A stretch of DNA of 64,000 bases from Variovorax sp. PAMC26660 (GTDB lineage Bacteria; Pseudomonadota; Gammaproteobacteria; Burkholderiales; Burkholderiaceae_C). Numbering within the stretch: position 1 is the stretch's first letter; every line of letters starts with the position of its first letter. Shown one piece after another: positions 1 to 64,000 of the stretch. A program made the translations under genes and the position numbers. Below the pieces are notes generated by a model. It was not told the origin of the DNA. It saw only the letters and a list, made by a program, of their open reading frames with translations, and did no database searches. The stretch is taken from contig NZ_CP060295.1 of the NCBI RefSeq assembly GCF_014302995.1, positions 7,183,501-7,247,500 of the forward strand, in the 5' to 3' direction.

Positions 1-882
1 GACGTGCGCTCCCGAGGCCCACAGGCGCGCTGGCTGATCCGCATCGAGGACGCCGACACCGAACGCTGCCTGCCCGGCATGGGCGAGCACATCCTGCAGC
101 AGTTGGCCGACTGCAGCCTGCTGCCCGACGAAGCGCCTGTGTGGCAAACCCGGCGCACGGCCCGCTACGAAGCCGCGCTGGCAACGCTGCAGGCGCGTGG
201 CCTTGCCTACCCCTGCGGCTGTTCGCGCAAGGACATCAACGAGGCCCTCGCACGCCTGGGCCAGCGCCATGAACGCCACGGCGAGCGGGTCTACCCCGGC
301 ACCTGCCGCGACGGCCTGCACGGCAAGCACGCATGGGCCTGGCGCTTCGCCACCGAGAAGTTCGAGGCCGACCGGCCACCCACGCCCGGCGTGCCCTGGG
401 AGGAAACCAGCGATTCCGAAGAAACAGGCAGCGACCTCTGCTGGACCGATCGCCGCCTGGGCCGCCAGCGCCAGAACGTCAGCCACGAGGTCGGCGACTT
501 CGTGCTGCGCCGTGCCGATGGCCCCTGGGCCTACCAGCTCGCGGTGGTGGTCGACGACGCCGAACAGGGCGTGACCGACGTGGTGCGCGGCGAAGACCTC
601 ACCGACAACACTGCGCGCCAGATATTGCTGCAGCGCGCGCTCGGCCTGCCGACGCCCAGCTACCTGCACACGCCGCTGGTGCGGGGTGCGGATGGAGACA
701 AGCTCTCCAAGCAGAACGGCGCCACCGCCATCGACACCGGCACGCCAGAAGCCGCCCTGGCAGCGCTCGACACCGCCGCGCGCGTGCTCGGCCTGGGCCC
801 TGCAACAGCCAGCGCGTGCACGGCCGCGCTGGCCGGCTGGGTGCCCGAATGGCGCGCTCTCTACAATTCGCGGCCCACATGA
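1..882 (+). CDS. gluQ: Glutamyl-Q tRNA(Asp) synthetase, 5'-truncated by the window edge
   Basis: Activates glutamate and transfers it to the queuosine of tRNA-Asp (a GluRS paralogue working in the cytoplasm). The frame is open from base 1 and the HIGH-type signature expected just before RIEDADTER is missing, so the gene starts upstream and the GTG at 4 is not its start. Visible are the zinc-binding set (Cys72, Cys74 and Cys102, counted from base 1, with YPGTC) and a KLSKQNG version of KMSKS at about codon 234. The protein ends some 60 residues later, with no anticodon-binding domain, which separates GluQ from full-length GluRS. Its TGA overlaps the ATG of trmB (ATGA), suggesting translational coupling. 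Confidence 0.92.
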
Positions 883-1658
883 ACTTCCCCGACACCGTGC
901 CCAACGACCTCCCGCGCAGCGACGACGCGCCCGCATCCGCCGATGGCGACAACGGCGACGAAGCCGCCAAGCCGCATCCGCTGCACCGCCGACTCAAGAG
1001 CTTCGTGAAGCGCGCCGGCCGCACCACCGATGGCCAGGCACGCGCTTTCTCCGAACTGGGCCCGCTGTTCCTGGTGCCCTACAAGCCCGAGCCGCTCGAC
1101 CTGAGCGCCGCCTTCGGCGGCCGCGAAGCACCGACCGTGCTGGAGATCGGCTTCGGCATGGGCGAGGCCACCGCGCACATCGCGACCGTGCTGCCCGAGA
1201 CCAACTTCCTCTGCTGCGAAGTGCACGAACCCGGCGTGGGCGCACTGCTCAAGCGCATCGGCGAACAGTCGATCACCAACATCCGCATCTGCGCGCACGA
1301 TGCCGTCGATGTGCTCGACCACATGCTGCAGCCCGGCACGCTGGCCGGCGTGCATGTGTTCTTTCCCGATCCCTGGCACAAGAAGCGCCACAACAAGCGC
1401 CGGCTGATCCAGCCCGAGTTCGTGACCAAGCTCGCCAAGCATCTGCGCCCCGGCGGCTACATCCATTGCGCCACCGACTGGCAGCCCTATGCCGAGCAGA
1501 TGCTCGAAGTGCTGGCCGCCGAACCGCTGCTGCGCAACACCGCCGAGGCCTATGCGCCCAAGCCCGAATACCGCCCGCTGACCAAGTTCGAGAACCGTGG
1601 CATCAAGCTGGGCCACGGCGTGTGGGACCTGGTGTTCGAGCGCAGCAGCGCCGCCTGA
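879..1658 (+). CDS. trmB: tRNA (guanine-N7-)-methyltransferase
   Basis: Methylates N7 of G46 in the tRNA variable loop using SAM. The 259-residue protein has a low-complexity acidic N-terminus (about 30 residues), then the SAM-binding motif [12 protein letters not shown] and the TrmB signature [15 protein letters not shown], followed by the conserved C-terminal TKFENRG stretch. The ATG at 879 is chosen because it overlaps the gluQ stop as ATGA; the frame stays open further upstream but only as a shadow of gluQ. Both genes modify or charge tRNA, so co-transcription is plausible. Family assignment is secure. Confidence 0.95.
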
Positions 1659-1761
1659 CCCAGCCCTCGGCCCGGCCTCCGGGCGCGCCGGGAACAAGCC
1701 AAGTTCATCAGGGAATTCCGTCCCTGCACCCGACTTCCCCCTTGGCCCCGATATTGCTACA

Positions 1762-1784
1762 CTTTTTTACTACTGTTAAAAAAG
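1762..1784 (+). promoter_or_regulatory. A/T-rich imperfect hairpin overlapping a ribosome-binding site
   Basis: CTTTTTTAC, a 4-base loop and GTTAAAAAAG form an inverted repeat with one bulge. The right arm runs into the purine-rich AAAAAAGG that precedes the ATG at 1792. In RNA the arm could partly occlude the ribosome-binding site of the following gene. The low-GC character is unusual for this region. No function is demonstrated. Confidence 0.35.
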
Positions 1785-1791
1785 GTGTCGC

Positions 1792-2973
1792 ATGCACACA
1801 TCTCGCAGGGAATGGCTGGGGAAGGCATACGCGGCGACGCTGCTGGGAAGTGGCATCGGCAGCATCGCCGGCCCCGTGATGGCGCAGTCCACGAAGACGG
1901 CTCCTGCAGCCAGCGGCACACCACGCGTCGTGCTGCTCGGACAGTCGGTGCCGCTGACAGGCAGCGCGAGTGAAATCGGCAGCGCATTCGCGGCCGGCAG
2001 CCGGCTCGCCGTGAGCGGCTTCAACGAACGCAATGCCGCCACCGGCCTGCAGTTGAAGCTGCTGCAACTCGACGATGGCTACGACGCGGCCCGCGCCACC
2101 GCCAACGCACGCACCCTGCTCACAACCCACAAGGCCGACATGCTCTTCGGCTTCGTCGGCACGGCCAGCAGCGAGGCCGGCGCGAACGTTGCCACGCAGC
2201 AGGGCAGCCTGCTCTTCGCGCCCTTCGCCGCCTCCGACAACTTGCGCGGCGCCGATCATCCCAATGTGTTTCATGTGCGCCCCGGCATGATCGACGAGGC
2301 CCTGAAGATCGTGCGGCAGTGCGCCACCGTGGGGCAGACGCGCGTGGCCCTGGTGGGCGACGACGACGCGATGGGCCGTGCCGGCCTCGCGGCCGTGCAG
2401 CAGGCCATCACCGAACTGAAGCTCACGCCACTGGTCGCGACCGCGCTGGTGCCCGCCAACGGCGACAAGCTCGACGCCGCGTTGAAGGCGGTGCAGCAAC
2501 AGTCGCCGCAGGCCATCGTGCTGGTGTCGCTCTCGGGCACCACCGCCAACGCCATCCGCAAGCTGCGCAAGAGCGGCTATGGCGGCAACTTCATGGCCTT
2601 CTCGATCGTCGGCATCGACCCGCTCTACGCCACGCTCGGCAAGGACATCGGCGGCATCGTGATCTCGCAGGTGGTGCCCTCGCCACGGCCTTCAGCCATT
2701 CCCATCGTCAAGGAATACCTGGCCGCCGTCGACAACTCCGACCAGACGGCTTCGTACGAAGGGCTCGAAGGTTTCATCGCCGCGAAGGCCGCGGGTGAAG
2801 CAGTGCGCCGCGCGGGCCGCGGCTTCAACACCGCGAGCCTGCAACGCGTGATGACCGGCATGACCGACTACGACGTCGGCGGCTTCCGCATCAACCTGCG
2901 GCCGGGGCTGCGCGACAACGTGCGCAGCATCGACCTGATCAGCATCTCGGCCGACGGCCGAGTGCTGAGATAG
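1792..2973 (+). CDS. ABC transporter substrate-binding protein, branched-chain amino-acid type (Peripla_BP_6)
   Basis: A periplasmic receptor of the Leu/Ile/Val-binding (LivJ-like) class, 393 residues, normal for the family. The N-terminus carries SRREWLGK followed by a hydrophobic stretch and an alanine-rich cleavage region (PVMAQS), resembling a Tat or Sec signal. The mature part begins with the strand VLLGQSVPLTGSASEIG typical of Peripla_BP_6. No permease or ATPase genes lie beside it, so it is an orphan receptor; many Comamonadaceae have such orphans and the ligand cannot be predicted. The ATG at 1792 is supported by AAAGG about 8 bases upstream. Confidence 0.85.
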   Translation: MHTSRREWLGKAYAATLLGSGIGSIAGPVMAQSTKTAPAASGTPRVVLLGQSVPLTGSASEIGSAFAAGSRLAVSGFNERNAATGLQLKLLQLDDGYDAARATANARTLLTTHKADMLFGFVGTASSEAGANVATQQGSLLFAPFAASDNLRGADHPNVFHVRPGMIDEALKIVRQCATVGQTRVALVGDDDAMGRAGLAAVQQAITELKLTPLVATALVPANGDKLDAALKAVQQQSPQAIVLVSLSGTTANAIRKLRKSGYGGNFMAFSIVGIDPLYATLGKDIGGIVISQVVPSPRPSAIPIVKEYLAAVDNSDQTASYEGLEGFIAAKAAGEAVRRAGRGFNTASLQRVMTGMTDYDVGGFRINLRPGLRDNVRSIDLISISADGRVLR

Positions 2974-2982
2974 CGCTTCTCT

Positions 2983-3669
2983 TCAGGCGCTCGCTGCTTC
3001 GTCGATCAGCGCGGCCACTTCGGCCGGATGCGACGCCAGCGATGCATGGCTGGCCGCCAGCGTGATGACCTTCTTCGCACCGAGCCGGGCCGACATGTGC
3101 TCCTGGTTGGCCGGCGCGATCATGTGGTCGTTGCTGGAGATCTGATACCACGAGGGCTTCTTCTTCCATGCCGGTGCCGTGATGGTGTCGCCGAAGGTGC
3201 TGGCCAGTGGCGCCTTTTGCGTCACGCCCATGATGCGGCCTTCTTCGGGGCTCAGGTCCTGGCAGAAGCTTTCATGGAACTTCTCGGGCAGCACCCACAG
3301 GTAGCCGTCGCTGTCGGGCGCGAGGTTGGCGGCTGCCACCGGCGGATGCGCCTGCGTGATGCCACCGGGGCTTTCGCCGGCGTCGGGCGCGAAGGCCGCG
3401 ATGTAGACCAGCCCGGTCACGTTGGGCAGATCGCCTGCCTGCGTGATCACCGCGCCGCCGTACGAATGGCCGACCAGCAGCACCGGCCCCTTTTCCTGCG
3501 CCACCATCTTGCGCACGCGCTCGGCGTCGTCGGCCAGCGATGTCAGCGGCATTTCGACCGCGCGGATGGACGTGTAACCCTTGTGCAGCAGCTCGGCAAT
3601 GACCTTGTTCCAATGCGCCGCGCCACCCCAGAAGCCATGGACCAGAACGATGGTTGGTTTGTTGCTCAT
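2983..3669 (-). CDS. Alpha/beta-fold hydrolase
   Basis: Cytoplasmic alpha/beta hydrolase of 228 residues. It shows the oxyanion strand TIVLVHGFWGG near the N-terminus, the nucleophile elbow GHSYGG and a C-terminal catalytic-His region (ITLAASHASLASHP). The start MSNKPTIV at 3669 is preferred over one 14 codons upstream because AAAGG lies 8 bases before it. Similar proteins are annotated as esterases or salicylate-esterase/hydroxynitrile-lyase-like enzymes, but the substrate is unknown. It is convergent with the binding-protein gene (9-base gap) and downstream of the Crp/Fnr gene on the same strand. Confidence 0.85.
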   Translation of the reverse strand: MSNKPTIVLVHGFWGGAAHWNKVIAELLHKGYTSIRAVEMPLTSLADDAERVRKMVAQEKGPVLLVGHSYGGAVITQAGDLPNVTGLVYIAAFAPDAGESPGGITQAHPPVAAANLAPDSDGYLWVLPEKFHESFCQDLSPEEGRIMGVTQKAPLASTFGDTITAPAWKKKPSWYQISSNDHMIAPANQEHMSARLGAKKVITLAASHASLASHPAEVAALIDEAASA

Positions 3670-3769
3670 GATTTGACCTTTCCCTGATGGATGAAAAAGC
3701 CGCTGCGCCACGGTGGCGAACCGGCTGGCGCTTTATACGCCTCCGTGCTGCGGGCGCCGTGACACAAAG

Positions 3770-4537
3770 TCACCCCGTGCTGACCAGCCGCTGCAGCGCA
3801 TCCAGCGACAGCAACTCGATGCGCCCGTAGCCCAGCGAAATCACGCCCTCGCCCGCCAGCGCATTGAGTTCTTTCGACAACGTTTGCCGCGTCACGCCGA
3901 GCATCATGGCCAGCGCCTCCTGCGGCAGCATGAGCTTGCGCCGCAGATGCACCGACTGCGTGGCATCGCCGCGCGCCAGCACCAGCAGCCGGTGCGCCAC
4001 GCGGGCGCGCAGGCTGCGCAACGTGGCGTCTTCGGCCAGGCCATAAAGCATTCGCACGCGTGCCGCGAGCATGGCCGCGATGGCATTGGCGAAGACGCCG
4101 TCGCGCATCTGCTGCACGAAGGCTTCTGGCGGCACCACGAGCAGGTCGAGCGCTTCGAGCGCGGTGGCGTCGTGCGTGCGCGGCGAGCCGTCGATCAGCG
4201 TGATCTCACCGAACCAGTTGCCCGGCTCCAGCACCGCAAGGATGGCCTCGCGCCCGTCCTGCCGCAGCGACGAAATCTTGATGCTGCCGGCCACCAGCCC
4301 GTAGAAGCCGCCGCCCGCCGCATGGATCGGATCGCCCTGGCGAAACACCATCGTGCCGCGCCGCACGTGGATGAGTTCGGCCGCGCCCAGCAAGGCCTCG
4401 CGCTGCGCGCGCGGAATGCTGGTGAACCACGGGTTGCCTTCGAGCGCAGCACGGTGCGGGGCGGAAAGTCGCGGCTTGGGAGAGGCAGGCATCAGGGCAA
4501 GAGCGTCCGGGGACAGGGGTTTACCAGCACCCCGCAT
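3770..4537 (-). CDS. Crp/Fnr family transcriptional regulator
   Basis: A 255-residue regulator with an N-terminal cyclic-nucleotide-binding beta-barrel (VRRGTMVFRQGD … FGEITLIDGSPRTHDATA) and a C-terminal winged helix with recognition segment MLGVTRQTLSKELNAL. There is no Fnr-type cysteine cluster at the N-terminus, so an Fe-S oxygen sensor is unlikely. The GE and R-T positions resemble the cAMP pocket of Crp, but the ligand is unknown. The start is uncertain: ATG at 4537 abuts the palindrome at 4538-4553, while ATG at 4492 (MPASPKPRL) would give a shorter protein; neither has a good Shine-Dalgarno. Divergent from the HD/aldolase/symporter genes, which it probably controls along with itself. 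Confidence 0.88.
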   Translation of the reverse strand: MRGAGKPLSPDALALMPASPKPRLSAPHRAALEGNPWFTSIPRAQREALLGAAELIHVRRGTMVFRQGDPIHAAGGGFYGLVAGSIKISSLRQDGREAILAVLEPGNWFGEITLIDGSPRTHDATALEALDLLVVPPEAFVQQMRDGVFANAIAAMLAARVRMLYGLAEDATLRSLRARVAHRLLVLARGDATQSVHLRRKLMLPQEALAMMLGVTRQTLSKELNALAGEGVISLGYGRIELLSLDALQRLVSTG

Positions 4538-4553
4538 TGTCAAATTCTTGACA
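4538..4553. promoter_or_regulatory. Perfect Crp/Fnr-class palindrome between divergent genes
   Basis: TGTCAA-ATTC-TTGACA is a perfect 6-4-6 inverted repeat. Written as TGTCA-N6-TGACA it has the architecture of E. coli Crp sites (TGTGA-N6-TCACA). It touches the candidate ATG of the Crp/Fnr gene and lies 64 bases upstream of the HD-domain gene. The right half TTGACA could double as a -35 element for the rightward genes; a weak TACAGT lies at 4575. Autoregulation plus control of the divergent operon is inferred. Confidence 0.65.
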
Positions 4554-4617
4554 GTTCAGCGTCAAGCACAGGTCTACAGTGACCGCCACCCACACCGACA
4601 ACAACGGAGACGACACG

Positions 4618-5208
4618 ATGAACGCACGCGCAAGTTTCAAAAGCATGCAGGAAAGCACGCGCGAAGACTGGCAACTGATCGGCGGCGAGTTCATGCAGTT
4701 CACGGGCGGCCTGCCCGCGCGCGTGATCAAGCACCTGCAGATTCTGGAAGGCGACTACGGCGGCTTTCCGGTCGACCGCTACACCCACTCGCTGCAGACC
4801 GCCACGCGCGCGCTGCGCGACGGCCGCGACGAGGAATACGTGGTGTGCGCGCTGCTGCACGACATCGGCGACACGCTCGGCAGCTTCAACCACCCCGACA
4901 TTGCCGCCGCGATCCTCAAGCCCTTCGTGAGCGAAGCCAACCACTGGATGGTGCAGCACCACGGCATCTTCCAGGGCCACTACTTCTTTCACCACATCGG
5001 TCTGGACCGCGACATGCGCGACAACTTCAAGGACCATCCGCACTACGCGCACACGGCCGAGTTCTGCGCGCTCTACGACAACCCTGCCTTCGATCCCAAG
5101 GCCGAGACCTTGCCGATATCCGAATTCGAGCCCATGCTGCGCCGTGTGATGGCAAGCCCCAAGCAAAGCATCTACAAGACGGCGCTGCAACAGCCCGCGA
5201 CCGCCTGA
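4618..5208 (+). CDS. HD-domain protein (phosphohydrolase/PhnZ-like)
   Basis: A 196-residue cytoplasmic HD-superfamily protein: CALLHDIGDTLGSFNHPDIAAAIL carries the HD pair, followed by histidine-rich QHHGIFQGHYFFHHIG, which could supply further metal ligands. The size and the extra histidines recall the PhnZ/TmpB/MIOX-like mixed-valent diiron oxygenases as much as ordinary HD phosphohydrolases, but this cannot be decided by eye. Start ATG 4618 is preceded by GGAG at good spacing. It is the first gene of a string with the class II aldolase (22-base gap), under the palindrome at 4538. Confidence 0.8.
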   Translation: MNARASFKSMQESTREDWQLIGGEFMQFTGGLPARVIKHLQILEGDYGGFPVDRYTHSLQTATRALRDGRDEEYVVCALLHDIGDTLGSFNHPDIAAAILKPFVSEANHWMVQHHGIFQGHYFFHHIGLDRDMRDNFKDHPHYAHTAEFCALYDNPAFDPKAETLPISEFEPMLRRVMASPKQSIYKTALQQPATA

Positions 5209-5230
5209 CCCCTGAAAGGAAACACCCCCC

Positions 5231-5998
5231 ATGAACGCCAATTCTCAATCCGAAATCCAGAAGCTCGTGTCCGCCGAAGAGTGGCAACTGCGCGTCGACC
5301 TTGCCGCCTGCTACCGCCTCGTGGCGCTCTATGGCTGGAGCGACCTGGTGTTCACGCACATCAGCGCGCGTGTGCCCGGCCCCGAGCATCACTTCCTGAT
5401 CAACCCCTACGGCCTGATGTTCGACGAGATCACCGCATCGAGCCTCGTGAAGGTCGACCAGCAGTGCAACAAGATCATCGATTCGCCCTACCCCGTGAAC
5501 CCGGCGGGCTTCGTGATCCACAGCGCCGTGCATGCCGCGCGTGAAGACATCCAGTGCGTGCTGCACACCCACACCAAGGCCGGCATTGCCGTGAGCGCGC
5601 AGAAGAACGGCGTGCTGCCCATCAGCCAGCAATCGACCTTCGTGCTGGCTTCGCTGGCCTATCACGACTACGAAGGCGTGGCCTTCCGCGACGACGAGAA
5701 GCCGCGCCTGCAGGCCGACATGGGCCACGCCAACTTCCTGATGCTGCGCAACCACGGCTTGCTGACCTGCGGCAAGACCATCGCCGACGCCTTCCTGTCG
5801 ATGTACACCTTCGAGAACACCTGCCAGATCCAGATCGCGGCGCAGTCGGGCGGCGGCGAACTCATGCACGTCAACCCGAAGATCATCGATGGCGTGGGCC
5901 AGGCGATGAAGGTGCAAAGCGGTGGCCTGGGCGGCATGTTCGTCTGGCCTTCGCTGATCCGCAAGCTCGACCGCATCGACGACAGCTACAAACAATAA
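5231..5998 (+). CDS. Class II aldolase/adducin family protein
   Basis: A 255-residue zinc-dependent aldolase-fold protein. It has YGWSDLVFTHISARVPG near the N-terminus, the zinc ligand cluster VLHTHTKAG (HTH), and MLRNHGLLTCGKTIADAF with the third His region. Family members act as L-fuculose-phosphate-type aldolases or decarboxylases, or have unknown roles; this longer adducin-like subgroup is poorly characterised. ATG 5231 follows AAAGGAA. It sits between the HD-domain gene and, across a terminator, a BASS-type symporter, suggesting a small catabolic unit for an imported organic acid; this is inference. Confidence 0.88.
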   Translation: MNANSQSEIQKLVSAEEWQLRVDLAACYRLVALYGWSDLVFTHISARVPGPEHHFLINPYGLMFDEITASSLVKVDQQCNKIIDSPYPVNPAGFVIHSAVHAAREDIQCVLHTHTKAGIAVSAQKNGVLPISQQSTFVLASLAYHDYEGVAFRDDEKPRLQADMGHANFLMLRNHGLLTCGKTIADAFLSMYTFENTCQIQIAAQSGGGELMHVNPKIIDGVGQAMKVQSGGLGGMFVWPSLIRKLDRIDDSYKQ

Positions 5999-6022
5999 GA
6001 CGCGTCGGTCCCCGGTTTCCAC

Positions 6023-6065
6023 GGCTGCCAGCGCCTGCACGACAGGTGCCGGCAGCCATTTTTTT
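6023..6065 (+). terminator. Rho-independent terminator after the aldolase gene
   Basis: GGCTGCC (6023-6029) pairs with GGCAGCC (6051-6057), with an inner CGCCTG/CAGGTG stem, followed by seven T residues at 6059-6065. It stands 25 bases after the aldolase stop and 28 bases before the symporter ATG. It would end or reduce transcription into the symporter gene. Confidence 0.85.
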
Positions 6066-6092
6066 ATAAAAACCAAAGAGGAGACAACCACC

Positions 6093-6977
6093 ATGGACAG
6101 CACCGTCATCGTCACCCGCTTCCTGTTCGGCGCGCTCGCGCTCGTGATGTTCGGGCTCGGGCTTTCGCTTTCGCTCGCCGACTTCCGGCGCCTCTTCAAG
6201 CATCCGAAGGCCGTGACCATTGCGTTGCTGCTGCAGGTGGTCGGCCTGCCGCTGGCCTGCTACGCCATCATCGTGGGCTTCGGCCTGTCGCCGGTGTTCG
6301 CCATCGGGCTCATGCTGCTGGCGGCCTCGCCGGGCGGCATCTCGGCCAACCTGTTCTCGCACCTGTTCGGCGGCAACGTGGCCATGAACATCTCGCTCAC
6401 TGCCGTGAACACCCTGCTGTCGATCGTGACGCTGCCGCTCATCGCCAACTGGGCCATCGGCCATTTCGCGCAGAGCGGCCAGGTGGTGCCGCTGCAGACG
6501 CGCAAGCTGGTGGAAGTGATTGCCATCGTGCTGGTGCCGGTGGCCATCGGCATGTTCGTGGCCGCGCGCCGGCCCGGCTTCGCGGCGCGCATGGAAAAGC
6601 CGACCAAGATCTTCAGCGGTGTGGTGCTGGCGGTGGTGACCGTGCTGGCCATCGCGAACGAGTGGCAGACGATGACCGCCACCTTCGCCGAGATCGGCCT
6701 GCCCGTGCTGCTGTTCAACCTCGTGAGCCTGCTCGCGGGCTACTACCTGAGCCGCGCGGCGGGCCTCGACAAGCCGCTGGCCACCGCCATCAGCTACGAG
6801 ATCGGCATCCACAACTCGACGCTGGCAATCTTCATTGCGGTGAGCGTGCTCGGCAGCTTTCCGCTGGCGCTGCCGGCGGCCATCTACTCGGTGGTGATGT
6901 ACGTCACCGCGCCGCTGTTCGGCTGGCTGTTGCTGCGCCGGCCGCACCCGGTTGCAGTTCAAGCCCCCGGACATTGA
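6093..6977 (+). CDS. Bile acid:sodium symporter (BASS) family transporter
   Basis: A 294-residue integral membrane protein with about nine or ten hydrophobic segments, matching BASS/SBF proteins, which move organic anions with sodium. Conserved features include GLMLLAASPGGISANLFSHL (the GG-x-S region) and SYEIGIHNSTLAIFIA, where the family has its second sodium-site motif. Start ATG 6093 has an excellent AGAGGAG upstream. Bacterial members transport small organic acids such as pantoate or pyruvate; the substrate here is unknown. It follows the terminator at 6023-6065, so it may be only partly co-expressed with the HD/aldolase genes. Confidence 0.9.
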   Translation: MDSTVIVTRFLFGALALVMFGLGLSLSLADFRRLFKHPKAVTIALLLQVVGLPLACYAIIVGFGLSPVFAIGLMLLAASPGGISANLFSHLFGGNVAMNISLTAVNTLLSIVTLPLIANWAIGHFAQSGQVVPLQTRKLVEVIAIVLVPVAIGMFVAARRPGFAARMEKPTKIFSGVVLAVVTVLAIANEWQTMTATFAEIGLPVLLFNLVSLLAGYYLSRAAGLDKPLATAISYEIGIHNSTLAIFIAVSVLGSFPLALPAAIYSVVMYVTAPLFGWLLLRRPHPVAVQAPGH

Positions 6978-7023
6978 GGGGCCGGCGCCGAGGCGTCGCC
7001 TTTTCGCCCGAGAATGGGCGGCC

Positions 7024-9294
7024 ATGAGCGTTCGAAACCTTGGCGTCGCCAGCCTGCTCGGGCTGGCGTGCATCTCTTTCTCCCCCGCCGCAGAAAAACC
7101 CCCGACCGATTCGCCCGATGCAGCCGCTGCGCGCATCGAGGCGCTGATCGCGCGCATGACGCCGCAGGAAAAAGCCGGCCAGCTGAGCCTGTACGGCCCG
7201 GCCGACATCAACATTCCCAACAACCCGCAGGCCGCCTGGCGCAACGGGCAGCAGGAGACCGAAGACGTGCGCGCAGGCCGGCTCACCGGCCTCTTCAACA
7301 ACGCGGGGCTCGCCGGCAAGCTGCGGCTGCAGCAGATCGCGGTGCGCGAATCGCGGCTGGGCATTCCGCTCATCTTCGGTGCCGACGTGATCCACGGCTT
7401 TCGCACCATCTTCCCGATGCCGCTGGCCGAGGTCTCGAGCTGGGAGCCAGCGCTGGCCGAGCGCACCGCGCGCGCGGCGGCGGTCGAGGCCACCGCAGAC
7501 GGCTTTCGCTGGACCTTCGCGCCCATGGTCGACATTGCACGCGACGCGCGCTGGGGCCGCGGCCTCGAAGGCGTGGGCGAAGACGTGTACCTCGCGCGCC
7601 AGTTCTCGGCCGCGCGCGTGCGCGGCTTCCAGGGCAGCAACCTGTCGAACGCCGATTCGATGCTCGCCACGCCCAAGCACTTCGCGGCCTACGGCGCAGC
7701 CGAAGGCGGGCTCGACTACAACACCAGCGAGATCTCGGAGCGCACGCTGCGCGAGGTCTACCTGCCGCCGTTTCGCGCGGCCATCGACGCCGGTGCGCTG
7801 TCGGTCATGAGCGCGTTCAACGAGATCGGCGGCGTGCCCTCGACCGCCAACCCCGCGCTGCTGACCGGCGTGCTGCGCGACGAATGGAAGTTCAAGGGCT
7901 TCGTGGTGTCCGACTACACGGCCGACGAAGAACTGGTCGAGCACGGCTATGCCGCCAATCCGCGCGAGGCCGCCAAGCAGGCCTTCATGGCCGGCACCGA
8001 CGTCAGCATGCAAAGCGGCCTGTACATGCGCTACCTGCCCGACCTCGTGGCCACGGGCGAAGTGCCGATGGCACGGCTCGACGAAGCGGTGCGCCGCGTG
8101 CTGTGGGTCAAGCAAAAGCTCGGCCTCTTCGACGATCCGTTGCGTGGCCTTGACGGCCCGCCCGCAGCGGCCCGCGTCGAGAACCCCGAGTTCATCGCAC
8201 TGGCCCGCGACAGCGCCCGCCACTCCATCGTGATGCTGAAGAACGAGCGCTTGCTGCTGCCCTTGCCCAAGGCCGGCACGAAGATCGCGCTGATCGGCCC
8301 CTTCGCCGAAGGCACCACTGAACTGCTCGGCGCCTGGAGCCTGTTCCCGGGCCAGACGGCGCCGGTGGGCATCGACCAGGGGCTGCGCGCCGCACTGGGC
8401 ACCAACTCGTCGCTGACCATCGTGCGCGGCTCGAACGTCGAGTCGCCGCTGCCCGACGGCATCGACGCTGCCGTGGCCGCCGCGCGCAACGCCGACGTGG
8501 TGGTGCTGGCCATCGGCGAGAGCGAGAAGATGTCGGGCGAAGCACGCTCACGCAGCGACATCGGCATGCCGCAGGCGCAACAGGACTTGGCCGAAGCCGT
8601 GGCCGCCACCGGCAAGCCCGTGGTCGTGCTGCTGAGCAACGGCCGCGCGATGGCGCTCAAGGGTGCGGTGCGCAATGCACGCGCCATCCTCGTCACATGG
8701 TTCCTCGGCGTGCAGACCGGCAACGCCATTGCCGACGTGGTGTTCGGCGACTTCAATCCTTCAGGCCGCCTGCCCGTGAGCTTTCCGCAGACGGCGGGCC
8801 AGGTGCCCTACTACTACGGCCACAAGCGCACTGGACGGCCTACGCCCGAAGGCGCACCAGCCACCTACTTCAAGACGCGCTACCTGGATGCGACGAACGA
8901 GGCGCTCTACCCCTTCGGCTTCGGCATCGGCTATGCACCGGTGCGCTACGACAGCGTCGATTTGAGCCAGGAGCGGATGACGATGTCGGACACGCTGCGC
9001 GTGCGCGCCACCGTCACCAACACGGGCCAGCGCGAGGCAGAGGAAGTGGTGCAGCTCTACACCGCCGAGCGCGCGGCCAGCGTGACGCGGCCGGTGCGCG
9101 AACTCAAGAACTTCCAGAAAGTGCGCATCGCACCGGGCGCGTCGAGCGTCGTGGAGTTCACGCTCACGGCCGATGACCTGAAGTTCATCGGCCGCGACAT
9201 GAAGCCCACGGTCGAGCCGGGCGAGTTCGATCTGTGGGTGGCGCCTTCAGCGGCAAGCGGTATCCGCAAGCGCTTCGTGCTCACCCGCGATTGA
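7024..9294 (+). CDS. bglX: Secreted glycoside hydrolase family 3 beta-glucosidase (BglX-like)
   Basis: A 756-residue GH3 enzyme cleaving terminal beta-glucosyl residues, probably periplasmic. An N-terminal hydrophobic signal (MSVRNLGVASLLGLACISFS) is followed by the (beta/alpha)8 domain with KHFAAYG, then the nucleophile region GFVVSDYTADEELVEHG (Asp of SDY), the alpha/beta sandwich domain (LALIGPFAEG, VVLAIGESEKMSGE) and a C-terminal fibronectin-like domain. Length and domain order match E. coli BglX (765 residues). Start 7024 is chosen because the signal peptide begins there; 24 further codons upstream overlap the symporter gene. No other sugar-use genes lie nearby. Confidence 0.92.
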   Translation: MSVRNLGVASLLGLACISFSPAAEKPPTDSPDAAAARIEALIARMTPQEKAGQLSLYGPADINIPNNPQAAWRNGQQETEDVRAGRLTGLFNNAGLAGKLRLQQIAVRESRLGIPLIFGADVIHGFRTIFPMPLAEVSSWEPALAERTARAAAVEATADGFRWTFAPMVDIARDARWGRGLEGVGEDVYLARQFSAARVRGFQGSNLSNADSMLATPKHFAAYGAAEGGLDYNTSEISERTLREVYLPPFRAAIDAGALSVMSAFNEIGGVPSTANPALLTGVLRDEWKFKGFVVSDYTADEELVEHGYAANPREAAKQAFMAGTDVSMQSGLYMRYLPDLVATGEVPMARLDEAVRRVLWVKQKLGLFDDPLRGLDGPPAAARVENPEFIALARDSARHSIVMLKNERLLLPLPKAGTKIALIGPFAEGTTELLGAWSLFPGQTAPVGIDQGLRAALGTNSSLTIVRGSNVESPLPDGIDAAVAAARNADVVVLAIGESEKMSGEARSRSDIGMPQAQQDLAEAVAATGKPVVVLLSNGRAMALKGAVRNARAILVTWFLGVQTGNAIADVVFGDFNPSGRLPVSFPQTAGQVPYYYGHKRTGRPTPEGAPATYFKTRYLDATNEALYPFGFGIGYAPVRYDSVDLSQERMTMSDTLRVRATVTNTGQREAEEVVQLYTAERAASVTRPVRELKNFQKVRIAPGASSVVEFTLTADDLKFIGRDMKPTVEPGEFDLWVAPSAASGIRKRFVLTRD

Positions 9295-9307
9295 CGGGCC
9301 CTGCGGC

Positions 9308-9661
9308 TTACTCGCCGCTGGCGGTCGAACCGGAAGGCAGGTTCGCCGACGCCACCGGCGGTGCCACTTGCGATTCGAGCACCTCGGTCGGATGCATGGC
9401 GTTGTTGGCGCGGGTCGCCTCGGCCTGAACTTGCGCACGGTCCGCGCCCGTTGGCATCGGTGCCACCTGCGATTCGGTGACCTCGGTCGCATGCATGCCG
9501 TTGTTGGCGCGCACCGCTTCCGCCGCCACCGTGTCGCGCGACATCGTCGAGTGTGAAATCTGCGGATAGTCGGGATCGGCCTGGCCACCCGCATGCGCGA
9601 GGGAGGCCAGCACCAGCGCCGGCACGGCGGCGATGCACAGGGTCAGGGTACGAATCTTCAT
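9308..9661 (-). CDS. DUF4148 family secreted protein with an internal duplication
   Basis: A 117-residue exported protein: signal peptide MKIRTLTLCIAAVPALVLASLAHA, then a polar mature domain. DUF4148 proteins are abundant in Burkholderiales and have no established function. Residues 51-68 (RANNGMHATEVTESQVAP) recur with few changes at 84-101 (RANNAMHPTEVLESQVAP), so the mature protein is essentially a two-unit repeat. ATG 9661 is preceded by GGAG on the minus strand. It is convergent with the GH3 gene (13-base gap). A second DUF4148 gene lies 2 kb away at 11413-11763. Confidence 0.85.
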   Translation of the reverse strand: MKIRTLTLCIAAVPALVLASLAHAGGQADPDYPQISHSTMSRDTVAAEAVRANNGMHATEVTESQVAPMPTGADRAQVQAEATRANNAMHPTEVLESQVAPPVASANLPSGSTASGE

Positions 9662-9833
9662 GAGAGTCTCCTGGAGTGATGAACTTCACTCTAGGACGCC
9701 CTACTTACCAGCCTGTGAGAACTCGCTTAGCTCCGTGTGAGATGGCCCTTGTGCTTACCCGAAGCCAGTCGGCGCGCATACTGGCCCACCTTTGCTGCTT
9801 CGAGGCCTCGCATGCGAGGCCCCGCCCTCACCG

Positions 9834-10517
9834 ATGCCGGGCTACCGAATCAAGCTGGAACGCATCGCCATCGCGGGTGCGGATGACCTCGTCATCCAGT
9901 CGCTGCTGGACCGCCAGCAGTTCGCCGACCCACTGGGTGCGGCCGCCGCACAAGGCATTTCTTCGGCGGCGTGGCCCATGTTCGGGCTGCTGTGGCCGTC
10001 GGGCGCGCAACTGGCCGCGCGCATGGCGTTGCATCCGGTGGTGATCGGTGCGCGCGTGCTTGAAATTGGTTGCGGCCTCGCGCTCGCAAGCCTCGTCGGC
10101 CACCGCCGCGGCAACGACATGACCGCGAGCGACTGCCATCCGCTCACTGCCGGCTTCCTGCTGGAGAACCTTCGACTGAATGCGCTGCCGCCCATGAAGT
10201 ACCGGCGCGGCCACTGGGGCATGCAGGAAACGGACGCCGATGGCGACGTGCATGGCATGTACGACCTCGTCATCGGCAGCGACCTGCTGTACGAGCGCGA
10301 CGCGAAAGGCCTGCTCGCCGCCTTCATCGGCCGCCACACAAACCCCGCCGCCGAAGTGTGGATCGTGGACCCCGACCGGGGCAATCGCCCGGCCTTCAAT
10401 CGGCAGATGGCGGACGAGGGATTCGGCATGTGTGAGGAGCGGCTGGACCAGTTGGCGACGGCGGAGCACGTGGCTTACAGGGGGCGATTGCTGACCTACC
10501 GGCGGACCCGCGGCTGA
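9834..10517 (+). CDS. SAM-dependent methyltransferase (Methyltransf_16/ETFB-lysine type)
   Basis: A 227-residue class I methyltransferase: SAM loop LEIGCGLALASLVGHRRG, acidic strand-2 end MTASDCHPLTAGFLLENLRLN and YDLVIGSDLLYE. The pattern ASD-x-HP and GSDLLYE fits the lysine methyltransferase-like group of Methyltransf_16 rather than small-molecule enzymes; the target is unknown. ATG 9834 (MPGYRIKLERI) is preferred over one 14 codons upstream because similarity to the family begins there. The next gene starts 48 bases downstream. Confidence 0.82.
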   Translation: MPGYRIKLERIAIAGADDLVIQSLLDRQQFADPLGAAAAQGISSAAWPMFGLLWPSGAQLAARMALHPVVIGARVLEIGCGLALASLVGHRRGNDMTASDCHPLTAGFLLENLRLNALPPMKYRRGHWGMQETDADGDVHGMYDLVIGSDLLYERDAKGLLAAFIGRHTNPAAEVWIVDPDRGNRPAFNRQMADEGFGMCEERLDQLATAEHVAYRGRLLTYRRTRG

Positions 10518-10565
10518 GGCTCTATATTCGGCCGCTTCGCAATCGCAAATGGCGGCTCTGTGGTG

Positions 10566-11027
10566 ATGCCCACCGAACTCACATCTCACCTGATCAGACG
10601 CGCCCGGCCGGACGACGCCAGGCACATCGAGGCGCTGTACCGCGAGTTGATCGGCGACGCGGAAGTGCGTGTGCTGCCGGCGCGCATCGCACAGGTGGCA
10701 GATGACCCGTCCGCTGCGTTGCTCGTCCTGGAAAGCGGCGGTGTTCTGCGCGCCAGTGCGTTGGTGAATCTGTGCGCCGACGTGATGTTCGGATCGCAAC
10801 CCTTTGCCGTCGTCGAGAACATCGTTGTCGACGCAACCTGTCGTGGTCAGGGTTGGGGCACGGCGCTCTTGCGGTGGATCGAGGAGGACTGCAAGGACCG
10901 GGGTTGTTCCAAGATCATGCTGCTCAGTTCGGTCGAACGCAGCGAGGCGCATCGGTTCTTCATGCACTGCGGCTTTTCCGACTCGAAGAAAAAAGGCTTC
11001 ATCAAGTACCGGCGCGACTTTCGATGA
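10566..11027 (+). CDS. GNAT family N-acetyltransferase
   Basis: A 153-residue single-domain GNAT protein. Motif A is clear (VVENIVVDATCRGQGWGTALLRWIEE, containing the acetyl-CoA pyrophosphate loop RGQGWG), followed by the C-terminal AHRFFMHCGFSDSKKKGFIKY typical of the family. The acceptor cannot be deduced. ATG 10566 is chosen; two GTG codons immediately upstream are alternatives. A small gene follows 28 bases later on the same strand. Confidence 0.87.
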   Translation: MPTELTSHLIRRARPDDARHIEALYRELIGDAEVRVLPARIAQVADDPSAALLVLESGGVLRASALVNLCADVMFGSQPFAVVENIVVDATCRGQGWGTALLRWIEEDCKDRGCSKIMLLSSVERSEAHRFFMHCGFSDSKKKGFIKYRRDFR

Positions 11028-11055
11028 GCACGTTCACTTCACGCACCACAACCCG

Positions 11056-11337
11056 ATGAACCCACACATTCCCATCGACGCGCGCCTGCAACTCGTCTCC
11101 GACACCCATGTCGAGATCTACTGGTTTCAAGCGAACGGCTTCGTTCGCGCAATCCAGGGCAAGCCAGAGGGCCCGCAGTGCGCGCCGCTGTTTCGCTACC
11201 GGGCTCCGTCCGACGACAGCATCGAGCTGATCGGCTCCGAAGGGATCATCGGCACATGGACCGGCCTCAGGATCGAAGGCAATCTGCTCCATGCCGAACG
11301 CGCGGGCAAGGCCGTGGCTTTTCGCATCGGCGCCTGA
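11056..11337 (+). CDS. Small hypothetical protein, 93 aa
   Basis: No family is recognised. The 93-residue protein starts MNPHIPIDARLQLVSD, has no signal peptide or transmembrane segment, and contains several beta-strand-like stretches (HVEIYWFQANGFVRAI, SDDSIELIGSEGIIGTWTGL), suggesting a small beta-rich domain. Codon use matches its neighbours, which supports a real gene. It follows the GNAT gene closely and ends at the bidirectional terminator at 11353, so it is probably the last gene of a short operon. Confidence 0.6.
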   Translation: MNPHIPIDARLQLVSDTHVEIYWFQANGFVRAIQGKPEGPQCAPLFRYRAPSDDSIELIGSEGIIGTWTGLRIEGNLLHAERAGKAVAFRIGA

Positions 11338-11352
11338 TCCGCGACGCCAACG

Positions 11353-11380
11353 AAAAAACGGACCCGAAGGTCCGTTCTTC
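11353..11380. terminator. Bidirectional Rho-independent terminator
   Basis: AACGGACC-CGAA-GGTCCGTT forms a perfect 8-bp stem with a CGAA tetraloop (11357-11376). It is preceded by a run of A (T-run for minus-strand transcripts) and followed by TTCTTC. It sits between two convergent genes, the 93-aa gene and the second DUF4148 gene, and can serve both. Confidence 0.8.
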
Positions 11381-11412
11381 ATGCAGCCGACGTATCGGCT
11401 TGCTGGTTTGGC

Positions 11413-11763
11413 TTACAGGCCGGCCTGGCGCGTGAACGACACGCTGGGCTTCTTGTAGGCAGCCGGCACTTCGTCGCGGTAGAACGCGCGGCGGTCGAGG
11501 CTGGCGAGCGGATCATGGGCCTTGGCAACAGCTTCGGCTTGCACGACAGCGCGGTCGGCGGTCGAGGTGAACGGTTGTGCACCGGCAGTAGCGCCGTCAC
11601 CGTAGACATTGCCAGCGTGTGCGGCAACAACGGCTTGCGACGAGACTTCAGCGCGCGAGATCGTGGAGTTCACGGTGTGCACGCCGTCATAGGTTTCTGC
11701 ATGTGCTCCGGCAGCGGCCAGGAGCGAGAGAGCAGCAGCAGCGAGGATCTTCGAGGCATTCAT
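11413..11763 (-). CDS. DUF4148 family secreted protein
   Basis: A 116-residue exported protein with signal peptide MNASKILAAAALSLLAAAGAHA and a mature domain containing SRAEVSSQAVVAAHAGNVYGDG and DRAVVQAEAVAKAHDPLASLDRR, the alternating 'SRAEV…A / RAxVxAEA' pattern of DUF4148. Function unknown. Start ATG 11763 has a strong AAGGAG. It differs from the 9308-9661 paralogue in lacking the RANN duplication. Structured sequence with two tandem hairpins lies 130-190 bases upstream. Confidence 0.87.
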   Translation of the reverse strand: MNASKILAAAALSLLAAAGAHAETYDGVHTVNSTISRAEVSSQAVVAAHAGNVYGDGATAGAQPFTSTADRAVVQAEAVAKAHDPLASLDRRAFYRDEVPAAYKKPSVSFTRQAGL

Positions 11764-11894
11764 TTCAATCTCCTTCAGGGGTTGGTTGGTGAGATGAAGT
11801 GTGAGCCGGAAGCGCTTCAAAAACCGCCCGCAAAAGGAACCACGGCGTTCACAGGATTGAAACAATGCAGCCCTTGAAATGCAGCCGGTCAATA

Positions 11895-11956
11895 GGGGTT
11901 GCCCCAACTTTCTCCAGCGAAACAGTTGGGGACGCCCCGCCTCCAGCGAAGAGGCG
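11895..11956 (-). promoter_or_regulatory. Two tandem stem-loops sharing the same loop sequence
   Basis: First hairpin: GGGG (11895-11898) and CCCCAACT (11902-11909) pair with AGTTGGGG (11924-11931) and CCCC (11935-11938). Second: CGCCTC (11938-11943) pairs with GAGGCG (11951-11956). Both loops contain CTCCAGCGAA, read on the minus strand as TTCGCTGGAG, i.e. an exposed GGA. The pair lies after the NodT gene and before the DUF4148 gene on the minus strand. It could end the efflux transcript (though no T-run follows) or form a leader bound by an RsmA/CsrA-type protein. Both roles are inferences. Confidence 0.45.
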
Positions 11957-12011
11957 TTGCAACGAATACAAACATCTCCACCAACAATGAAACAACTCGG
12001 GCTGCAGGCTG

Positions 12012-13565
12012 CTATTGGGCCGAGGCTGCGGTCGCCTCGCGGTTCCACCAGCCACCGCCCAGCGCCTGGAACAACGCTGCGGTGTCCCCCAGCCGCATAG
12101 CCTGCGCCTGGGCCAGTGCCAGCGTGGCCTGGTGATGCGCCTGCTCTGCCGTCAGCAACGCCAGCCGGTCCACATAGCCGCGGCCCAGTTGCCGGCGGAT
12201 CAGGTCCATCGACGTCTTTGTCGTGCGCTCCAGCTCGACCGTCGCGCGCAGCGCCCTTGCATCCGCATGGATGGCCTGCAAGGTGTCCGCCACGTTCTGG
12301 AAAGCGGTGATGACCGTCGCGCGGTACTGCGCGTCAGCCTGGCGCAGTTCCTCTTCAGCCGCGCGCTGGCGATGCCGCAGCACACCGCCATCGAACAGCG
12401 GTTGCGCGACGTTGGCGGCAAGGCTGAAGAAGCGGCCCGAATCCATGAACATCTGGCCGAAGCGGCTGGCGGCACCACCCCAGGTGGCGTCGATGGAAAA
12501 CTGCGGCAGCCGATTCGCAATGGCCACGCCGACCTGCGCGCTGGCGGCGTGCAACTGTTCTTCGGCGGCGCGCACATCGGGGCGTTGCGCCACGAGCTGC
12601 GAAGGCAGGCTCAGCGGCAGCTCACGCGGCAGCGTCAGCGAGGCGAGGTCGAAGGACTCGGGCAACTCCACGTCCTGCACCCCGCCTGTGAGCGCGCGCA
12701 GCAGATTGCGGGTCTGCTCGAACTGCTTCTCCAGCGGGGGCAACAACTGGTTGGCTTGCGCGAGTGCGTTCCCCTGCACTGCCAGATCGAGCCGCGAGGC
12801 ATAGCCGGCCTTGAGCTGACGCTGCAGCAGCGCGACCGACTGGGTGTTGATGTCGACGATCTCGCGCGTCGTCGCGATCTGCTGGCGCAGCGAGGCTTCC
12901 TGGATCGCTGCTGCCACCACGTTGGCCGCGAGCGTGAGATACGTCGCCTCCAACTGCAGTTGCTGGTAGGTCGCCTGCGCCTGCAGCGCCTCGACCTGGC
13001 GACGATTGCCGCCGAACACATCGGGCGCATAGCCCACGGTCAGTTGCGCCGTGTGAAAGTTGTAGATCACCGGTGCGTTGAAGGGCGCGCTGCCACCGTC
13101 TTTCGCGGTGGTGCTGATCACCGTTCCGTTGCCTTGCACGCCGGGCGAATTGCCGCCGAGGTTGCCCGCGATCTTGGTGCGCGCAGGCGAGTAGCTGGCC
13201 TGAACTGTTGGAAAGAAGAAGCCCTGCTGCGCGCGAACGTTCTCCTGTGCGACGCGCAACGCCGCCTGCGCGGACTCGATCGTCGGATTGGCCGCAAAGG
13301 CCTTGCGCACGACCGCATCGAGCGGCTTCGATCCGAACAGCGTCCACCAGTCGGCCTGGATGTCGCGCGTGGCGTCGAAGCGCTGCGCATCGCCTGCGGG
13401 CACGGGCGCGGCTGCCGTCGCTTCCGGCAACGGCTTCGGTGAGAAGCCACTGGACGCGGCCAGCGTCGGGCGCACATAGTCCGGCCCCACGGCGCAGCCG
13501 ACGAGCAGCATGGCGCTCGCCAGTGCCACGGTGTGCAGGAGGCCGGGCCTCGTTGTTCGGTTCAT
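12012..13565 (-). CDS. RND efflux outer-membrane lipoprotein, NodT/CusC family
   Basis: Outer-membrane channel of a tripartite efflux pump, 517 residues. The N-terminus MNRTTRPGLLHTVALASAMLLVGC is a lipoprotein signal with lipobox LVGC, followed at once by AVGPDYVRPTL, the hallmark of NodT/OprM-type factors. Two repeated helical halves follow (…LRVAQENVRAQQGFFFPTVQASYSP … LHAASAQVGVAIANRLPQFSIDA). ATG 13565 is used; ATG 13580 (MRTLP) is possible. Third gene of the minus-strand order adaptor, permease, channel, with a 43-base gap from the permease. Confidence 0.9.
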   Translation of the reverse strand: MNRTTRPGLLHTVALASAMLLVGCAVGPDYVRPTLAASSGFSPKPLPEATAAAPVPAGDAQRFDATRDIQADWWTLFGSKPLDAVVRKAFAANPTIESAQAALRVAQENVRAQQGFFFPTVQASYSPARTKIAGNLGGNSPGVQGNGTVISTTAKDGGSAPFNAPVIYNFHTAQLTVGYAPDVFGGNRRQVEALQAQATYQQLQLEATYLTLAANVVAAAIQEASLRQQIATTREIVDINTQSVALLQRQLKAGYASRLDLAVQGNALAQANQLLPPLEKQFEQTRNLLRALTGGVQDVELPESFDLASLTLPRELPLSLPSQLVAQRPDVRAAEEQLHAASAQVGVAIANRLPQFSIDATWGGAASRFGQMFMDSGRFFSLAANVAQPLFDGGVLRHRQRAAEEELRQADAQYRATVITAFQNVADTLQAIHADARALRATVELERTTKTSMDLIRRQLGRGYVDRLALLTAEQAHHQATLALAQAQAMRLGDTAALFQALGGGWWNREATAASAQ

Positions 13566-13608
13566 CGGAAGTGTTCGCATGGGTGGTATTGCTCTGCGTG
13601 CCATCGCA

Positions 13609-16600
13609 TCAATGACCGGCGGCAGGCTCGGGTGAAGGGCCGGTCGGCGCGTTCTTCTTTTCAGCCGCGTCTTCTTCCGCTTCGTCGTAGAAATTGCCGA
13701 ACATGCCGATGACCAGCGGCAGCACCAGCAGCGTGAACAGCGTGCCGCTGACGATGCCGCCAACGATCACGCAGGCAAAGGGCCGCTGCGTCTCACTGCC
13801 GATGCCGTGCGACAGGGCAGCCGGCAGCAGGCCCAGCCCGGCCATCAGCGCGGTCATGAGGATCGGGCGCAGCCGTACGGCCGCGCCTTCCACGATGGCG
13901 CGTGCCACGGCCGAACCTTCGCGCACGCGCTGCGTCACCTCCTCGACCAGGATCACGCCGTTCTGCACCGAGATGCCTGCTACCGCGATGAAGCCCACCG
14001 CCGCCGACACCGACAGATGCAGGTCGGCCAGCGCCAGCGCTGCCAGCCCGCCGACCAGCGTGAATGGAATCATCCCCAGCACCAGCCCCGCGAGCCGCAC
14101 CGAGCGGAAGGCCCAGAACAGCAGCGAGAAGATCAGTAGCGCGGTCAGCGGCACGATCACCATCAGCCGCTTGGCCGCGCGCTGCGAGTTCTCGAACTGG
14201 CCGCCCCAGGTGAGTTCGTAGCCCGGCGGCAGCTTGACCTGCTCGGCCACCACGCGCTGCGCCTCTTCGACAAAGCTGCCCTGGTCGCGGCCCAGCAGAT
14301 TGACCTTGACGATCACCATGCGCGAGCCCGCTTCGCGGAAGATGCGCGACGCGCCTTCCCGCACCTCGATGGACGCCACGTCGCCCAGCGCGATCGTGCC
14401 CGGCCCGTTGCCGCTCTGCGTGCCCGGCACCGCCAGTTGCAAACCGGCAATGGCATCGACGCTGTTGCGGTGCTTCTCGCCCACGCGCACCACCACGTCG
14501 AAGCGCTTGTCGGCATCGAAGAAGCCGGTCACCGACGTGCCCGACATCGCCTCGTTCACCAGCGTGTTGACGTCGTTGATCGCCAGGCCGTAGCGCGCAA
14601 GACGCGCCCGGTCGGGTGTGATGACAACCTCGGTCTGCCCGCCGATGCGTGTCGCGTCGACGTCGCTCGCGCCCCGAATGCCCTTGATGACCGACGCCAC
14701 CTCCGCGCCCTTGTCGTCGAGGATGTCGAGGTTGTTGCCGATGATCTTGGCAACGATCTCGCCGCGAAAGCCCGACAGCGCCTCTTCCACGTTGTCCTGG
14801 ATCACCTGCGAGAAGTTGGCGCTGATGCCCGGGATCGACTCCAGCTTGCCCGACATGTCGGCGACCAACGCTTCCTTCGAGCTGAAGCGCCACTGGCTGC
14901 GCGGCTTCAGGTCGACCAATATCTCCAGGTTGTTCGGCCCCTTCGGATCGGAGCCGTCATCGGGCCGGCCGACCTGCGCGATCACCCGTGCCACCTCGGG
15001 GTAGCCCAGCAGCTTGGCGCGCACCACATGCTCGACCTCTTTCGTGGACTCCAGCGAGGCCGAGGTGGGCAGCGTGATGGTCAGCCAGATGTTGCCTTCG
15101 TCCAGCTTCGGCAGAAACTCGCTGCCCAGTCGCGGCGCCAGCAGCAATGCCAGCACCACCGGCACCGCCGACAGCAGCAGCGTGATGCGGCCGCGCCGCA
15201 TGGTGAACATCACCAGACGGCGGTAGCGCATCTGCAGCCAGTCGAGCCAGGGCTTGTGCTTCTCGGCCAACGTGCGGCGCTGCAGGGCGTAAGACAGCAG
15301 CGTCGGCACCAGCGTGAAGGTCAGCAGCACCGCGCCCAGCAGCGCAAAGCTCAGCGTGAGCGCCACCGGCGTGAAGATCTTTCCTTCGACCCGCTGGAAA
15401 GTGAAGATCGGCACGAAGGCCAGGATGATGATGGCCTTGGAAAACAGCACCGGATGGGCCAGGTCGGACAGCGTGCGATGCAGCACGCCCATGCGCTGGT
15501 GCCGGGCCTCGGGCGATGCGATGTCGGTCGCGGCCTTGGCCGCCAGCCGCACCATCAGCGCCTCGACGATCACCACCGCGCTGTCGATGATGATGCCGAA
15601 GTCCACCGCGCCCAGCGAGATCAGGTTGGCCGACACGCCGCGCGCATTCATCAAAATGAACGCGAACAGCAGCGCCAGCGGGATCACGGTGGCCACGATC
15701 AGCGCCGCGCGCCAGCTCGACAGGAAGACGATCAGCACCGCCATCACCAGCAGCGCACCGACCACCAGGTTTTCCGCCACGGTCGACACCGTGTGCCTCA
15801 CCAGCTCGGTGCGGTCATACACCGGCACGATCCGCACGCCCGTCGGCAACCTGGCCCGCAGTTGCTCCACCCGCTCCTTGAGCTCGGCGTTGATCTTGGC
15901 GGGGTTGCCGCCCTTGGTCATCGAGACGATGCCCTCGACCACGCTGTCGCGTGCATCGACCGCCACGATGCCGAAGCGCGGGCGCTCGCCGGCGCGCACC
16001 TCGGCCACGTCGGCCACGGTGATGGCCCGGCCCTGCCGCGAGGCGATCACCACATTGCGGATGTCGGCCAGGCTCGCGAACAGGCCGGCGGAGCGCACCA
16101 CCAGCGATGCATCGCCCTGCCGCATCAAGCCACCGCCCGCGCTGCCGTTGCCATTGCCGATGGCCTGGTTGAGCTGGTCCAGCGTGACCTGGTACTTGCG
16201 CAGTGCAAGTGGATCGACCTCGACCTGGTACTCGCGGATGGCGCCGCCGAAGCTCACGACGTCGGCCACGCCCGGCGTCATGCGCAGGAAGGGGCGCACC
16301 GTCCAGTCTTGCAAGGTGCGTATCTGCGCGTCCGACAGGCCGCCGCCTTCGATGGTGTAGCGGTAGATCTCGCCCACTGCCGTGGACAGCGGCGCCAGTT
16401 GGGGCTGCACGCCGGTCGGCAGGGTCACGGTCGAGAGCTTCTCGGTGACCTGCTGGCGCGCGAAGTAGTCATCGGTGCCGTCGGCGAAAGTCAGCGTGAC
16501 GATCGACAGGCCCGTCATGGTGACGGAGCGCACGTTCGACAACTTGGGAATGCCCGACACCTCGCGCTCGATGGGCAGCGTGACGGTGCGCTCCATGTCC

Positions 16601-16776
16601 TCGGGTGCCTGTCCGGGCAGTTGCGAGATCACGCGCACCTGCACGTCCTGCACATCCGGGAAGGCCTCGATGGGCAGGTTCGACAACGCATAGGCGCCGA
16701 AGCCCATCAGGGCCGCGACGAGCATCAGCACAAACACCCGCTGCGTGAGCGAGAACGCAATGAGCCGGTCGATCAC
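13609..16776 (-). CDS. Heavy-metal efflux RND permease (CzcA/CusA family)
   Basis: Inner-membrane proton-driven pump, 1055 residues, normal for HME-RND proteins. It begins MIDRLIAFSLTQRVFVLMLVAALMG, as in CzcA/CusA. The TM4 signature AVDFGIIIDSAVVIVEALMVR has the acidic residues that mark the HME rather than the HAE (drug) branch. Porter-domain motifs such as QLPGQAPEDMERTVTLPIE are typical. Whether the ion is Zn/Co/Cd or Cu/Ag cannot be told from visible motifs. Start ATG overlaps the adaptor stop (ATGA). The C-terminus ends in a charged tail (EAEEDAAEKKNAP). Confidence 0.93.
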   Translation of the reverse strand: MIDRLIAFSLTQRVFVLMLVAALMGFGAYALSNLPIEAFPDVQDVQVRVISQLPGQAPEDMERTVTLPIEREVSGIPKLSNVRSVTMTGLSIVTLTFADGTDDYFARQQVTEKLSTVTLPTGVQPQLAPLSTAVGEIYRYTIEGGGLSDAQIRTLQDWTVRPFLRMTPGVADVVSFGGAIREYQVEVDPLALRKYQVTLDQLNQAIGNGNGSAGGGLMRQGDASLVVRSAGLFASLADIRNVVIASRQGRAITVADVAEVRAGERPRFGIVAVDARDSVVEGIVSMTKGGNPAKINAELKERVEQLRARLPTGVRIVPVYDRTELVRHTVSTVAENLVVGALLVMAVLIVFLSSWRAALIVATVIPLALLFAFILMNARGVSANLISLGAVDFGIIIDSAVVIVEALMVRLAAKAATDIASPEARHQRMGVLHRTLSDLAHPVLFSKAIIILAFVPIFTFQRVEGKIFTPVALTLSFALLGAVLLTFTLVPTLLSYALQRRTLAEKHKPWLDWLQMRYRRLVMFTMRRGRITLLLSAVPVVLALLLAPRLGSEFLPKLDEGNIWLTITLPTSASLESTKEVEHVVRAKLLGYPEVARVIAQVGRPDDGSDPKGPNNLEILVDLKPRSQWRFSSKEALVADMSGKLESIPGISANFSQVIQDNVEEALSGFRGEIVAKIIGNNLDILDDKGAEVASVIKGIRGASDVDATRIGGQTEVVITPDRARLARYGLAINDVNTLVNEAMSGTSVTGFFDADKRFDVVVRVGEKHRNSVDAIAGLQLAVPGTQSGNGPGTIALGDVASIEVREGASRIFREAGSRMVIVKVNLLGRDQGSFVEEAQRVVAEQVKLPPGYELTWGGQFENSQRAAKRLMVIVPLTALLIFSLLFWAFRSVRLAGLVLGMIPFTLVGGLAALALADLHLSVSAAVGFIAVAGISVQNGVILVEEVTQRVREGSAVARAIVEGAAVRLRPILMTALMAGLGLLPAALSHGIGSETQRPFACVIVGGIVSGTLFTLLVLPLVIGMFGNFYDEAEEDAAEKKNAPTGPSPEPAAGH

Positions 16777-17945
16777 GACTTGTCACCCGTGCGGGCGGTG
16801 AGTTCGGCATCCAGCAACAGCGCACCCTTCACGACCACCTGCTCGCTGCCTTGCAGGCCTTCGCCCACATAGCTGACGTCGCCGCCCTGCGTCAGCAGCG
16901 CGACCTTGCGGCGCCGGAATTCGCCAGGCGACTCCTGCACGAAGAGATAGGCATACACGCCGTGGTTGACGATGGCGCTGTTGGGCACGCGCACCCCCAC
17001 GCCGCCGACCTGCAGCACGCGGGCGCGCACGAACATCTCGGGCAGCAGCTCCTGCTGCGGGTTTGCCAGCACCGCGCGCACGGTGGCGCGGCGGGTGTTG
17101 ATGTCGACCACCTGGCCGAGCTGAACGATCTTCGCCTTGAACTGCTGGCCGGGATAAGCGTCGCTCTCCACGCTCACGTCGCTCTTGAGCTTGACCTGGC
17201 CCAGCAGCTTTTCGGGCAGGTCGATCATCAGCCACAGGCGCTTCGGGTCGGTGACCACGAAGAGCGGCGCGGCAAGGCCGGGGCTGACCTCCAGCGCGGG
17301 CGTGGCCGTGCGGTCGGTCACCACGCCGTCGATGGGGCTGGTCAGCTTCACGCGCTGGCCACTGATCGGCAGGCCGCGCGGGTTGAGGTTCTTCAGCCGC
17401 TGCCCTGCGCGCTGCGTTTCGGCATGCGCCTGTGCCAGGTCGGACTGCAGCGACTCCCATTCCTTGACCGGAATCGCATCGCCCGAGACCAGGTCCCTGG
17501 CGCGTTCGACGGCCAGGCGCTTGCGCTCTTCGTCGGCCTTCGCCTTGTTCAGGTCGGCAGAGGCGGTGCCGAAGTCGGGCGAGTCGATTTCCGCGAGCAC
17601 CTGGCCCGCCTTGACCGCATCGCCGGGCGACACCTTGATATCGACGATGCGCCCCGAGACGCCGACGCCGATGCGCGCGGTCACGTCCTCGTCATAGGTC
17701 ACGCGCGCGCTCAGCACGTCGCCCAGCGGCACGCGCGAAGACGGAATGGCCTGCGCGCGGATCATCGTGAGCTGCGGCGCGCCCTCGGCATAGCGCAGGG
17801 TCTCGGCACCGAGCTGGGTGGCGGGCTGCGGTGGCCGCTCGGTGCTGGCGCGCGACTCCGTCGGACTGCGGGCCCAGAGAAACCATGCGGTGCAGGAGAC
17901 GACGAAAAGTCCCGACAAGGCCGGCACGGTCCATTTTTTTGTCAT
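16773..17945 (-). CDS. RND efflux periplasmic adaptor (CzcB/CusB-like)
   Basis: Membrane-fusion protein linking the CzcA-like permease to the NodT channel. 390 residues: an N-terminal membrane anchor (MTKKWTVPALSGLFVVSCTAWFLW), lipoyl/barrel-sandwich halves (GVSGRIVDIKVSPGDAVKAGQVLAEID and SPIDGVVTDRTATPALEVS), an intervening coiled-coil hairpin, then a beta-barrel and membrane-proximal domain. ATG 17945 is preferred over a start 26 codons upstream because the anchor begins there. No CzcB-specific or CusF-like metal-binding tail is visible. First gene of the operon, divergent from the response regulator at 18096. Confidence 0.9.
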   Translation of the reverse strand: MTKKWTVPALSGLFVVSCTAWFLWARSPTESRASTERPPQPATQLGAETLRYAEGAPQLTMIRAQAIPSSRVPLGDVLSARVTYDEDVTARIGVGVSGRIVDIKVSPGDAVKAGQVLAEIDSPDFGTASADLNKAKADEERKRLAVERARDLVSGDAIPVKEWESLQSDLAQAHAETQRAGQRLKNLNPRGLPISGQRVKLTSPIDGVVTDRTATPALEVSPGLAAPLFVVTDPKRLWLMIDLPEKLLGQVKLKSDVSVESDAYPGQQFKAKIVQLGQVVDINTRRATVRAVLANPQQELLPEMFVRARVLQVGGVGVRVPNSAIVNHGVYAYLFVQESPGEFRRRKVALLTQGGDVSYVGEGLQGSEQVVVKGALLLDAELTARTGDKS

Positions 17946-18004
17946 GCAAATTCCAGGCACCGCAACACGACACGGCACCGTTAAACTGAAAGTGAACGCG
18001 AGCC

Positions 18005-18030
18005 TAGGTTTGCAAGCTTGCAAGAACCTA
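18005..18030. promoter_or_regulatory. Nested palindromes in the efflux/two-component divergent promoter
   Basis: TTGCAAGCTTGCAA (18010-18023) is a perfect 14-bp palindrome, flanked by TAGGTT (18005-18010) and AACCTA (18025-18030), which are complementary to each other. It lies in the 150-base gap between the adaptor gene and the response-regulator gene, the only shared promoter region. A binding site for the adjacent OmpR-type regulator is the simplest reading. Confidence 0.55.
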
Positions 18031-18095
18031 TCAATGCCGACGGCGCCGTGCCCGAAGGCCCGCCCCCTCTTCCTTCTTCCTGAACTGCCGAAGCG

Positions 18096-18764
18096 ATGCG
18101 CCTGCTACTGGTCGAAGACGACGCCGTGATTGCGCATGAACTGGTTCTTCGCTGGGAGCGCAACGCATGGGCCGTCGATGTGGCGGGCACGCTGCAGGCG
18201 GCCGACGCCGTGCTCGCGCTGCGGCCGGTCGACCTCGTGGTGCTCGACCTCGGCCTGCCCGATGGCGACGGCATGCATTGGCTGGCCCGGCTGCGGCGCA
18301 CCGACCGCTCGACGCCGGTGCTGGTGCTGACCGCGCGCGACCGCGTGGTCGACCGCGTCGAAGGACTGCGCACCGGCGCCGACGACTACCTGGTCAAGCC
18401 CTTCGCCGTCGAGGAACTGGATGCGCGCGTCGAGGTGCTCACGCGGCGCGCCCAACGCTCGCGCGAAGACTTCGTGCAGTACGGCCCGCTCAGCTGGTTC
18501 GGCAACGAGGGCCGCGTCGACATCGCCGGCCAGTCGCTCACGCTGTTCCCGCGCGAGTTCGAGGTGCTCGGCCTGCTGGTGCGCCGCGCGCCAAGGCTGG
18601 TGCCCAAGCGCGCGCTGATCGATGCGCTGGCCGAACGCAACCTGGAAGTCAGCGACAGCGCGGCCGAGGTGTATGTCTCGCGGCTGCGGCGCAAACTGGT
18701 GGGCTCGGGCCTGGTCATTCGCACGCTGCGCGGCTTCGGCTACGTGCTGGAGGCGCAGGCGTGA
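18096..18764 (+). CDS. OmpR/PhoB-type response regulator
   Basis: A 222-residue regulator: receiver domain (MRLLLVEDDAVIAHE, phospho-acceptor in VVLDLGLPDGDGMHW, Lys in YLVKPFAVEEL) and a C-terminal winged helix (LTLFPREFEVLGLLVRRAPRLV … VYVSRLRRKLVGSGLVIRTLRGFGYVLE). Divergently placed from the RND efflux operon and translationally coupled to the sensor kinase (GTGA overlap), so it probably senses the exported metal and activates the pump, as in CzcRS/CusRS systems. That link is by context only. Confidence 0.93.
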   Translation: MRLLLVEDDAVIAHELVLRWERNAWAVDVAGTLQAADAVLALRPVDLVVLDLGLPDGDGMHWLARLRRTDRSTPVLVLTARDRVVDRVEGLRTGADDYLVKPFAVEELDARVEVLTRRAQRSREDFVQYGPLSWFGNEGRVDIAGQSLTLFPREFEVLGLLVRRAPRLVPKRALIDALAERNLEVSDSAAEVYVSRLRRKLVGSGLVIRTLRGFGYVLEAQA

Positions 18765-20158
18765 GCGGCACGCGCCGCGCCTGGTGGCTGCGCCGCGACC
18801 TGCTGATCTGGCTGATGCTGCCGCTGCTGGCGGTGGTGGCCGCCACCGGCGCGGTCGGCACCTTCACCGCACAGCGCCTGACCGACAAGGCCTTCGACCG
18901 CTGGCTGCTGGACACCGCCCGCTCGGTGGCCGCGCAGGTGCGCTTCACCGATGGCAAGGCTCGCATCGATCTGCCGGCCGCGACCGAAGCCGTGCTGGGC
19001 TACGACGAGATCGACCAGGTCTATTTCAGCGTGAGCGAGGCCGGCCACCTCCTGGCCGGCCAGCACGGCATTCCGCAGACGGGCACCCGGCAGGCCAGCT
19101 ACCACGCCGGCCAGGCGTACGACGCCTTCTATGCGGGCCACCCCGTGCGCGTGGCGGCGGCACACATCCCCGGTGCGAGCGAAGACAGCAATGTGCTCGT
19201 GCTGGTGGCGGAAACCACGCGCAAGCGCCAGCGCGCACAGAGCGAGGTGCTGATGATGCTGGTTCCCGTGGGTGCCCTTCTGCTGGCCGCGGCTGCCGCC
19301 ATCGGTTTCGCGGTGCGCCGCACGCTCAATCCGCTGGAGGCCATCGCAGCGCGCTGGAACGAGCGCTCGCACGCCTCGCTGCAGCCCATTGCCGCCGACG
19401 ACATGCCGCGCGAGCTGATGCCCTTCGCGACCGCGCTGAACGACCTGCTGGCGCGCATCCGGGCCATGCTGGCGCGCGAGCAGCAGTTCGCAGCCACCGT
19501 GGCGCACCAGTTGCGCACGCCGCTCGCCGGCTTGCAGTTGGGCGTGACGCGCGCGGCCGAGGCAGGCGACCTCGCGGGCAGCCGGCAGGTACTGGGAGAA
19601 CTGGGCCACACGGTGCAGCGCACGGCACGCCTCGTTCAACAGTTGCTGGCGCTGGGCCGGCTCGATCCGGAAGTGCGGGGCAACCTGAGCTTCGTGCCCA
19701 CGGACATCGTCGCGCTGGCGCATGACGTGGGCAGCACCTTTCTCGAATTCGCGGCCGCGCGGTCGGTCACGCTGGAACTCGATGCGCCGGCGCAGCCGGT
19801 CGTGGTGCAACTGCAGCCGGAGCTGTTCAGCGAGGCGCTCGGCAACCTGCTGGACAACGCGCTGCGCTACACGCCGGCGGGCGGACAGGTGCTGATCGAA
19901 TTCGATGCCGCGCAACCTTCGCTGAGCGTGTCCGACAACGGACCCGGCGTGCCCGATGACCGGCGCGAAGCCGTGTTCGAGCGCTTCGTGCGCGGCCAGC
20001 ATGTGGAAGGCGAAGGCAGCGGGCTGGGCCTGGCGATCGTGCGCGACATCGCGACCCTCCACGATGCGACCGTCACGCTGTCGCGCAGCGCCTCGGGTGG
20101 CGCCTGCGTGACGATCCGCTTCAAGCGCGAAGGCAACGAAGAGCCAACGCCGGCCTAG
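18761..20158 (+). CDS. Sensor histidine kinase partner of the efflux regulator
   Basis: A 465-residue inner-membrane kinase. TM1 (LLIWLMLPLLAVVAATGAVGTF), a periplasmic domain of about 140 residues (two-component sensor N-terminal type), TM2 (VLMMLVPVGALLLAAAAAIGF), a HAMP-like linker, H-box ATVAHQLRTPLAGLQ, N-box LLDNALRYTP, G1 DNGPGVPD and G2 GEGSGLGLAIV. The GTG start at 18761 overlaps the regulator stop as GTGA. The last base pairs overlap the stop codon of the convergent gene (shared CTAG). Ligand unknown; a metal is likely from context. Confidence 0.92.
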   Translation: MSGTRRAWWLRRDLLIWLMLPLLAVVAATGAVGTFTAQRLTDKAFDRWLLDTARSVAAQVRFTDGKARIDLPAATEAVLGYDEIDQVYFSVSEAGHLLAGQHGIPQTGTRQASYHAGQAYDAFYAGHPVRVAAAHIPGASEDSNVLVLVAETTRKRQRAQSEVLMMLVPVGALLLAAAAAIGFAVRRTLNPLEAIAARWNERSHASLQPIAADDMPRELMPFATALNDLLARIRAMLAREQQFAATVAHQLRTPLAGLQLGVTRAAEAGDLAGSRQVLGELGHTVQRTARLVQQLLALGRLDPEVRGNLSFVPTDIVALAHDVGSTFLEFAAARSVTLELDAPAQPVVVQLQPELFSEALGNLLDNALRYTPAGGQVLIEFDAAQPSLSVSDNGPGVPDDRREAVFERFVRGQHVEGEGSGLGLAIVRDIATLHDATVTLSRSASGGACVTIRFKREGNEEPTPA

Positions 20159-22560
20159 CGATTGACGCCCCAGGTCTCGCCGCAGTTCAGGCCCTGTGCG
20201 CGGTCGAAGTCGCATGCAAGCGGCCCAAGCCCTTTCTCCGACGCGTTCTGCTTGAGGGAGTCGATGCCGTAGTAGGTGTTCGGGTTGCTCGCCACGACGC
20301 CGAGAACAGGCCCCCAGTCTTCGCGCGGCAGCCAGCCCATCAGGCTTTGCAGCACATCGCTGTCGAGCGCATGCGTCAGTTGGGCGTGGTCGGCGAACAG
20401 CCACGCAATGCGGCGGCGCTTCTCGGCCAGCGACAGGCTTGCGCTGGCCAGCGACTTGATCGCCTGCGCAGTCCATGCGCCCGGAACGCCTTCCGTCTTG
20501 AATTCGGCCAGCCGTGGCTTGTCCAGCGCCAGCACCGCTGCCTGGTACGCGTCGAACTGCGGCTTGCGAAACACCTGGATGAACGGCTGGATGTCCAGGC
20601 CACTGAAGGCGTCCTTGCGCGTGGGATCGGTCACGGCGGCAAAGCCTGGCGCGGTGATGCCTTTGCAGCGGACGCCCTCCTTCTCGATGCCGCATTGCGC
20701 ATACAGCGCGTCTTCCAATTCCGAAGAGGGGGCGCTCTTCACCAGCGCCAGTCCTTGCGGCGACTGCTTCCACTCCAGGGTGAACGGAAGCCGGGGGTTG
20801 TTGCTGTGGCATTTGCCGTACTGCTCGCCGTCATGCAGGTAGTACTTGCGGCCGGTCACCGTGTCCTGCACAAGCGTCAGGCGGGGAACGCCGTCGTCTC
20901 CGCCCATGTCGGCGTCCAGGCGCTCGACCTTGCCATCGCGTTCGCGCCACACCTCGTAGGCGTCGGTCGGATCGGGGCATGAGGGCCGGGGGTTGGTCTC
21001 GGGGCCGGTGAAGCCGTCGACGTCGCCGCTCACATAGCCGTCGACCTGGGTTGTGCCGCCGACCAGCAGCGCGCACTGCGCGTCACCGGGAATCTCGATC
21101 AGTTGCACCGACTCGGCGTAGACGGCCAGCGAATTCGGTCCACCGATCACCACCGGCTTGCGCAGCAGTTCGCGGTACAGGGCGCCGGTCAGCTCGAAGC
21201 GGCAGTTCGGCCGCGCATCCGCGAGCCGTGGCTTGGCCGGTGCGGTGGCGTTGCTGTCGTCGATGAAAGGCTCCATCGCGGGAAGCAACGCCTTGGCGGT
21301 TTCCGCGACCCGGTTTCTGTCGATCCCGCGCACGGGATGCGCCATGTCCAGGGACGCCATGAACAGCAACTTGTCGCGGGTCTGGTCGTTTCCCGGCGCA
21401 TAGCAAGAGGAAGTGTCGAACGTCCGGAACGGGCTCAGCACGGTGCGCGGCACGGCCTGGCGGGCATTGCTGAAGTGGGCGTCCATCTTCGGCCAAGCGG
21501 CCTTGAAGGCATCAGCACCCATGCTCGAGGGAATGCACTCCAAGGCCGTGTCCGCGTTGCGGTTGGCGTAGCCGCTGGCGAACAGTTCGTCCCACAGCTC
21601 GGGCTGAATCCTGCCGGCCAGCGAAGGCCAGTCCTGATAGTCCACCGGTCTTGGAAGGTACCGCCAGAGTGCGCGCCAGACGTCGGGGGCAATCGCGTAG
21701 CTGGCGACTCCGCTGTCTGCACCGAACTGCGCAAATGCCCGCTGTGCCAACCCTCTCAGCGCAGCCCTGGCGTGGCGCTGCAGCACGGCTTTAGGCACAC
21801 CGGCCAGGGCAGCGTCCAACGCGGTCGCAGAGCGGCTGTGCATCAGCACCAGGTCGGCCAGGGCCTGGTCGTCATCGATGACCCGGGCGTAGGCCTCGGG
21901 TTTCATCCGAGCGGCCAGCGCTGTCCACTCCGCAACGGCCGCCTCGCTCGCGGCCACGTCCTTCGGCTTCCGGTCGGCGAAGACCATCGGCGCGGCCACC
22001 TTGCGCATGAAGTCGCGCGCCACCTTGTCGTCTGCGGGCGAGGTGAAAGTCAATGACGCGATCCGCGCGGCATCGACCGGTTTTTCAGGCGGTGCGACGG
22101 CTGATGCCACAGGCGGTTCCAACCCGTAGGTCGTCTTCAGCACGCTCAGCACCTTCTGTCGCTTGTAGCTCGCGCTCAGGGTGACGGCGTTGTCGGTGCC
22201 GTCCTTCAGCGTCTTGCGCGGGTCCGCGCCGTTCGCCAAGAGCCAGATTGCGGTGCGCTCCTGCCCGGCCCGGATGGCATGCTGAAGCAAGGTGCCGAAG
22301 TGCCGGTAGGCGTTGAAGTCCGCGCCCGCCTTCTTCTGCTTCGCCAGGTAGGCAATCAGCGCGGCCTCGTTGGCGGCAGGAAGATCGTCCGGCTTTGGAA
22401 AGTCCCAGAAGCCATCCGCCGGCCCGGCACCGGGCATGGACAGCAAGGCGGCGAATGCGCCGTCTGTCGCCTCGCCCGAGAAGGCGAATGCCGTGCTCGA
22501 CAGAAGCTCGAACGACAAGGCAGCGAGCGTGCCCAGCGCAATTTTCAGAACTCTTTTCAT
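20155..22560 (-). CDS. Large secreted protein with an ankyrin-like N-terminal region
   Basis: A hypothetical protein of 801 residues. MKRVLKIALGTLAALSFELLSSTAFAFS is a signal peptide. Residues of the next segment (YRHFGTLLQHAIRAGQERTAIWLLANGADP and a following DGTDNAVTLSASYKRQKVLSVL) look like one or two ankyrin repeats. The rest has several cysteines in spaced pairs but no domain I recognise. Ankyrin proteins in the periplasm often guard against oxidants or act as immunity-type proteins, but nothing here proves either. Start 22560 is chosen for the signal peptide; the frame is open upstream. It stands alone, convergent with the sensor kinase. Confidence 0.7.
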   Translation of the reverse strand: MKRVLKIALGTLAALSFELLSSTAFAFSGEATDGAFAALLSMPGAGPADGFWDFPKPDDLPAANEAALIAYLAKQKKAGADFNAYRHFGTLLQHAIRAGQERTAIWLLANGADPRKTLKDGTDNAVTLSASYKRQKVLSVLKTTYGLEPPVASAVAPPEKPVDAARIASLTFTSPADDKVARDFMRKVAAPMVFADRKPKDVAASEAAVAEWTALAARMKPEAYARVIDDDQALADLVLMHSRSATALDAALAGVPKAVLQRHARAALRGLAQRAFAQFGADSGVASYAIAPDVWRALWRYLPRPVDYQDWPSLAGRIQPELWDELFASGYANRNADTALECIPSSMGADAFKAAWPKMDAHFSNARQAVPRTVLSPFRTFDTSSCYAPGNDQTRDKLLFMASLDMAHPVRGIDRNRVAETAKALLPAMEPFIDDSNATAPAKPRLADARPNCRFELTGALYRELLRKPVVIGGPNSLAVYAESVQLIEIPGDAQCALLVGGTTQVDGYVSGDVDGFTGPETNPRPSCPDPTDAYEVWRERDGKVERLDADMGGDDGVPRLTLVQDTVTGRKYYLHDGEQYGKCHSNNPRLPFTLEWKQSPQGLALVKSAPSSELEDALYAQCGIEKEGVRCKGITAPGFAAVTDPTRKDAFSGLDIQPFIQVFRKPQFDAYQAAVLALDKPRLAEFKTEGVPGAWTAQAIKSLASASLSLAEKRRRIAWLFADHAQLTHALDSDVLQSLMGWLPREDWGPVLGVVASNPNTYYGIDSLKQNASEKGLGPLACDFDRAQGLNCGETWGVNR

Positions 22561-22677
22561 GGCGACCCGGCTTTCGTGTGGGGTCGCCATGGTGGCAGCG
22601 TCGGCGCGGGGTTGGATGAAGGCTGTGCGAAATCCCCGTGAAGCGACGACGCGCCGCAAGAGCGCCTTGTTTCTTCT

Positions 22678-23019
22678 TCAGTGGCTGATCATCCAGGGCC
22701 GTCGCGAAGGCGCGGACTTCGCACCATTGGGCGCCGTCACCGTCGCACCGCGCTTGCCCGAGCTGCAGCAGCCGCACCCCGCCGGGTGCTTGAAGCGCGC
22801 GTAGTCCCGCGAACTGCCCGGCTCCTGCCGTGCGCGCTCGTTGGTTTCCATCGCACGGCGCGTGCCCGATGCCATCAGCGCCAGACGCGGCGCGGCGGAC
22901 AGCACACGCGGCGAGGCCGCCGCGCAATCGGGGCACGCAGCCGGTTCATCGCGCAGGCCCGAAGGCCGAAGCATCTCGAAGCCACCGCATTGCCCGCAGG
23001 CGTAGTCGTAGGTCGGCAT
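22678..23019 (-). CDS. fmdB: FmdB family zinc-ribbon protein
   Basis: A 113-residue protein beginning MPTYDYACGQCGGFEMLRPSGL with CxxC … CPDC, the single zinc ribbon of the FmdB family, followed by a low-complexity tail containing GCGCCSSGK. In Methylophilus, FmdB is encoded with formamidase and suggested to be regulatory; many homologues remain uncharacterised. It is the last gene of the urt-fmd string, 27 bases after fmdA. Its leader is a TTCTG pentanucleotide repeat that leaves no recognisable Shine-Dalgarno, which is odd. Confidence 0.88.
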   Translation of the reverse strand: MPTYDYACGQCGGFEMLRPSGLRDEPAACPDCAAASPRVLSAAPRLALMASGTRRAMETNERARQEPGSSRDYARFKHPAGCGCCSSGKRGATVTAPNGAKSAPSRRPWMISH

Positions 23020-23021
23020 GG

Positions 23022-23048
23022 TCTGTTCTGTTCTGTTCTGTTCTGTTC
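23022..23048 (+). repeat. Pentanucleotide tandem repeat (TTCTG)n in the fmdA-fmdB junction
   Basis: A 27-base tract of period 5: TCTG, four perfect TTCTG units (23026-23045), then TTC. On the coding strand it reads CAGAA repeated. It overlaps the fmdA stop codon and fills the spacer up to the fmdB ATG (23019). Slippage here would change the intercistronic distance rather than a reading frame. Confidence 0.85.
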
Positions 23049-24279
23049 AGCGCAGGTCGTGCGACAGCGGCATGTGGACGCTGCCGTCGATCATCTTCAT
23101 CGGCCCCTGCGCGTTCGGATTGATGTCGAAGTCGAAGATGCCGGTCGGCAGCCACAGCGTGGCGCAGGAGTTCGGCACGTCGACCACGCCGCTGATGTGG
23201 CCCTGCACCGGTGCCGTGCCCAGAATGGAATAAGCCTGCGCACCCGAATAGCCGAACTTCTTCAGGTACTCGATGGCGTTCAGGCAGGCCTGGCGGTAGG
23301 CCACGTTCACATCGAGGTAATGCTGCTTGCCTGACTCATCGACCGAGATGCCCTCGAAGATCAGGTAGTCGTTGTACTGCGGCGTGATGGGGCTGGGCTT
23401 GAAGATCGGGTTCTTGATGCCGTACTTGGCCATGCCGCCCTTGATGAGCGTGACCTTCATGTGCACCCAGCCGGCCATCTCGATGGCGCCGCAGAAGGTG
23501 ATCTCGCCGTCGCCCTGGCTGAAGTGCAGGTCGCCCACGCTCAGGCCCGCGCCGTCGACGTACACGGGGAAGAACACCTTCGAGCCGCGCGACAGGTCCT
23601 TGATGTCGCAGTTGCCGCCATGTTCGCGCGGCGGCACCGTGCGTGCGCCTTCTGCTGCGGCCTTGGCGCGGGCTTCGCCGGTCATCTTGCCCATGTGGGC
23701 GGTGCCCGCGAACGGCGGGTTGGCCAGGCCGGGCACGCGGTCCGGGTCGGTAGCGATGAGCTTGCCTTCGCGCTCGTTCCACATGTCGAGCATCGGCTTG
23801 TCGGGCAGGCAGCCGATCAGGCCGGGGTGGATCAGGCCCGCAAAATTCACGCGCGGAATGTGGCGCGAGCTGGTGAACATGCCCTTGAAGTCCCAGATCG
23901 ATTTCTGCGCTTCGGGAAAGTGGTCGGTGAGGAAGCCGCCGCCGTTCTGCTTCGAGAAGAAGCCGTTGAAGCCCCACAGGCTGTCCTGCTTGGCGCCGAT
24001 GTCGAGCAGGTCGACCACCAGCAGGTCGCCCGGCTCGGCGCCCTTCACGCCCACCGGGCCCGAGAGGTAGTGCACCGTGCTCAGGTCGATGTCGCGCACG
24101 TCGTCGGCGCTGTCGTTGTTCTTGATGAAGCCACCGGTCCAGTCGAAGGTCTCGAGGATGAAGTCGTCGCCCGGGTTGACCCAGCAGGCCATCGGAATGT
24201 CCGGGTGCCAGCGGTTGTGGATGTTCTCGTTCTCGGTCGGCGACTTCGTCAGGTCAACCTTGATCAGCGTGTCCGTCAT
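23047..24279 (-). CDS. fmdA: Formamidase/acetamidase
   Basis: Hydrolyses formamide (and possibly other short amides) to ammonia and the acid; FmdA/AmdA family, 410 residues, usual length. Characteristic stretches are HNRWHPDIPMACWVNPGDDF, FDWTGGFIKNNDSADDVRD, PREHGGNCDIKDLSRGSKVFFPVYV and DLHFSQGDGEITFCGAIEM. Start ATG 24279 follows a strong AAGGAG; the longer frame upstream overlaps urtE and is not used. Coupled with urtABCDE upstream, this operon makes sense as import plus hydrolysis of amides for nitrogen. Confidence 0.95.
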   Translation of the reverse strand: MTDTLIKVDLTKSPTENENIHNRWHPDIPMACWVNPGDDFILETFDWTGGFIKNNDSADDVRDIDLSTVHYLSGPVGVKGAEPGDLLVVDLLDIGAKQDSLWGFNGFFSKQNGGGFLTDHFPEAQKSIWDFKGMFTSSRHIPRVNFAGLIHPGLIGCLPDKPMLDMWNEREGKLIATDPDRVPGLANPPFAGTAHMGKMTGEARAKAAAEGARTVPPREHGGNCDIKDLSRGSKVFFPVYVDGAGLSVGDLHFSQGDGEITFCGAIEMAGWVHMKVTLIKGGMAKYGIKNPIFKPSPITPQYNDYLIFEGISVDESGKQHYLDVNVAYRQACLNAIEYLKKFGYSGAQAYSILGTAPVQGHISGVVDVPNSCATLWLPTGIFDFDINPNAQGPMKMIDGSVHMPLSHDLR

Positions 24280-24316
24280 GTGCAGTGGCTCCTTGGGTTG
24301 TGGTGAAACGGAAAAA

Positions 24317-25018
24317 TCAAACGGAGAGATAGGCCTTGATGTGCTCCACATCGGTCTTGTCCCGCGCGGTCTCGTGCACCAGCCGGCCACCTTCGATGAC
24401 GAAGAGCCGGTCGGCCACGTCCATCGCGAAACTCAGCACCTGCTCGGAAACGACGATGGTGATGCCGCGCAGCTTGCGGATCTCGTTGAGTGCCTTGGCG
24501 ATGTCCTTGATGATCGAAGGCTGGATACCTTCGGTGGGCTCGTCGAGCAGCAGCACCTTGGGGTCTGTAACGAGGGCGCGCGCAATAGCGAGCTGTTGTT
24601 GCTGGCCGCCGGAGAGGTTGCCGCCTTTGCGACTCTTCATGTCCCACAGCACGGGGAACAGCGCATAGATTTCTTCGGGGATGCGGCGGGTCTTCGAGTT
24701 TTCCAGGCCGGTCTGGATGTTCTCTTCCACGGTCAGCGTCGGAAAGATCATGCGGCCCTGCGGCACGTAGGCGATGCCCTTGGCAACGCGCCTGAAGCTC
24801 TCGTCGCGCGACACGTCCTGTCCTGCTACCTCGATACGCCCGCTCTTCGATGGCAGCACGCCCATGAGGCTCTTGAACAGCGTGGTCTTGCCCATGCCGT
24901 TGCGGCCCATGATGGCGATGGTTTCGTTCGCATGGCCTTCGAACGAGAGGCCGTGCAGTGCCTCGCTCTGGCCGTAGGCTACGTGCAGGTCTTCTACCTT
25001 CAGCATGACGGTGCTCAT
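24317..25018 (-). CDS. urtE: Urea/amide ABC transporter ATP-binding protein UrtE
   Basis: LivF-type ATPase of 233 residues: Walker A GRNGMGKTTLFK, signature LSGGQQQQLAIARAL, Walker B VLLLDEPTEGIQPSI, with UrtE-like SEQVLSFAMDVADRLFVIEGG. Energises the UrtBC permease at the inner membrane. It is separated from urtD by 372 bases containing the dispersed element at 25088-25328, whereas the other urt genes are close together. Its ATG at 25018 lacks a clear Shine-Dalgarno, as a run of A precedes it. Confidence 0.94.
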   Translation of the reverse strand: MSTVMLKVEDLHVAYGQSEALHGLSFEGHANETIAIMGRNGMGKTTLFKSLMGVLPSKSGRIEVAGQDVSRDESFRRVAKGIAYVPQGRMIFPTLTVEENIQTGLENSKTRRIPEEIYALFPVLWDMKSRKGGNLSGGQQQQLAIARALVTDPKVLLLDEPTEGIQPSIIKDIAKALNEIRKLRGITIVVSEQVLSFAMDVADRLFVIEGGRLVHETARDKTDVEHIKAYLSV

Positions 25019-25087
25019 TTTTTTGGCTCCGATGCGCGCTGTGTTTCGGGGCGCTTGGGGTTTGGGTGTTGCTGTTCTTCAGGGCGG

Positions 25088-25328
25088 GTGCGAATGACAC
25101 CAGGTGCTCCCCTGTGCGAATGTCCCCCGCTTCGCTCCTCCTTTATTTCGCTACGGGGAGCACCTGGCGTCATTCGCACAGGGGCACGTTGTTGGTGATC
25201 GCCGATCAACGACCGCTCCGCATAACGCTCACGTCGATACGGGGCTCTTTTTCGCGAAATAAAGGAGGAGCGAAGCGGGGGACATTCGCGAAAAAGAGCA
25301 CCGTGTCGGCGTGGGCGCCGCCCTGAAC
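25088..25328 (+). repeat. Dispersed ~240-bp palindromic element, copy 1
   Basis: Nearly identical to 55702-55940. A first hairpin has arms 25088-25112 and 25155-25179 (one mismatch). A second has GCTCTTTTTCGCGAA (25244-25258) and TTCGCGAAAAAGAGC (25285-25299). The loop of the first, 25116-25151, is a perfect 36-nt reverse complement of 25254-25289, the loop plus part of the arms of the second. Each of these arms encodes AAAGGAGGAG, a near-consensus Shine-Dalgarno, on opposite strands. An alternative pairing also exists (25109-25122 with 25171-25184). Short open frames across it are not convincing genes. It interrupts the urtD-urtE spacing. No target-site duplication or transposase is visible. 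Confidence 0.85.
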
Positions 25329-25390
25329 AGCAGCGCTTCGAACCACGCACGTCAAGAAAAAACCGACGAACAGAGAAACAGGTTTTCATC

Positions 25391-26134
25391 CTAGTGCCCC
25401 AGATAAACGTCGATGACCTTCGGGTCCGCTTGCACCTTCTCCATCGGCCCTTCGGCGAGGATCTTTCCCTGATGCATCACCGTGACCTTGTGCGCAATCT
25501 GCTTGACGAACGCCATGTCGTGCTCGATGACGATCACCGCGCGGTTCTGGCAGATGCGCTTGAGCAGATCGGCTGTGAGTTCACGCTCGCGCGCGCTCAT
25601 GCCTGCAATGGGTTCGTCGAGCATCAGCAGCTCGGGCTCTTGCATCAGCAACATGCCAATCTCCAACCACTGCTTCTGGCCGTGGCTCAACAATCCTGCC
25701 TCGGTGTCGAGCTTGTTGGCAAGGCCAATGTCTTCGGCCACGGCCTGCACCTTCGACTTGACCTCTTCATCGCACTTGAAAGCCAGCGCGCCGAACACCG
25801 AACGCCCCTTCGGAAATGAAACCTCGAGGTTCTGGAACACCGAAAGGTTCTCGTAGATCGAGGGCGTCTGGAACTTCCGACCTATGCCCAACCGCACGCG
25901 CTTGTGCTCGGCCATCTTCGTGAGTTCGGTGTTCTTAAACTTGATGCTGCCGGCGCTGGCGCGCGTCTTGCCGCAGATCAGGTCGAGCAGCGTGGTCTTG
26001 CCCGCTCCGTTGGGGCCGATGATCACCCGCAGCTCGTTCTTGTCGATGTACAGCGTCAGGTCGTCGATGGCCTTGAAGCCGTCGAAGGACACGGTGAGGT
26101 CTTCCACGGCGAGCGCGAAGTCTGTGTTGCTCAT
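25391..26134 (-). CDS. urtD: Urea/amide ABC transporter ATP-binding protein UrtD
   Basis: LivG-type ATPase of 247 residues: Walker A GPNGAGKTTLLD, signature region LSHGQKQWLEIGMLL (Ser-His-Gly-Gln as usual in UrtD/LivG), Walker B LLMLDEPIAGMSARE and H-loop VIVIEHDMAFV. Partner of UrtE on the cytoplasmic face of UrtBC. It follows urtC with a 15-base gap and is followed by the element at 25088-25328. Confidence 0.95.
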   Translation of the reverse strand: MSNTDFALAVEDLTVSFDGFKAIDDLTLYIDKNELRVIIGPNGAGKTTLLDLICGKTRASAGSIKFKNTELTKMAEHKRVRLGIGRKFQTPSIYENLSVFQNLEVSFPKGRSVFGALAFKCDEEVKSKVQAVAEDIGLANKLDTEAGLLSHGQKQWLEIGMLLMQEPELLMLDEPIAGMSARERELTADLLKRICQNRAVIVIEHDMAFVKQIAHKVTVMHQGKILAEGPMEKVQADPKVIDVYLGH

Positions 26135-26149
26135 GAGGGGGCTCCGGGT

Positions 26150-27355
26150 TCAGGCGCGCTGGCTGCCGACACCTTCGGGCAGATGGGGTTCGGGTGGCGT
26201 GGGAGCGGATGCCGGTGGCGTTGTTGTTGTCGCAACCGGTGCTATCGCGGGCTGCACCGACGCCTCGCGCAACGCCTGGCGACGGCCCTTCCACCATGGC
26301 CGGATCTTTTCTTCCCACACGCCGGCCAGCCCCATCGGGAAGGCCATCGTCACGCCGATGAACAGCCCCGCCATCAGGAACAGCCACAGGTCCGGAAAGC
26401 TCTCCGAGAACAGCGTCTTGCCCGCATTCACCAGCAGCGCGCCGTACACCGCGCCCACCAGGCTCATGCGCCCGCCGACCGCGCAGAAGATCACCATCTC
26501 GATGGACGGCACGATGCCCACGAAGCTCGGCGACATGAAGCCCACCTGCAGCGCGAACATGGCGCCGCCGATGCCCGAGAGTCCTGCGGCCAGGCAGAAG
26601 GTGAAGACCTTGAAGTTCGCCACGTCGTAGCCCGAGAAGCGCACGCGGTCTTCCTTGTCGCGCATGGCCAGCAGCAGCGTGCCGAGCTTGCTGGTCTGGA
26701 TCCAGCGGCACAGCAGGATGCTCGACACCAGCAGGCCGACGCAGACGTAGTACAGGATGTACTTGGCACTGTCGGTGCGGGTGTCCCAGCCCAGCATCGT
26801 CCTCAGGTCGGTCATACCGTTGACGCCGCCGGTGTAGCCCTGCTGGCCGATGATGAGCACGGTGCAGATCAGCGCCACCGCCTGCGTGATGATCGCGAAG
26901 TACACGCCGCCCACGCGGCGCTTGAACATCGCGAAGCTCACGAGCCAGGCCAGTGCCATCGGCGCGAGCACCACGAGCATCAGGCTCAGCGGCAGGCTCT
27001 TGAACGGCAGCCACAGCGTTGGCAGCTCGGTGATCTGGTTCCAGTCCATGAAGTCCGGGATGCCGGGCGTCGACTGGATCTTGGTGGTGATGGGGTCGGA
27101 AGCTTCGAGCTTGAGGAACATCGCCATCGCATAACCGCCGATGCCGAAGAACACACCCTGCCCCAGGCTCAGCACACCGCCGTAGCCCCACACCATCACG
27201 AGGCCCACGGCCACGAAGGCGTAGGTGAGGTACTTGCCCACGAGGTTGAGGCGGAAGATGTCGAGCGACAGCGGCAGCACCACCGCGAGCAGCAGCACCA
27301 GCAGCAGCAGGCTGCCGAGCTGGTAGCGCTGGATCGAGGCCTTGATGAAATTCAT
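26150..27355 (-). CDS. urtC: Urea/amide ABC transporter permease UrtC
   Basis: LivM-type inner-membrane permease of 401 residues with about ten hydrophobic segments. Typical features are YAFVAVGLVMVWGYGGVLSLGQGVFFGIGGYAMAMF (split here for length: YAFVAVGLVMVWGYGG, then VLSLGQGVFFGIGGYA) and the cytoplasmic loop MRDKEDRVRFSGYDVANFK. The last 40 residues form a proline/threonine-rich tail. ATG 27355 is preferred because AGGAG precedes it by 9 bases; an ATG at 27388 that overlaps the urtB stop (ATGA) would add 11 residues. Confidence 0.93.
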   Translation of the reverse strand: MNFIKASIQRYQLGSLLLLVLLLAVVLPLSLDIFRLNLVGKYLTYAFVAVGLVMVWGYGGVLSLGQGVFFGIGGYAMAMFLKLEASDPITTKIQSTPGIPDFMDWNQITELPTLWLPFKSLPLSLMLVVLAPMALAWLVSFAMFKRRVGGVYFAIITQAVALICTVLIIGQQGYTGGVNGMTDLRTMLGWDTRTDSAKYILYYVCVGLLVSSILLCRWIQTSKLGTLLLAMRDKEDRVRFSGYDVANFKVFTFCLAAGLSGIGGAMFALQVGFMSPSFVGIVPSIEMVIFCAVGGRMSLVGAVYGALLVNAGKTLFSESFPDLWLFLMAGLFIGVTMAFPMGLAGVWEEKIRPWWKGRRQALREASVQPAIAPVATTTTPPASAPTPPEPHLPEGVGSQRA

Positions 27356-27387
27356 CGGAACGTTCTCCTGCAAGGGAATCGGGTTCA

Positions 27388-28302
27388 TCAGCGGCGGACT
27401 TTCACGGCGAACAGGCCTTGCGGTCGCATCATCAAGATCAAGACGATCAGCGAGAGCGTCAGCACCTTGGCCATCGAGCCGGTCATGAAGAACTCCGAGA
27501 TCGATTGAGTCTGCGCAATGCCGAAGGCCGAAACCACGGTGCCGAACAGGCTGGCCGCACCGCCGAAGGTGACGACCAGGAAGGCATCGACGATGTAGAG
27601 CGAACCCGAGGTCGGACCGGTCGAGCCGATGGTGGTGAAGGCCGCGCCCGCCACGCCGGCAATGCCGCAGCCGATGGCGAAGGTCAGGCGGTCGGTCTTC
27701 TTGGTGTCGATGCCGGTGGCGTTGGCCATGACGCGGTTGGCCACGGTGGCGCGCACCCGCAGGCCCCAGCGGCTCTTGTGCAGCGCGATCAGCACAGCGC
27801 CCGTGACCAGCGCTGTGAGCACCAGCACGAAGAGGCCGTTGATCGGAATGTCGAGGCCTTCATGCGGTGTCCACGAACCCATGAGCCATTCGGGCAGCGT
27901 GGGGCTCACTTCCTTGGGGCCGATGAAGGTGCGAAACATCTGCTGCAGGCCCAGGCTCACGCCCCAGGTGGCGAGCAACGTATCGAGCGGGCGCTTGTAG
28001 AGGTGGCGGATCAGCACCCACTCCACGATCCAGCCGACGATGAAGGCGAACACGAAGGCCAGACCGATGGCGATCGGAAAGTAGTACGGCATGAACGCGG
28101 GCGCCATGCTTTCGGTGACGCGCGCGGCCAGGTAGATGGAATAGGCGCCGATGGTCATGAACTCGCCATGCGCCATGTTGATGACGCCCATCTGGCCGAA
28201 GATGATCGCCAGGCCCAGGCCCATGAGCAGCAGCACCGCGAAGAGACTCAGCCCCGCGAAGCCCTGCATGAGGCCGATGTTCATCATGTCCGACAGAGTC
28301 AT
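27388..28302 (-). CDS. urtB: Urea/amide ABC transporter permease UrtB
   Basis: LivH-type permease of 304 residues, about eight membrane segments. It contains LAIIFGQMGVINMAHGEFMTIGAY (with the conserved GxxNxAHG), the UrtB-like RTFIGPKEVSPTLPEW loop, and the C-terminal LRPQG-type ending MMRPQGLFAVKVRR. ATG 28302 (MTLSDMMNIG) is chosen; the upstream extension lies in the palindromic spacer at 28341-28450 and is not protein-like. Forms the membrane pore with UrtC. Confidence 0.94.
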   Translation of the reverse strand: MTLSDMMNIGLMQGFAGLSLFAVLLLMGLGLAIIFGQMGVINMAHGEFMTIGAYSIYLAARVTESMAPAFMPYYFPIAIGLAFVFAFIVGWIVEWVLIRHLYKRPLDTLLATWGVSLGLQQMFRTFIGPKEVSPTLPEWLMGSWTPHEGLDIPINGLFVLVLTALVTGAVLIALHKSRWGLRVRATVANRVMANATGIDTKKTDRLTFAIGCGIAGVAGAAFTTIGSTGPTSGSLYIVDAFLVVTFGGAASLFGTVVSAFGIAQTQSISEFFMTGSMAKVLTLSLIVLILMMRPQGLFAVKVRR

Positions 28303-28340
28303 GGCGACGGGTTCCGGTGTTGGGGTATTGGGTGTTGGCC

Positions 28341-28450
28341 CCTTCCCCCTCTGGGGGAAGGTTGGGATGGGGGCTCGGCGGCGCTTGCAAGCCCAAGGCT
28401 TCATCAAAGGCCGCTAGCCCCCACCCCTGCCCTCCCCCAGAGGGGGAGGG
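28341..28450. repeat. Pair of inverted REP-like palindromes
   Basis: CCTTCCCCC-TCT-GGGGGAAGG (28341-28361) and CCCTCCCCC-AGA-GGGGGAGGG (28430-28450) are each perfect 9-bp stems with 3-base loops. The second is nearly the reverse complement of the first, so the two face each other in the 162-base urtA-urtB spacer, an arrangement typical of REP/BIME-type elements. They may damp transcription or stabilise the urtA message. Comparable C-rich palindromes are, to my recollection, frequent in Comamonadaceae spacers. Confidence 0.7.
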
Positions 28451-28464
28451 AGAAATGCAAAGAC

Positions 28465-29730
28465 TTATTGATAGCCCTTGGGGAACGGATCCGGCTTGAT
28501 CAACTCAGCCGACTCCGCCACCACCTTGAACGTCCCATCCAACTGCCCCTGCCCAATGCGCGCCTTGCTCCACAGATGGTGGTTCGCATCCAGCTTCACG
28601 TAGCCTTCAGGCGCGGTCTTCAGCTCGATGCCCGGCGAACCCGCCACCACCTTGTCCACGTCGAAGCTGCCCGCCTTCTCCACCGCCGCCTTCCACAGCC
28701 AAGGCCCGAGGTACCCAGCCTGCGTCACGTCGCCGATCACCGCGTCCTTGCCGTACTTGGCCTTGAAGGCCGCGACGAACTTCTTGTTGTTCTCGTTGTC
28801 CAGCGACTGGAAGTACTTCATCGACGAATAGAAGCCCGCGAAGTTCTCGCCGCCCACACCGGTCATTTCGTCCTCGGTCACGGCCAGCGTCAGCAGGAAC
28901 TGCTTGTCGCCGGTGATGCCCGCGGCCTTGAGCTGCTTGTAGAAGGCCACGTTCGAGCCGCCCACCACGGCCGCGAAGATGCAGTCGGGCTTGGCCACCT
29001 TGATCTTGTTGATCAGCGAGTTGAAGTTGGTGTGGCCCAGCGGGTAGTACTCCTCGCCCTTGACCGAACCCTTCTGGAAGTTCTCGATGTGCTTGCGCGC
29101 GATCTTCATCGACGTGCGCGGCCAGATGTAGTCGGAGCCGACGAGGAAGAAGGTCTTGGCCTTCTTCTCCTTCGCGCCCCAGTCCAGGCCCCAGATGATC
29201 TGCTGCGTGGCCTCTTGCCCCGTGTAGATCACGTTCTTGCTCTGCTCCAGGCCTTCGTAGAAGGTCGGGTAATACAAGAGGCCGTTTTCTTTCTCGAACA
29301 CCGGCAGCACGGCCTTGCGCGAGGCGCTGGTCCAGCAGCCGAACACCGCGGCGCAGTGGTCGTTGACCAGCAGCTTCTTCGACTTCTCGGCGAAGGTGGG
29401 CCAGTCGGAGGCGCCGTCTTCCTTGATGACCTTGATCTTGCGGCCCAGGATGCCGCCCATGGCGTTGATCTGGTCGATGGCCAACTGCTCGGCCTGGATC
29501 GAGCCGGTCTCCGAAATGGCCATGGTGCCGGTGGACGAATGCAGTTGGCCCACCGTGACTTCGGTGTCTGTCACCGCGAGCTTGGTGGTGTTGACCTTGG
29601 CCGTGGGGAACTGCCCCTGGCCGAAGCTCAGGCCGCTCAGTCCCAGCATGGGCAGGGCAGCGGCGCCCTGAAGCAGACGACGGCGGCGAAGCGCCAAGGC
29701 ATCAAGGGAAGGATCGGAATCACGCGACAT
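28465..29730 (-). CDS. urtA: Urea/amide ABC transporter substrate-binding protein UrtA
   Basis: Periplasmic receptor of the UrtABCDE transporter, 421 residues. The N-terminus has a Tat-type signal (LALRRRRLLQGAAALPMLGLSGL) and the mature part starts TEVTVGQLHSSTGTMAISETG, followed by GCWTSASRKAVLPVFE and TFYEGLEQSKNVIYTGQEATQQI, all characteristic of UrtA/FmdD. In Methylophilus the equivalent FmdD receptor serves short-chain amides and urea; the co-encoded formamidase favours that here. ATG 29730 has GGAG about 8 bases upstream. First gene of the operon, divergent from the transporter-like sensor kinase. Confidence 0.94.
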   Translation of the reverse strand: MSRDSDPSLDALALRRRRLLQGAAALPMLGLSGLSFGQGQFPTAKVNTTKLAVTDTEVTVGQLHSSTGTMAISETGSIQAEQLAIDQINAMGGILGRKIKVIKEDGASDWPTFAEKSKKLLVNDHCAAVFGCWTSASRKAVLPVFEKENGLLYYPTFYEGLEQSKNVIYTGQEATQQIIWGLDWGAKEKKAKTFFLVGSDYIWPRTSMKIARKHIENFQKGSVKGEEYYPLGHTNFNSLINKIKVAKPDCIFAAVVGGSNVAFYKQLKAAGITGDKQFLLTLAVTEDEMTGVGGENFAGFYSSMKYFQSLDNENNKKFVAAFKAKYGKDAVIGDVTQAGYLGPWLWKAAVEKAGSFDVDKVVAGSPGIELKTAPEGYVKLDANHHLWSKARIGQGQLDGTFKVVAESAELIKPDPFPKGYQ

Positions 29731-29994
29731 CAGGAACTCCAGGCAGGTTGAAGGAAGAGTGAGCCGCGCACCATCGCAGTGCATCGGACGGTGCCCCGAG
29801 CACCATGGCTGGTACTTTAGAAATCACTTGGCCTTCGGCGAATACGTCATTCAACGTAGCGGCCGTCACCCGCCCTGCCCGCAGACTCGCGAGCCAGACA
29901 TCGGTGATCCATCGGTGGCCTGTCCTCGACATGAAGCACAGGGAGCGCTTCTTGCTGTACCTGCCTCATGCCACCGCCGCCGCGAGAACCCGCC

Positions 29995-32900
29995 ATGCAA
30001 TCCGTCTCCGGACAGAAGATCTTTCGCATCCGCCGCGACTACAACGCCTGGGTCGCGAACGAAACGCTGGAGGACTACGCGCTGCGCTACACGCCGCGCA
30101 GCTTTCGCAAGTGGTCGGAGTTCCGCGTGGCCAACGCGGCCTTCGGCGCGACCTCGTTCCTGGCGCTGGAGGCCATCGGCGGGGCCATCGCGCTGAGCTA
30201 CGGTTTCTCGAACGCGCTGTGGGCCATCCTGGTGGTGGGGCTCATCACCTTCCTGACCGGCCTGCCGATCTCGTACTACGCGGCACGCCACGGCGTGGAC
30301 ATGGACCTGCTCACGCGCGGCGCGGGCTTCGGCTACCTGGGCTCCACGCTCACCTCGCTGATCTACGCGAGCTTCACCTTCATCTTCTTTGCGCTGGAGG
30401 CGGCCATCCTCGCGCTGGCGCTGCAGATGTATCTGGACTGGCCGTTGTGGCTGCTGTACGTGGTGTCATCCATCGTCATCATTCCGCTGGTGGCGCGCGG
30501 CATCACGCTCATTTCGGGGCTGCAACTGTGGACGCAGCCGATCTGGATCGTGCTGTTCATCTGCCCCTTCGCCGCCGTGCTGCTGAAGAAGCCCGAGCTG
30601 TTCGCCGACTTCACCAGCCTGCGCGGCCGGGTGTCCGACAGCAGCGGCTTCGATCCGCTGATGTTCGGCGCGGCGGCCACGGTGGCCTTCTCGCTGGTGG
30701 TGCAGATCGGCGAGCAGGTCGACTACCTGCGCTTTTTGCCCGAGAAGACCGCCGCCAACCGGCGCCGCTGGTGGACCGCCGTGCTGGTGGCCGGCCCCGG
30801 ATGGATCGTGCCGGGCATGCTCAAGATGCTGGGCGGCGCCTTCCTCGCATTCCTGGCGCTGCAGCACGAGATCCAGCCCGACCATGCGATCGAGCCGACG
30901 CAGATGTACCTCACGGGCTTTGCGTACGTGCTGCACGACCCGGCGTGGGTGCTCGCCATCACCGTGCTGTTCGTGGTGGTCTCGCAGATGAAGATCAACC
31001 TGACCAACGCCTATGCGGGCTCGCTGGCATGGTCGAACTTCTTCGCGCGGCTCACGCACAGCCACCCGGGGCGCGTGGTGTGGCTGGTGTTCAACGTAGT
31101 CATCGCGGTGCTGCTGATGACGCTGGGCGTGTTCGGCGCGCTGGAGCGCGTGCTCGGCCTGTACAGCAACATCGCCATTGCCTGGGTCGGCGCGCTGGTG
31201 GCCGACCTGGTCATCAACAAGCCGATGGGCTGGAGCCCGAAGACCATCGAGTTCAAGCGCGCGCACCTGTACGACATCAACCCGGTGGGCCTCGTTGCGA
31301 TGCTGGTGGCGGCAGGACTTGCGATGCTGGCGTACTCGGGCGTGCTGGGCCAATGGGCCAAGGCCTTCTCGCCCTTCGTCGCGCTGGCCACCGCCATGCT
31401 GGTCTCTCCGTTGCTGGCGTGGAAGACACGCGGGCGCTACTACCTCGCGCGCACCGACATCGACCGGTGGGCGCCGGGCCAGAGCGTGAAATGCTCGGTG
31501 TGCGACAACAGCTTCGAGTCGGAAGACATGGCCCACTGCCCGGCCTACAGCGCGCCGATCTGCTCGCTGTGCTGCACGCTGGAATCGCGCTGCCACGACC
31601 GCTGCAAGACCGACTCGCGTGCCGCCGAGCAAATGAGCGGCTGGCTGCAGGCACTGCTGCCACCGGCGCTGTCGGCACGCCTGAACTTTCGCGTGGCGCA
31701 TTACCTGCTGGTGGCCGCCTCGTTGATTGCACTGCTGGCCACTGTGGTGGGCGTGGTCTATGCGCAAGAGGCCTTGCTGGGGCCGGACAACGCCGCGATG
31801 GGCACGGCCTTCTTGAAGGTGTTCGCGCTGCTGTCGGTGGTGGCGGCCGTGGCCGCATGGTGGGTGGTGCTGGGCAGCGAGAGCCGGCAGATGGCGCAGG
31901 AAGAATCGAACCGCCACAACAACCTGCTCGCCCTGGAAATCGAAGCGCACCGCCGCACCGACGCCGCGCTGCAAACCGCCAAGGAAGCCGCCGAGGCCGC
32001 CAACCAGGCCAAGACACGCTACGTGGCCGGCATGACGCACGAGCTGCGCACACCGCTCAACAGCATCCTGGGCTATTCACAGATCCTGCTCAAGGGCGAC
32101 GCGGTGACGCCGCCGCGCGAGGCGGTGCAGACCATCCATCGCAGCGGCGAGCACATGCTCGGGCTGATCGACGGCCTGCTCGACCTGGCACGCATCGAGG
32201 CTGGCCGCCTGCAACTGGAGCCGGCGCCGCTTGCCCTGCCCGCCTTTCTCGACCAACTGGTGCACATGGTTCGGCCGCAGGCCGAGAACAAGGGCCTGGC
32301 CTTCGTCTTCACGCACGCCGGCCCACTGCCGCCGTGGGTGCATGCCGATGCGAAATGGCTGCGGCAGATTCTCATCAACCTGCTGACGAACGCCGTGCGC
32401 TTCACCGACAGCGGCACCGTCACGCTGCATGTGGATGCGCGGCGCGAGGTGCTGCGCTTCGACGTGGTCGACACCGGCATCGGCGTGGCGCCGCAAGACC
32501 ATCAGCGCATCTTCCTGCCCTTCGAGCGCGGGGCCGCCGGCCGCCGGCGCGGCGAGCCGGGCACCGGGCTGGGCCTGACCATCACCGGCCTGCTCACGTC
32601 GCTGATGGGCGGGGAACTGAAGCTGGCCCAGACCTCTTCGCAGGGCAGCACCTTCAGCGTGCGCGTGTACCTGCGCGAAGTGGCCGACCCCGGCCCGCAG
32701 GCCAGGAGCGGATCGCTGGGGCAACCCGTGACGGGCTACATCGGCGCGCGGCGCACGCTGCTCGTGGTGGACGACCAGCCGGTGCAGCGCCAGATGCTCG
32801 CCGGCATGCTCGTGCCGCTGGGCTTCGAGGTGCGCGAAGCCGCCAGTGGCACCGAATGCCTGGACAGCCTGCGCGAAGAGCTGCCGTCGGCCATCCTGCT

Positions 32901-33402
32901 CGACCTGACGATGGACGACATGGACGGCTGGCAGACCGCCACGTCGGTGCGGGCCTCGGGCTTCAAGGACATCCCGATCATCATCGTCTCGGCCAACATG
33001 TTCGAGAACCAGGCCGAGCGGCTGCGTGCGGCCGGTTGCCAGGCCTTCGTCGGCAAGCCGGTGATCGAGTCGGAGCTGATCGACACGCTGGAGCGGCACC
33101 TGGGCCTCGAATGGCTTTCTTCCAACGATGCGCTGTCTTCGCAGGCCGACGAAGAAACGGCCCGCCGCCCGCCACAGCTCGCGTTGACGGAAGACGACCG
33201 CGCCGAGCTGATGCGCCTCGTGCAGATGGGCCATGTGCGCGGCCTGCACACCGCGCTCGACCGGCTGGCGGCCGCATCGCCGTCAGCGGCCACCACCTGC
33301 ACCTGGCTGCGCGGCATGGTCACGCGCTTCGAACTCGACAACCTCCGCAACGCACTGGCAGAAGATGCAGACACTCCACTCGGCTCCCTCCTTTCGCCCT
33401 GA
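29995..33402 (+). CDS. Hybrid sensor kinase with an N-terminal NCS1-type transporter domain
   Basis: A 1135-residue fusion. Residues ~1-490 resemble an NCS1 (purine/cytosine/hydantoin) permease: DYNAWVANETLEDYALRYTPRSFRKWSE, then some twelve membrane segments with YYAARHGVDMDLLTRGAGFGYLGS (residue 94 on). A cysteine-rich patch (Cys500, Cys503, later CPAYSAPICSLCC and CHDRC) looks metal-binding. After two more membrane segments comes the kinase: H-box GMTHELRTPLNS with His682, N-box LLTNAVRFTD, G2 GTGLGLTITGLL. A receiver follows (Asp926-Asp927, phospho-Asp970) and a short helical C-terminus that may be a degenerate phosphotransfer domain. The regulator gene overlaps its end by 38 bases. Divergent from urtA, so a sensor for amide, urea or purine nitrogen is inferred. 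ATG 29968 is an alternative start. Confidence 0.88.
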   Translation: MQSVSGQKIFRIRRDYNAWVANETLEDYALRYTPRSFRKWSEFRVANAAFGATSFLALEAIGGAIALSYGFSNALWAILVVGLITFLTGLPISYYAARHGVDMDLLTRGAGFGYLGSTLTSLIYASFTFIFFALEAAILALALQMYLDWPLWLLYVVSSIVIIPLVARGITLISGLQLWTQPIWIVLFICPFAAVLLKKPELFADFTSLRGRVSDSSGFDPLMFGAAATVAFSLVVQIGEQVDYLRFLPEKTAANRRRWWTAVLVAGPGWIVPGMLKMLGGAFLAFLALQHEIQPDHAIEPTQMYLTGFAYVLHDPAWVLAITVLFVVVSQMKINLTNAYAGSLAWSNFFARLTHSHPGRVVWLVFNVVIAVLLMTLGVFGALERVLGLYSNIAIAWVGALVADLVINKPMGWSPKTIEFKRAHLYDINPVGLVAMLVAAGLAMLAYSGVLGQWAKAFSPFVALATAMLVSPLLAWKTRGRYYLARTDIDRWAPGQSVKCSVCDNSFESEDMAHCPAYSAPICSLCCTLESRCHDRCKTDSRAAEQMSGWLQALLPPALSARLNFRVAHYLLVAASLIALLATVVGVVYAQEALLGPDNAAMGTAFLKVFALLSVVAAVAAWWVVLGSESRQMAQEESNRHNNLLALEIEAHRRTDAALQTAKEAAEAANQAKTRYVAGMTHELRTPLNSILGYSQILLKGDAVTPPREAVQTIHRSGEHMLGLIDGLLDLARIEAGRLQLEPAPLALPAFLDQLVHMVRPQAENKGLAFVFTHAGPLPPWVHADAKWLRQILINLLTNAVRFTDSGTVTLHVDARREVLRFDVVDTGIGVAPQDHQRIFLPFERGAAGRRRGEPGTGLGLTITGLLTSLMGGELKLAQTSSQGSTFSVRVYLREVADPGPQARSGSLGQPVTGYIGARRTLLVVDDQPVQRQMLAGMLVPLGFEVREAASGTECLDSLREELPSAILLDLTMDDMDGWQTATSVRASGFKDIPIIIVSANMFENQAERLRAAGCQAFVGKPVIESELIDTLERHLGLEWLSSNDALSSQADEETARRPPQLALTEDDRAELMRLVQMGHVRGLHTALDRLAAASPSAATTCTWLRGMVTRFELDNLRNALAEDADTPLGSLLSP

Positions 33403-34285
33403 ATCCGAACGCCCCGTGGTGCTGGTGGTGGACGACGCCCCCAGCAGCCTGGGCATGCTGTGCGACACGCTGGAGGCCAGCGGCTACACCGTGCTGGTGG
33501 CGGCCGACGGCGAAGCCGCGCTGCAGCGGCTCGAACTGGTGGTGCCCGACGCGATATTGCTCGACGGCCTGATGCCCGGCCTCTCGGGGTTCGAGACCTG
33601 CCGGCGCATCAAGGCCAACCCGGCGCTGGCGCACATCCCGGTGCTGTTCATGACCGGGCTGTCGGAAACCGCACACGTGGTCGAGGGCTTCGAGTGCGGC
33701 GGCGTCGACTACGTGGTGAAGCCCATCCGTGCGCAGGAAGTGCTGGTGCGGCTGCACACGCATGCGCGCAATGCCCGCATCACGCGCATGGCACGCGATG
33801 CGGTCGATGTGGCGGGCATGGGCGTGGTGTTCGTCGACACGCGCGGGCGCATCGCATGGCGCTCTCCGCAGGCCGCGCTGTGGCTGCACGCGCTCGAAGA
33901 TCCGGTGGCACCGGGGCTGCTGCCGCTTTCGCTCGAAGCGGCGCTGGTGCCCGGCGTAGCCATCGTCGTCAACACTGCGACCGGCATGCGGCTTTCGGTG
34001 CGCAACCTCGGTGCGGCGGCATTGGGCGAAACGATGCTGCTCTTTGCGATGCAGCGCGATGGTGCCGCCGGCGCTTCTTCCGCGCGGCTGGCCGAAGCCG
34101 CCCTCACGCCGCGCGAGACCGAGGTGCTTTCCTGGCTCGCCAAGGGCAAGACCAACCGCGACATCGGCGAGATCCTGGGCACCAGCCCGCGCACGGTGAA
34201 CAAGCACCTGGAGCACATCTTCGAGAAGCTGGGCGTGGAAACACGGGCAGCGGCTGCGGCGCTGGCAAGCGGTCAACTGGTCTGA
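33365..34285 (+). CDS. LuxR/NarL-type response regulator with extended middle domain
   Basis: A 306-residue regulator: receiver (VVLVVDDAPSSLG, phospho-Asp in DAILLDGLMPGLSGFE, Lys in YVVKPIRAQEV), a ~100-residue middle segment resembling a PAS fold (AGMGVVFVDTRGRIAWRSPQAALWL), and a C-terminal LuxR helix-turn-helix (LTPRETEVLSWLAKGKTNRD, then TVNKHLEHIFEKLGV). Overlaps the hybrid sensor gene by 38 bases, so the two are surely co-expressed and probably partners. Likely target is the divergent urt-fmd operon. Confidence 0.9.
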   Translation: MQTLHSAPSFRPESERPVVLVVDDAPSSLGMLCDTLEASGYTVLVAADGEAALQRLELVVPDAILLDGLMPGLSGFETCRRIKANPALAHIPVLFMTGLSETAHVVEGFECGGVDYVVKPIRAQEVLVRLHTHARNARITRMARDAVDVAGMGVVFVDTRGRIAWRSPQAALWLHALEDPVAPGLLPLSLEAALVPGVAIVVNTATGMRLSVRNLGAAALGETMLLFAMQRDGAAGASSARLAEAALTPRETEVLSWLAKGKTNRDIGEILGTSPRTVNKHLEHIFEKLGVETRAAAAALASGQLV

Positions 34286-34289
34286 CAGA

Positions 34290-34778
34290 TCAGGGGATCA
34301 CTGCCGTGAGGTTCTGGTCCGCCACATGCCGCTGCTCGGGCGTGAAGGCTTCGTAGAGCTTCGAGAGCGCATCGCTCACGGTCTGCATGCGCCGGGCCCG
34401 GTCTTGCGCCTGTGCGGTGCGCTGCTGCATGAACTGCAGGGCAGTCTGGTCGTCGGCAGGCGCCGCGCTCGCCATGCCACTGCGGCCCGCAAGGTCCCAC
34501 ACCGCATCGGAAAAATGGTCCCACAGCACGGACTGCTCCGGCGTGACCATCAGTTGCAGGCGCAGGTCGTAGAGCTTGTCCCGGATCTTGCTGGCCGCCG
34601 TGGCGGGCGTGGAGAGGCCGTCGCCGGTGCGCGGGCTCGCCGTGCTGTCGGAACGTGCGCCGCGCCGGCCGCCACCACCCATGCCACCGCCGCCGCCGCC
34701 GAATTGCGCAAAGCTGTAGCCGCTCACGGCGATCAGGGTCGCGGCGAGCGCGAACCTGCGAAGGGGTTTTTTCATCAT
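34290..34778 (-). CDS. Spy/CpxP-like periplasmic protein (LTxxQ-type)
   Basis: A 162-residue exported protein. Signal peptide MMKKPLRRFALAATLIAVSGYSFA, a glycine-rich stretch (FGGGGGGMGGGGRRG), then helical sequence with two TPEQ motifs (LMVTPEQSVLWDHF and EAFTPEQRHVADQ) at the places where Spy/CpxP proteins have LTxxQ. Such proteins are periplasmic chaperones or stress sensors, often under CpxR control. ATG 34778 or 34775, both served by AGGAG. A GTAAA-N6-GTAAA pair lies 80-95 bases upstream. Convergent with the LuxR regulator (4-base gap). Confidence 0.7.
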   Translation of the reverse strand: MMKKPLRRFALAATLIAVSGYSFAQFGGGGGGMGGGGRRGARSDSTASPRTGDGLSTPATAASKIRDKLYDLRLQLMVTPEQSVLWDHFSDAVWDLAGRSGMASAAPADDQTALQFMQQRTAQAQDRARRMQTVSDALSKLYEAFTPEQRHVADQNLTAVIP

Positions 34779-34857
34779 CCTGGCTCCTGGGTCATCCGGC
34801 CCTCGAAGGGCCATCGTGCATTTCAGGAGCCCCGACTGTCTGGCAGGTTGCGAGGCC

Positions 34858-34890
34858 GTAAACCCGAGGTAAAGCCGGCCGTCTTTACCT
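34858..34890. promoter_or_regulatory. GTAAA direct repeat and AGGTAAAG inverted repeat upstream of the Spy-like gene
   Basis: GTAAA at 34858-34862 and 34869-34873 are spaced by six bases, close to the enterobacterial CpxR box (GTAAA-N5-GTAAA). The second copy is also the left arm of a perfect inverted repeat, AGGTAAAG (34867-34874) with CTTTACCT (34883-34890). It lies between the GltI-like gene's end and the Spy-like gene's start. Regulation by a CpxR-like protein is inferred from the gene family and the box. Confidence 0.45.
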
Positions 34891-34907
34891 GCTTTGCCCA
34901 AGCCGCT

Positions 34908-35819
34908 CTATCGCGCCTCGTAGTCTTCCATGGGCTTGTCGGTGGGGTTGGCCCAAGCGGCCTTCGTCAAGGCGCTGGCCGGCAATCCCACCTTCGAGTT
35001 GTGCGGCGGAATGGGCTGCATGAACCACTTGTCGTAGATTCGCGCGACATCTCCGCTTTTGGCCAGCGACACCACGCTCTGGTCGACGATCTTCTTGAAC
35101 GCGGCGTCTCCCTTCGGAATCATGATCGCGATCGGCTCGACGCTGAGAACCTGGTCGAGCAGCCTGTACTGCGCCGGCTCCTTGCTTTTGGAGATCAGCG
35201 TCGCAAGGATCTGGCCGTCGGCGGCAAAGCCGTGCGCGCGGCCCGATTCGAGCAGCAGGAAGCCCTCGCTGTTGTCCTTGGCAAGCACTTCCGCAATGTC
35301 GTTGGCGCCATCGCGCTTGAGCTTTCTCAGGAGCTGAACGGAGGTGCTGCCCGTGGTGGCGGCCACGGTCTTGCCGGCAAGCTGCGCCGACGCCGTGATG
35401 CCGGAGGCTGCCTTGACGGCGATGCGAACGCCCTCCACGTAAAGCGTGGGAGCGAACGCCACGTCTTTCTGCCGCGCGGCGTTGTTCGTCGTGGTGCCGC
35501 ACTCGATGTCCACCGTTCCGTTCTGCACCAGCGGCATGCGGTTCTGTGGCGTGACCAGTTGGTACTTCACGCTGATCTTGTCGTTTTGCAGCGCCTTGCG
35601 GATGTCTGCAATGACAAGTTCGCACACCTCGACATGAAAGCCCGCATAGCTGCCGGGCCCCAGGGTGAAGGACATGGCTCCCGACGCGTCGCGCACGCCC
35701 ATGGTGATGGCGCCGGACTCCTTGATATTCTTCAGGGTGTCGGTCTGGGCAGATGCGTTCCCGACCGACAGCAGGAGTGCCGCGGTGGTTACAGCCGCAA
35801 GAAGGCATTGTTTTTTCAC
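34908..35819 (-). CDS. gltI: Glutamate/aspartate-type ABC transporter substrate-binding protein (GltI-like)
   Basis: Periplasmic receptor of 303 residues. Signal peptide MKKQCLLAAVTTAALLLSVGNASA; mature part with LVTPQNRMPLVQNGTVDIECGTTTNN and YDKWFMQPIPPHN, both diagnostic of the GltI group (SBP_bac_3). No permease or ATPase genes follow, so it may use a transporter encoded elsewhere. The start is GTG 35819 with GAAGGG at 6 bases. It is 9 bases downstream of the VOC gene and probably co-transcribed; the divergent LysR regulator is the likely controller. Confidence 0.88.
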   Translation of the reverse strand: MKKQCLLAAVTTAALLLSVGNASAQTDTLKNIKESGAITMGVRDASGAMSFTLGPGSYAGFHVEVCELVIADIRKALQNDKISVKYQLVTPQNRMPLVQNGTVDIECGTTTNNAARQKDVAFAPTLYVEGVRIAVKAASGITASAQLAGKTVAATTGSTSVQLLRKLKRDGANDIAEVLAKDNSEGFLLLESGRAHGFAADGQILATLISKSKEPAQYRLLDQVLSVEPIAIMIPKGDAAFKKIVDQSVVSLAKSGDVARIYDKWFMQPIPPHNSKVGLPASALTKAAWANPTDKPMEDYEAR

Positions 35820-35828
35820 GGGCGCCCT

Positions 35829-36269
35829 TCAGACGGCAAACAGCGAATCCAGGTCCGCGAAAGACTTCAGTTCGAGGGCGTTGCCCGACGGGTCGAGAAA
35901 GAACATCGTGGCCTGTTCACCCGGCTCACCCTTGAATCGAACGTACGGCTCGATCACGAATGGGGTCTGGCGCGCGATGAGCTTCTCGGCCATGGCCTGC
36001 CACTTGTCCATCGGCAGCACGGCGCCGAAATGACGCACGGGCACGTTGTGGCCATCCACGGCGCTGAGGGCCTTGTGGCCGCATTCGTCGGGCGCCAGGT
36101 GCGCCACGATCTGATGACCGTAGAAGTTGAAGTCGACCCACTCGGGCGCGCTGCGGCCTTCCGGGCATCCGAGCAACTCGCCGTAGAAGGCGCGTGCTTC
36201 GGCGATGTCACGAACGGGAAAAGCCAGGTGGAACGGGATGCGGGTTTCGGGAGCGCTCATGGGTTTCAT
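35829..36269 (-). CDS. VOC-superfamily (glyoxalase/bleomycin-resistance fold) protein
   Basis: A 146-residue vicinal-oxygen-chelate protein with likely metal ligands visible: His in [24 protein letters not shown], His in [15 protein letters not shown] and Glu in [13 protein letters not shown]. These fit a metal-dependent lyase or dioxygenase, or a fosfomycin-resistance-like relative; the substrate is unknown. Start ATG 36269 (MKPMSAP) or 36260 (MSAP). First gene of a two-gene unit with the GltI-like receptor, divergent from the LysR gene. Confidence 0.85.
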
Positions 36270-36318
36270 CGCGGGAAGAAGTTCAGGGTGGCCGGACTTT
36301 AAGCAGCAGGCCGCATTA

Positions 36319-36338
36319 CCGAAAACGATATATTTCGG
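36319..36338. promoter_or_regulatory. CCGAAA-N8-TTTCGG inverted repeat at the LysR divergent promoter
   Basis: CCGAAA (36319-36324) and TTTCGG (36333-36338) form a perfect 6-8-6 inverted repeat with an A/T-rich centre. It lies 33 bases before the LysR start and 50 bases before the VOC start. Position and symmetry suit a LysR recognition site. Confidence 0.55.
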
Positions 36339-36370
36339 CACTGAGCATCAATAATTTCGATGAATTCGCC

Positions 36371-37291
36371 ATGATCACCGAGCTTCGAACCTTCATCTCC
36401 GTTTGTCGCCACGGCACCTTTGCCGCAGCCGGAGAACGGATCGGCCTGACGCAATCGGCCGTCAGCAGCCAGATCAAGCGGCTGGAAGAAGCGCTCGGGT
36501 TCGAGCTGTTCGATCGCACGGGCCGATCCGCCACCTTGAATGCGGCAGGCGAAACAACGCTGGTTCGGGCCGAAGAAATCTGCGCCCTCTATGCAAAGCT
36601 CAGCGAGCTTCCGGACGACGCCACCGATCGCGGGTTGCTGCGGATCGGCGCCATTGCGTCCACCCAATCGACGCTGGTGGCGCGTGCGCTCGAAAAATTG
36701 CGCAAAGGTTTTCCTTTGCTTCGCGTCCACATCTCGCCCGGCGTGTCGATGCGGCTGATGGACGACCTGGACGCCGGCAAGATCGATGCGGTCGTGATCA
36801 TCCGGCCGCCCTTCGGCATCCTTCCCGATCTGACGTGGCAATCCCTGGTGCACGAGCCCTACGTGCTCATTGCGCCGGCGAACTTGCCCGGCAAGGACTG
36901 GCGCACGCTGCTGCAGGAGCAGCCCTTCCTGCGCTATGACCGCGCATCGTTCGGCGGACGGATGGTCGAAAGATTCCTGCGGCGCGAAGGGATCGTGGTG
37001 AAAGATTCCATCGAGGTCGACGAAATCCCCGGGCTCATCCATCTCGCATCCAAGGGCTTGGGCGTTGCCCTCGTGCCGTTGGTCGAGGCGCACCTTCCGC
37101 TCCCTCCCGGCGTTCGCATGCTCTCGCTCGGAGAGTTCACGTTCTACCGCGAGATCGGGCTCCTTCAGCGCAAGCCGCGGGCCAGCCCGCCCATCGTCGC
37201 GCAGTTTGCTCAGTGCCTGCGGGAGGCTGCCGAACCGGTGAAGGCAGTTCGCAAAAAACCCTTGACCGCCTCGAAAAAGATATTAAAGTGA
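36371..37291 (+). CDS. LysR family transcriptional regulator
   Basis: A 306-residue LTTR. N-terminal helix-turn-helix MITELRTFISVCRHGTFAAAGERIGLTQSAVSSQIKRLEE (cited here as the start MITELRTFISV and the recognition segment GLTQSAVSSQIKRLEE), then LFDRTGRSATLNAAG and a periplasmic-binding-like effector domain (LRIGAIASTQSTLV … VVIIRPPFGILPDL). ATG 36371 is used; longer frames upstream run through the promoter. Divergent from the VOC/GltI-like pair, which it most likely regulates. Its stop codon lies inside the palindrome upstream of the SPFH gene. Confidence 0.92.
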   Translation: MITELRTFISVCRHGTFAAAGERIGLTQSAVSSQIKRLEEALGFELFDRTGRSATLNAAGETTLVRAEEICALYAKLSELPDDATDRGLLRIGAIASTQSTLVARALEKLRKGFPLLRVHISPGVSMRLMDDLDAGKIDAVVIIRPPFGILPDLTWQSLVHEPYVLIAPANLPGKDWRTLLQEQPFLRYDRASFGGRMVERFLRREGIVVKDSIEVDEIPGLIHLASKGLGVALVPLVEAHLPLPPGVRMLSLGEFTFYREIGLLQRKPRASPPIVAQFAQCLREAAEPVKAVRKKPLTASKKILK

Positions 37292-37300
37292 TATCACTTT
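37285..37300. promoter_or_regulatory. Perfect 16-bp palindrome AAAGTGATATCACTTT
   Basis: AAAGTGAT is followed directly by its reverse complement ATCACTTT. It overlaps the LysR stop codon and lies 15 bases before the SPFH start, just before the GGAGG ribosome-binding site. The next-but-one gene encodes a ribbon-helix-helix protein, a class that binds short palindromes, so this is a good candidate for its autoregulatory operator. Confidence 0.65.
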
Positions 37301-37315
37301 CAACCGGAGGCCTTC

Positions 37316-38212
37316 ATGCATGAGCAGACACTGCAACCACCCCGCTCGGTCCGAAAAGAGCGGCCTTACCGATCCGTGAGCGGATATGGCATCGCCGTCG
37401 CGGTGTTCCTGCTGGTCGCGCTCGGCGTGTGGGCCATGGTGCAGCGGCTGATGCCGCTTCCCATGAGCATCCTGCTGATCGTGGTGGGCGTCGCCCTGCT
37501 GCCGGGGCTGTACATGCTGCAGCCCAACGAAGGCATCATCCTGACGCTCTTCGGCCAGTACAAGGGCACCGACCGCTCCGAGGGCCTGCGGTGGACCAAC
37601 CCGCTCCAGGCCGGCCAGAAGATTTCGCTGCGGGCGCGCAACCTCAACACCCCGCCGCTGAAGGTGAACGACAAGCGCGGCAACCCGGTGGAAATCGGCG
37701 CGGCCGTGGTTTGGCAGGTCTACGACACAGCGCAGGCCGTGTTCGAGATCGACGACTACAACAAGTTCGTGGCGATCCAGGCAGAGGCCGCAATCCGGCA
37801 CCTGGCCACCCAATACGCCTACGACAGCGGCGACGACCTCCAGAGCGACGAAGTCACGCTGCGCGCCGGGCTGGACGTGGTGGCCGATGCACTCAAGGCC
37901 GAGCTGAACCAGCGCTTTGCCAGCGCGGGTGTCGAGGTGCTCGATGCCAAGCTCACCCATCTCGCCTATGCGCCAGAGATCGCGCAGGTGATGCTGCGGC
38001 GCCAGCAGGCCGTGGCCATCGTCAGCGCGCGTCACCAGATCGTGGCGGGTGCGGTGGGCATGGTCGAGGCCGCGCTCAAAGGGCTGTCGGAGCGCAACCT
38101 CGTCGTACTCGACGACGAACGCAAGGCCTCGATGGTGTCGAACCTGCTGGTGGTGCTGTGCTCCGACAGGGAGACCCAACCCGTCGTCAACACGGGTACG
38201 CTGTACACCTGA
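37316..38212 (+). CDS. SPFH/Band 7 domain membrane protein
   Basis: A 298-residue protein with two N-terminal membrane segments ([21 protein letters not shown] and [19 protein letters not shown]) and an SPFH domain ([25 protein letters not shown] … [24 protein letters not shown]). The C-terminal part has the helical repeat [27 protein letters not shown] typical of this prohibitin-like subgroup. Probably scaffolds membrane microdomains or holds proteases; precise role unknown. ATG 37316 follows GGAGG. Followed after 27 bases by the ribbon-helix-helix gene. Confidence 0.9.
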
Positions 38213-38239
38213 AGCACAGCCGCGCCGCATTTCCACCCG

Positions 38240-38440
38240 ATGGCCAGTCCCGGTAAAAAGTCTTATCCCCTGCGCATCGATCCGGCCCTGTGGGCCGAGA
38301 TCGAGCGTCTGGCGGCGCAGGAACTGCGAAGCGCGAACGCACAGGTCGAGTTCCTGTTGCGCGAAGGGCTGGCCAGGCGCGGGCGACTGCCCGCCGCCGA
38401 GGGCAAGGACGCAGACAAGCCCACGCCGCGGCCTCGGTAG
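38240..38440 (+). CDS. Arc-like ribbon-helix-helix DNA-binding protein
   Basis: A 66-residue protein: [47 protein letters not shown] (beta strand KSYPLRID, then two helices) matches the Arc/MetJ ribbon-helix-helix fold; the C-terminus is a disordered Pro/Lys tail. Such proteins often follow SPFH genes. No toxin partner is adjacent, so it is not obviously an antitoxin. It may repress its own operon at the palindrome at 37285. Confidence 0.8.
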
Positions 38441-38539
38441 TAACCACTAAATCCCTGAAGGCTGATTGACAGCCCCAGCTCCTACGATGGCGGTGCAGGC
38501 AGCGACCACGCTGCCGCCCCCTTGCACCAGGAGACATCG

Positions 38540-39352
38540 TTGAAGCCCCTTCTTTCCCTCACGCGCCGCGCCTCGCTCCCGCTGCTCGCAGCCCTCGTTC
38601 TTGCGGGCTGCGGCAGCCTCGACAACGCCGGCAAGCCCGCCACCGGCGACATTCACGTCATGACCTCGGGCGGCTTCACCGCCGCCTACAACGACCTGCG
38701 CCCGGACTTCGAGCGCAGCAGCGGCCGCACAGTCAAGACGGCCTACGGCGCATCGATGGGCAATGCCGACGACTCGATCCCGAGCCGCCTGGCGCGCAAC
38801 GAGCCGGCCGACGTGGTGATCCTCGCGCGCCCCGCGCTCGACGCGCTGGTCGCGCAAGGCAAGGTGGTGGCGGGCAGCCAGGTCGACCTGGTGCGTTCGT
38901 CCATCGGCTTTGCAGTGCGCAAGGGTGCGCCCCGGCCCGACATCGGCACGGTCGATGCGCTCAAGCGCACCTTGCTCGCGGCACCGTCAATCGCCTACTC
39001 GGCCAGCGCGAGCGGCACCTACTACGAGACCGAGCTGCTCAAGAAACTCGGCATCGAAGACCAAGTAAAGCCCAAGAGCAAGCGCATCCTGAGCGAGCGC
39101 GTCGGCACCGTCGTGGCACGCGGCGACGCGGCACTGGGCCTGCAACAGGTGAGCGAACTTCTGCCCATCGCAGGCGTCGACTACATCGGCCCGCTGCCCG
39201 CCGAAGTGCAGCGCGTGACGGTGTTCTCGGCCGGCATCGCCACCGCATCGAAGCAGCCGGAGGCCGCGCGGCAACTGATCCGCTATCTCAACTCGCCGGC
39301 CGCAGCGCCCACCATCGCGAAGACCGGGCTGGAGCCGCTGACCGCGCGTTGA
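38540..39352 (+). CDS. ModA-like molybdate/anion-binding lipoprotein
   Basis: A 270-residue extracytoplasmic binding protein with the ModA-type fold (IHVMTSGGFTAAYNDLRPDFERSSGRTVK … DVVILARPALDALVAQGKV). The N-terminus (KPLLSLTRRASLPLLAALVLAGC) is a lipoprotein signal with lipobox LAGC. The start is TTG at 38540, with AGGAG 7 bases upstream; no ATG fits. No modBC genes follow, so it is an orphan. Orphan ModA-like proteins of this kind often bind something other than molybdate. Confidence 0.82.
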   Translation: MKPLLSLTRRASLPLLAALVLAGCGSLDNAGKPATGDIHVMTSGGFTAAYNDLRPDFERSSGRTVKTAYGASMGNADDSIPSRLARNEPADVVILARPALDALVAQGKVVAGSQVDLVRSSIGFAVRKGAPRPDIGTVDALKRTLLAAPSIAYSASASGTYYETELLKKLGIEDQVKPKSKRILSERVGTVVARGDAALGLQQVSELLPIAGVDYIGPLPAEVQRVTVFSAGIATASKQPEAARQLIRYLNSPAAAPTIAKTGLEPLTAR

Positions 39353-39371
39353 CGAAAGGCGGCGCGTGCGG

Positions 39372-40268
39372 CTACAGCGTCCAGCCGTCGCGCCGGAAGA
39401 ACTCGATCAGTGCGTCGCTGACCATGTCGGGCTGGTCGACGGCCAGCGTGTGGCCCGCGCCGGGCAGCAGCTCGACGTGCACATGCGGCGCATGGGTCCG
39501 TACGCGGGCGCGGGCGCGCAGCGGGTCGTAGAGCGCTTCGTCTTCGCCGAGCATCAGCAGCGTGTGCTTCGGCAGCACACGCAAGTCGCCGTCGCTCATG
39601 CGCCCCGGCGGCCGCGGGTTACCTCGCTGGCAGCGTGATCGCACGAGCAGGTCGTCCATGGCCCAGCCGGGCGGCTCGGGCGCCATCGGTGAAGACACCT
39701 CGGCCTGGAAGCCGCGCACCAGCCTTTCGCTCGGGAACATGGCAGTCACCCCCGCGCGCACGAGAAAACCCGGTCGCACCGAATCGAGGTTCGACGGCGC
39801 CAGCAGCGCGAGTTTCGACGCACGGCGCGACGTCTGGCGCAGATAGGCCGCTGCGAGCCACGCACCGAAGGAGGCGCCGCACAGGCCCACCTTGGGCCGG
39901 CCGAGGCCGATCAGCACATCGTCCAGCCAGTTGCAGTACGCATCCTCGGACACGGGCCGGCGCCCTTCGGTGCGGCCCGCGTCGCCGATGATGTCGACCG
40001 CATAGACCTGCAGCGCGCCCGCGAGCTTCTCGATGTTGTGAATCCAGGTGGTGGCATTGCCGCCGCTGCCGTGCAGCAGCACCACCGGTGGCGCGTAGGC
40101 CGGCCCCGAGGCCAGCACGTGCGCGCGGCCGTAGCGCGTCTCGACATAGCGGCTCTCGTACGGCACCGGCCAGCGCGACAGCACGCGGGCGTACGAATCC
40201 AACAGCGAGGAATGGGCCTCGGGCGAGCGGAAATGGCGGGTGAACAGGCCCGCGTCGAGGGGGTTCAT
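39372..40268 (-). CDS. Alpha/beta-fold hydrolase
   Basis: A 298-residue hydrolase with oxyanion region PPVVLLHGSGGNATTW, nucleophile elbow GLCGASFGAWLAA and catalytic His in LPGAGHTLAVDQPD. The family includes carboxylesterases and BioH-like enzymes; the substrate is unknown. ATG 40268 (MNPLDAGLF) is chosen: the open frame continues upstream by some 200 codons, but only as a shadow of other genes. It ends 19 bases after the ModA-like gene (convergent) and follows the small EF-hand-like gene on the same strand by 17 bases. Confidence 0.87.
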   Translation of the reverse strand: MNPLDAGLFTRHFRSPEAHSSLLDSYARVLSRWPVPYESRYVETRYGRAHVLASGPAYAPPVVLLHGSGGNATTWIHNIEKLAGALQVYAVDIIGDAGRTEGRRPVSEDAYCNWLDDVLIGLGRPKVGLCGASFGAWLAAAYLRQTSRRASKLALLAPSNLDSVRPGFLVRAGVTAMFPSERLVRGFQAEVSSPMAPEPPGWAMDDLLVRSRCQRGNPRPPGRMSDGDLRVLPKHTLLMLGEDEALYDPLRARARVRTHAPHVHVELLPGAGHTLAVDQPDMVSDALIEFFRRDGWTL

Positions 40269-40285
40269 CGGGGTCTGCGGGCGCC

Positions 40286-40618
40286 TCATTGGCGACGCGG
40301 GTCGTGGGGATGGCGGTCCCAGCGGTCGGGCATGCCGTCGCCATCGGCGTCGCGGCTCGAATAGCGGTAGCCGTCGTAGCGCTCCAGGCTGTGCGGACGC
40401 CAGCCGCTCGGACTCATGCCCGTGCCCGCCCTGCCGCCCCATGCGGCACCGGCGCCCGACCGTTGCCTGGAGGGATCGGCATCGCGCTGTTCGATGCGAT
40501 AGACCGGTTTCGACGGCTTGAAGTCTTGCTCGAAGGGATCGGGCCTGTGAGCGCTCGACTCGAGCGCCGCCAGGGGCAGCAGGAGCATCGCGACCGCAAT
40601 GGTGCGCTTGGGGTGCAT
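40286..40618 (-). CDS. Small exported protein with a calcium-loop-like C-terminus
   Basis: A 110-residue protein. MHPKRTIAVAMLLLPLAALESSAH is a signal peptide. The mature part is rich in Arg and Tyr and ends YSSRDADGDGMPDRWDRHPHDPRRQ, cited in two parts: SSRDADGDGMPDRWD and RHPHDPRRQ. The DADGDGMPD loop resembles EF-hand or thrombospondin-type-3 calcium sites. No family is recognised beyond that. It lies just upstream of the hydrolase on the minus strand and divergent from the two-component pair at 40769. Confidence 0.65.
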   Translation of the reverse strand: MHPKRTIAVAMLLLPLAALESSAHRPDPFEQDFKPSKPVYRIEQRDADPSRQRSGAGAAWGGRAGTGMSPSGWRPHSLERYDGYRYSSRDADGDGMPDRWDRHPHDPRRQ

Positions 40619-40768
40619 GGGGTTTTTTCTTCTTCGACGTGCGGAATGGGCACCCCGGCATCGTGATCCACGCAAATGAAGGTCTCCTGAAAATTTGTCG
40701 CCTTGCCGGCCGGCGCCCTCCTCTTTTCTTTGGGATTCCTTCAGCTTCGACAGTTAGATTGCCCTTCC

Positions 40769-41452
40769 ATGAAGATCCTCCTGGCCGAAGACGATTTCGA
40801 CCTGGCCACCGGCATACGCGTCGCCCTGCAAACCCAGGGCATGGAGGTGGTGTGGGTGCGCCGTGTCGAAGAGGCACTGCGCGTGCTCGAAACGCAAGGA
40901 TGCGATCTGATCCTGCTCGACCTGGGCCTGCCCGACGGCGACGGTCTCTCGGTGCTGGAACAACTGCGGCGCGACGGGGCCCGCCTGCCGGTGCTGATCC
41001 TGAGTGCGCGCGATGGCCTGGACGACCGCCTGAAGGGACTGGACACTGGCGCCGACGACTACATGGTCAAGCCCTTCGTGCTGGCCGAGTTGCTGTCGCG
41101 CGTGCGCGCCCTTGCACGGCGCAGCTACGGCAGCGACGGTGCCACCTTCGAGGTGCGCGGCCTCTGGCTGCACGAGGCGACCCAGCGCGTGCGCGTGCGC
41201 GACCTGCCGGTGTCGCTCTCGCGCAGCGAGTTCAAGCTGCTGAGCCTGCTCGTCAAGCGCGCCGACCGCGTGGTCGCGCGCCGCGCGCTCGAACAACTGG
41301 TGCAGCCGAACTGGCAGAACCAGGGCAGCAATGTGCTCGACGTGCACATCTCGAACCTGCGCCGCAAGATCGGCGACGGCTACATCCGCACGGTGCGCGG
41401 CATCGGCTATGTGATCTACCAGACGGCAAGCACGCCGCTGGAGCGCTCATGA
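40769..41452 (+). CDS. OmpR/QseB-type response regulator
   Basis: A 227-residue regulator: MKILLAEDDFDLATGIR, phospho-Asp in LILLDLGLPDGDGLSVLE, YMVKPFVLAELLSRVRALARR, and a winged helix (LPVSLSRSEFKLLSLLVKRADRV … VLDVHISNLRRKIGDGYIRTVRGIGYVIY). Coupled to the kinase by an ATGA overlap. QseB/PmrA-like by pattern. Target genes are not evident; the divergent small exported protein is one candidate. Confidence 0.92.
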   Translation: MKILLAEDDFDLATGIRVALQTQGMEVVWVRRVEEALRVLETQGCDLILLDLGLPDGDGLSVLEQLRRDGARLPVLILSARDGLDDRLKGLDTGADDYMVKPFVLAELLSRVRALARRSYGSDGATFEVRGLWLHEATQRVRVRDLPVSLSRSEFKLLSLLVKRADRVVARRALEQLVQPNWQNQGSNVLDVHISNLRRKIGDGYIRTVRGIGYVIYQTASTPLERS

Positions 41453-42888
41453 GCGCAACGGCCCTGTCACTCGCCCTCATGCCGGGGCGGTGGCTTCGCG
41501 AAGGCTGGCGCCGCTTGCGGCGGCCTTCACTGGTGCGCCGTCTCATGTTCGCGCAGATGGCAACGATGACGCTGCTGTGGAGCCTGGCGATCGGGCTGGT
41601 GGTGAACTCCGCGATGACCGACGACCTGTCGGTCATCGATGCCTCCCAGCGCAGCATGCTGCTGGTCGCGCAGAACCTGGCCGACAAGCCGGCCAAACAG
41701 TACGAGAGCCTGCGCGCCATGGACCTGGCGCTGCGCAATGCCTTCGGCAACGGCGACGACGCCACGCTGTCGCCCAGCGTCATCGTGTGGCAGCACGGCC
41801 GCCAGGTCTACCGCTCCGACGGCGTGCCGTCGGACATCGTGAACACGCGGCCGGACGTCGCCGAGCCCGTGGAGATCGACGGCAAGTCCTGGCGGGCGCG
41901 CACCATCGAGTCGCCTTCGGGCAAAACCAGCGTCACGCTCGTCACGCCCGGCGGCGTGCAGATGTGGCTCACCTTCCAGTCGCGCGGCTACTACCTGCTG
42001 CCGCTGGTCATCAGCGTGCCCTTTCTGCTGTTCCCGGCCTGGCTGTCGATCCGGCTCGCGCTGCGGCCCTGGCGCACGGTGGCCAAGGAGATCGCCTCGC
42101 GCGGCCCGCACGACCTGGCGCCAGTCTCGATCCAGCCGCGGCACGAAGAACTGCAGCCGCTGGTGCACAACTTCAACGCGCTGATGGGAAGGCTGCGCGC
42201 GAGCATCGCGCGGGAGCAGAGTTTCATCGCCGATGCCGCGCACGAACTGCGCACGCCGATTGCCGCGATGCGGGTCAACGTCGAGGCGCTGCAGGCCCTG
42301 TTGACGCAATACATTCCCACCGAACGCCAGCACGAGCTGTTCGCGCGCGTGCTCAGCAGCAACGCCCGCGCGGAGCGGCTGGTCGGCCAGCTGCTGCGCT
42401 TGATGCGCAGCCATGCGAACGCCTCCGCGCCGCGGCCGCTGCGGCTGGACGACCTGGTGCAGGAGCGGCTGGCCGCCCTCTCCACGCTGGCGCATGTGCG
42501 CGAGGTCGAGATCGAACTCGTGGCCGACGAGCGGGTGGAGATCGTGGGCGACCGCGACGGCCTGGTCTCGATGATCGACAACCTGATCGACAACGCGACC
42601 AAGTACAGCCCCGCGGGCTCGGTCGTGAGCGTCGGCATCCGGCGGATCGTCGACGAGGCGGTACTGACAGTGGCCGACCAGGGCTCGGGCATTGCGCCGG
42701 CATTGCGCGAACGCGTGTTCGACCGTTTCTTTCGCGATCCCGACCAGGTACAGACCGGCAGCGGTCTCGGGCTGGCCATCGTGCTGGCGGTGGTCGACGC
42801 GCATGGCGGCGCCATCGCGCTCAGCGACACCGGCACAGGCAAGGGCCTGCAGGTGACGGTGCGGATACCGCTCGTGCTGCGGGTCTAG
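41449..42888 (+). CDS. QseC-like sensor histidine kinase
   Basis: A 479-residue kinase: TM1 (MFAQMATMTLLWSLAIGLVV), a periplasmic domain of ~130 residues, TM2 (YYLLPLVISVPFLLFPAWL), a HAMP-like linker, H-box DAAHELRTPIAAMRVN, N-box LIDNATKYSP, G1 DQGSGIAP, G2 TGSGLGLAIV. Signal unknown. Its TAG shares CTAG with the stop of the convergent single-domain receiver gene, a layout also seen at the other sensor kinase (20155-20158). Confidence 0.92.
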   Translation: MSATALSLALMPGRWLREGWRRLRRPSLVRRLMFAQMATMTLLWSLAIGLVVNSAMTDDLSVIDASQRSMLLVAQNLADKPAKQYESLRAMDLALRNAFGNGDDATLSPSVIVWQHGRQVYRSDGVPSDIVNTRPDVAEPVEIDGKSWRARTIESPSGKTSVTLVTPGGVQMWLTFQSRGYYLLPLVISVPFLLFPAWLSIRLALRPWRTVAKEIASRGPHDLAPVSIQPRHEELQPLVHNFNALMGRLRASIAREQSFIADAAHELRTPIAAMRVNVEALQALLTQYIPTERQHELFARVLSSNARAERLVGQLLRLMRSHANASAPRPLRLDDLVQERLAALSTLAHVREVEIELVADERVEIVGDRDGLVSMIDNLIDNATKYSPAGSVVSVGIRRIVDEAVLTVADQGSGIAPALRERVFDRFFRDPDQVQTGSGLGLAIVLAVVDAHGGAIALSDTGTGKGLQVTVRIPLVLRV

Positions 42889-43265
42889 CGGCCTTCGGCC
42901 TCCAGGCCGGCACACAGCGCGAAGAACCCATCAAGTTCCAGCGACTTGTCGAACACCGCATCGGCACCGAGTTCACGCGCCCAGTCGGCAATCTCGCCAG
43001 TGGCGTAGTTGCTCAGCACCACCACGCGCTGCCCCGGCCTGCACCTGCCGCTGCGCTTGACGATGCCCAGGCCCGACCCTTCCTGCAGGAAGAGATCGAC
43101 CACCAGCAGGTCCCAGGCGCCCGGGTTCTCCTCGAGCCATGCCACGGCCTCGGCCTCGGTGCTGGCAGTGCCGATCAGATGGATGTCGACCTCGTCCTCC
43201 ATGGCGGCAATGAGGTTGTGGCGGATGAGGGAGTTGTCTTCGACAAGAAAAGTGGAAAGCGGCAC
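42885..43265 (-). CDS. Single-domain response regulator (CheY-like receiver)
   Basis: A 126-residue receiver without an output domain: MPLSTFLVEDNSLIRHNLIAAM, phospho-Asp in WDLLVVDLFLQEGSGLGIV, and a Lys in the FDKSLELDGF position. GTG start at 43265. It is convergent with and overlaps the QseC-like kinase by its stop codon. It may act by protein-protein contact or as a phosphate sink for nearby kinases; no partner is certain. Confidence 0.87.
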   Translation of the reverse strand: MPLSTFLVEDNSLIRHNLIAAMEDEVDIHLIGTASTEAEAVAWLEENPGAWDLLVVDLFLQEGSGLGIVKRSGRCRPGQRVVVLSNYATGEIADWARELGADAVFDKSLELDGFFALCAGLEAEGR

Positions 43266-43419
43266 GGCGAAAAGGCAGGGTCGATGGGCAATGCGCAGAG
43301 CCTACGCGAATGCGGCGCCGTGCCGGTGGGCACGTGGCCCTGCTTGCGGTAGGAGATGCGGCCGGCGGGCCCGTAAACTGGCGCTCACATCCCCGCTTCA
43401 CCCCTTCCCTGACCGACGA

Positions 43420-44178
43420 ATGGACGCCATGACACAGCCTCTTCCACCGATCACCCCTGCACTGGCCAAGGCCTTCGCGCCCAACGGCACGCTGCGCGCC
43501 TCGATCAACCTCGGCAATCCGATCCTCGCCAACAAGGATGCGGCCAGCGGCGAGCCGGTCGGCGTGTCGATCGATCTCGCACGCGAGTTCGCGCGGCTGC
43601 TCGGCGTGGGCATCGAACTCGTGGTGTTCGAGAAGGCCGCCGCCTCCGTCGATGCGGTGAAGAACGAGAAGGCCGACATCGGCTTTTTCGCCATCGACCC
43701 GGCACGCAGCGAAGGGCTGCGCTTCACCGCGCCTTATGTGCTCATCGAAGGCAGCTACCTCGTGCCAGCGTCATCGGCATTGACCGACAACGCGCAGGTC
43801 GACGCCAAGGGCCATCGCATCTCGGTCGGCTCGGGCAGCGCCTACGACCTGTTCCTCACGCGCGAGATCAAGCAGGCCGAGATCGTTCGCCTGCAGGGCG
43901 CGGGGCCCGCGCTGGCCGCCGTGCGTTCGGGCGATGTCGAGGTGGCGGCCGGCATCCGCCAACTGCTCGAAGGCGAAGCGCAACGCGCACCGGGCGTGCG
44001 CGTGCTGCCGGGGCGCTTCATGGTGATCCAGCAGGCCATGGGCACGCCGGCCAGCCGTGGCGCCGATGCGCAAGCCCTGCTGGCCGCCTTCGTCGAGGAG
44101 ATGAAGGCCAGCGGCTTCGTGGCCGATGCGCTGAAGCGCCATCGCATCGAAGGCGCGATCGTTGCGCCTTCGGCCTGA
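43420..44178 (+). CDS. Amino-acid-type substrate-binding protein (SBP_bac_3) without signal peptide
   Basis: A 252-residue protein with the SBP_bac_3 pattern (GTLRASINLGNPILANKD, GVSIDLAREFARLLGVGIELVVFEKAA, DIGFFAIDPARSEGLRFTAPYVLIEGSYLV). The N-terminus MDAMTQPLPPITPALAKAFAP is not hydrophobic, and no upstream start in frame would give a credible signal peptide. It may therefore be cytoplasmic, perhaps a solute sensor or enzyme-like relative (as with cyclohexadienyl dehydratase-like folds). ATG 43420 or 43429. Confidence 0.8.
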   Translation: MDAMTQPLPPITPALAKAFAPNGTLRASINLGNPILANKDAASGEPVGVSIDLAREFARLLGVGIELVVFEKAAASVDAVKNEKADIGFFAIDPARSEGLRFTAPYVLIEGSYLVPASSALTDNAQVDAKGHRISVGSGSAYDLFLTREIKQAEIVRLQGAGPALAAVRSGDVEVAAGIRQLLEGEAQRAPGVRVLPGRFMVIQQAMGTPASRGADAQALLAAFVEEMKASGFVADALKRHRIEGAIVAPSA

Positions 44179-44202
44179 CGGCGATGGCGATGGCGTACGG
44201 GC

Positions 44203-44613
44203 TTACAGCTTGTACGCCTCCACCGGCCCCTGCGAATAGAACAGGAAGTAGCCGGTCTGCGTGCTGAAGTCGTTTTTCTTCCAGCCTGCGGGCACCTTGA
44301 AGATGCCGAGCTGGTCGCTTGCCACGCCAAGGAAGGCGGTGTTCTCCTTGTCGGTGGTGATCTTGTTCCAGCGCTCGCGCGTCACCGGCTGCATCTGCAT
44401 CTTGGCTTCGCTCCAGTCGGGCGTGCGCACCTTGTCGCGCATGACGTAGCGGTCGCCCTGCCGCTCGATCTTCACCAGTTCCTTGAGCACGCCGTCCTGC
44501 TTGACGGCATAGACGCCGACCAGCGCGTCCTCGGGCCCACTGCCTGCGCCGCAAGCGGCCAAGAGCAGCAAGGCACAGGTGCCGGCGCCCAACCATTTCA
44601 ATATTCTGTTCAT
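44203..44613 (-). CDS. Hypothetical lipoprotein
   Basis: A 136-residue protein. MNRILKWLGAGTCALLLLAAC has a lipobox (LAAC), so it is probably anchored to a membrane. The mature domain is polar with beta-strand-like segments (ALVGVYAVKQDGVLKELVKIERQGDRY is cited as ALVGVYAVKQDGVLKE and LVKIERQGDRY). No family is recognised. ATG 44613 follows AGGA. It lies between the SBP gene (convergent) and the M1 peptidase gene on the same strand. Confidence 0.7.
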   Translation of the reverse strand: MNRILKWLGAGTCALLLLAACGAGSGPEDALVGVYAVKQDGVLKELVKIERQGDRYVMRDKVRTPDWSEAKMQMQPVTRERWNKITTDKENTAFLGVASDQLGIFKVPAGWKKNDFSTQTGYFLFYSQGPVEAYKL

Positions 44614-44697
44614 GATGATCCTGTGATGAGAGGCATGCGCCGCCGACCGCGCCTGTCATGGCCCGGCCGGCGGCGTCATGCGTGGTGAGTCAGTGGC

Positions 44698-46941
44698 TCA
44701 ACGCTTGTCGTTGTCACGCAGCTTCAGGTTGCCCTGGAAGCGCAGCGCGTGCGGGTACTCTTCCTGGGCCCCGGCGTCCTGCGCCACCATCTTCTGCTGG
44801 CTCATTTCCGTCTTGGCCAAGAGCGGTGCCGGCAGGTTGACGATGTTCTTGATCTGGTCGTACTGCACCTGCGTGATGCGCCCCACGCCCAGCAGGCGGA
44901 AGGCATCGCGCTCGATGTTCAGCAGCAACGGCTTGTTGGCCCCGAAGTACTGCGCCTTGGCCAGCAGGTCGCTCCACGACTGCGCGCTGTAGTTGCTCAC
45001 GTAGTAGTCCTGCCCGGTCGGCCCGGCCAGCACGGCAGTGCAACCCGGCAGCTCCAGTTGCGTGCTGTTGGTCGACATCACGAAGGTCTTGCGCTGGTCC
45101 ATCGCATCGCCATACGCCAGCGTGACGGGAATGTTCCACGTCGAGGCCGGAAACTGGTTCTGGTTGGGAAATGACTCCTGCGTGATGTTCACGTAGGTGC
45201 GGTCGCCGGCGCATTGCGCGTCCACCGTCAGCAGCGGAATGCCGGTCTGGCGGATGAAGCTGTCGCCGATGTCGCTGACCTTCTTGCCGCCGCTCGCCTT
45301 CTCCAGCGAAGTCCACAGACGCGTGGGCGTGACGTTGCCGAAGGCGTAGTCCTTCAGGTAGATCTGCAGGCCCTTTTGCATGGCCTCTTCGCCGATGTAG
45401 TTCTGGATCGTCTCCAGCACATGACTGCCCTTGTTGTAGACAAAGATCGACGGGCTGATGAAGCCGAACGAACCCGCATCGTTGAGGTTGCGTTGTACCG
45501 GCACCGCCGTGTTGCGCAGGTCGGCCACGATCACGTTGTGCTTGTCCAGAACGAAGTCGGAGAAGCTGTAGTACTCGGGGTGGAATTTGATCGTGGTGCG
45601 GCGCTCGAACCAGCGCGCGAACGACTCGTTCAGCCACACGTTGTCCCACCAGTCGAGCGTGACCAGGTCACCGAACCACTGGTGCGCAATCTCGTGCGTG
45701 ACCACCGTCACCGAATACAGCGTGGGCTTGTCGCCCGGCTTGGTGAGCACCGCGTCGGCAAACTCGAAGATGGCGCCCCAGTTCTCCATGCCACCGAAGC
45801 CGGTGTTCGGCTTGTTGTTGTAGCTGTCGTTGGCCGCGATGGTGTCGAACTTCTTGATCGGCAGCGGAATGCCCGTGTACTTGTAGTAGTAGTCCATGGC
45901 CACCTTGGTCCATTCCATCGGGAAGGTGGCCCAGGTGGAGCGGCCCGGCGGCGTGAACCAGCGCAGCGGAATGTCGGTGCCATCGAGCGGGTTCTTGAAG
46001 GTGTCGGGCAGGATGTCGAACTTGCCGCCGCCGAAGAAGGTGAGGTACATCGGCATCGACGGTGTCCTCTCGAACGACACCTGCTGGTAGCCGTCGGGCA
46101 GTTTCACCGCCGACTTCTGCGCGCCGTTCGACACGGTCTTCCAGTCGCCCGGCACCTCGGCCGAAATCTCGAAGGTGTGGCGAAAGGCCGGCTCGTCCCA
46201 GCCTGGAAACCACTGCCGCGCGTAGTTGGTTTCGCCCTGCGTCACGATGGCGTCGCTGCTCACGCCCTCGGGTGTGGACAGCCCCACCTTGAAGATGCCT
46301 GTGGCGGCCGAGCAGAACGGGTTGCGCTGTACTTCGGCGGGCGGGCAGTACTCGGCATCCGAGAACTGGATCTTGCCGTCCCACTCCATGTGCAGCAGGT
46401 ACTTGCCCTTGGCGATCTGCCCGTCGTTCAGGCGAAGTTGCACGAAGTCGCCCAGCGTCTGCGGCGTCGGGATCAGCGGTATCGCCTCGGCCGGGTTCGA
46501 CACCTTGCGCAGCGTGGTGCGACCCTTCGCAAAGTTCAGGTTGTGCGCGGCAACGACGATCGCATCGACCGGCTTGAGCACTTCGATCTCCACATCGCCA
46601 CGGCCTACGAAGGTCTTGAGCGCCGCATCAGGCCGGAACCACAGCTTGTAGTTGCTGGGCCAGACGGTGTCGGGCAGCTCCATCGGCTTCGCGGAACGGT
46701 CGACGGCCGCGAGGGCCGCATCCGCTGCGGTGGGCACGCCGTCGTCGGGCGCCTTCTTCGTCGCGTCCATGCCGTCAAGAGCGGGGGCCGAAGCCGCCGG
46801 GCTCGCCGGGGCGCCGAGGCCGACGCCTGCACCACCGAATGAAGAGCCGCTGTCGCCTCCACCGCCACATGCCGTCAATGCGGCAAGGGTCACAGCGGTG
46901 ATGGCAAGATGATTGACGAAGGGTTGGTTGAGTTTTTTCAT
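44698..46941 (-). CDS. M1 family zinc aminopeptidase, lipoprotein
   Basis: A 747-residue gluzincin. Signal KKLNQPFVNHLAITAVTLAALTAC with lipobox LTAC, then a Gly/Ser/Ala-rich linker and the M1 N-domain. Catalytic features: the exopeptidase motif GGMEN, then His416-Glu417-x2-His420 (THEIAHQWFGD) and Glu439 (WLNESFARW), the exact HEXXH-x18-E spacing. The C-terminal domain is short for aminopeptidase N. It probably trims peptides at the cell envelope. ATG 46941 is preceded by AGAGG. No operon partners. Confidence 0.93.
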   Translation of the reverse strand: MKKLNQPFVNHLAITAVTLAALTACGGGGDSGSSFGGAGVGLGAPASPAASAPALDGMDATKKAPDDGVPTAADAALAAVDRSAKPMELPDTVWPSNYKLWFRPDAALKTFVGRGDVEIEVLKPVDAIVVAAHNLNFAKGRTTLRKVSNPAEAIPLIPTPQTLGDFVQLRLNDGQIAKGKYLLHMEWDGKIQFSDAEYCPPAEVQRNPFCSAATGIFKVGLSTPEGVSSDAIVTQGETNYARQWFPGWDEPAFRHTFEISAEVPGDWKTVSNGAQKSAVKLPDGYQQVSFERTPSMPMYLTFFGGGKFDILPDTFKNPLDGTDIPLRWFTPPGRSTWATFPMEWTKVAMDYYYKYTGIPLPIKKFDTIAANDSYNNKPNTGFGGMENWGAIFEFADAVLTKPGDKPTLYSVTVVTHEIAHQWFGDLVTLDWWDNVWLNESFARWFERRTTIKFHPEYYSFSDFVLDKHNVIVADLRNTAVPVQRNLNDAGSFGFISPSIFVYNKGSHVLETIQNYIGEEAMQKGLQIYLKDYAFGNVTPTRLWTSLEKASGGKKVSDIGDSFIRQTGIPLLTVDAQCAGDRTYVNITQESFPNQNQFPASTWNIPVTLAYGDAMDQRKTFVMSTNSTQLELPGCTAVLAGPTGQDYYVSNYSAQSWSDLLAKAQYFGANKPLLLNIERDAFRLLGVGRITQVQYDQIKNIVNLPAPLLAKTEMSQQKMVAQDAGAQEEYPHALRFQGNLKLRDNDKR

Positions 46942-47613
46942 GATCGCCTCTGGGTAAGGACATGCGCTCCCCTGCATGCATCGACGGGTAGCCGGTGCTG
47001 CGCGGGCAGGCGCGGTGATGGAATGAAGAACAACGAATCGGGCAGGCAGCACCGCGCCCTTCCGGCGAACGACACGTTCGTCAGAACAACACGAAGACGC
47101 CACGGTTTTTCGTCGGCCCGGCACAGCACGGACGTGCCACGCCAGGCCTCGCCGCAATCAATGCGGGCGGCCCCAGGATGCGAGGGGTGATGTGGTCCAT
47201 TCCCGTCGATGCGCGGGGTGGATGAGATGTGGGGTCGGGCCTTGGGCTGGTGGTGCGCCTTCAGCGTCCACGCATCGGCGCTGCCCGCTTCCGCGCTGCG
47301 GAAACGGCATGTGCCGTGGTGGCAATGGCAAGATGCTTTGCGGCTCTTCTCGTTGGTGTCACGCGCATTCCCCCGTCCATTAGGTGCGCTCAGTTTTAGC
47401 TGATCGAATGCGACGGCTCAACGACTCGCGGAACTTTTCTCTCTCAAAATGTTCGCGCGCCATAGCCCGAATGGCGTCATGCAATGCAACGCGTGTCGTG
47501 CGATACGAAGATGGTTCCGTCGCTGCAACACATGCTCACGCAGATGACAGATTTCATGCGTGATCGCTGTGACACCGTTGCCACAGTACGAAGGTTCGTG
47601 TGGCCGCCCAACG
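46942..47613. other. 672-base region without a convincing gene
   Basis: It lies between the M1 peptidase start and the MFS gene end. Several short open frames exist on both strands, but none shows a family motif, a Shine-Dalgarno or the codon pattern of the neighbours. The stretch around 47385-47640 is visibly less GC-rich than its surroundings. No terminal inverted repeats, direct repeats or tRNA-like fold were seen. It must hold the promoter of the peptidase gene. Confidence 0.6.
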
Positions 47614-48930
47614 CTACGAAAGTTGTGAACCCGAAACTGCAACCACGCTGCGCGAACGCTCGCGGAGCCACAGCAGAAGGCCGCATCCGAACACCACCAC
47701 TTGCGTACCGATCAGCAGCGCGAAGCCCGCGAAGAAACCCGCGGCCGACGAAGCCGGCGTGACGGCCGCGCCGGCACCACCCGCGCCGTGCGACACCGCA
47801 CTGATCACGCCGCCCATCAGTGCCGGCATGAAGCCTGCCACCAGGCTGCCTGCGCCGTTGGTCACGCCGAACGCACTCGCCGTGTGCTCCGGCCGTGCGC
47901 AATGCTGCACAGTGCTCGGAATGGCCGGGCTCTGCAGGCCCCAGAAGAAGTTGGCCGCCACGAGGCAGCAGGCCGCCACATAGGGGTTGTGCGCGTTGAT
48001 CGCCATCAGCACCGCCAGCGCCACGCCGATGCTCGCGCCCATGAAGATGAAGGGCACGCGCTCGCGGCCAATCTTGTCGATCAGCACGCCGCCCACGAAC
48101 ACGGCAAGCACCGTGGCGTACTGCGGCGCGGACGCGAGCCAGCCCATCTCGCGCATCGAGAAGCCGCGCGCCTCGCGCAGGTAGGTCGGCAGCCAGTTAC
48201 TGCTGCCCCAGAGATAGGCCAGCGCCGCCGAGGTCAGCAGCGTGATGAGGAACAGGTGCCGCGTCTGCAGGGCGCCGCGCACGATGCCGCCCACGCGCGC
48301 CATCGCTTCACCGAAGGACGACGGCCGCACGCCATCGGCATGCGCGGGCGGCATGCGCACGAACGCCAGCACCAGCGGAATGCCGAGCGCGATGTTCAGC
48401 ACGCCGAGCACGTGGAACGAACTGTCCCAATCGAACTGCGTGAGCAGGTAGCCGACCAGCGGATAGCCGATGGCCAGGCCGAGCCCGGTGCCCATGTTGA
48501 CGATGGCATTGGGCTTGCCGTTCTCGTGGCTCTGGAAATGCGCCTTGATGTAGGACGAGGCCAGCGAGAACAGCGGCCCTTCCGACACGCCCAGCAGGAT
48601 GCGCGAGGCCAGCAGCATGCCGTAGCTGTGGAACATGGGCGAGGCCCAGGTCACCACGCCCCACAGCACCAGCCCGTAGACCAGGCTGCGGCGCACGCCG
48701 AACAGCGTCGAGCAGAACGGCGTGAGCACGAAGGCCGACACGCCGTAGCCCAGCATGAAGGCGGTGGCCAGCAGGCCCTGGCTCACGCGGTCGTCGGCAG
48801 CGAGCCCCACGTGCGCAAGGAACGCGGGGTCGGTGATCAGCACCGCGATGTTGATGCGGTCCACGTAGGAGATCGCGACGATCACGAACAGCGTGATGAC
48901 GCCGTACCAACGAAAGTTCTTGCTCTGCAT
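47614..48930 (-). CDS. MFS transporter, anion:cation symporter (ACS) type
   Basis: A 438-residue permease with twelve predicted membrane segments. The start FRWYGVITLFVIVAISYVDRINIAV contains the D-R-x-N pattern of ACS-family transporters for aromatic and organic acids, and LASRILLGVSEGPLFSLASS the conserved R-x-LLG-x-EG. Last gene of the minus-strand catabolic string; likely brings in the substrate anion. The gap to the porin gene is 37 bases. Confidence 0.9.
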   Translation of the reverse strand: MQSKNFRWYGVITLFVIVAISYVDRINIAVLITDPAFLAHVGLAADDRVSQGLLATAFMLGYGVSAFVLTPFCSTLFGVRRSLVYGLVLWGVVTWASPMFHSYGMLLASRILLGVSEGPLFSLASSYIKAHFQSHENGKPNAIVNMGTGLGLAIGYPLVGYLLTQFDWDSSFHVLGVLNIALGIPLVLAFVRMPPAHADGVRPSSFGEAMARVGGIVRGALQTRHLFLITLLTSAALAYLWGSSNWLPTYLREARGFSMREMGWLASAPQYATVLAVFVGGVLIDKIGRERVPFIFMGASIGVALAVLMAINAHNPYVAACCLVAANFFWGLQSPAIPSTVQHCARPEHTASAFGVTNGAGSLVAGFMPALMGGVISAVSHGAGGAGAAVTPASSAAGFFAGFALLIGTQVVVFGCGLLLWLRERSRSVVAVSGSQLS

Positions 48931-48967
48931 GGTGTTCCTGCCGTGGAGTGTTGCTGCGCGGTTGCGC

Positions 48968-50074
48968 CTAGAACATGTGGCGCATGCCGACCTCGGTGCC
49001 GCTGGAGGCGCGGTTCGGCTGCGTGATGGCGCCCGACAGCGCCTGCGTGGCGCCGTTCCTGCTGCTGATGCGCGCGATGGTGGCGTACAGCGCCGTGCGC
49101 TTCGAGAGGTTGTGCACGTAGCCGATGGCCAGCTTCGACGACGTGGGGTTCAGCAGCGCGCCGGCCGGCTGCAGCTTGTAGCGCGCATACGAACCCTTGA
49201 TCTCGCCCGGCCCGATGGGCAACTGGAGCCCGATGAGCGCGCCCTTGCCGTCCGTCGCGCCCTTCGACTCGGTGTAGATCTCGCTCGTGAGCTTGAGGTT
49301 CATCAGCGAAGGTCCGAAGGTATAGGCCGCGCCGAGGTTGGTCACGCGCAGGTCGCCGCTGGCATAGCGCGTCTTGCCGGTGGCGAGCGCGATGTGGAAG
49401 CCGCCGCTCTGGTAGCCGAAGCGCAGCCCCGTGTGATCGCCGTCGTGCCGCGTCGACACCCGCGTGTTGGGCAGCACCGAGAGCGAATCGTTCTCGCCCA
49501 TCGCGTACATCACCTGCCCGTAGAAGCCGCCGAGGTTGGCAGGCAGAAAGTAGCCGATGCTGTTCGATGCGCGCGTGCCGGTCGGCGCCACGAGCCCGCC
49601 CAGGCCGGAAAAATAGATCTGGTTGGCGCCGATGCCGCTGCCGGTGCCGAAGGGATCGAAGATGGCCGTATTCCAGAAGGCCGGCACGTAGTCGCGGCCC
49701 AGCCGCACTTCGCCGAACGGACCCGCCAGGCTCACCGTCGAGCGACGGTTGAAGCTGAGCACGCCCGCGGGGCCGTTGCCGCTGGCCTGGTTGTTCGAGT
49801 TCGAGGGAAAGCCGGTGCCGGTGTCGTTCTGCAGGCCCATCTCGAGCCAGAAGCTGGCCGACAGCCCGCCGCCCAGGTCTTCGGTGCCGCGAAAGCCCAG
49901 CCGGCTGAACATGTTGCCGCTGTTGCTCAACTGCAGCTTGCTGCCCGAACCGGTGCCGCTGCCGCGCGTGTAGGTGACGGCGGCATCGACCACGCCGAAG
50001 AGCGTGAGGGAAGATTGGGCCAGCGCTCCGCCAGCCGCGCTGGCCGAAGCCAGTGCGATCAAGTACTTTTTCAT
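48968..50074 (-). CDS. Gram-negative (Burkholderiales-type) porin
   Basis: A 368-residue outer-membrane beta-barrel of the porin_4/OmpC-like group. Signal peptide MKKYLIALASASAAGGALAQ, mature start SSLTLFGVVDAAVTYTRG (typical SSVTLYG-like opening), and a C-terminal Phe (GTEVGMRHMF) required for barrel assembly. A solute route across the outer membrane for the catabolic cluster. 47 bases after the reductase gene. Confidence 0.92.
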   Translation of the reverse strand: MKKYLIALASASAAGGALAQSSLTLFGVVDAAVTYTRGSGTGSGSKLQLSNSGNMFSRLGFRGTEDLGGGLSASFWLEMGLQNDTGTGFPSNSNNQASGNGPAGVLSFNRRSTVSLAGPFGEVRLGRDYVPAFWNTAIFDPFGTGSGIGANQIYFSGLGGLVAPTGTRASNSIGYFLPANLGGFYGQVMYAMGENDSLSVLPNTRVSTRHDGDHTGLRFGYQSGGFHIALATGKTRYASGDLRVTNLGAAYTFGPSLMNLKLTSEIYTESKGATDGKGALIGLQLPIGPGEIKGSYARYKLQPAGALLNPTSSKLAIGYVHNLSKRTALYATIARISSRNGATQALSGAITQPNRASSGTEVGMRHMF

Positions 50075-50121
50075 TGAATGTCTCGGTTGGTTTTTTTCCT
50101 GGCCGTCTCTTGGGGATGGCC

Positions 50122-51090
50122 TCAGATGTCCAGCACCAGCCGCTCGCCCTTGCAGCGAGAGACGCAGATCATCATGGTCTTGTTGGACGCACGTTCGATC
50201 TTGGTGAGGATGCCGTCGTGGTGCTCGACTTCGCCGTCGAGCACCGCTGTTTCACAGGCGCCGCACACGCCTTCCTTGCAACTGTGGTCGGGGTTGAACC
50301 CGGCATCGATCAGGCTGTCCAGGATCGACTTGCCCGCCGGCACCTCGACGCTCTTGCCACTCCTGGCGCACTGGACCACATAGCCTTGCGTGGCACTCGG
50401 CACCTCCACATGCACGGCGGCGAAGCGCTCGATGTGCGCGTTCGCATGGCCGAGCTGTTCGCAGCTCTTCTCGAACGCATCGAGCATCGGCGTCGGGCCG
50501 CAGCAGTAGTAGTGGCTGTCGGCGCCTTTGCCGCCCAGCAGCGCCACGAGGTCGGGCGGTGCGCCCTTCTCGTTATCGAAATGCCAGGTGAGCTGTATCG
50601 CTTTCTCTTTCGCCAGCGCCTCGATGGCATCGCAGAACGCGGCCTCCTTGCGGGTGCGGGCGCAGTACAGCAACTCCACCGGCTTGCCGATGGCCACGAG
50701 GCGCTGCAGCATGCACCAGATGGGCGTCACGCCGATACCGCCGGCCACCAGCACCGAACGCTCGGCGCCCTCTTGCAGCTTGAAGTTGTTGCGCGGCGCC
50801 GAGATCGGCAGCGTCATGCCAACGCGCAGCTGCTGGTGCACGTAGCGCGAGCCGCCCCGGCTCTTGCGGTCGTTGAGCACGCCGACCACGTAGCGCTGGC
50901 GGTCGCTGGCCGGGTTGCACAGCGAGTAGCTGCGCACCAGCCCGTTGGGCAGGTGCAGGTCGATGTGGGAGCCGGCCTCGAAGGCGGGAAAGTCCACGGC
51001 AGGCGTGGCCGGCCGGAACTCGACGCTGACGATGCCGTCGGCCTCGTAGCGCATGGTGTGCACGAGGGCGTTCAGCGTGGGAGAAGACAT
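50122..51090 (-). CDS. PDR/VanB-type Rieske-oxygenase reductase
   Basis: A 322-residue electron-transfer protein: flavin domain (VRSYSLCNPASDRQRYVVGVL), NAD domain (SVLVAGGIGVTPIWCML, YCCGPTPMLDAFE) and a C-terminal plant-type 2Fe-2S domain (HSCKEGVCGACETAVLDGE … MMICVSRC), the domain order of VanB and phthalate dioxygenase reductase. Takes electrons from NAD(P)H to the neighbouring Rieske oxygenase, whose gene ends 19 bases upstream. ATG 51090 (MSSPTL). Confidence 0.93.
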   Translation of the reverse strand: MSSPTLNALVHTMRYEADGIVSVEFRPATPAVDFPAFEAGSHIDLHLPNGLVRSYSLCNPASDRQRYVVGVLNDRKSRGGSRYVHQQLRVGMTLPISAPRNNFKLQEGAERSVLVAGGIGVTPIWCMLQRLVAIGKPVELLYCARTRKEAAFCDAIEALAKEKAIQLTWHFDNEKGAPPDLVALLGGKGADSHYYCCGPTPMLDAFEKSCEQLGHANAHIERFAAVHVEVPSATQGYVVQCARSGKSVEVPAGKSILDSLIDAGFNPDHSCKEGVCGACETAVLDGEVEHHDGILTKIERASNKTMMICVSRCKGERLVLDI

Positions 51091-51109
51091 GGCGCAGCTC
51101 GCTCCGGGG

Positions 51110-52156
51110 TCAGGCCGTGGTGGCTTCGGCTGCTTCAGCCAGTTGCGCCTGTGCAAGGCCGCGCATGTGGCGGCGCAGGCGCACGATGCCCAGGTCGTGC
51201 TGGTACAGGTTCTCGTGCTGATTGGCGTCGGGCTCCATCTCTTCGAGCATCACGCGGTCTTGCTCCAGCACATGCCAGTGGCGCGCCTCCAGGCGGTTCT
51301 TGTAGAGAAAGCGCCAGGTGTCGCGCTCCCAGCCCTTGGGCAGCTTGCGCACGCGCCAGAAGAAGGTGGCCGTCATGCCATTCGCCATCGGCGAGAACGC
51401 GCCGATGATGATGAAGTTGCCGCCGGGGCCGCCGGTCTTCGGGTACGGGATTTCAAGGCGCATCCAGTGGATGCCGGTATCCGCCCATTCGGTCCAGTCG
51501 AAGTTGACGTTGCGCTGGCCTTCCTTCTCGAACACGAAGCCGATGTCGGTCGGGCGAATGCCGAACTTGGCGCTCGAGTCGCCCTCGGCCATCGAGTGCG
51601 ACTGCTTGTGCAGGTACGTGCCATGCATCGGGTCCATCACGTTGTCGAGCACGTAACGGTAGTCGCCCTTCCACTCGGTGTAGCAAAGGAAGCTGCCGTA
51701 CTCGGCGTCGTCGGTCAGTTGCTCGGGCAACACCAGTGGCGGCGGGATGTCGACCGACTCTTTCGAGTTGAAGAGAAACACCGCACCCGCGCGCTCCTGC
51801 ACATGAAAGTGCCGCGTGGCCTGCGAGCCTTCGAGCTTGCAACCCGGGCTGCCGGGCACGCGCGTGACCACGCCGTCATGCCGCACCTCGACGCCGTGGT
51901 ACGGGCACGAGAGCCGGTCGCCCAGGATCACGCCCTGCGACAGCGGTGCGCCACGGTGCGGGCAACGGTCTTCCAGCGCATGCAGCACGCCTTCGCCGTC
52001 GCGCCACAGCGCGAGCTTGCGGCCCAGGCGCCGCAGGGAGATGGGGTTCTCCTTGATGAAGTGCGAGGGGCAGATCGGATACCAGAGGTCTTTGAGGCCG
52101 ATCTCCAGAAGATGATCGACCGGGTCTGCGGGAACGGGTTGGATGGCGATGGGCAT
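51110..52156 (-). CDS. Rieske non-heme iron oxygenase, alpha subunit
   Basis: A 348-residue ring-hydroxylating or demethylating oxygenase of the VanA/phthalate-dioxygenase class (no beta subunit encoded). The Rieske cluster is CPHRGAPLSQG … CPYHG; the mononuclear iron site lies in DNVMDPMHGTYLHKQ (D-x3-D-x2-H-x4-H). ATG 52156 follows AGGAG. With the reductase downstream it forms a complete two-component oxygenase. The substrate cannot be inferred from motifs. Confidence 0.93.
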   Translation of the reverse strand: MPIAIQPVPADPVDHLLEIGLKDLWYPICPSHFIKENPISLRRLGRKLALWRDGEGVLHALEDRCPHRGAPLSQGVILGDRLSCPYHGVEVRHDGVVTRVPGSPGCKLEGSQATRHFHVQERAGAVFLFNSKESVDIPPPLVLPEQLTDDAEYGSFLCYTEWKGDYRYVLDNVMDPMHGTYLHKQSHSMAEGDSSAKFGIRPTDIGFVFEKEGQRNVNFDWTEWADTGIHWMRLEIPYPKTGGPGGNFIIIGAFSPMANGMTATFFWRVRKLPKGWERDTWRFLYKNRLEARHWHVLEQDRVMLEEMEPDANQHENLYQHDLGIVRLRRHMRGLAQAQLAEAAEATTA

Positions 52157-52168
52157 GATGGGTTCTCC

Positions 52169-52390
52169 TCAGGCGGCCAGCGCGGCCATTTCCTTGCGGT
52201 ACAGCGCCTCGGTCCAGGGCTGGCCGCCGGGCGTGGCCAGACCGCTGTCGTTCAGGCGCTGCACCAGAGCGCCGAGGTCGTGGACGCCATCGGCAAAGGC
52301 GCGCTCGATCACGTCGCCCAGCAGGTCTTCATAAGTGGTCGCTGGGCGCTGTCGCGCCTGATGCGGTTGGAGATAGCGGTCTTGTTGCAT
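52169..52390 (-). CDS. Small 'recombinase-like' helix-turn-helix protein
   Basis: A 73-residue protein whose C-terminal half, LVQRLNDSGLATPGGQPWTEALYRKEMAAL, reads like the recombinase helix-turn-helix of serine integrases (LN-x-G-x-TP-x-G-x-W); cited as LVQRLNDSGLATPGGQPW and TEALYRKEMAAL. There is no catalytic domain. Similar tiny proteins occur beside Rieske oxygenases. Role unknown; a transcription factor or an oxygenase accessory is possible. ATG 52390 has GGAGG; 12 bases separate it from the Rieske gene. Confidence 0.72.
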   Translation of the reverse strand: MQQDRYLQPHQARQRPATTYEDLLGDVIERAFADGVHDLGALVQRLNDSGLATPGGQPWTEALYRKEMAALAA

Positions 52391-52422
52391 CGTGAGCCTC
52401 CGTGGAGTGAGGTGAAATGAGA

Positions 52423-53592
52423 TCAGGCGGTGTCGGCTGCAACCGCGACGGGAGCGCCGAGCGGCACGGCCCAGGCGTCGTAGCCGTAGACCCAGTCGGC
52501 GTTGCCGCCTTCGCGCAGCCAGTTGTTGCCGCGCGAGCCAAGCTGCACCTGGCTTGCGCGCTCGATGCGGGCCTTCTCGTAGCCTTGCAAGGCATCGGCC
52601 ATGTCGCTCATCGCCACGCCCTCCAGGTGGCGGGCCAGCACCACGGCGTCTTCGATTGCCATGCCTGCGCCCTGTGCCATGAAAGGCAGCATCGGGTGCG
52701 CGGCGTCGCCCAGCAGCGCCATGCGGCCGGCGGCCCAGGCGGGCATCGGGTCGCGCTCGTACAGCGCGGTCTTGAGCACCGTGTCGCAGGCATCGAGCAG
52801 GGCACGGGCCTCGGGATGGTAGGCCACGTACTGCTCGCGCAGTTCGTCGACGCTGCCCGGTGCGGTCCACGACTCGAGGTGCCAGGTGTCCTGCGGCGTG
52901 GTCGCGAAGATGAAGATGTCCTTGCCGCGATTCAGCGGGAACGTGACGATCTGGCTCTGCGGGTTCGGGCCCCACCACTTGGTGAAGGCACCGAGGTTGG
53001 GCACGCCGGCCACGCGCTCTGCGGGCACCACGGCGCGGTAGGCGACGATGCCGGTGAAGCGCGGGCTCTCGGCGCCGAACATGGCGGTGCGCACGCACGA
53101 GTGGATGCCGTCGGCGCCCAGCAGCGCGCCGACGCGAGCGCTGGTGCCATCGGCGAAGGAAAGGCTCACGCCCTTGTCATCCGCCGCGATCTTCTCTGCA
53201 CGCTTGCCGAGCGCGACCTGTTCGGCCGGGAACATGTCGGCCAACGCGGCCAGCAGGTCGGCGCGGTGGATGGTGAGCTGCGGCGCACCATAGCGCTGCT
53301 CCGCCGAGTCGGCCATTTCCAGGCGCGAGGTTTCCTCGCCGGTGTCGTAGGTGCGGCTGATGCGGTGCGACGGACGCGCCGCCGTCACGCGGGCCGCCTC
53401 GCCCACGCCCAGGCCGTCGAGCGCGCGCACCGCGTTGGGCGTGAGGTTGATGTCCGCACCGACACGGGCGAACTGTTTGGCCTGCTCGAACACGATCACG
53501 TCGTGGCCCGCGCGCCGCAGCGCAATGGCTGCCACGAGGCCGCCGATGCCCGCGCCGACGATGCCGATGGTGGATTCGCTGGTCTTCTTCAT
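52423..53592 (-). CDS. FAD-dependent aromatic monooxygenase, NicC/salicylate-hydroxylase-like
   Basis: A 389-residue class A flavoprotein: Rossmann motif GIVGAGIGGLVAAIALRRAG, then ALLGADGIHSCVR (DG motif) and GDAAHPMLPFMAQGAGMAIE (GD motif). RYGAPQLTIHRADL, FTKWWG and the end WVYGYD recall 6-hydroxynicotinate 3-monooxygenase (NicC), from memory of that sequence. It probably hydroxylates an aromatic or pyridine ring, perhaps with decarboxylation. 3-Hydroxybenzoate 6-hydroxylase is an alternative. Confidence 0.85.
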   Translation of the reverse strand: MKKTSESTIGIVGAGIGGLVAAIALRRAGHDVIVFEQAKQFARVGADINLTPNAVRALDGLGVGEAARVTAARPSHRISRTYDTGEETSRLEMADSAEQRYGAPQLTIHRADLLAALADMFPAEQVALGKRAEKIAADDKGVSLSFADGTSARVGALLGADGIHSCVRTAMFGAESPRFTGIVAYRAVVPAERVAGVPNLGAFTKWWGPNPQSQIVTFPLNRGKDIFIFATTPQDTWHLESWTAPGSVDELREQYVAYHPEARALLDACDTVLKTALYERDPMPAWAAGRMALLGDAAHPMLPFMAQGAGMAIEDAVVLARHLEGVAMSDMADALQGYEKARIERASQVQLGSRGNNWLREGGNADWVYGYDAWAVPLGAPVAVAADTA

Positions 53593-53625
53593 GGGTCTGT
53601 CTCTGCTCGTTGTGGCTGCCGACGC

Positions 53626-54621
53626 TTATTCGGCGACGATGTTGCGGGCCTTGATGATCTTGGCCCACACGGCCGTCTCATCGCGGATGTAGGTGGTGAA
53701 CTCGGCAGGCTTCATGGCCGCGTCGGTCATGCCCTGCAACTTGAGGCGTTCGCGCACGTCGGGCTGCGCGAGCATTTCCGCTGCGTCCTTCGCAAGCTGC
53801 TCGACCACCGCGGGCGGCGTGCCCTTGGGTGCCATCAGGCCGTACCACGAGGTCACGGTCACGCCCTGGATGCCCTGCTCCGCGAGCGTGGGAATGTCGG
53901 GCGCAGCGGCACTGCGCTTGGCCTCGGTCACGCCGATAGCCACCAGCTTGCCCTGCTTGAGGAACGGCAGCGTAGCGGGCAGGTTGCTGAACATCAGCGG
54001 CACCGAGCCGCCGAGCACGTCGTTGAGCGCAGGCGCCGTTCCCTTGTAGGGCACATGCAGCAGGTCGATGCCGGCTTGCTGCTTGAACAGCTCGCCCGCC
54101 AGGTGCAGGCCGCTGCCCACGCCCGGCGAGGCATACGACAGCGTGTTGGGCTTGGCCTTGGCCTTCGCCACCAGGTCCTTCGCGTTCTTGATGCCCGACG
54201 ACGGCGATGCCACCAGCACGTTGGGCGCCTTGGCCAGCATGGTGATCGGCACGAAGTCCTTCGCCATGTCGAACGGGAAGTTGGGCATCAGCGTCGGGTT
54301 GATGGTGACGTTGCCCGCCGGGATCACCAGCAGCGTGTGGCCATCGCCCTTGGCGCGCTTGACCTTCTCCATGCCGATGTTGCCGGCCGCGCCGACCTGG
54401 TTGTCGACCACGGCCGCCTGGCCGTAGCGCCGGGCCAGGCCGTCCGACAGGATGCGCGCCAGCGTGTCGACCGGCCCGCCGGGCGGGAACGGCGAAATGA
54501 TGGTGAAGCGTTCGCTGGCCAGTTGCTTTTGGGCATCGCTTTGCTGCGCATGCACGCTCGTGCCGAGCGTGAGCGCCGCGAGCGCGGCAAACAGGAGAGG
54601 AAAGGAAAGACGTTGTTGCAT
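53626..54621 (-). CDS. Tripartite tricarboxylate transporter receptor (Bug family)
   Basis: A 331-residue periplasmic binding protein of the TctC/Bug type. Signal peptide MQQRLSFPLLFAALAALTLGTSVHA; mature part with ISPFPPGGPVDTLARILSDGL, VDNQVGAAGNIGMEKV and LHVPYKGTAPALNDVLGG, all hallmark Bug motifs. No TctAB genes are adjacent, as is usual in Comamonadaceae. It likely binds a carboxylated substrate or intermediate of the cluster. Confidence 0.94.
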   Translation of the reverse strand: MQQRLSFPLLFAALAALTLGTSVHAQQSDAQKQLASERFTIISPFPPGGPVDTLARILSDGLARRYGQAAVVDNQVGAAGNIGMEKVKRAKGDGHTLLVIPAGNVTINPTLMPNFPFDMAKDFVPITMLAKAPNVLVASPSSGIKNAKDLVAKAKAKPNTLSYASPGVGSGLHLAGELFKQQAGIDLLHVPYKGTAPALNDVLGGSVPLMFSNLPATLPFLKQGKLVAIGVTEAKRSAAAPDIPTLAEQGIQGVTVTSWYGLMAPKGTPPAVVEQLAKDAAEMLAQPDVRERLKLQGMTDAAMKPAEFTTYIRDETAVWAKIIKARNIVAE

Positions 54622-54635
54622 GACGGATCGAGGGC

Positions 54636-55607
54636 TTATTTCTTTTCGGTAAGGAACGCTGCTTTCGGGCCTTCCGCGTTCTTCTGGCGGCGGGTGTTGC
54701 CGTCAAGGCCGCCATCGACGGCCCATTCGGCGAACACCGTGGGCCCGGGCTCGAACTCGCGCGGTTGCCAGTCGGCGGTGAGTTGGTCTTCGTCGGCGTA
54801 GTACTCGATGAGACCGCCCGCCGGGTTCTTGAAGTACCAGAAATACGCGGACGACACAGGGTGGCGGCCCGGGCCGAGCTGTGTCTCCCAGCCACGGCGC
54901 GAGAAGTGCAAACCGCCGCCGAAGACTTCGTGGATGTCGCGCACCGTGAAGGCCACATGGTTGAGCCCGCGTTTGCCCGAGGGAATCTGCAGCAGGAACA
55001 GGTCGTGGTGACCGCCCTCCGCCGCGCAGCGCATGAACGCGCCACGGTTCGGGTAGCTGTCGGACGACACGAAGCCGAAGCGCTGCGCGTAGAACGCACT
55101 CGTGCCCACCACGTCGTTGACGAAGAACACCACATGGCCGACTTCGATGGGCGTTGCGTGCTCGTAGATCGGCGCGGCCTGGTTGATGCGCGGCTTGGCG
55201 TTCCAGGTGTTCATGGCGCCGCAGTCGACATCGACGGCGTGCTTGCGGCTGACCTGCAGGCGCACGGCAAGGCCGTTGGGGTCGATGCAGCCGATGCGGC
55301 GTGCGCCGTCGACCGTGCTGTCGAAGAAACCCGTGTCGTGTGCGATGGCAGCGGCGTAGCGATCGAGGTCCGCATCGTTTTCCACGCCCCACACCACTTC
55401 GCGCAGCGTCGGGCCTTCTTCCATCGCGGGCGGCAGGTTCGCGTTGCCCAACGCCGCGACGACCACCTTGCAGCCGTTGAGGCACTCGAAGACGAGTTCG
55501 TCGGGCGCTTCCGACTTCAGCGCGAGGCCCCAGTCTTCGAAGAAGCGGCGGCAGGTGGGCAGGTCCTCTGCCCCGTAGGTGATCTGGTCGATGCCAAGTA
55601 CGCTCAT
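54636..55607 (-). CDS. Type I extradiol ring-cleavage dioxygenase (VOC superfamily)
   Basis: A 323-residue two-domain VOC protein with the full 2-His-1-carboxylate set in the C-terminal half: His in EVGHVVFFVND, His in RGLNHVAFTVRD and Glu in GGLIEYYAD, as in 2,3-dihydroxybiphenyl dioxygenase. Cleaves a catecholic (or dihydroxypyridine-like) ring next to the hydroxyls. Its N-terminal domain begins MSVLGIDQITYGAEDL. 14 bases upstream of the Bug gene; the dispersed element lies on its 5' side. Confidence 0.87.
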   Translation of the reverse strand: MSVLGIDQITYGAEDLPTCRRFFEDWGLALKSEAPDELVFECLNGCKVVVAALGNANLPPAMEEGPTLREVVWGVENDADLDRYAAAIAHDTGFFDSTVDGARRIGCIDPNGLAVRLQVSRKHAVDVDCGAMNTWNAKPRINQAAPIYEHATPIEVGHVVFFVNDVVGTSAFYAQRFGFVSSDSYPNRGAFMRCAAEGGHHDLFLLQIPSGKRGLNHVAFTVRDIHEVFGGGLHFSRRGWETQLGPGRHPVSSAYFWYFKNPAGGLIEYYADEDQLTADWQPREFEPGPTVFAEWAVDGGLDGNTRRQKNAEGPKAAFLTEKK

Positions 55608-55701
55608 GTCAGTTTTTCGCTCTGGTGTTCACGGGGGGCTGTGGTCTTTTTTTGCTGGCGTTTGCTCGGGGCGCGTTCGGGTTTGGGTTCATTCGGGGCG
55701 A

Positions 55702-55940
55702 GTGCGAATGACACCAGGTGCTCCCCTCCGCGAATGTCCCCCGCTTCGCTCCTCCTTTATTTCGCTGCGGGGAGCACCTGGTGTCATTCACACAGGGGCA
55801 CGCTGCTGGTGTGCCGCCGATCAACAAGTGCTCTGAGCGCTCACGTCGATACGGGGCTCTTTTTCGCGAAATAAAGGAGGAGCGAAGCGGGGGACATTCG
55901 CGAAAAAGAGCACCGTGTCGGCGTGAGCGACGCCCTGAAC
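55702..55940 (+). repeat. Dispersed ~240-bp palindromic element, copy 2
   Basis: Same structure and orientation as 25088-25328. The perfect inverted repeat is 55729-55765 with 55866-55902 (37 nt), and the outer hairpin arms start with GTGCGAATGACACCAGG at 55702. The most diverged part is the middle, about 55780-55840. It fills most of the 369-base space between the aldehyde dehydrogenase and extradiol dioxygenase genes, otherwise a tight string. Both copies carry AAAGGAGGAG on each strand. Confidence 0.85.
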
Positions 55941-55976
55941 GGGTGCGCCCAGAACAACACAGAAAATGAAGAGACG

Positions 55977-57455
55977 TCATCCCAACGCCCAAGGCAAAGG
56001 CTGTTCATTCGTCCCCCAGTACATGCTCTTCTGCTCCATGTACTGAAAGATCCCTTCGCGACCCTTCTCACGACCCAGGCCACTGTCACGCCAGCCCCCA
56101 AAAGGCGTGGCGACAGAGAACTGCTTGTAAGTGTTGACCCATACCGTGCCCGCCTGCACCGCACGGCCCAGCTTCCAGGCGCGCTTGAAGTCCCGGCTCC
56201 ACACACCGGCAGCCAGCGCGTAAACGCTGTCGTTGGCCTGCGCGATCAGCGACTCCTCGTCATCGAACGGCATTGCGACCAACACCGGCCCGAAGATTTC
56301 TTCCTGGCTGATGCGCGCGCTGTTGTCCAGGCCTTCGATGATGGTCGGCTTGTAGAAATAGCCACGGTCATAGCCATCGCCGTGCGGGCGTACGCCGCCC
56401 GTGCGAATTCGGCCGCCTTCGGACACACCGAGGTCCACATAGCGCTCGATGCCCTCGCGGTGCTTCGCCGTGATGAGTGGGCCTATCTGCGTCTGCTCCG
56501 AGGCCGGGTCGCCCACGCGCAGCGCATTGGCGCCTTCGGCCAGCCGCGTCAAGAACTCGTCGTAGATGCTGCGCGCCACGAACAGGCGCGAACCCGCAAT
56601 GCACGACTCGCCCGACGAACTGAAGATGCCGTACAGCACGCCGCTCACCGCATGGTCGAGGTCGGCGTCGTCGAGCACCATGGTCGGCGACTTGCCGCCC
56701 AGCTCCAGCGACACCGGCATCATCTTGTCGGCCGCAATGTGCGCGATGTGCTTGCCGGTGGTGGTACCGCCCGTGAACGACACGCGCTTGACCAGCGGAT
56801 GCTTGGTGATCGCGTCACCGATGACCGAGCCCTTGCCCGGCAGCACGCTGACGATGCCCCTGGGCACGCCGGCCTTCTCGCAGATGCGCGCCAGTTCCAG
56901 CGCCATCAGCGGCGTGACCTCGGCGGGCTTGACGACCACCGCATTGCCAGCCGCCAGCGCGGGCGCCAGCTTCTGCGCTTCGCTGGCAATCGGCGAGTTC
57001 CACGGCGTGATGGCCGCGACCACGCCCATGGGCTCGTGCACGCTCATCGTGACGAAGGCACCGCGCGACGGGGTGATGGTTTCTTCCAACGTCTCCAACG
57101 CGGCGGCGAAGAACTGGAAGGTGCCGGCGGCACTGGCCACGAGGTTGCGGGTTTCGCTGATGGGCTTGCCGTTGTCCAGGCGCTGCTTCTGCGCGAGCGA
57201 TTCGCCCTCTTCGCGGATCAACTGCGCCACGCGATGCAGCACGGCCGCGCGCTCGTGCGGCAGGCGCTGGGCCCAGCCGCTGGTGCGGAAGGCGTGGTCG
57301 GCGCGCGTGATGGCTTCTTCGACGTCGGCGAGGCTCGCAGCCTTGAGGCGGGCGATCGGCTCGCCCGTGGCGGGGTAGAGGCTTTCGTATACGTCGCCGC
57401 CACCCAGGCGCCATTCGCCGGCAACGCAGATCGGAAGAAGCTCGGAAGAAATCAT
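55977..57455 (-). CDS. Aldehyde dehydrogenase (NAD(P)+)
   Basis: A 492-residue ALDH. Asn of the oxyanion hole in AAITPWNSPIA, nucleotide site SFTGGTTTGKHIA, general base Glu in VSLELGGKSP, catalytic Cys in SSSGESCIAGSRLFV, and the C-terminal PFGGWRDSGLGREKG. Similar to betaine-aldehyde or hydroxymuconic-semialdehyde dehydrogenases. In this cluster oxidation of a ring-cleavage semialdehyde is plausible. ATG 57455 (MISSELLP); 11 bases after the aspartate-dehydrogenase-like gene. Confidence 0.92.
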   Translation of the reverse strand: MISSELLPICVAGEWRLGGGDVYESLYPATGEPIARLKAASLADVEEAITRADHAFRTSGWAQRLPHERAAVLHRVAQLIREEGESLAQKQRLDNGKPISETRNLVASAAGTFQFFAAALETLEETITPSRGAFVTMSVHEPMGVVAAITPWNSPIASEAQKLAPALAAGNAVVVKPAEVTPLMALELARICEKAGVPRGIVSVLPGKGSVIGDAITKHPLVKRVSFTGGTTTGKHIAHIAADKMMPVSLELGGKSPTMVLDDADLDHAVSGVLYGIFSSSGESCIAGSRLFVARSIYDEFLTRLAEGANALRVGDPASEQTQIGPLITAKHREGIERYVDLGVSEGGRIRTGGVRPHGDGYDRGYFYKPTIIEGLDNSARISQEEIFGPVLVAMPFDDEESLIAQANDSVYALAAGVWSRDFKRAWKLGRAVQAGTVWVNTYKQFSVATPFGGWRDSGLGREKGREGIFQYMEQKSMYWGTNEQPLPWALG

Positions 57456-57466
57456 GGTGGAAAAAC

Positions 57467-58261
57467 TCAGATGGACAGGGCCGCAGCCCGGTTGCGCAAG
57501 GCGCGTACCGCGCTGTAGACGGTGAGCGCAGAAGTCTTGGGGTTGGCCGCAAGCGGCTTGTTGCGCATGGTCAGCGCGAAGCTGCCGAAGGCGCCTTCGG
57601 CTTCGACGGTGTGCACGTTCTCGGTGGTGGCGGGGTCGGCAATCAGGCGCACCAGCGTCCTGTCGAGCCCCAGCCCCGCGAGCGACACGGTGGCCGCGAC
57701 GTTCGCGTTCTTCGGGTACAGCAAGGCGGCTTCGCGCGCGCTGCCCTCGAAGATCACGGTTTCCTGTGTCAGCGCATCGAGGTCGCGGCCCTGCTCGGCC
57801 GGCGTGCCCTTCCAAGCCTGCGGCGGCTTGCGGCCGGTGTAGCGCACGCTGTCCAGGCCGCCGATGCGGGCGGCTGCGAGTGCGTCGATGGCACCGATGG
57901 CGCCGGCGATCAGTTGCACCTGCGTGCGACCGGCGATTGCGGCGGCTTCGAGCTTTTCAGCGAGGCCGGTGGCCGACAGCGCGCCCACCGACGCGACGAT
58001 GCAGGGCGTGCCACGCGCAAGCGCCGGCAGCACGTGTTCTTCGATGGCCGCGTGCCCGGCGGTCTCGACCACGAGGTCGATGCCGCTTGTCGGCACGTTG
58101 CTCGCGACCTGCACGCCGGGCGCCAGTGCCTGCACCGCAGCCACGCCTTCGGCCGGCACGACGATGGCCGTCACGGCCAGCGTCGTGTCGCCTTCCAGCA
58201 GTTCGCGCACCGAGGTGCCGATGGCACCGAAGCCGATGAGTGCAACGCGCAGCACGGTCAT
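57467..58261 (-). CDS. Aspartate dehydrogenase-like oxidoreductase
   Basis: A 264-residue NAD(P)-dependent enzyme of the L-aspartate dehydrogenase (NadX/TM1643) family. Rossmann motif ALIGFGAIGTSV; family motifs LYPKNANVAATVSLAG and ENVHTVEAEGAFGSF. Characterised relatives interconvert aspartate and iminoaspartate/oxaloacetate. Its place between an ALDH and a ThDP enzyme suggests another imine or amino-acid substrate in the pathway, or removal of ring nitrogen. ATG 58261 is 5 bases from the upstream gene's stop. Confidence 0.85.
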   Translation of the reverse strand: MTVLRVALIGFGAIGTSVRELLEGDTTLAVTAIVVPAEGVAAVQALAPGVQVASNVPTSGIDLVVETAGHAAIEEHVLPALARGTPCIVASVGALSATGLAEKLEAAAIAGRTQVQLIAGAIGAIDALAAARIGGLDSVRYTGRKPPQAWKGTPAEQGRDLDALTQETVIFEGSAREAALLYPKNANVAATVSLAGLGLDRTLVRLIADPATTENVHTVEAEGAFGSFALTMRNKPLAANPKTSALTVYSAVRALRNRAAALSI

Positions 58262-58266
58262 GTTCT

Positions 58267-59979
58267 TCACTCCACCGACGCGGCAGCCTTGCCGAGTGCC
58301 GGGATCTGGGTGATGGTGTTGGTCGGCGGCCCGGCGAAGGCGCTCTTGAAGTCGCCGATGGAGAGCATGTCTATTTCGAGCAGGAACGGGCCGGGCTTGG
58401 CCAGTGCCTCGCCGAGCCTGGCCTTCAGTTCGTCCATGCGCTGCACGCGCGCATGCGGCAGGGCCAGCGAGGCGCACAGCATCGCGTAGTCGGGCGTGTG
58501 CAGGTCGGCATAGCAGCGGCGGCCGCCGTACTGCGCGTCCTGGATGTTCTTGATGACGCCGTAGCCCTTGTCGTTCATCAGCACGATCAGCATGTCGGCC
58601 TTTTCCTGAACGGCCGTTGCCAGCTCGCCGAGGTTCAGGATAAAGCCGCCGTCGCCCGCGAGGCAAAAGGTCTTGCGGCCCGAGCCCGTCTCGGCCGCGC
58701 CGACAGCCGCGCCAATGGCCATGGGCATGCCCTGGCCGATGCCGCCGCCGGTGGCGTGCACGCCGGCGCTGGGCGAGAAGATGCGCAGCTCGCGGTTGCC
58801 CCAGGTGCTGTTCGACACCGTGACGTCGCGCACCCAGTTGAAGTTGCGGCCGGCTGCCGCTTGCAGTTCTTTCACCAGTGCGGCGTACGGGCCCAGGCCG
58901 TCGGTCAGCGAGGCAACGGCTTGTGCATGCGCGGCGCGCAGCTCGGTGAGCAGCGCTGGGTCGGCCTTGTATCTCGCGGCTTCGAGGCGATCGGCCAGGC
59001 CTTCGAGGGCCAGAGCGGAATCACCGCAGACGAACAGGTCGGTCGCATAGCCACGGCCTTCGGCGGCGGCATCGGCATCGATGCGCAGCAGCGGGCGCGG
59101 CAGCTTCAGTTCGTACTTGAGCGTTTCGTTGCCGCGCAGGCGCGAGCCGACGACCAGCATCGCGTCGCAACGCTGATACAGCGCCTCGACGGGCTTGTGG
59201 ATGTTGTACGAGCCGAGCGAGCCGGCATCGTCTTCAGGCACCGTGCCGCGGCCCTGCGTGGTCGTGACCACGCCGAAGCCGAGCGCCTGCAGGCGCTGGA
59301 TGGCGGTGCCGGCATGGCGTGCGCCGCCACCGACCCACAGCATCGGGCGCTTGGCGGCAGCCAGGCGCGCGGCCAGCGCGTCGAGCGATGCGGCCGAGGG
59401 CACGGGCCGTTCGATGGGCAACGGCGACAGGTCGGCGGGCATCGTCGTGAGCGCCGACTGGATGTCGATCGGAATCTCCACGCTGACCGGGCCGGTCGGT
59501 GCCGTCAGCGCGAGTTGCACCGCGCGCTTGAGCGTGCCGAGCACCGTCTCGACGCTGCGCACACGAAGCGCAGCCTTCGACACCGCCTTGAGCATCGTGA
59601 GCTGATCGGGCGCCTCGTGGATGTACGACATGCCCTTGTCCAGGTAAGGCGTCTCGATCTGCCCCGTGATGTGCAGCAGCGGCGCGCCGGCCGTCAGCGC
59701 CTCGACCATGCTGCCCGCGATGTTGCCGGCGGCTGGGCCCGTGCTGGTAAGGCACACGCCGAGGCTCGCCGTCGAACGCGCATAGGCATCGGCCATGTTG
59801 CCGGCCCCGGCCTCGCCGCGTGCGGGCACGAAGCGGATCGCACCGCGCTGCGCGAAGGCATCGAGGATCGGCATGTTGTGGATCGAGATCACGCCGAAGG
59901 CCGCCTTGACGCCGCACTGTTCGAGAAAGGCCGCGACGACTGCGCCGACCGTGACCGTGTTGTTGTTGGGTTTATGCAT
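58267..59979 (-). CDS. Thiamine-diphosphate-dependent enzyme (acetolactate synthase-like)
   Basis: A 570-residue ThDP enzyme. The cofactor-activating Glu lies in FVPARGEAGAGNMADAYAR; the ThDP/Mg motif is GDGGFILNLGELATAV … MNDKGYG. Overall order (PYR domain, central domain, PP domain) is as in acetolactate synthase or benzoylformate decarboxylase. No regulatory subunit is present, so a catabolic 2-oxoacid decarboxylase or C-C lyase is more likely than ALS. Overlaps the SDR stop by 8 bases. Confidence 0.9.
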   Translation of the reverse strand: MHKPNNNTVTVGAVVAAFLEQCGVKAAFGVISIHNMPILDAFAQRGAIRFVPARGEAGAGNMADAYARSTASLGVCLTSTGPAAGNIAGSMVEALTAGAPLLHITGQIETPYLDKGMSYIHEAPDQLTMLKAVSKAALRVRSVETVLGTLKRAVQLALTAPTGPVSVEIPIDIQSALTTMPADLSPLPIERPVPSAASLDALAARLAAAKRPMLWVGGGARHAGTAIQRLQALGFGVVTTTQGRGTVPEDDAGSLGSYNIHKPVEALYQRCDAMLVVGSRLRGNETLKYELKLPRPLLRIDADAAAEGRGYATDLFVCGDSALALEGLADRLEAARYKADPALLTELRAAHAQAVASLTDGLGPYAALVKELQAAAGRNFNWVRDVTVSNSTWGNRELRIFSPSAGVHATGGGIGQGMPMAIGAAVGAAETGSGRKTFCLAGDGGFILNLGELATAVQEKADMLIVLMNDKGYGVIKNIQDAQYGGRRCYADLHTPDYAMLCASLALPHARVQRMDELKARLGEALAKPGPFLLEIDMLSIGDFKSAFAGPPTNTITQIPALGKAAASVE

Positions 59980-60814
59980 GGCGTGACAGGCCTCCGGAGA
60001 TATCGATGTGACTGCCCGTCGTGTAGGACGCGAGGGGCGAAGCGAGGAAAAGAATCGCGCGTGCGGCTTCGATCGGAAGCCCCAGGCGACCCAGCGGGAT
60101 GTGTTTGTTCTGCGCGAGCTGGCCGCTCCAGGCGGACCAATCCTGCGACTTGTCTTCACGCGTTTCGAAGCGGCGGCGCCACTGGCCCGACTCGACCAGC
60201 CCGATCAGGATGCCGTTGACGCGCACGCCTTGCGGCGCGAACTCGGTGGCCATCGAACGCACGAGGTTCAAAAGGCCTGCGCGCGCGGCCGAGGTGGCGA
60301 CCATGTGTGGTTCGGGCTGGCGCGCCAGCAGCGAGTTGGCGCAGACGATGGACGCATCGCCCAGCACCGCATGCTGCGCCGCAAGCTGGGGCAAGAAGGC
60401 GCGCGTGGGGTGGATGACGGAGAAGAACTTCAGGTTCAGTTCTTCGGTCCAGGCTGCGTCATCGGTCGTGGCGAAGGTGGAGACACGGCCCTGCCCTGCG
60501 TTGTTGACGAGCATCGAGGCCGGGCCGAGCGCGGCTTCGCTGGCTGCGGCGAAGGCCTTGACCGAAGCGCCGTCGAGCACGTCGCAGGCTTGGGCGAAAA
60601 GCTTCGCGCCGGGGAACTGCTCACGCAGACCGGCCACCGCGCGGTCGAGCCGTTCGGCATTGCGTCCGCACAGCGCGACGGCAGCGCCACAGCCGAGCAG
60701 CAGCTCGACGGTCGCCAGGCCGATGCCCGACGAACCGCCCGTGACCACGGCCACGCGGCCCGCGAGCGCATCGGTGGCAAAGAAGGAAGAAGGTGCCTGC
60801 ATCGTCATGACCAT
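59972..60814 (-). CDS. Short-chain dehydrogenase/reductase
   Basis: A 280-residue SDR: cofactor loop VTGGSSGIGLA, then NNAGQG and the Ser in CANSLLA. The Tyr-x3-Lys position is unusual: the expected YxxxK is read as HMVATSAARAG, so the classical catalytic Tyr/Lys are not visible there. The C-terminus GSHIDISGGLSRHA is typical. Start ATG 60814 overlaps the IclR stop (TGATG); 60808 and 60802 are alternatives. Coupled to the ThDP-enzyme gene downstream. Confidence 0.83.
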   Translation of the reverse strand: MVMTMQAPSSFFATDALAGRVAVVTGGSSGIGLATVELLLGCGAAVALCGRNAERLDRAVAGLREQFPGAKLFAQACDVLDGASVKAFAAASEAALGPASMLVNNAGQGRVSTFATTDDAAWTEELNLKFFSVIHPTRAFLPQLAAQHAVLGDASIVCANSLLARQPEPHMVATSAARAGLLNLVRSMATEFAPQGVRVNGILIGLVESGQWRRRFETREDKSQDWSAWSGQLAQNKHIPLGRLGLPIEAARAILFLASPLASYTTGSHIDISGGLSRHA

Positions 60815-61647
60815 CAGGCGCTGCGAAGCGGCACCACTTTGTTGGCACGTGCAGGCGAGTAGTTCAGCAGGCCCGAGATTTCCTCGGCTGTGCTGCGCAC
60901 GCGCAGCACCATCTCGTCCATGCGGTTCTCTTCGATCTGGCCCGAAGTGATGGTCGCGCCCAGCGCCGCCACGATGTGACCGCTGTGGTCGCGCACCGGC
61001 GCGGCAATGCTGGAGATGTTCGACTCGAAGAAGCCTTCGCCCAGCACATAGCCACGCGAGCGGTCGGCCTGCACCATGTCGAAGAGTTCGTTCACGGTCT
61101 TGGGCGTGCTCGGTGAGAAGGTCTCGAGCTTGTCTTCGGGGTAGAGCGCGCGCAGTTGCGGCAGCGTGAGGTCTTCGAGCAGCACGCGGCCGAGCACCGT
61201 GGCATGGGCCGGCAGGCGCGTGCCCACGGTGACCGAGCTGGCGAATGGCGTGGGCGGCGCGACCTTGGCGACGTAGACGATCGATCGGCCGTCGCGCACC
61301 ACGAGGTTGCAGGGCGTGCGCAGTTCGTCGCACAGGCGGTTGAGCAGCGGCGTGCCGAGTTGCGTCAGCTCCAGCGACGCGAGGTACTCGAAGCCCAGGC
61401 GCAGCACCGCAAGGCCCAGGCGGTAGTCGCGGCCGCCTTCGGCGCGCTCCAGAAAGCCCATGTTCTCCAGCGTGGTGAGCAGGCGGAACACGGTCGAGCG
61501 CGGCAGGTCGAAGCGGCGCGCCAGTTCGGGCGCGGAGAGCGTGCGGCTTTCGCGGCTGAACTCGCACAGCACGCGCAGGCCGCGTTCGAGCGCGGGCACG
61601 TTGTAGCGGTCGGCGCCCTCTTCCATCACTTCGTTGTCGTTGGCCAT
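60814..61647 (-). CDS. IclR family transcriptional regulator
   Basis: A 277-residue regulator: winged helix (VPALERGLRVLCEFSRE … LARRFDLPRSTVFRLLTTLENMGF) and IclR effector domain (GTRLPAHATVLGRVLLEDL, SSIAAPVRDHSGHIVAALG). It is embedded inside the catabolic string, 39 bases after the alpha/beta hydrolase and overlapping the SDR start, so it is probably co-transcribed with and controls the cluster. IclR proteins commonly govern aromatic-acid catabolism. A binding site could not be picked out in the window. Confidence 0.93.
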   Translation of the reverse strand: MANDNEVMEEGADRYNVPALERGLRVLCEFSRESRTLSAPELARRFDLPRSTVFRLLTTLENMGFLERAEGGRDYRLGLAVLRLGFEYLASLELTQLGTPLLNRLCDELRTPCNLVVRDGRSIVYVAKVAPPTPFASSVTVGTRLPAHATVLGRVLLEDLTLPQLRALYPEDKLETFSPSTPKTVNELFDMVQADRSRGYVLGEGFFESNISSIAAPVRDHSGHIVAALGATITSGQIEENRMDEMVLRVRSTAEEISGLLNYSPARANKVVPLRSA

Positions 61648-61686
61648 GGTCGTTGGTTGTTTGGGTTGGTTGTTCCGGGTGCCCTG

Positions 61687-62559
61687 TCAGGCGGCGAGCG
61701 CTTCGCGCAGCAGCGCGGCAACGGCCTGCGGCTGCTCCACGTAGCTGGCGTGGCCCGCACCCTCGATGGGTTCGAGCGTCACCCCGCACTGGCGCGCGAC
61801 TTCGGCGCAGGCGTCGGGCGTGGTGACGACATCGAGCGTGCCACAGGCCACGCGCACCGGCATGGCGGGCGGCAGGTCTGCCAGCAGATTGCCGTTGCAC
61901 AGCAGCTCGACGGCCTGGCGGTAGCCGCCGTCGTTCAGGCGCGCCATGTTCCAGCGCACCCATTGGCGCGCGAGTTCGCTGGCACCTTCGGACACGAGGC
62001 GGCCCGAGCGCTTCGCGGCCATGCCGGCGATGCCCAGTTCGTCGAGCGAGGCCAGGCGCTCGGTGTGCACCTTGGCGCGGGCTTCGACGCGCGACGGTGC
62101 GCCGTAGCCCGCGGCCGGGCTGATCAGCACGAGGCGGCGAATGCGCGACGCCAGGGCCGAACCGTTGCGCGCGGCAGACGCGGCAGTGAGCGCGCCAAGC
62201 GAATGACCGACCAGCACGCAGGACTGCACGTCGAGCGCATCGAGCAAGGCATGCAGGCGCTCGGCGTAGTCAACGGCAGTTGGCGTGGCGGACGCGAGCG
62301 GCGTCGATGCACCGTAGCCCGGCGCATCCCACGCGATCACGCGGGCTTGCGGCGCGAGCAGCAACGCGACGTGGAGCCACGAGGCCGCACCGGAGCCGAT
62401 GCCGTGCAGACACACGAGGGCCGGCCCTGCACCGTGCTCGCGCACCGACACCGCCGTGCCGCCGCCGACCGGTACCGTGCGGGCGGGAAAGCGGGCGTCG
62501 AGCAGTGCCAGCTCGGAAGCGGGCAGCGTCTGTGCGTCGGTGGCCGTGGCGTCGCTCAT
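61687..62559 (-). CDS. Alpha/beta-fold hydrolase (catabolic cluster)
   Basis: A 290-residue hydrolase: oxyanion region PALVCLHGIGSGAASW, nucleophile elbow LVGHSLGALTAA, acidic residue region VACGTLDVVTTPD and catalytic His in IEGAGHASYVEQP. Fits meta-cleavage C-C hydrolases (MhpC/BphD-like) or enol-lactone hydrolases (PcaD-like). Next to an extradiol dioxygenase the former is a reasonable guess. 7 bases after the cupin gene. Confidence 0.87.
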   Translation of the reverse strand: MSDATATDAQTLPASELALLDARFPARTVPVGGGTAVSVREHGAGPALVCLHGIGSGAASWLHVALLLAPQARVIAWDAPGYGASTPLASATPTAVDYAERLHALLDALDVQSCVLVGHSLGALTAASAARNGSALASRIRRLVLISPAAGYGAPSRVEARAKVHTERLASLDELGIAGMAAKRSGRLVSEGASELARQWVRWNMARLNDGGYRQAVELLCNGNLLADLPPAMPVRVACGTLDVVTTPDACAEVARQCGVTLEPIEGAGHASYVEQPQAVAALLREALAA

Positions 62560-62566
62560 GTCTGGC

Positions 62567-63118
62567 TCAGCGCTTGATCTTGGCGAGCGGGTGATCGGCC
62601 GGATAGGTCGGCGTCGCCGGCTTCTTCGCGCCGAGCATCACGCACATCAGCGCGTCTTCGTCGCCGATGTTGATCTCCTCGCGGTACACGCCCGGCGGCA
62701 CCGAGATCAGGTCGCGGTCGGTCATGATGGTCTCGAAGCGCTCGCCGTCTTTCTCGATCACCACCTTGAGCTTGCCGCGGATCAGGAAGAACACTTCTTC
62801 CACATCGGTGTGCAGATGCGGCGGGCCTTCGTGGCCGGCCGGGATCACCATGGTCGAGAAGGTGAAGTGCTCGGCCGCCACGGTGTTGACGTCTTTCGCC
62901 ACGCCGGTGCCGCCGGTGCCCACGTAGCGCATCTGCGCGCGGCGGAACTTGGGGTCGAAGTCGGCCTGGAACTTCAGCGCGTCCCAGTCGTACTTGCGGG
63001 TTTCGTAGCGCGCGATGCGGCTGTTCATCCACTCGGCAAGGCTGCTGCCTTCGGGCTGCGCCAGCGTGGTGGTGGCGGCGGCATCGTTGATCTTCTGCTG
63101 TTCGGACAAATCGCTCAT
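62567..63118 (-). CDS. Cupin-domain protein
   Basis: A 183-residue single cupin. Motif 1 is intact (PPHLHTDVEEVFFLIRG: H-x-H-x3-E-x6-G). Motif 2 reads PPGVYREEIN, where the fourth metal ligand His is replaced by Arg. It may thus be a three-ligand metal enzyme or a non-catalytic binding protein. A ring-cleaving or isomerase role has been seen for small cupins in aromatic pathways, but not shown here. 45 bases after the SDR at 63164, no overlap. Confidence 0.83.
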   Translation of the reverse strand: MSDLSEQQKINDAAATTTLAQPEGSSLAEWMNSRIARYETRKYDWDALKFQADFDPKFRRAQMRYVGTGGTGVAKDVNTVAAEHFTFSTMVIPAGHEGPPHLHTDVEEVFFLIRGKLKVVIEKDGERFETIMTDRDLISVPPGVYREEINIGDEDALMCVMLGAKKPATPTYPADHPLAKIKR

Positions 63119-63163
63119 CGGGTCACTCCTTCGTCGGAAAAATTCGGTCGTTCACTCTTTGGG

Positions 63164-63979
63164 TCAGTGCATCGCAAAGCCGCCGTTGACGGCCAGCAAC
63201 TGGCCCGTCACGAAGCGTGCGAGGCCGGAAAGCAGGTACAGCGTGGCGCCGCACACATCGGCTGCCTGCTGCTCGCGCGGAATGGCGCGGCCTTCGAGGT
63301 ATTTCTGACGGCGCGCCATCGGCACGTATTCGGTGGCCTCGACCAGCGTGAGGCCCGGGGCCACGGCGTTGACGGTGATGTTGTCGCCACCCCATTCGCG
63401 CGCCAGCGAGCGTGTCACGGAGATGACGGCGCCCTTGCTCGATGCATAGGCCAGCAGGTTGGGCGCGCCCCACAGCGCGGTGTCGGAAGCGAGGTTGACG
63501 ACGGCGCCGCGGCCACTCGCCGCAAGCGCGGACCGGCAGGCGCGGCCCATGAGCCAGGTGCCGCGCACGTTGACGCTCATCACGCGGTCCCACATCTCGA
63601 TGTCGAGCTGGTGCGCATCGCGGCCGCCCGAATTGGTGATGGCGGCGTTGTTGACCAGCCCGTCGAGGCCGCCGAGCAGGCGGATCGCCTCGGCGGCGCA
63701 GGCGTCGATGGATGCGGGGTTCGACAAATCGACGGTCAGCGCATGCGCCTTGTGGCCGGCGTCGCGCAGCGCCTTCGCCTCAGTCTCGGCCAGCTCGCCG
63801 AGGATGTCGGCCAGCACCACGCTGGCGCCCGCAGCGGCGATGCACTGCGCGAACGCAAGGCCCAGGCCGCGCGCACCGCCGGTCACGAGGATGCGGCGGC
63901 CGGCCAGCAGGTTGGCGGGCAGTTCGGCCAGCAGCGCCTGCAGGCTCGACGGATCGGGAATGGCTTTGAGTTCGGACAT
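63164..63979 (-). CDS. Short-chain dehydrogenase/reductase (first cluster gene in the window)
   Basis: A 271-residue classical SDR with all signatures: VTGGARGLGLAFA, VNNAAITNSGG, Ser in NLASDTALWG and YASSKGAVIS (Y-x3-K), then PGLT and the C-terminal GQLLAVNGGFAMH. Likely oxidises or reduces an alcohol or dihydrodiol intermediate. The string of minus-strand genes probably continues upstream beyond 64000; the last 21 bases hold nothing that can be assigned. Confidence 0.92.
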   Translation of the reverse strand: MSELKAIPDPSSLQALLAELPANLLAGRRILVTGGARGLGLAFAQCIAAAGASVVLADILGELAETEAKALRDAGHKAHALTVDLSNPASIDACAAEAIRLLGGLDGLVNNAAITNSGGRDAHQLDIEMWDRVMSVNVRGTWLMGRACRSALAASGRGAVVNLASDTALWGAPNLLAYASSKGAVISVTRSLAREWGGDNITVNAVAPGLTLVEATEYVPMARRQKYLEGRAIPREQQAADVCGATLYLLSGLARFVTGQLLAVNGGFAMH

Positions 63980-64000
63980 GGGATGTTCAGTCGGCCTGGA

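Follow-up and report, generated by a model that had tools for sequence, protein, structure and literature searches.

Why should a transporter-like membrane module be joined to a histidine kinase beside genes for the uptake and breakdown of amides? The question is raised by a gene of the soil bacterium Variovorax sp. PAMC26660, found in a 64,000-nucleotide stretch of its genome (the window, to which coordinates refer unless another locus is named). In CbrA, CrbS and RpuS, SLC5 modules are joined to kinases through STAC (PMC13022988, PMC5715377, PMC9100948); as far as the excerpted literature goes, the known transporter-kinase sensors are all of the SLC5 kind, and the window fusion adds NCS1 to them. 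No title among the literature matches listed concerned an NCS1-kinase fusion. We read the protein as a sensor kinase derived from a transporter, in a family that appears unstudied. It probably detects a short-chain amide through its NCS1-type module and activates the neighboring urtABCDE-fmdAB operon via a LuxR-type regulator.

Architecture of the fusion protein

The frame is open from 29968, is likely to start at the ATG at 29995 and stops at 33400-33402. The hybrid sensor kinase gene (29995..33402, forward strand) encodes 1135 residues, with a 12-helix NCS1-type transporter module at the N-terminus (residues 26-478; 30070..31428), followed by a patch of eight cysteines (residues 497-540; 31483..31614) and, in the structural model, by two further hydrophobic helices from residue 565 to about 630 (31687..31884) that lead into the coil of the kinase. 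Pfam and the translation identify a hybrid histidine kinase with its motifs in the remainder: HisKA (residues 672-737; 32008..32205), where the H-box starts at His682, HATPase_c (residues 785-893; 32347..32673) and a receiver domain (Response_reg, residues 923-1032; 32761..33090) with an LLDLTM motif at residue 968. The adjoining gene (33365..34285, forward strand, start inferred) encodes a LuxR-type two-component response regulator with Response_reg and GerE domains, and with its probable ATG at 33365 it overlaps the kinase gene by 38 nucleotides. ORF, Pfam and model thus confirm the original prediction of a single frame joining NCS1-like segments, a Cys patch, a complete kinase and a receiver, overlapped by a LuxR-type gene. 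The helices at 565-593 and from 599 onward, modelled between the Cys patch and the kinase, were absent from it.

Related loci were taken as the best 80 of 234 confirmed relatives in a scan of genome contigs. A frame of at least 1117 residues is retained in 74 of the 80, ruling out a chance open frame; the remaining six frames (532-1088 residues) reach a contig end, or nearly. A regulator homologue lies 3' of the fusion in 73 of the 80 loci, several of the others ending at contig ends. Further 3' in the window, LTXXQ, SBP_bac_3 and glyoxalase-like genes occupy the reverse strand (34293-36341); the LTXXQ gene is present in six of the 80 loci and the SBP_bac_3 gene in none.

Fold of the transporter module

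Residues 1-660 have no Pfam match. The NCS1 family (PF02133) is matched neither by the window's protein nor by any of 28 aligned family members, the SLC5 family (PF00474) is not matched by the protein, and the region between module and HisKA, the place of STAC in the SLC5 kinases, has no Pfam match. A Klebsiella homologue exceeds the PF02133 cut-off (37.7 vs 23.5 bits), while the NCBIfam cytosine permease model finds the window's module with E 1.3e-6 and 27.4 bits, far under its cut-off of 326. Sequence searches of the PDB returned only a zinc-finger peptide at chance level (E 3.7) for profiles A1 and A3, and no match for the NCS1 gene of locus L003.

The model of residues 1-662 has a pLDDT of 82.8 and a pTM of 0.82 and rests on a 99-row alignment, single-sequence prediction having given a pLDDT of 44.7. 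In it, about twelve helices, some long and some broken, extend as far as residue 478; the Cys patch has short strands, and a pair of helices comes after it, patch and pair together making up the linker to the kinase. Residues 25-480 match the fold of the NCS1 transporters CodB and Mhp1, which nevertheless share only 16-18% identity with the module and carry no kinase. The hhalign comparison of the module with four NCS1 rows gave a probability of 95.3 (E 2.4e-8), against 0.1 for the UrtC control. The module is thus predicted to have the NCS1 version of the LeuT fold, and the NCS1 assignment made at the outset is borne out.

Across 160 aligned modules, from fusions and from kinase-less (standalone) proteins, K333, N335, N338, E240, Q241, D243 and R246 are identical. 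The 8-Cys standalone group of 18 in this comparison consists of 15 real standalones and three fusions at contig ends (L040, L077, L079), and its "noHbox" label does not mean a lost kinase, because the H-box pattern misses variants. Via the Mhp1 alignment, hhalign places Ser312/Thr313 of Mhp1, which we take to be Na+ site residues, at K333/I334 of the module.

The cysteine patch

The patch is formed by Cys 500, 503, 515, 523, 526, 527, 533 and 537. Every one of them is unchanged wherever the alignment of 81 sequences has a letter at that position (80 or 81 sequences), and Pfam has no family for the patch. All eight are kept in 60 kinase-less homologues (alignment A2), and a 4-Cys form exists in Acinetobacter, Moraxella and Klebsiella homologues. 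Its retention in homologues that lack a kinase assigns the patch to the transporter module. Together with the 4-Cys form, this leaves the earlier proposal of a coupling module to the kinase unsupported, and a coupling role for the kinase alone was rejected. Metal binding is plausible; the eight cysteines with the modelled short strands and helix suggest one or two metal sites, of which the 4-Cys forms would hold one.

Could the fusion be mainly a transporter, its kinase being regulated by another signal such as redox or metal at the patch? The invariance of the eight cysteines, and of the seven module residues (K333 and the others) in all 160 sequences, would fit such a protein. However, retention without any kinase indicates that the patch serves the module itself, and the neighboring operon already has an ABC transporter. 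We regard this explanation as very unlikely.

The urt-fmd operon as probable target

The genes divergent from the fusion all lie on the reverse strand: urtA (28465..29730, start inferred), a substrate-binding protein with Peripla_BP_5; the permeases urtB (27388..28407, 5' end uncertain) and urtC (26150..27388), both with BPD_transp_2; the ATPases urtD (25391..26134, ABC_tran) and urtE (24317..25018, start inferred, from its translation); fmdA (23047..24279), a formamidase/acetamidase (FmdA_AmdA, 2.7e-183); and fmdB (22678..23019), a small Cys-rich protein by translation, named from its position after fmdA. A urtABCDE cluster beside fmdA has been suggested to take up formamide (PMC13209695), and a LuxR-type regulator with a hybrid kinase has been described with a urtABCDE cluster near fmdA, the transporter part going unmentioned in the excerpt available (PMC13296017).

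The divergent order is widely conserved. Within 1.5 kb, 71 fusions of the best 80 of 234 are divergent from urtA and four directly from fmdA, counts that are not independent because the loci are related. The other five comprise one without flank and four with neither gene (L074, L075, L077, L083); urtA lies 3.2 kb away in L077, and a 40% identical urtA type further off in L074 and L075. A second set of 56 stretches, covering all 18 other places of one genome survey and 40 of the 58 of another, holds 58 modules, one of them a standalone. Thirty-five are divergent from urtA (four of the 36-41% type), and fmdA, urease or a urtA-like gene occurs in the stretch for 16 of the other 23. The fetched stretches of the last seven (L106, L107, L108, L110, L113, L114, L115), some of them short, contain no urt, fmd or urease gene; for L106, L107 and L108 the label "fusion" rests on frame length (1007-1272 residues), because the query matched the module part only, to residue 645-691. 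Among 90 genomes drawn from the window's family, one per genus, the module occurs in 53 and fmdA in 24. All 24 fmdA genomes have the module (in G1231 as an open frame of just 420 residues), and 23 of the 24 fmdA genes sit within 8 kb of it.

Two shorter fusions, L198 (8499-11156) and L204, have frames of 894 and 899 residues with fmdA downstream on the same strand; their query match ends at residue 891-893, leaving them without the receiver. A Klebsiella plasmid (L235, 1906-11378) carries urtABCDE, a gene annotated formamidase and a divergent kinase fusion. UrtABC and AmiF are given as a feature of a lineage in a preprint whose text yielded no match to "histidine kinase" (PMC13060141).

The promoter palindrome

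The divergent promoter region contains a palindrome, TACGTCATTCAACGTA (29843..29858), the presumed site of the regulator. Its core, TACG-N8-CGTA, occurs in 96 of 108 regions between a fusion and urtA or fmdA (102 + 5 + window) and is absent from the other 12. Scores of at least 13/16 against TACGTCAATTGACGTA are reached by 93 of the 108 regions and by 0.09% of mononucleotide shuffles, figures that describe conservation and are no independent test, because the consensus was derived by visual inspection of part of the regions later counted and many of the loci are close relatives. Outside this set, the palindrome is present in all three Acidihalobacter regions between a fusion and a standalone gene; in all, it recurs in Burkholderiales, Pseudomonas and Acidihalobacter, 5' of urtA, fmdA or the standalone gene. 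The sole mismatch-free match to TACGTYANNNRACGTA in the window's genome is at 29843-29858. With up to one mismatch there are three matches, two being the same site, against 12 for the backward control, so that loose matches mean nothing. Within the window, a single match to a related pattern exists when up to two mismatches are tolerated; of 100 shuffles, 18 contain one or more such matches. The interval 29700-30050 shows no sigma-70 promoter or terminator pattern.

Conserved gene order with a conserved palindrome between the genes upholds the proposal that urtABCDE-fmdAB is the likely target. Alternatively, the LuxR-type regulator may not act on urt-fmd, the palindrome belonging to another regulator and the gene order being simply inherited, as the paralogous urease promoters would allow: the palindrome is absent from all six urease-linked promoter regions. 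Its recurrence in Burkholderiales, Pseudomonas and Acidihalobacter, with a single mismatch-free match in the genome, argues against this explanation, which we consider distinctly unlikely.

Kinase-less homologues and the urease-linked paralogue

Which substrate does the module recognize? A search with a 559-residue standalone query found at least 5987 proteins among 7999 candidates scored, under a length limit that excludes most fusions. The 120 matches listed are 498-571 residues long and lack any Pfam domain; one of them carries the name of a partial hybrid kinase. Kinase-less proteins named purine-cytosine, allantoin or cytosine permease are 44-54% identical to the window's module, share K333 and E240-Q-x-D-x-x-R246 with it and adjoin fmdA or urease; they differ in having no kinase and, in the Acinetobacter, Moraxella and Klebsiella forms, four of the eight cysteines.

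In three Acidihalobacter genomes a standalone gene has fmdA, fmdB and amiE after it and a fusion with its regulator on the divergent side, with no match to urtA-D in these stretches. One Acidihalobacter genome holds a third, divergent standalone (L270, 8806-10551) followed by an Amidase (PF01425) gene. On a Methylovirgula plasmid, fusion and regulator are followed by a standalone and an amidase gene, fmdA-fmdB being divergent from the fusion and regulator. The 4-Cys form precedes ureE to ureC in Acinetobacter johnsonii and is divergent from fmdA in Moraxella; in Klebsiella (L234, 7947-9554) it lies 3' of ureG, annotated as a cytosine permease, and is a candidate urea carrier. An A. baumannii record (L236, 5171-10441) has a fusion divergent from a 4-Cys standalone, with no urt, fmd or urease match in its 15.7-kb stretch. 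Overall, eight of the nine standalones examined adjoin fmdA, an amidase or urease. Being linked to amidases at their loci, the standalones are candidate carriers only.

The window's own genome has a second module (1098138-1099832), in a fusion divergent from urease genes. Within that locus (L104, genome positions 1089000-1108999) the fusion and its LuxR-type regulator gene occupy 7264-10977 (reverse strand), and the urease genes include ureA (10992-11291) and ureC (12238-13953). The genome therefore appears to hold two fusion copies, one serving the amide operon and the other urease. Urease genes are also divergent from the fusion in L109, L174, L179, L182 and L184; in L180 and L211 they share its strand and lie upstream of it. 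A tree for which the 4-Cys forms were taken as root, a choice and not a result, places the 15 8-Cys standalones in one clade beside the fusions (support 0.971), whereas no single clade unites the urease-linked fusions; the sample took every third urt-fmd fusion and left out L040, L077 and L079, and support is given for two groups.

Signal and proposed mechanism

Amide, urea or purine nitrogen had been proposed as the signal. Gene context points to amide or urea, for the fusions as for the eight standalones beside fmdA, amidase or urease; purine sensing was set aside as first choice on the same context, scored for urt, fmd and urease genes. It is nonetheless conceivable that the module senses uptake flux, or another ligand such as a purine, hydantoin or other nitrogen compound, the neighbors serving general nitrogen supply. 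The NCS1 proteins of known structure are named as transporters of cytosine and hydantoin, and near one distant standalone lie genes for adenosine deaminase, at about 5 kb, and Bmp, within about 7 kb, with an amidase next door. Against this, fmdA, amidase or urease genes are the common neighbors of fusions and standalones across distant lineages, and such a signal seems unlikely.

Taking the amide as the signal, the module would bind a short-chain amide, formamide for example, and might also transport it, an assignment drawn from its gene neighbors. A conformational change would be relayed by the Cys patch and the extra hairpin to the dimerization helices, His682 would be phosphorylated, and the phosphate would reach the LuxR-type regulator directly or via the internal receiver. 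The regulator would then bind the palindrome and activate the divergent operon, and the amide would be taken up and hydrolyzed. On the urease side, the same design would report urea.

A close parallel is CrbS/CrbR, a SLC5-STAC hybrid kinase with a LuxR-type regulator for acetate use, which has acs as target and whose target promoters carry an inverted repeat at which CrbR acts (PMC5715377). The window protein differs in its NCS1 module, 8-Cys patch, extra hairpin and urt-fmd target. In Pseudomonas CbrA, to which the protein was first likened, a LeuT-fold module likewise leads through a cytoplasmic domain to a kinase, and the analogy holds to that extent; CbrA, however, has a histidine-binding SLC5 module, STAC and PAS, and the excerpted account mentions neither receiver nor Cys patch (PMC13022988).

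More tentatively, this NCS1-fold branch without a Pfam family of its own may consist of urea and short-chain amide carriers, its kinase-less members acting, in several lineages, as the transporters of urease and formamidase clusters. One event of fusion with a hybrid kinase could then have given rise to widespread transceptors that measure the substrates once carried, with separate paralogues for amides and for urea. The family offers a candidate amide or urea sensor together with candidate carriers for urease and formamidase clusters. A second transporter family on kinases, whose sister proteins without a kinase adjoin the same enzymes, would permit a direct carrier-to-sensor test by module swap.

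Distribution

The fusion has relatives in many other bacteria. With a threshold of E 1e-20, the module is found in 15 of the 274 genomes scanned from the class, in 52 of 398 from the phylum and in 26 of 385 from another class. The closest named proteins among the matches listed are from Variovorax.
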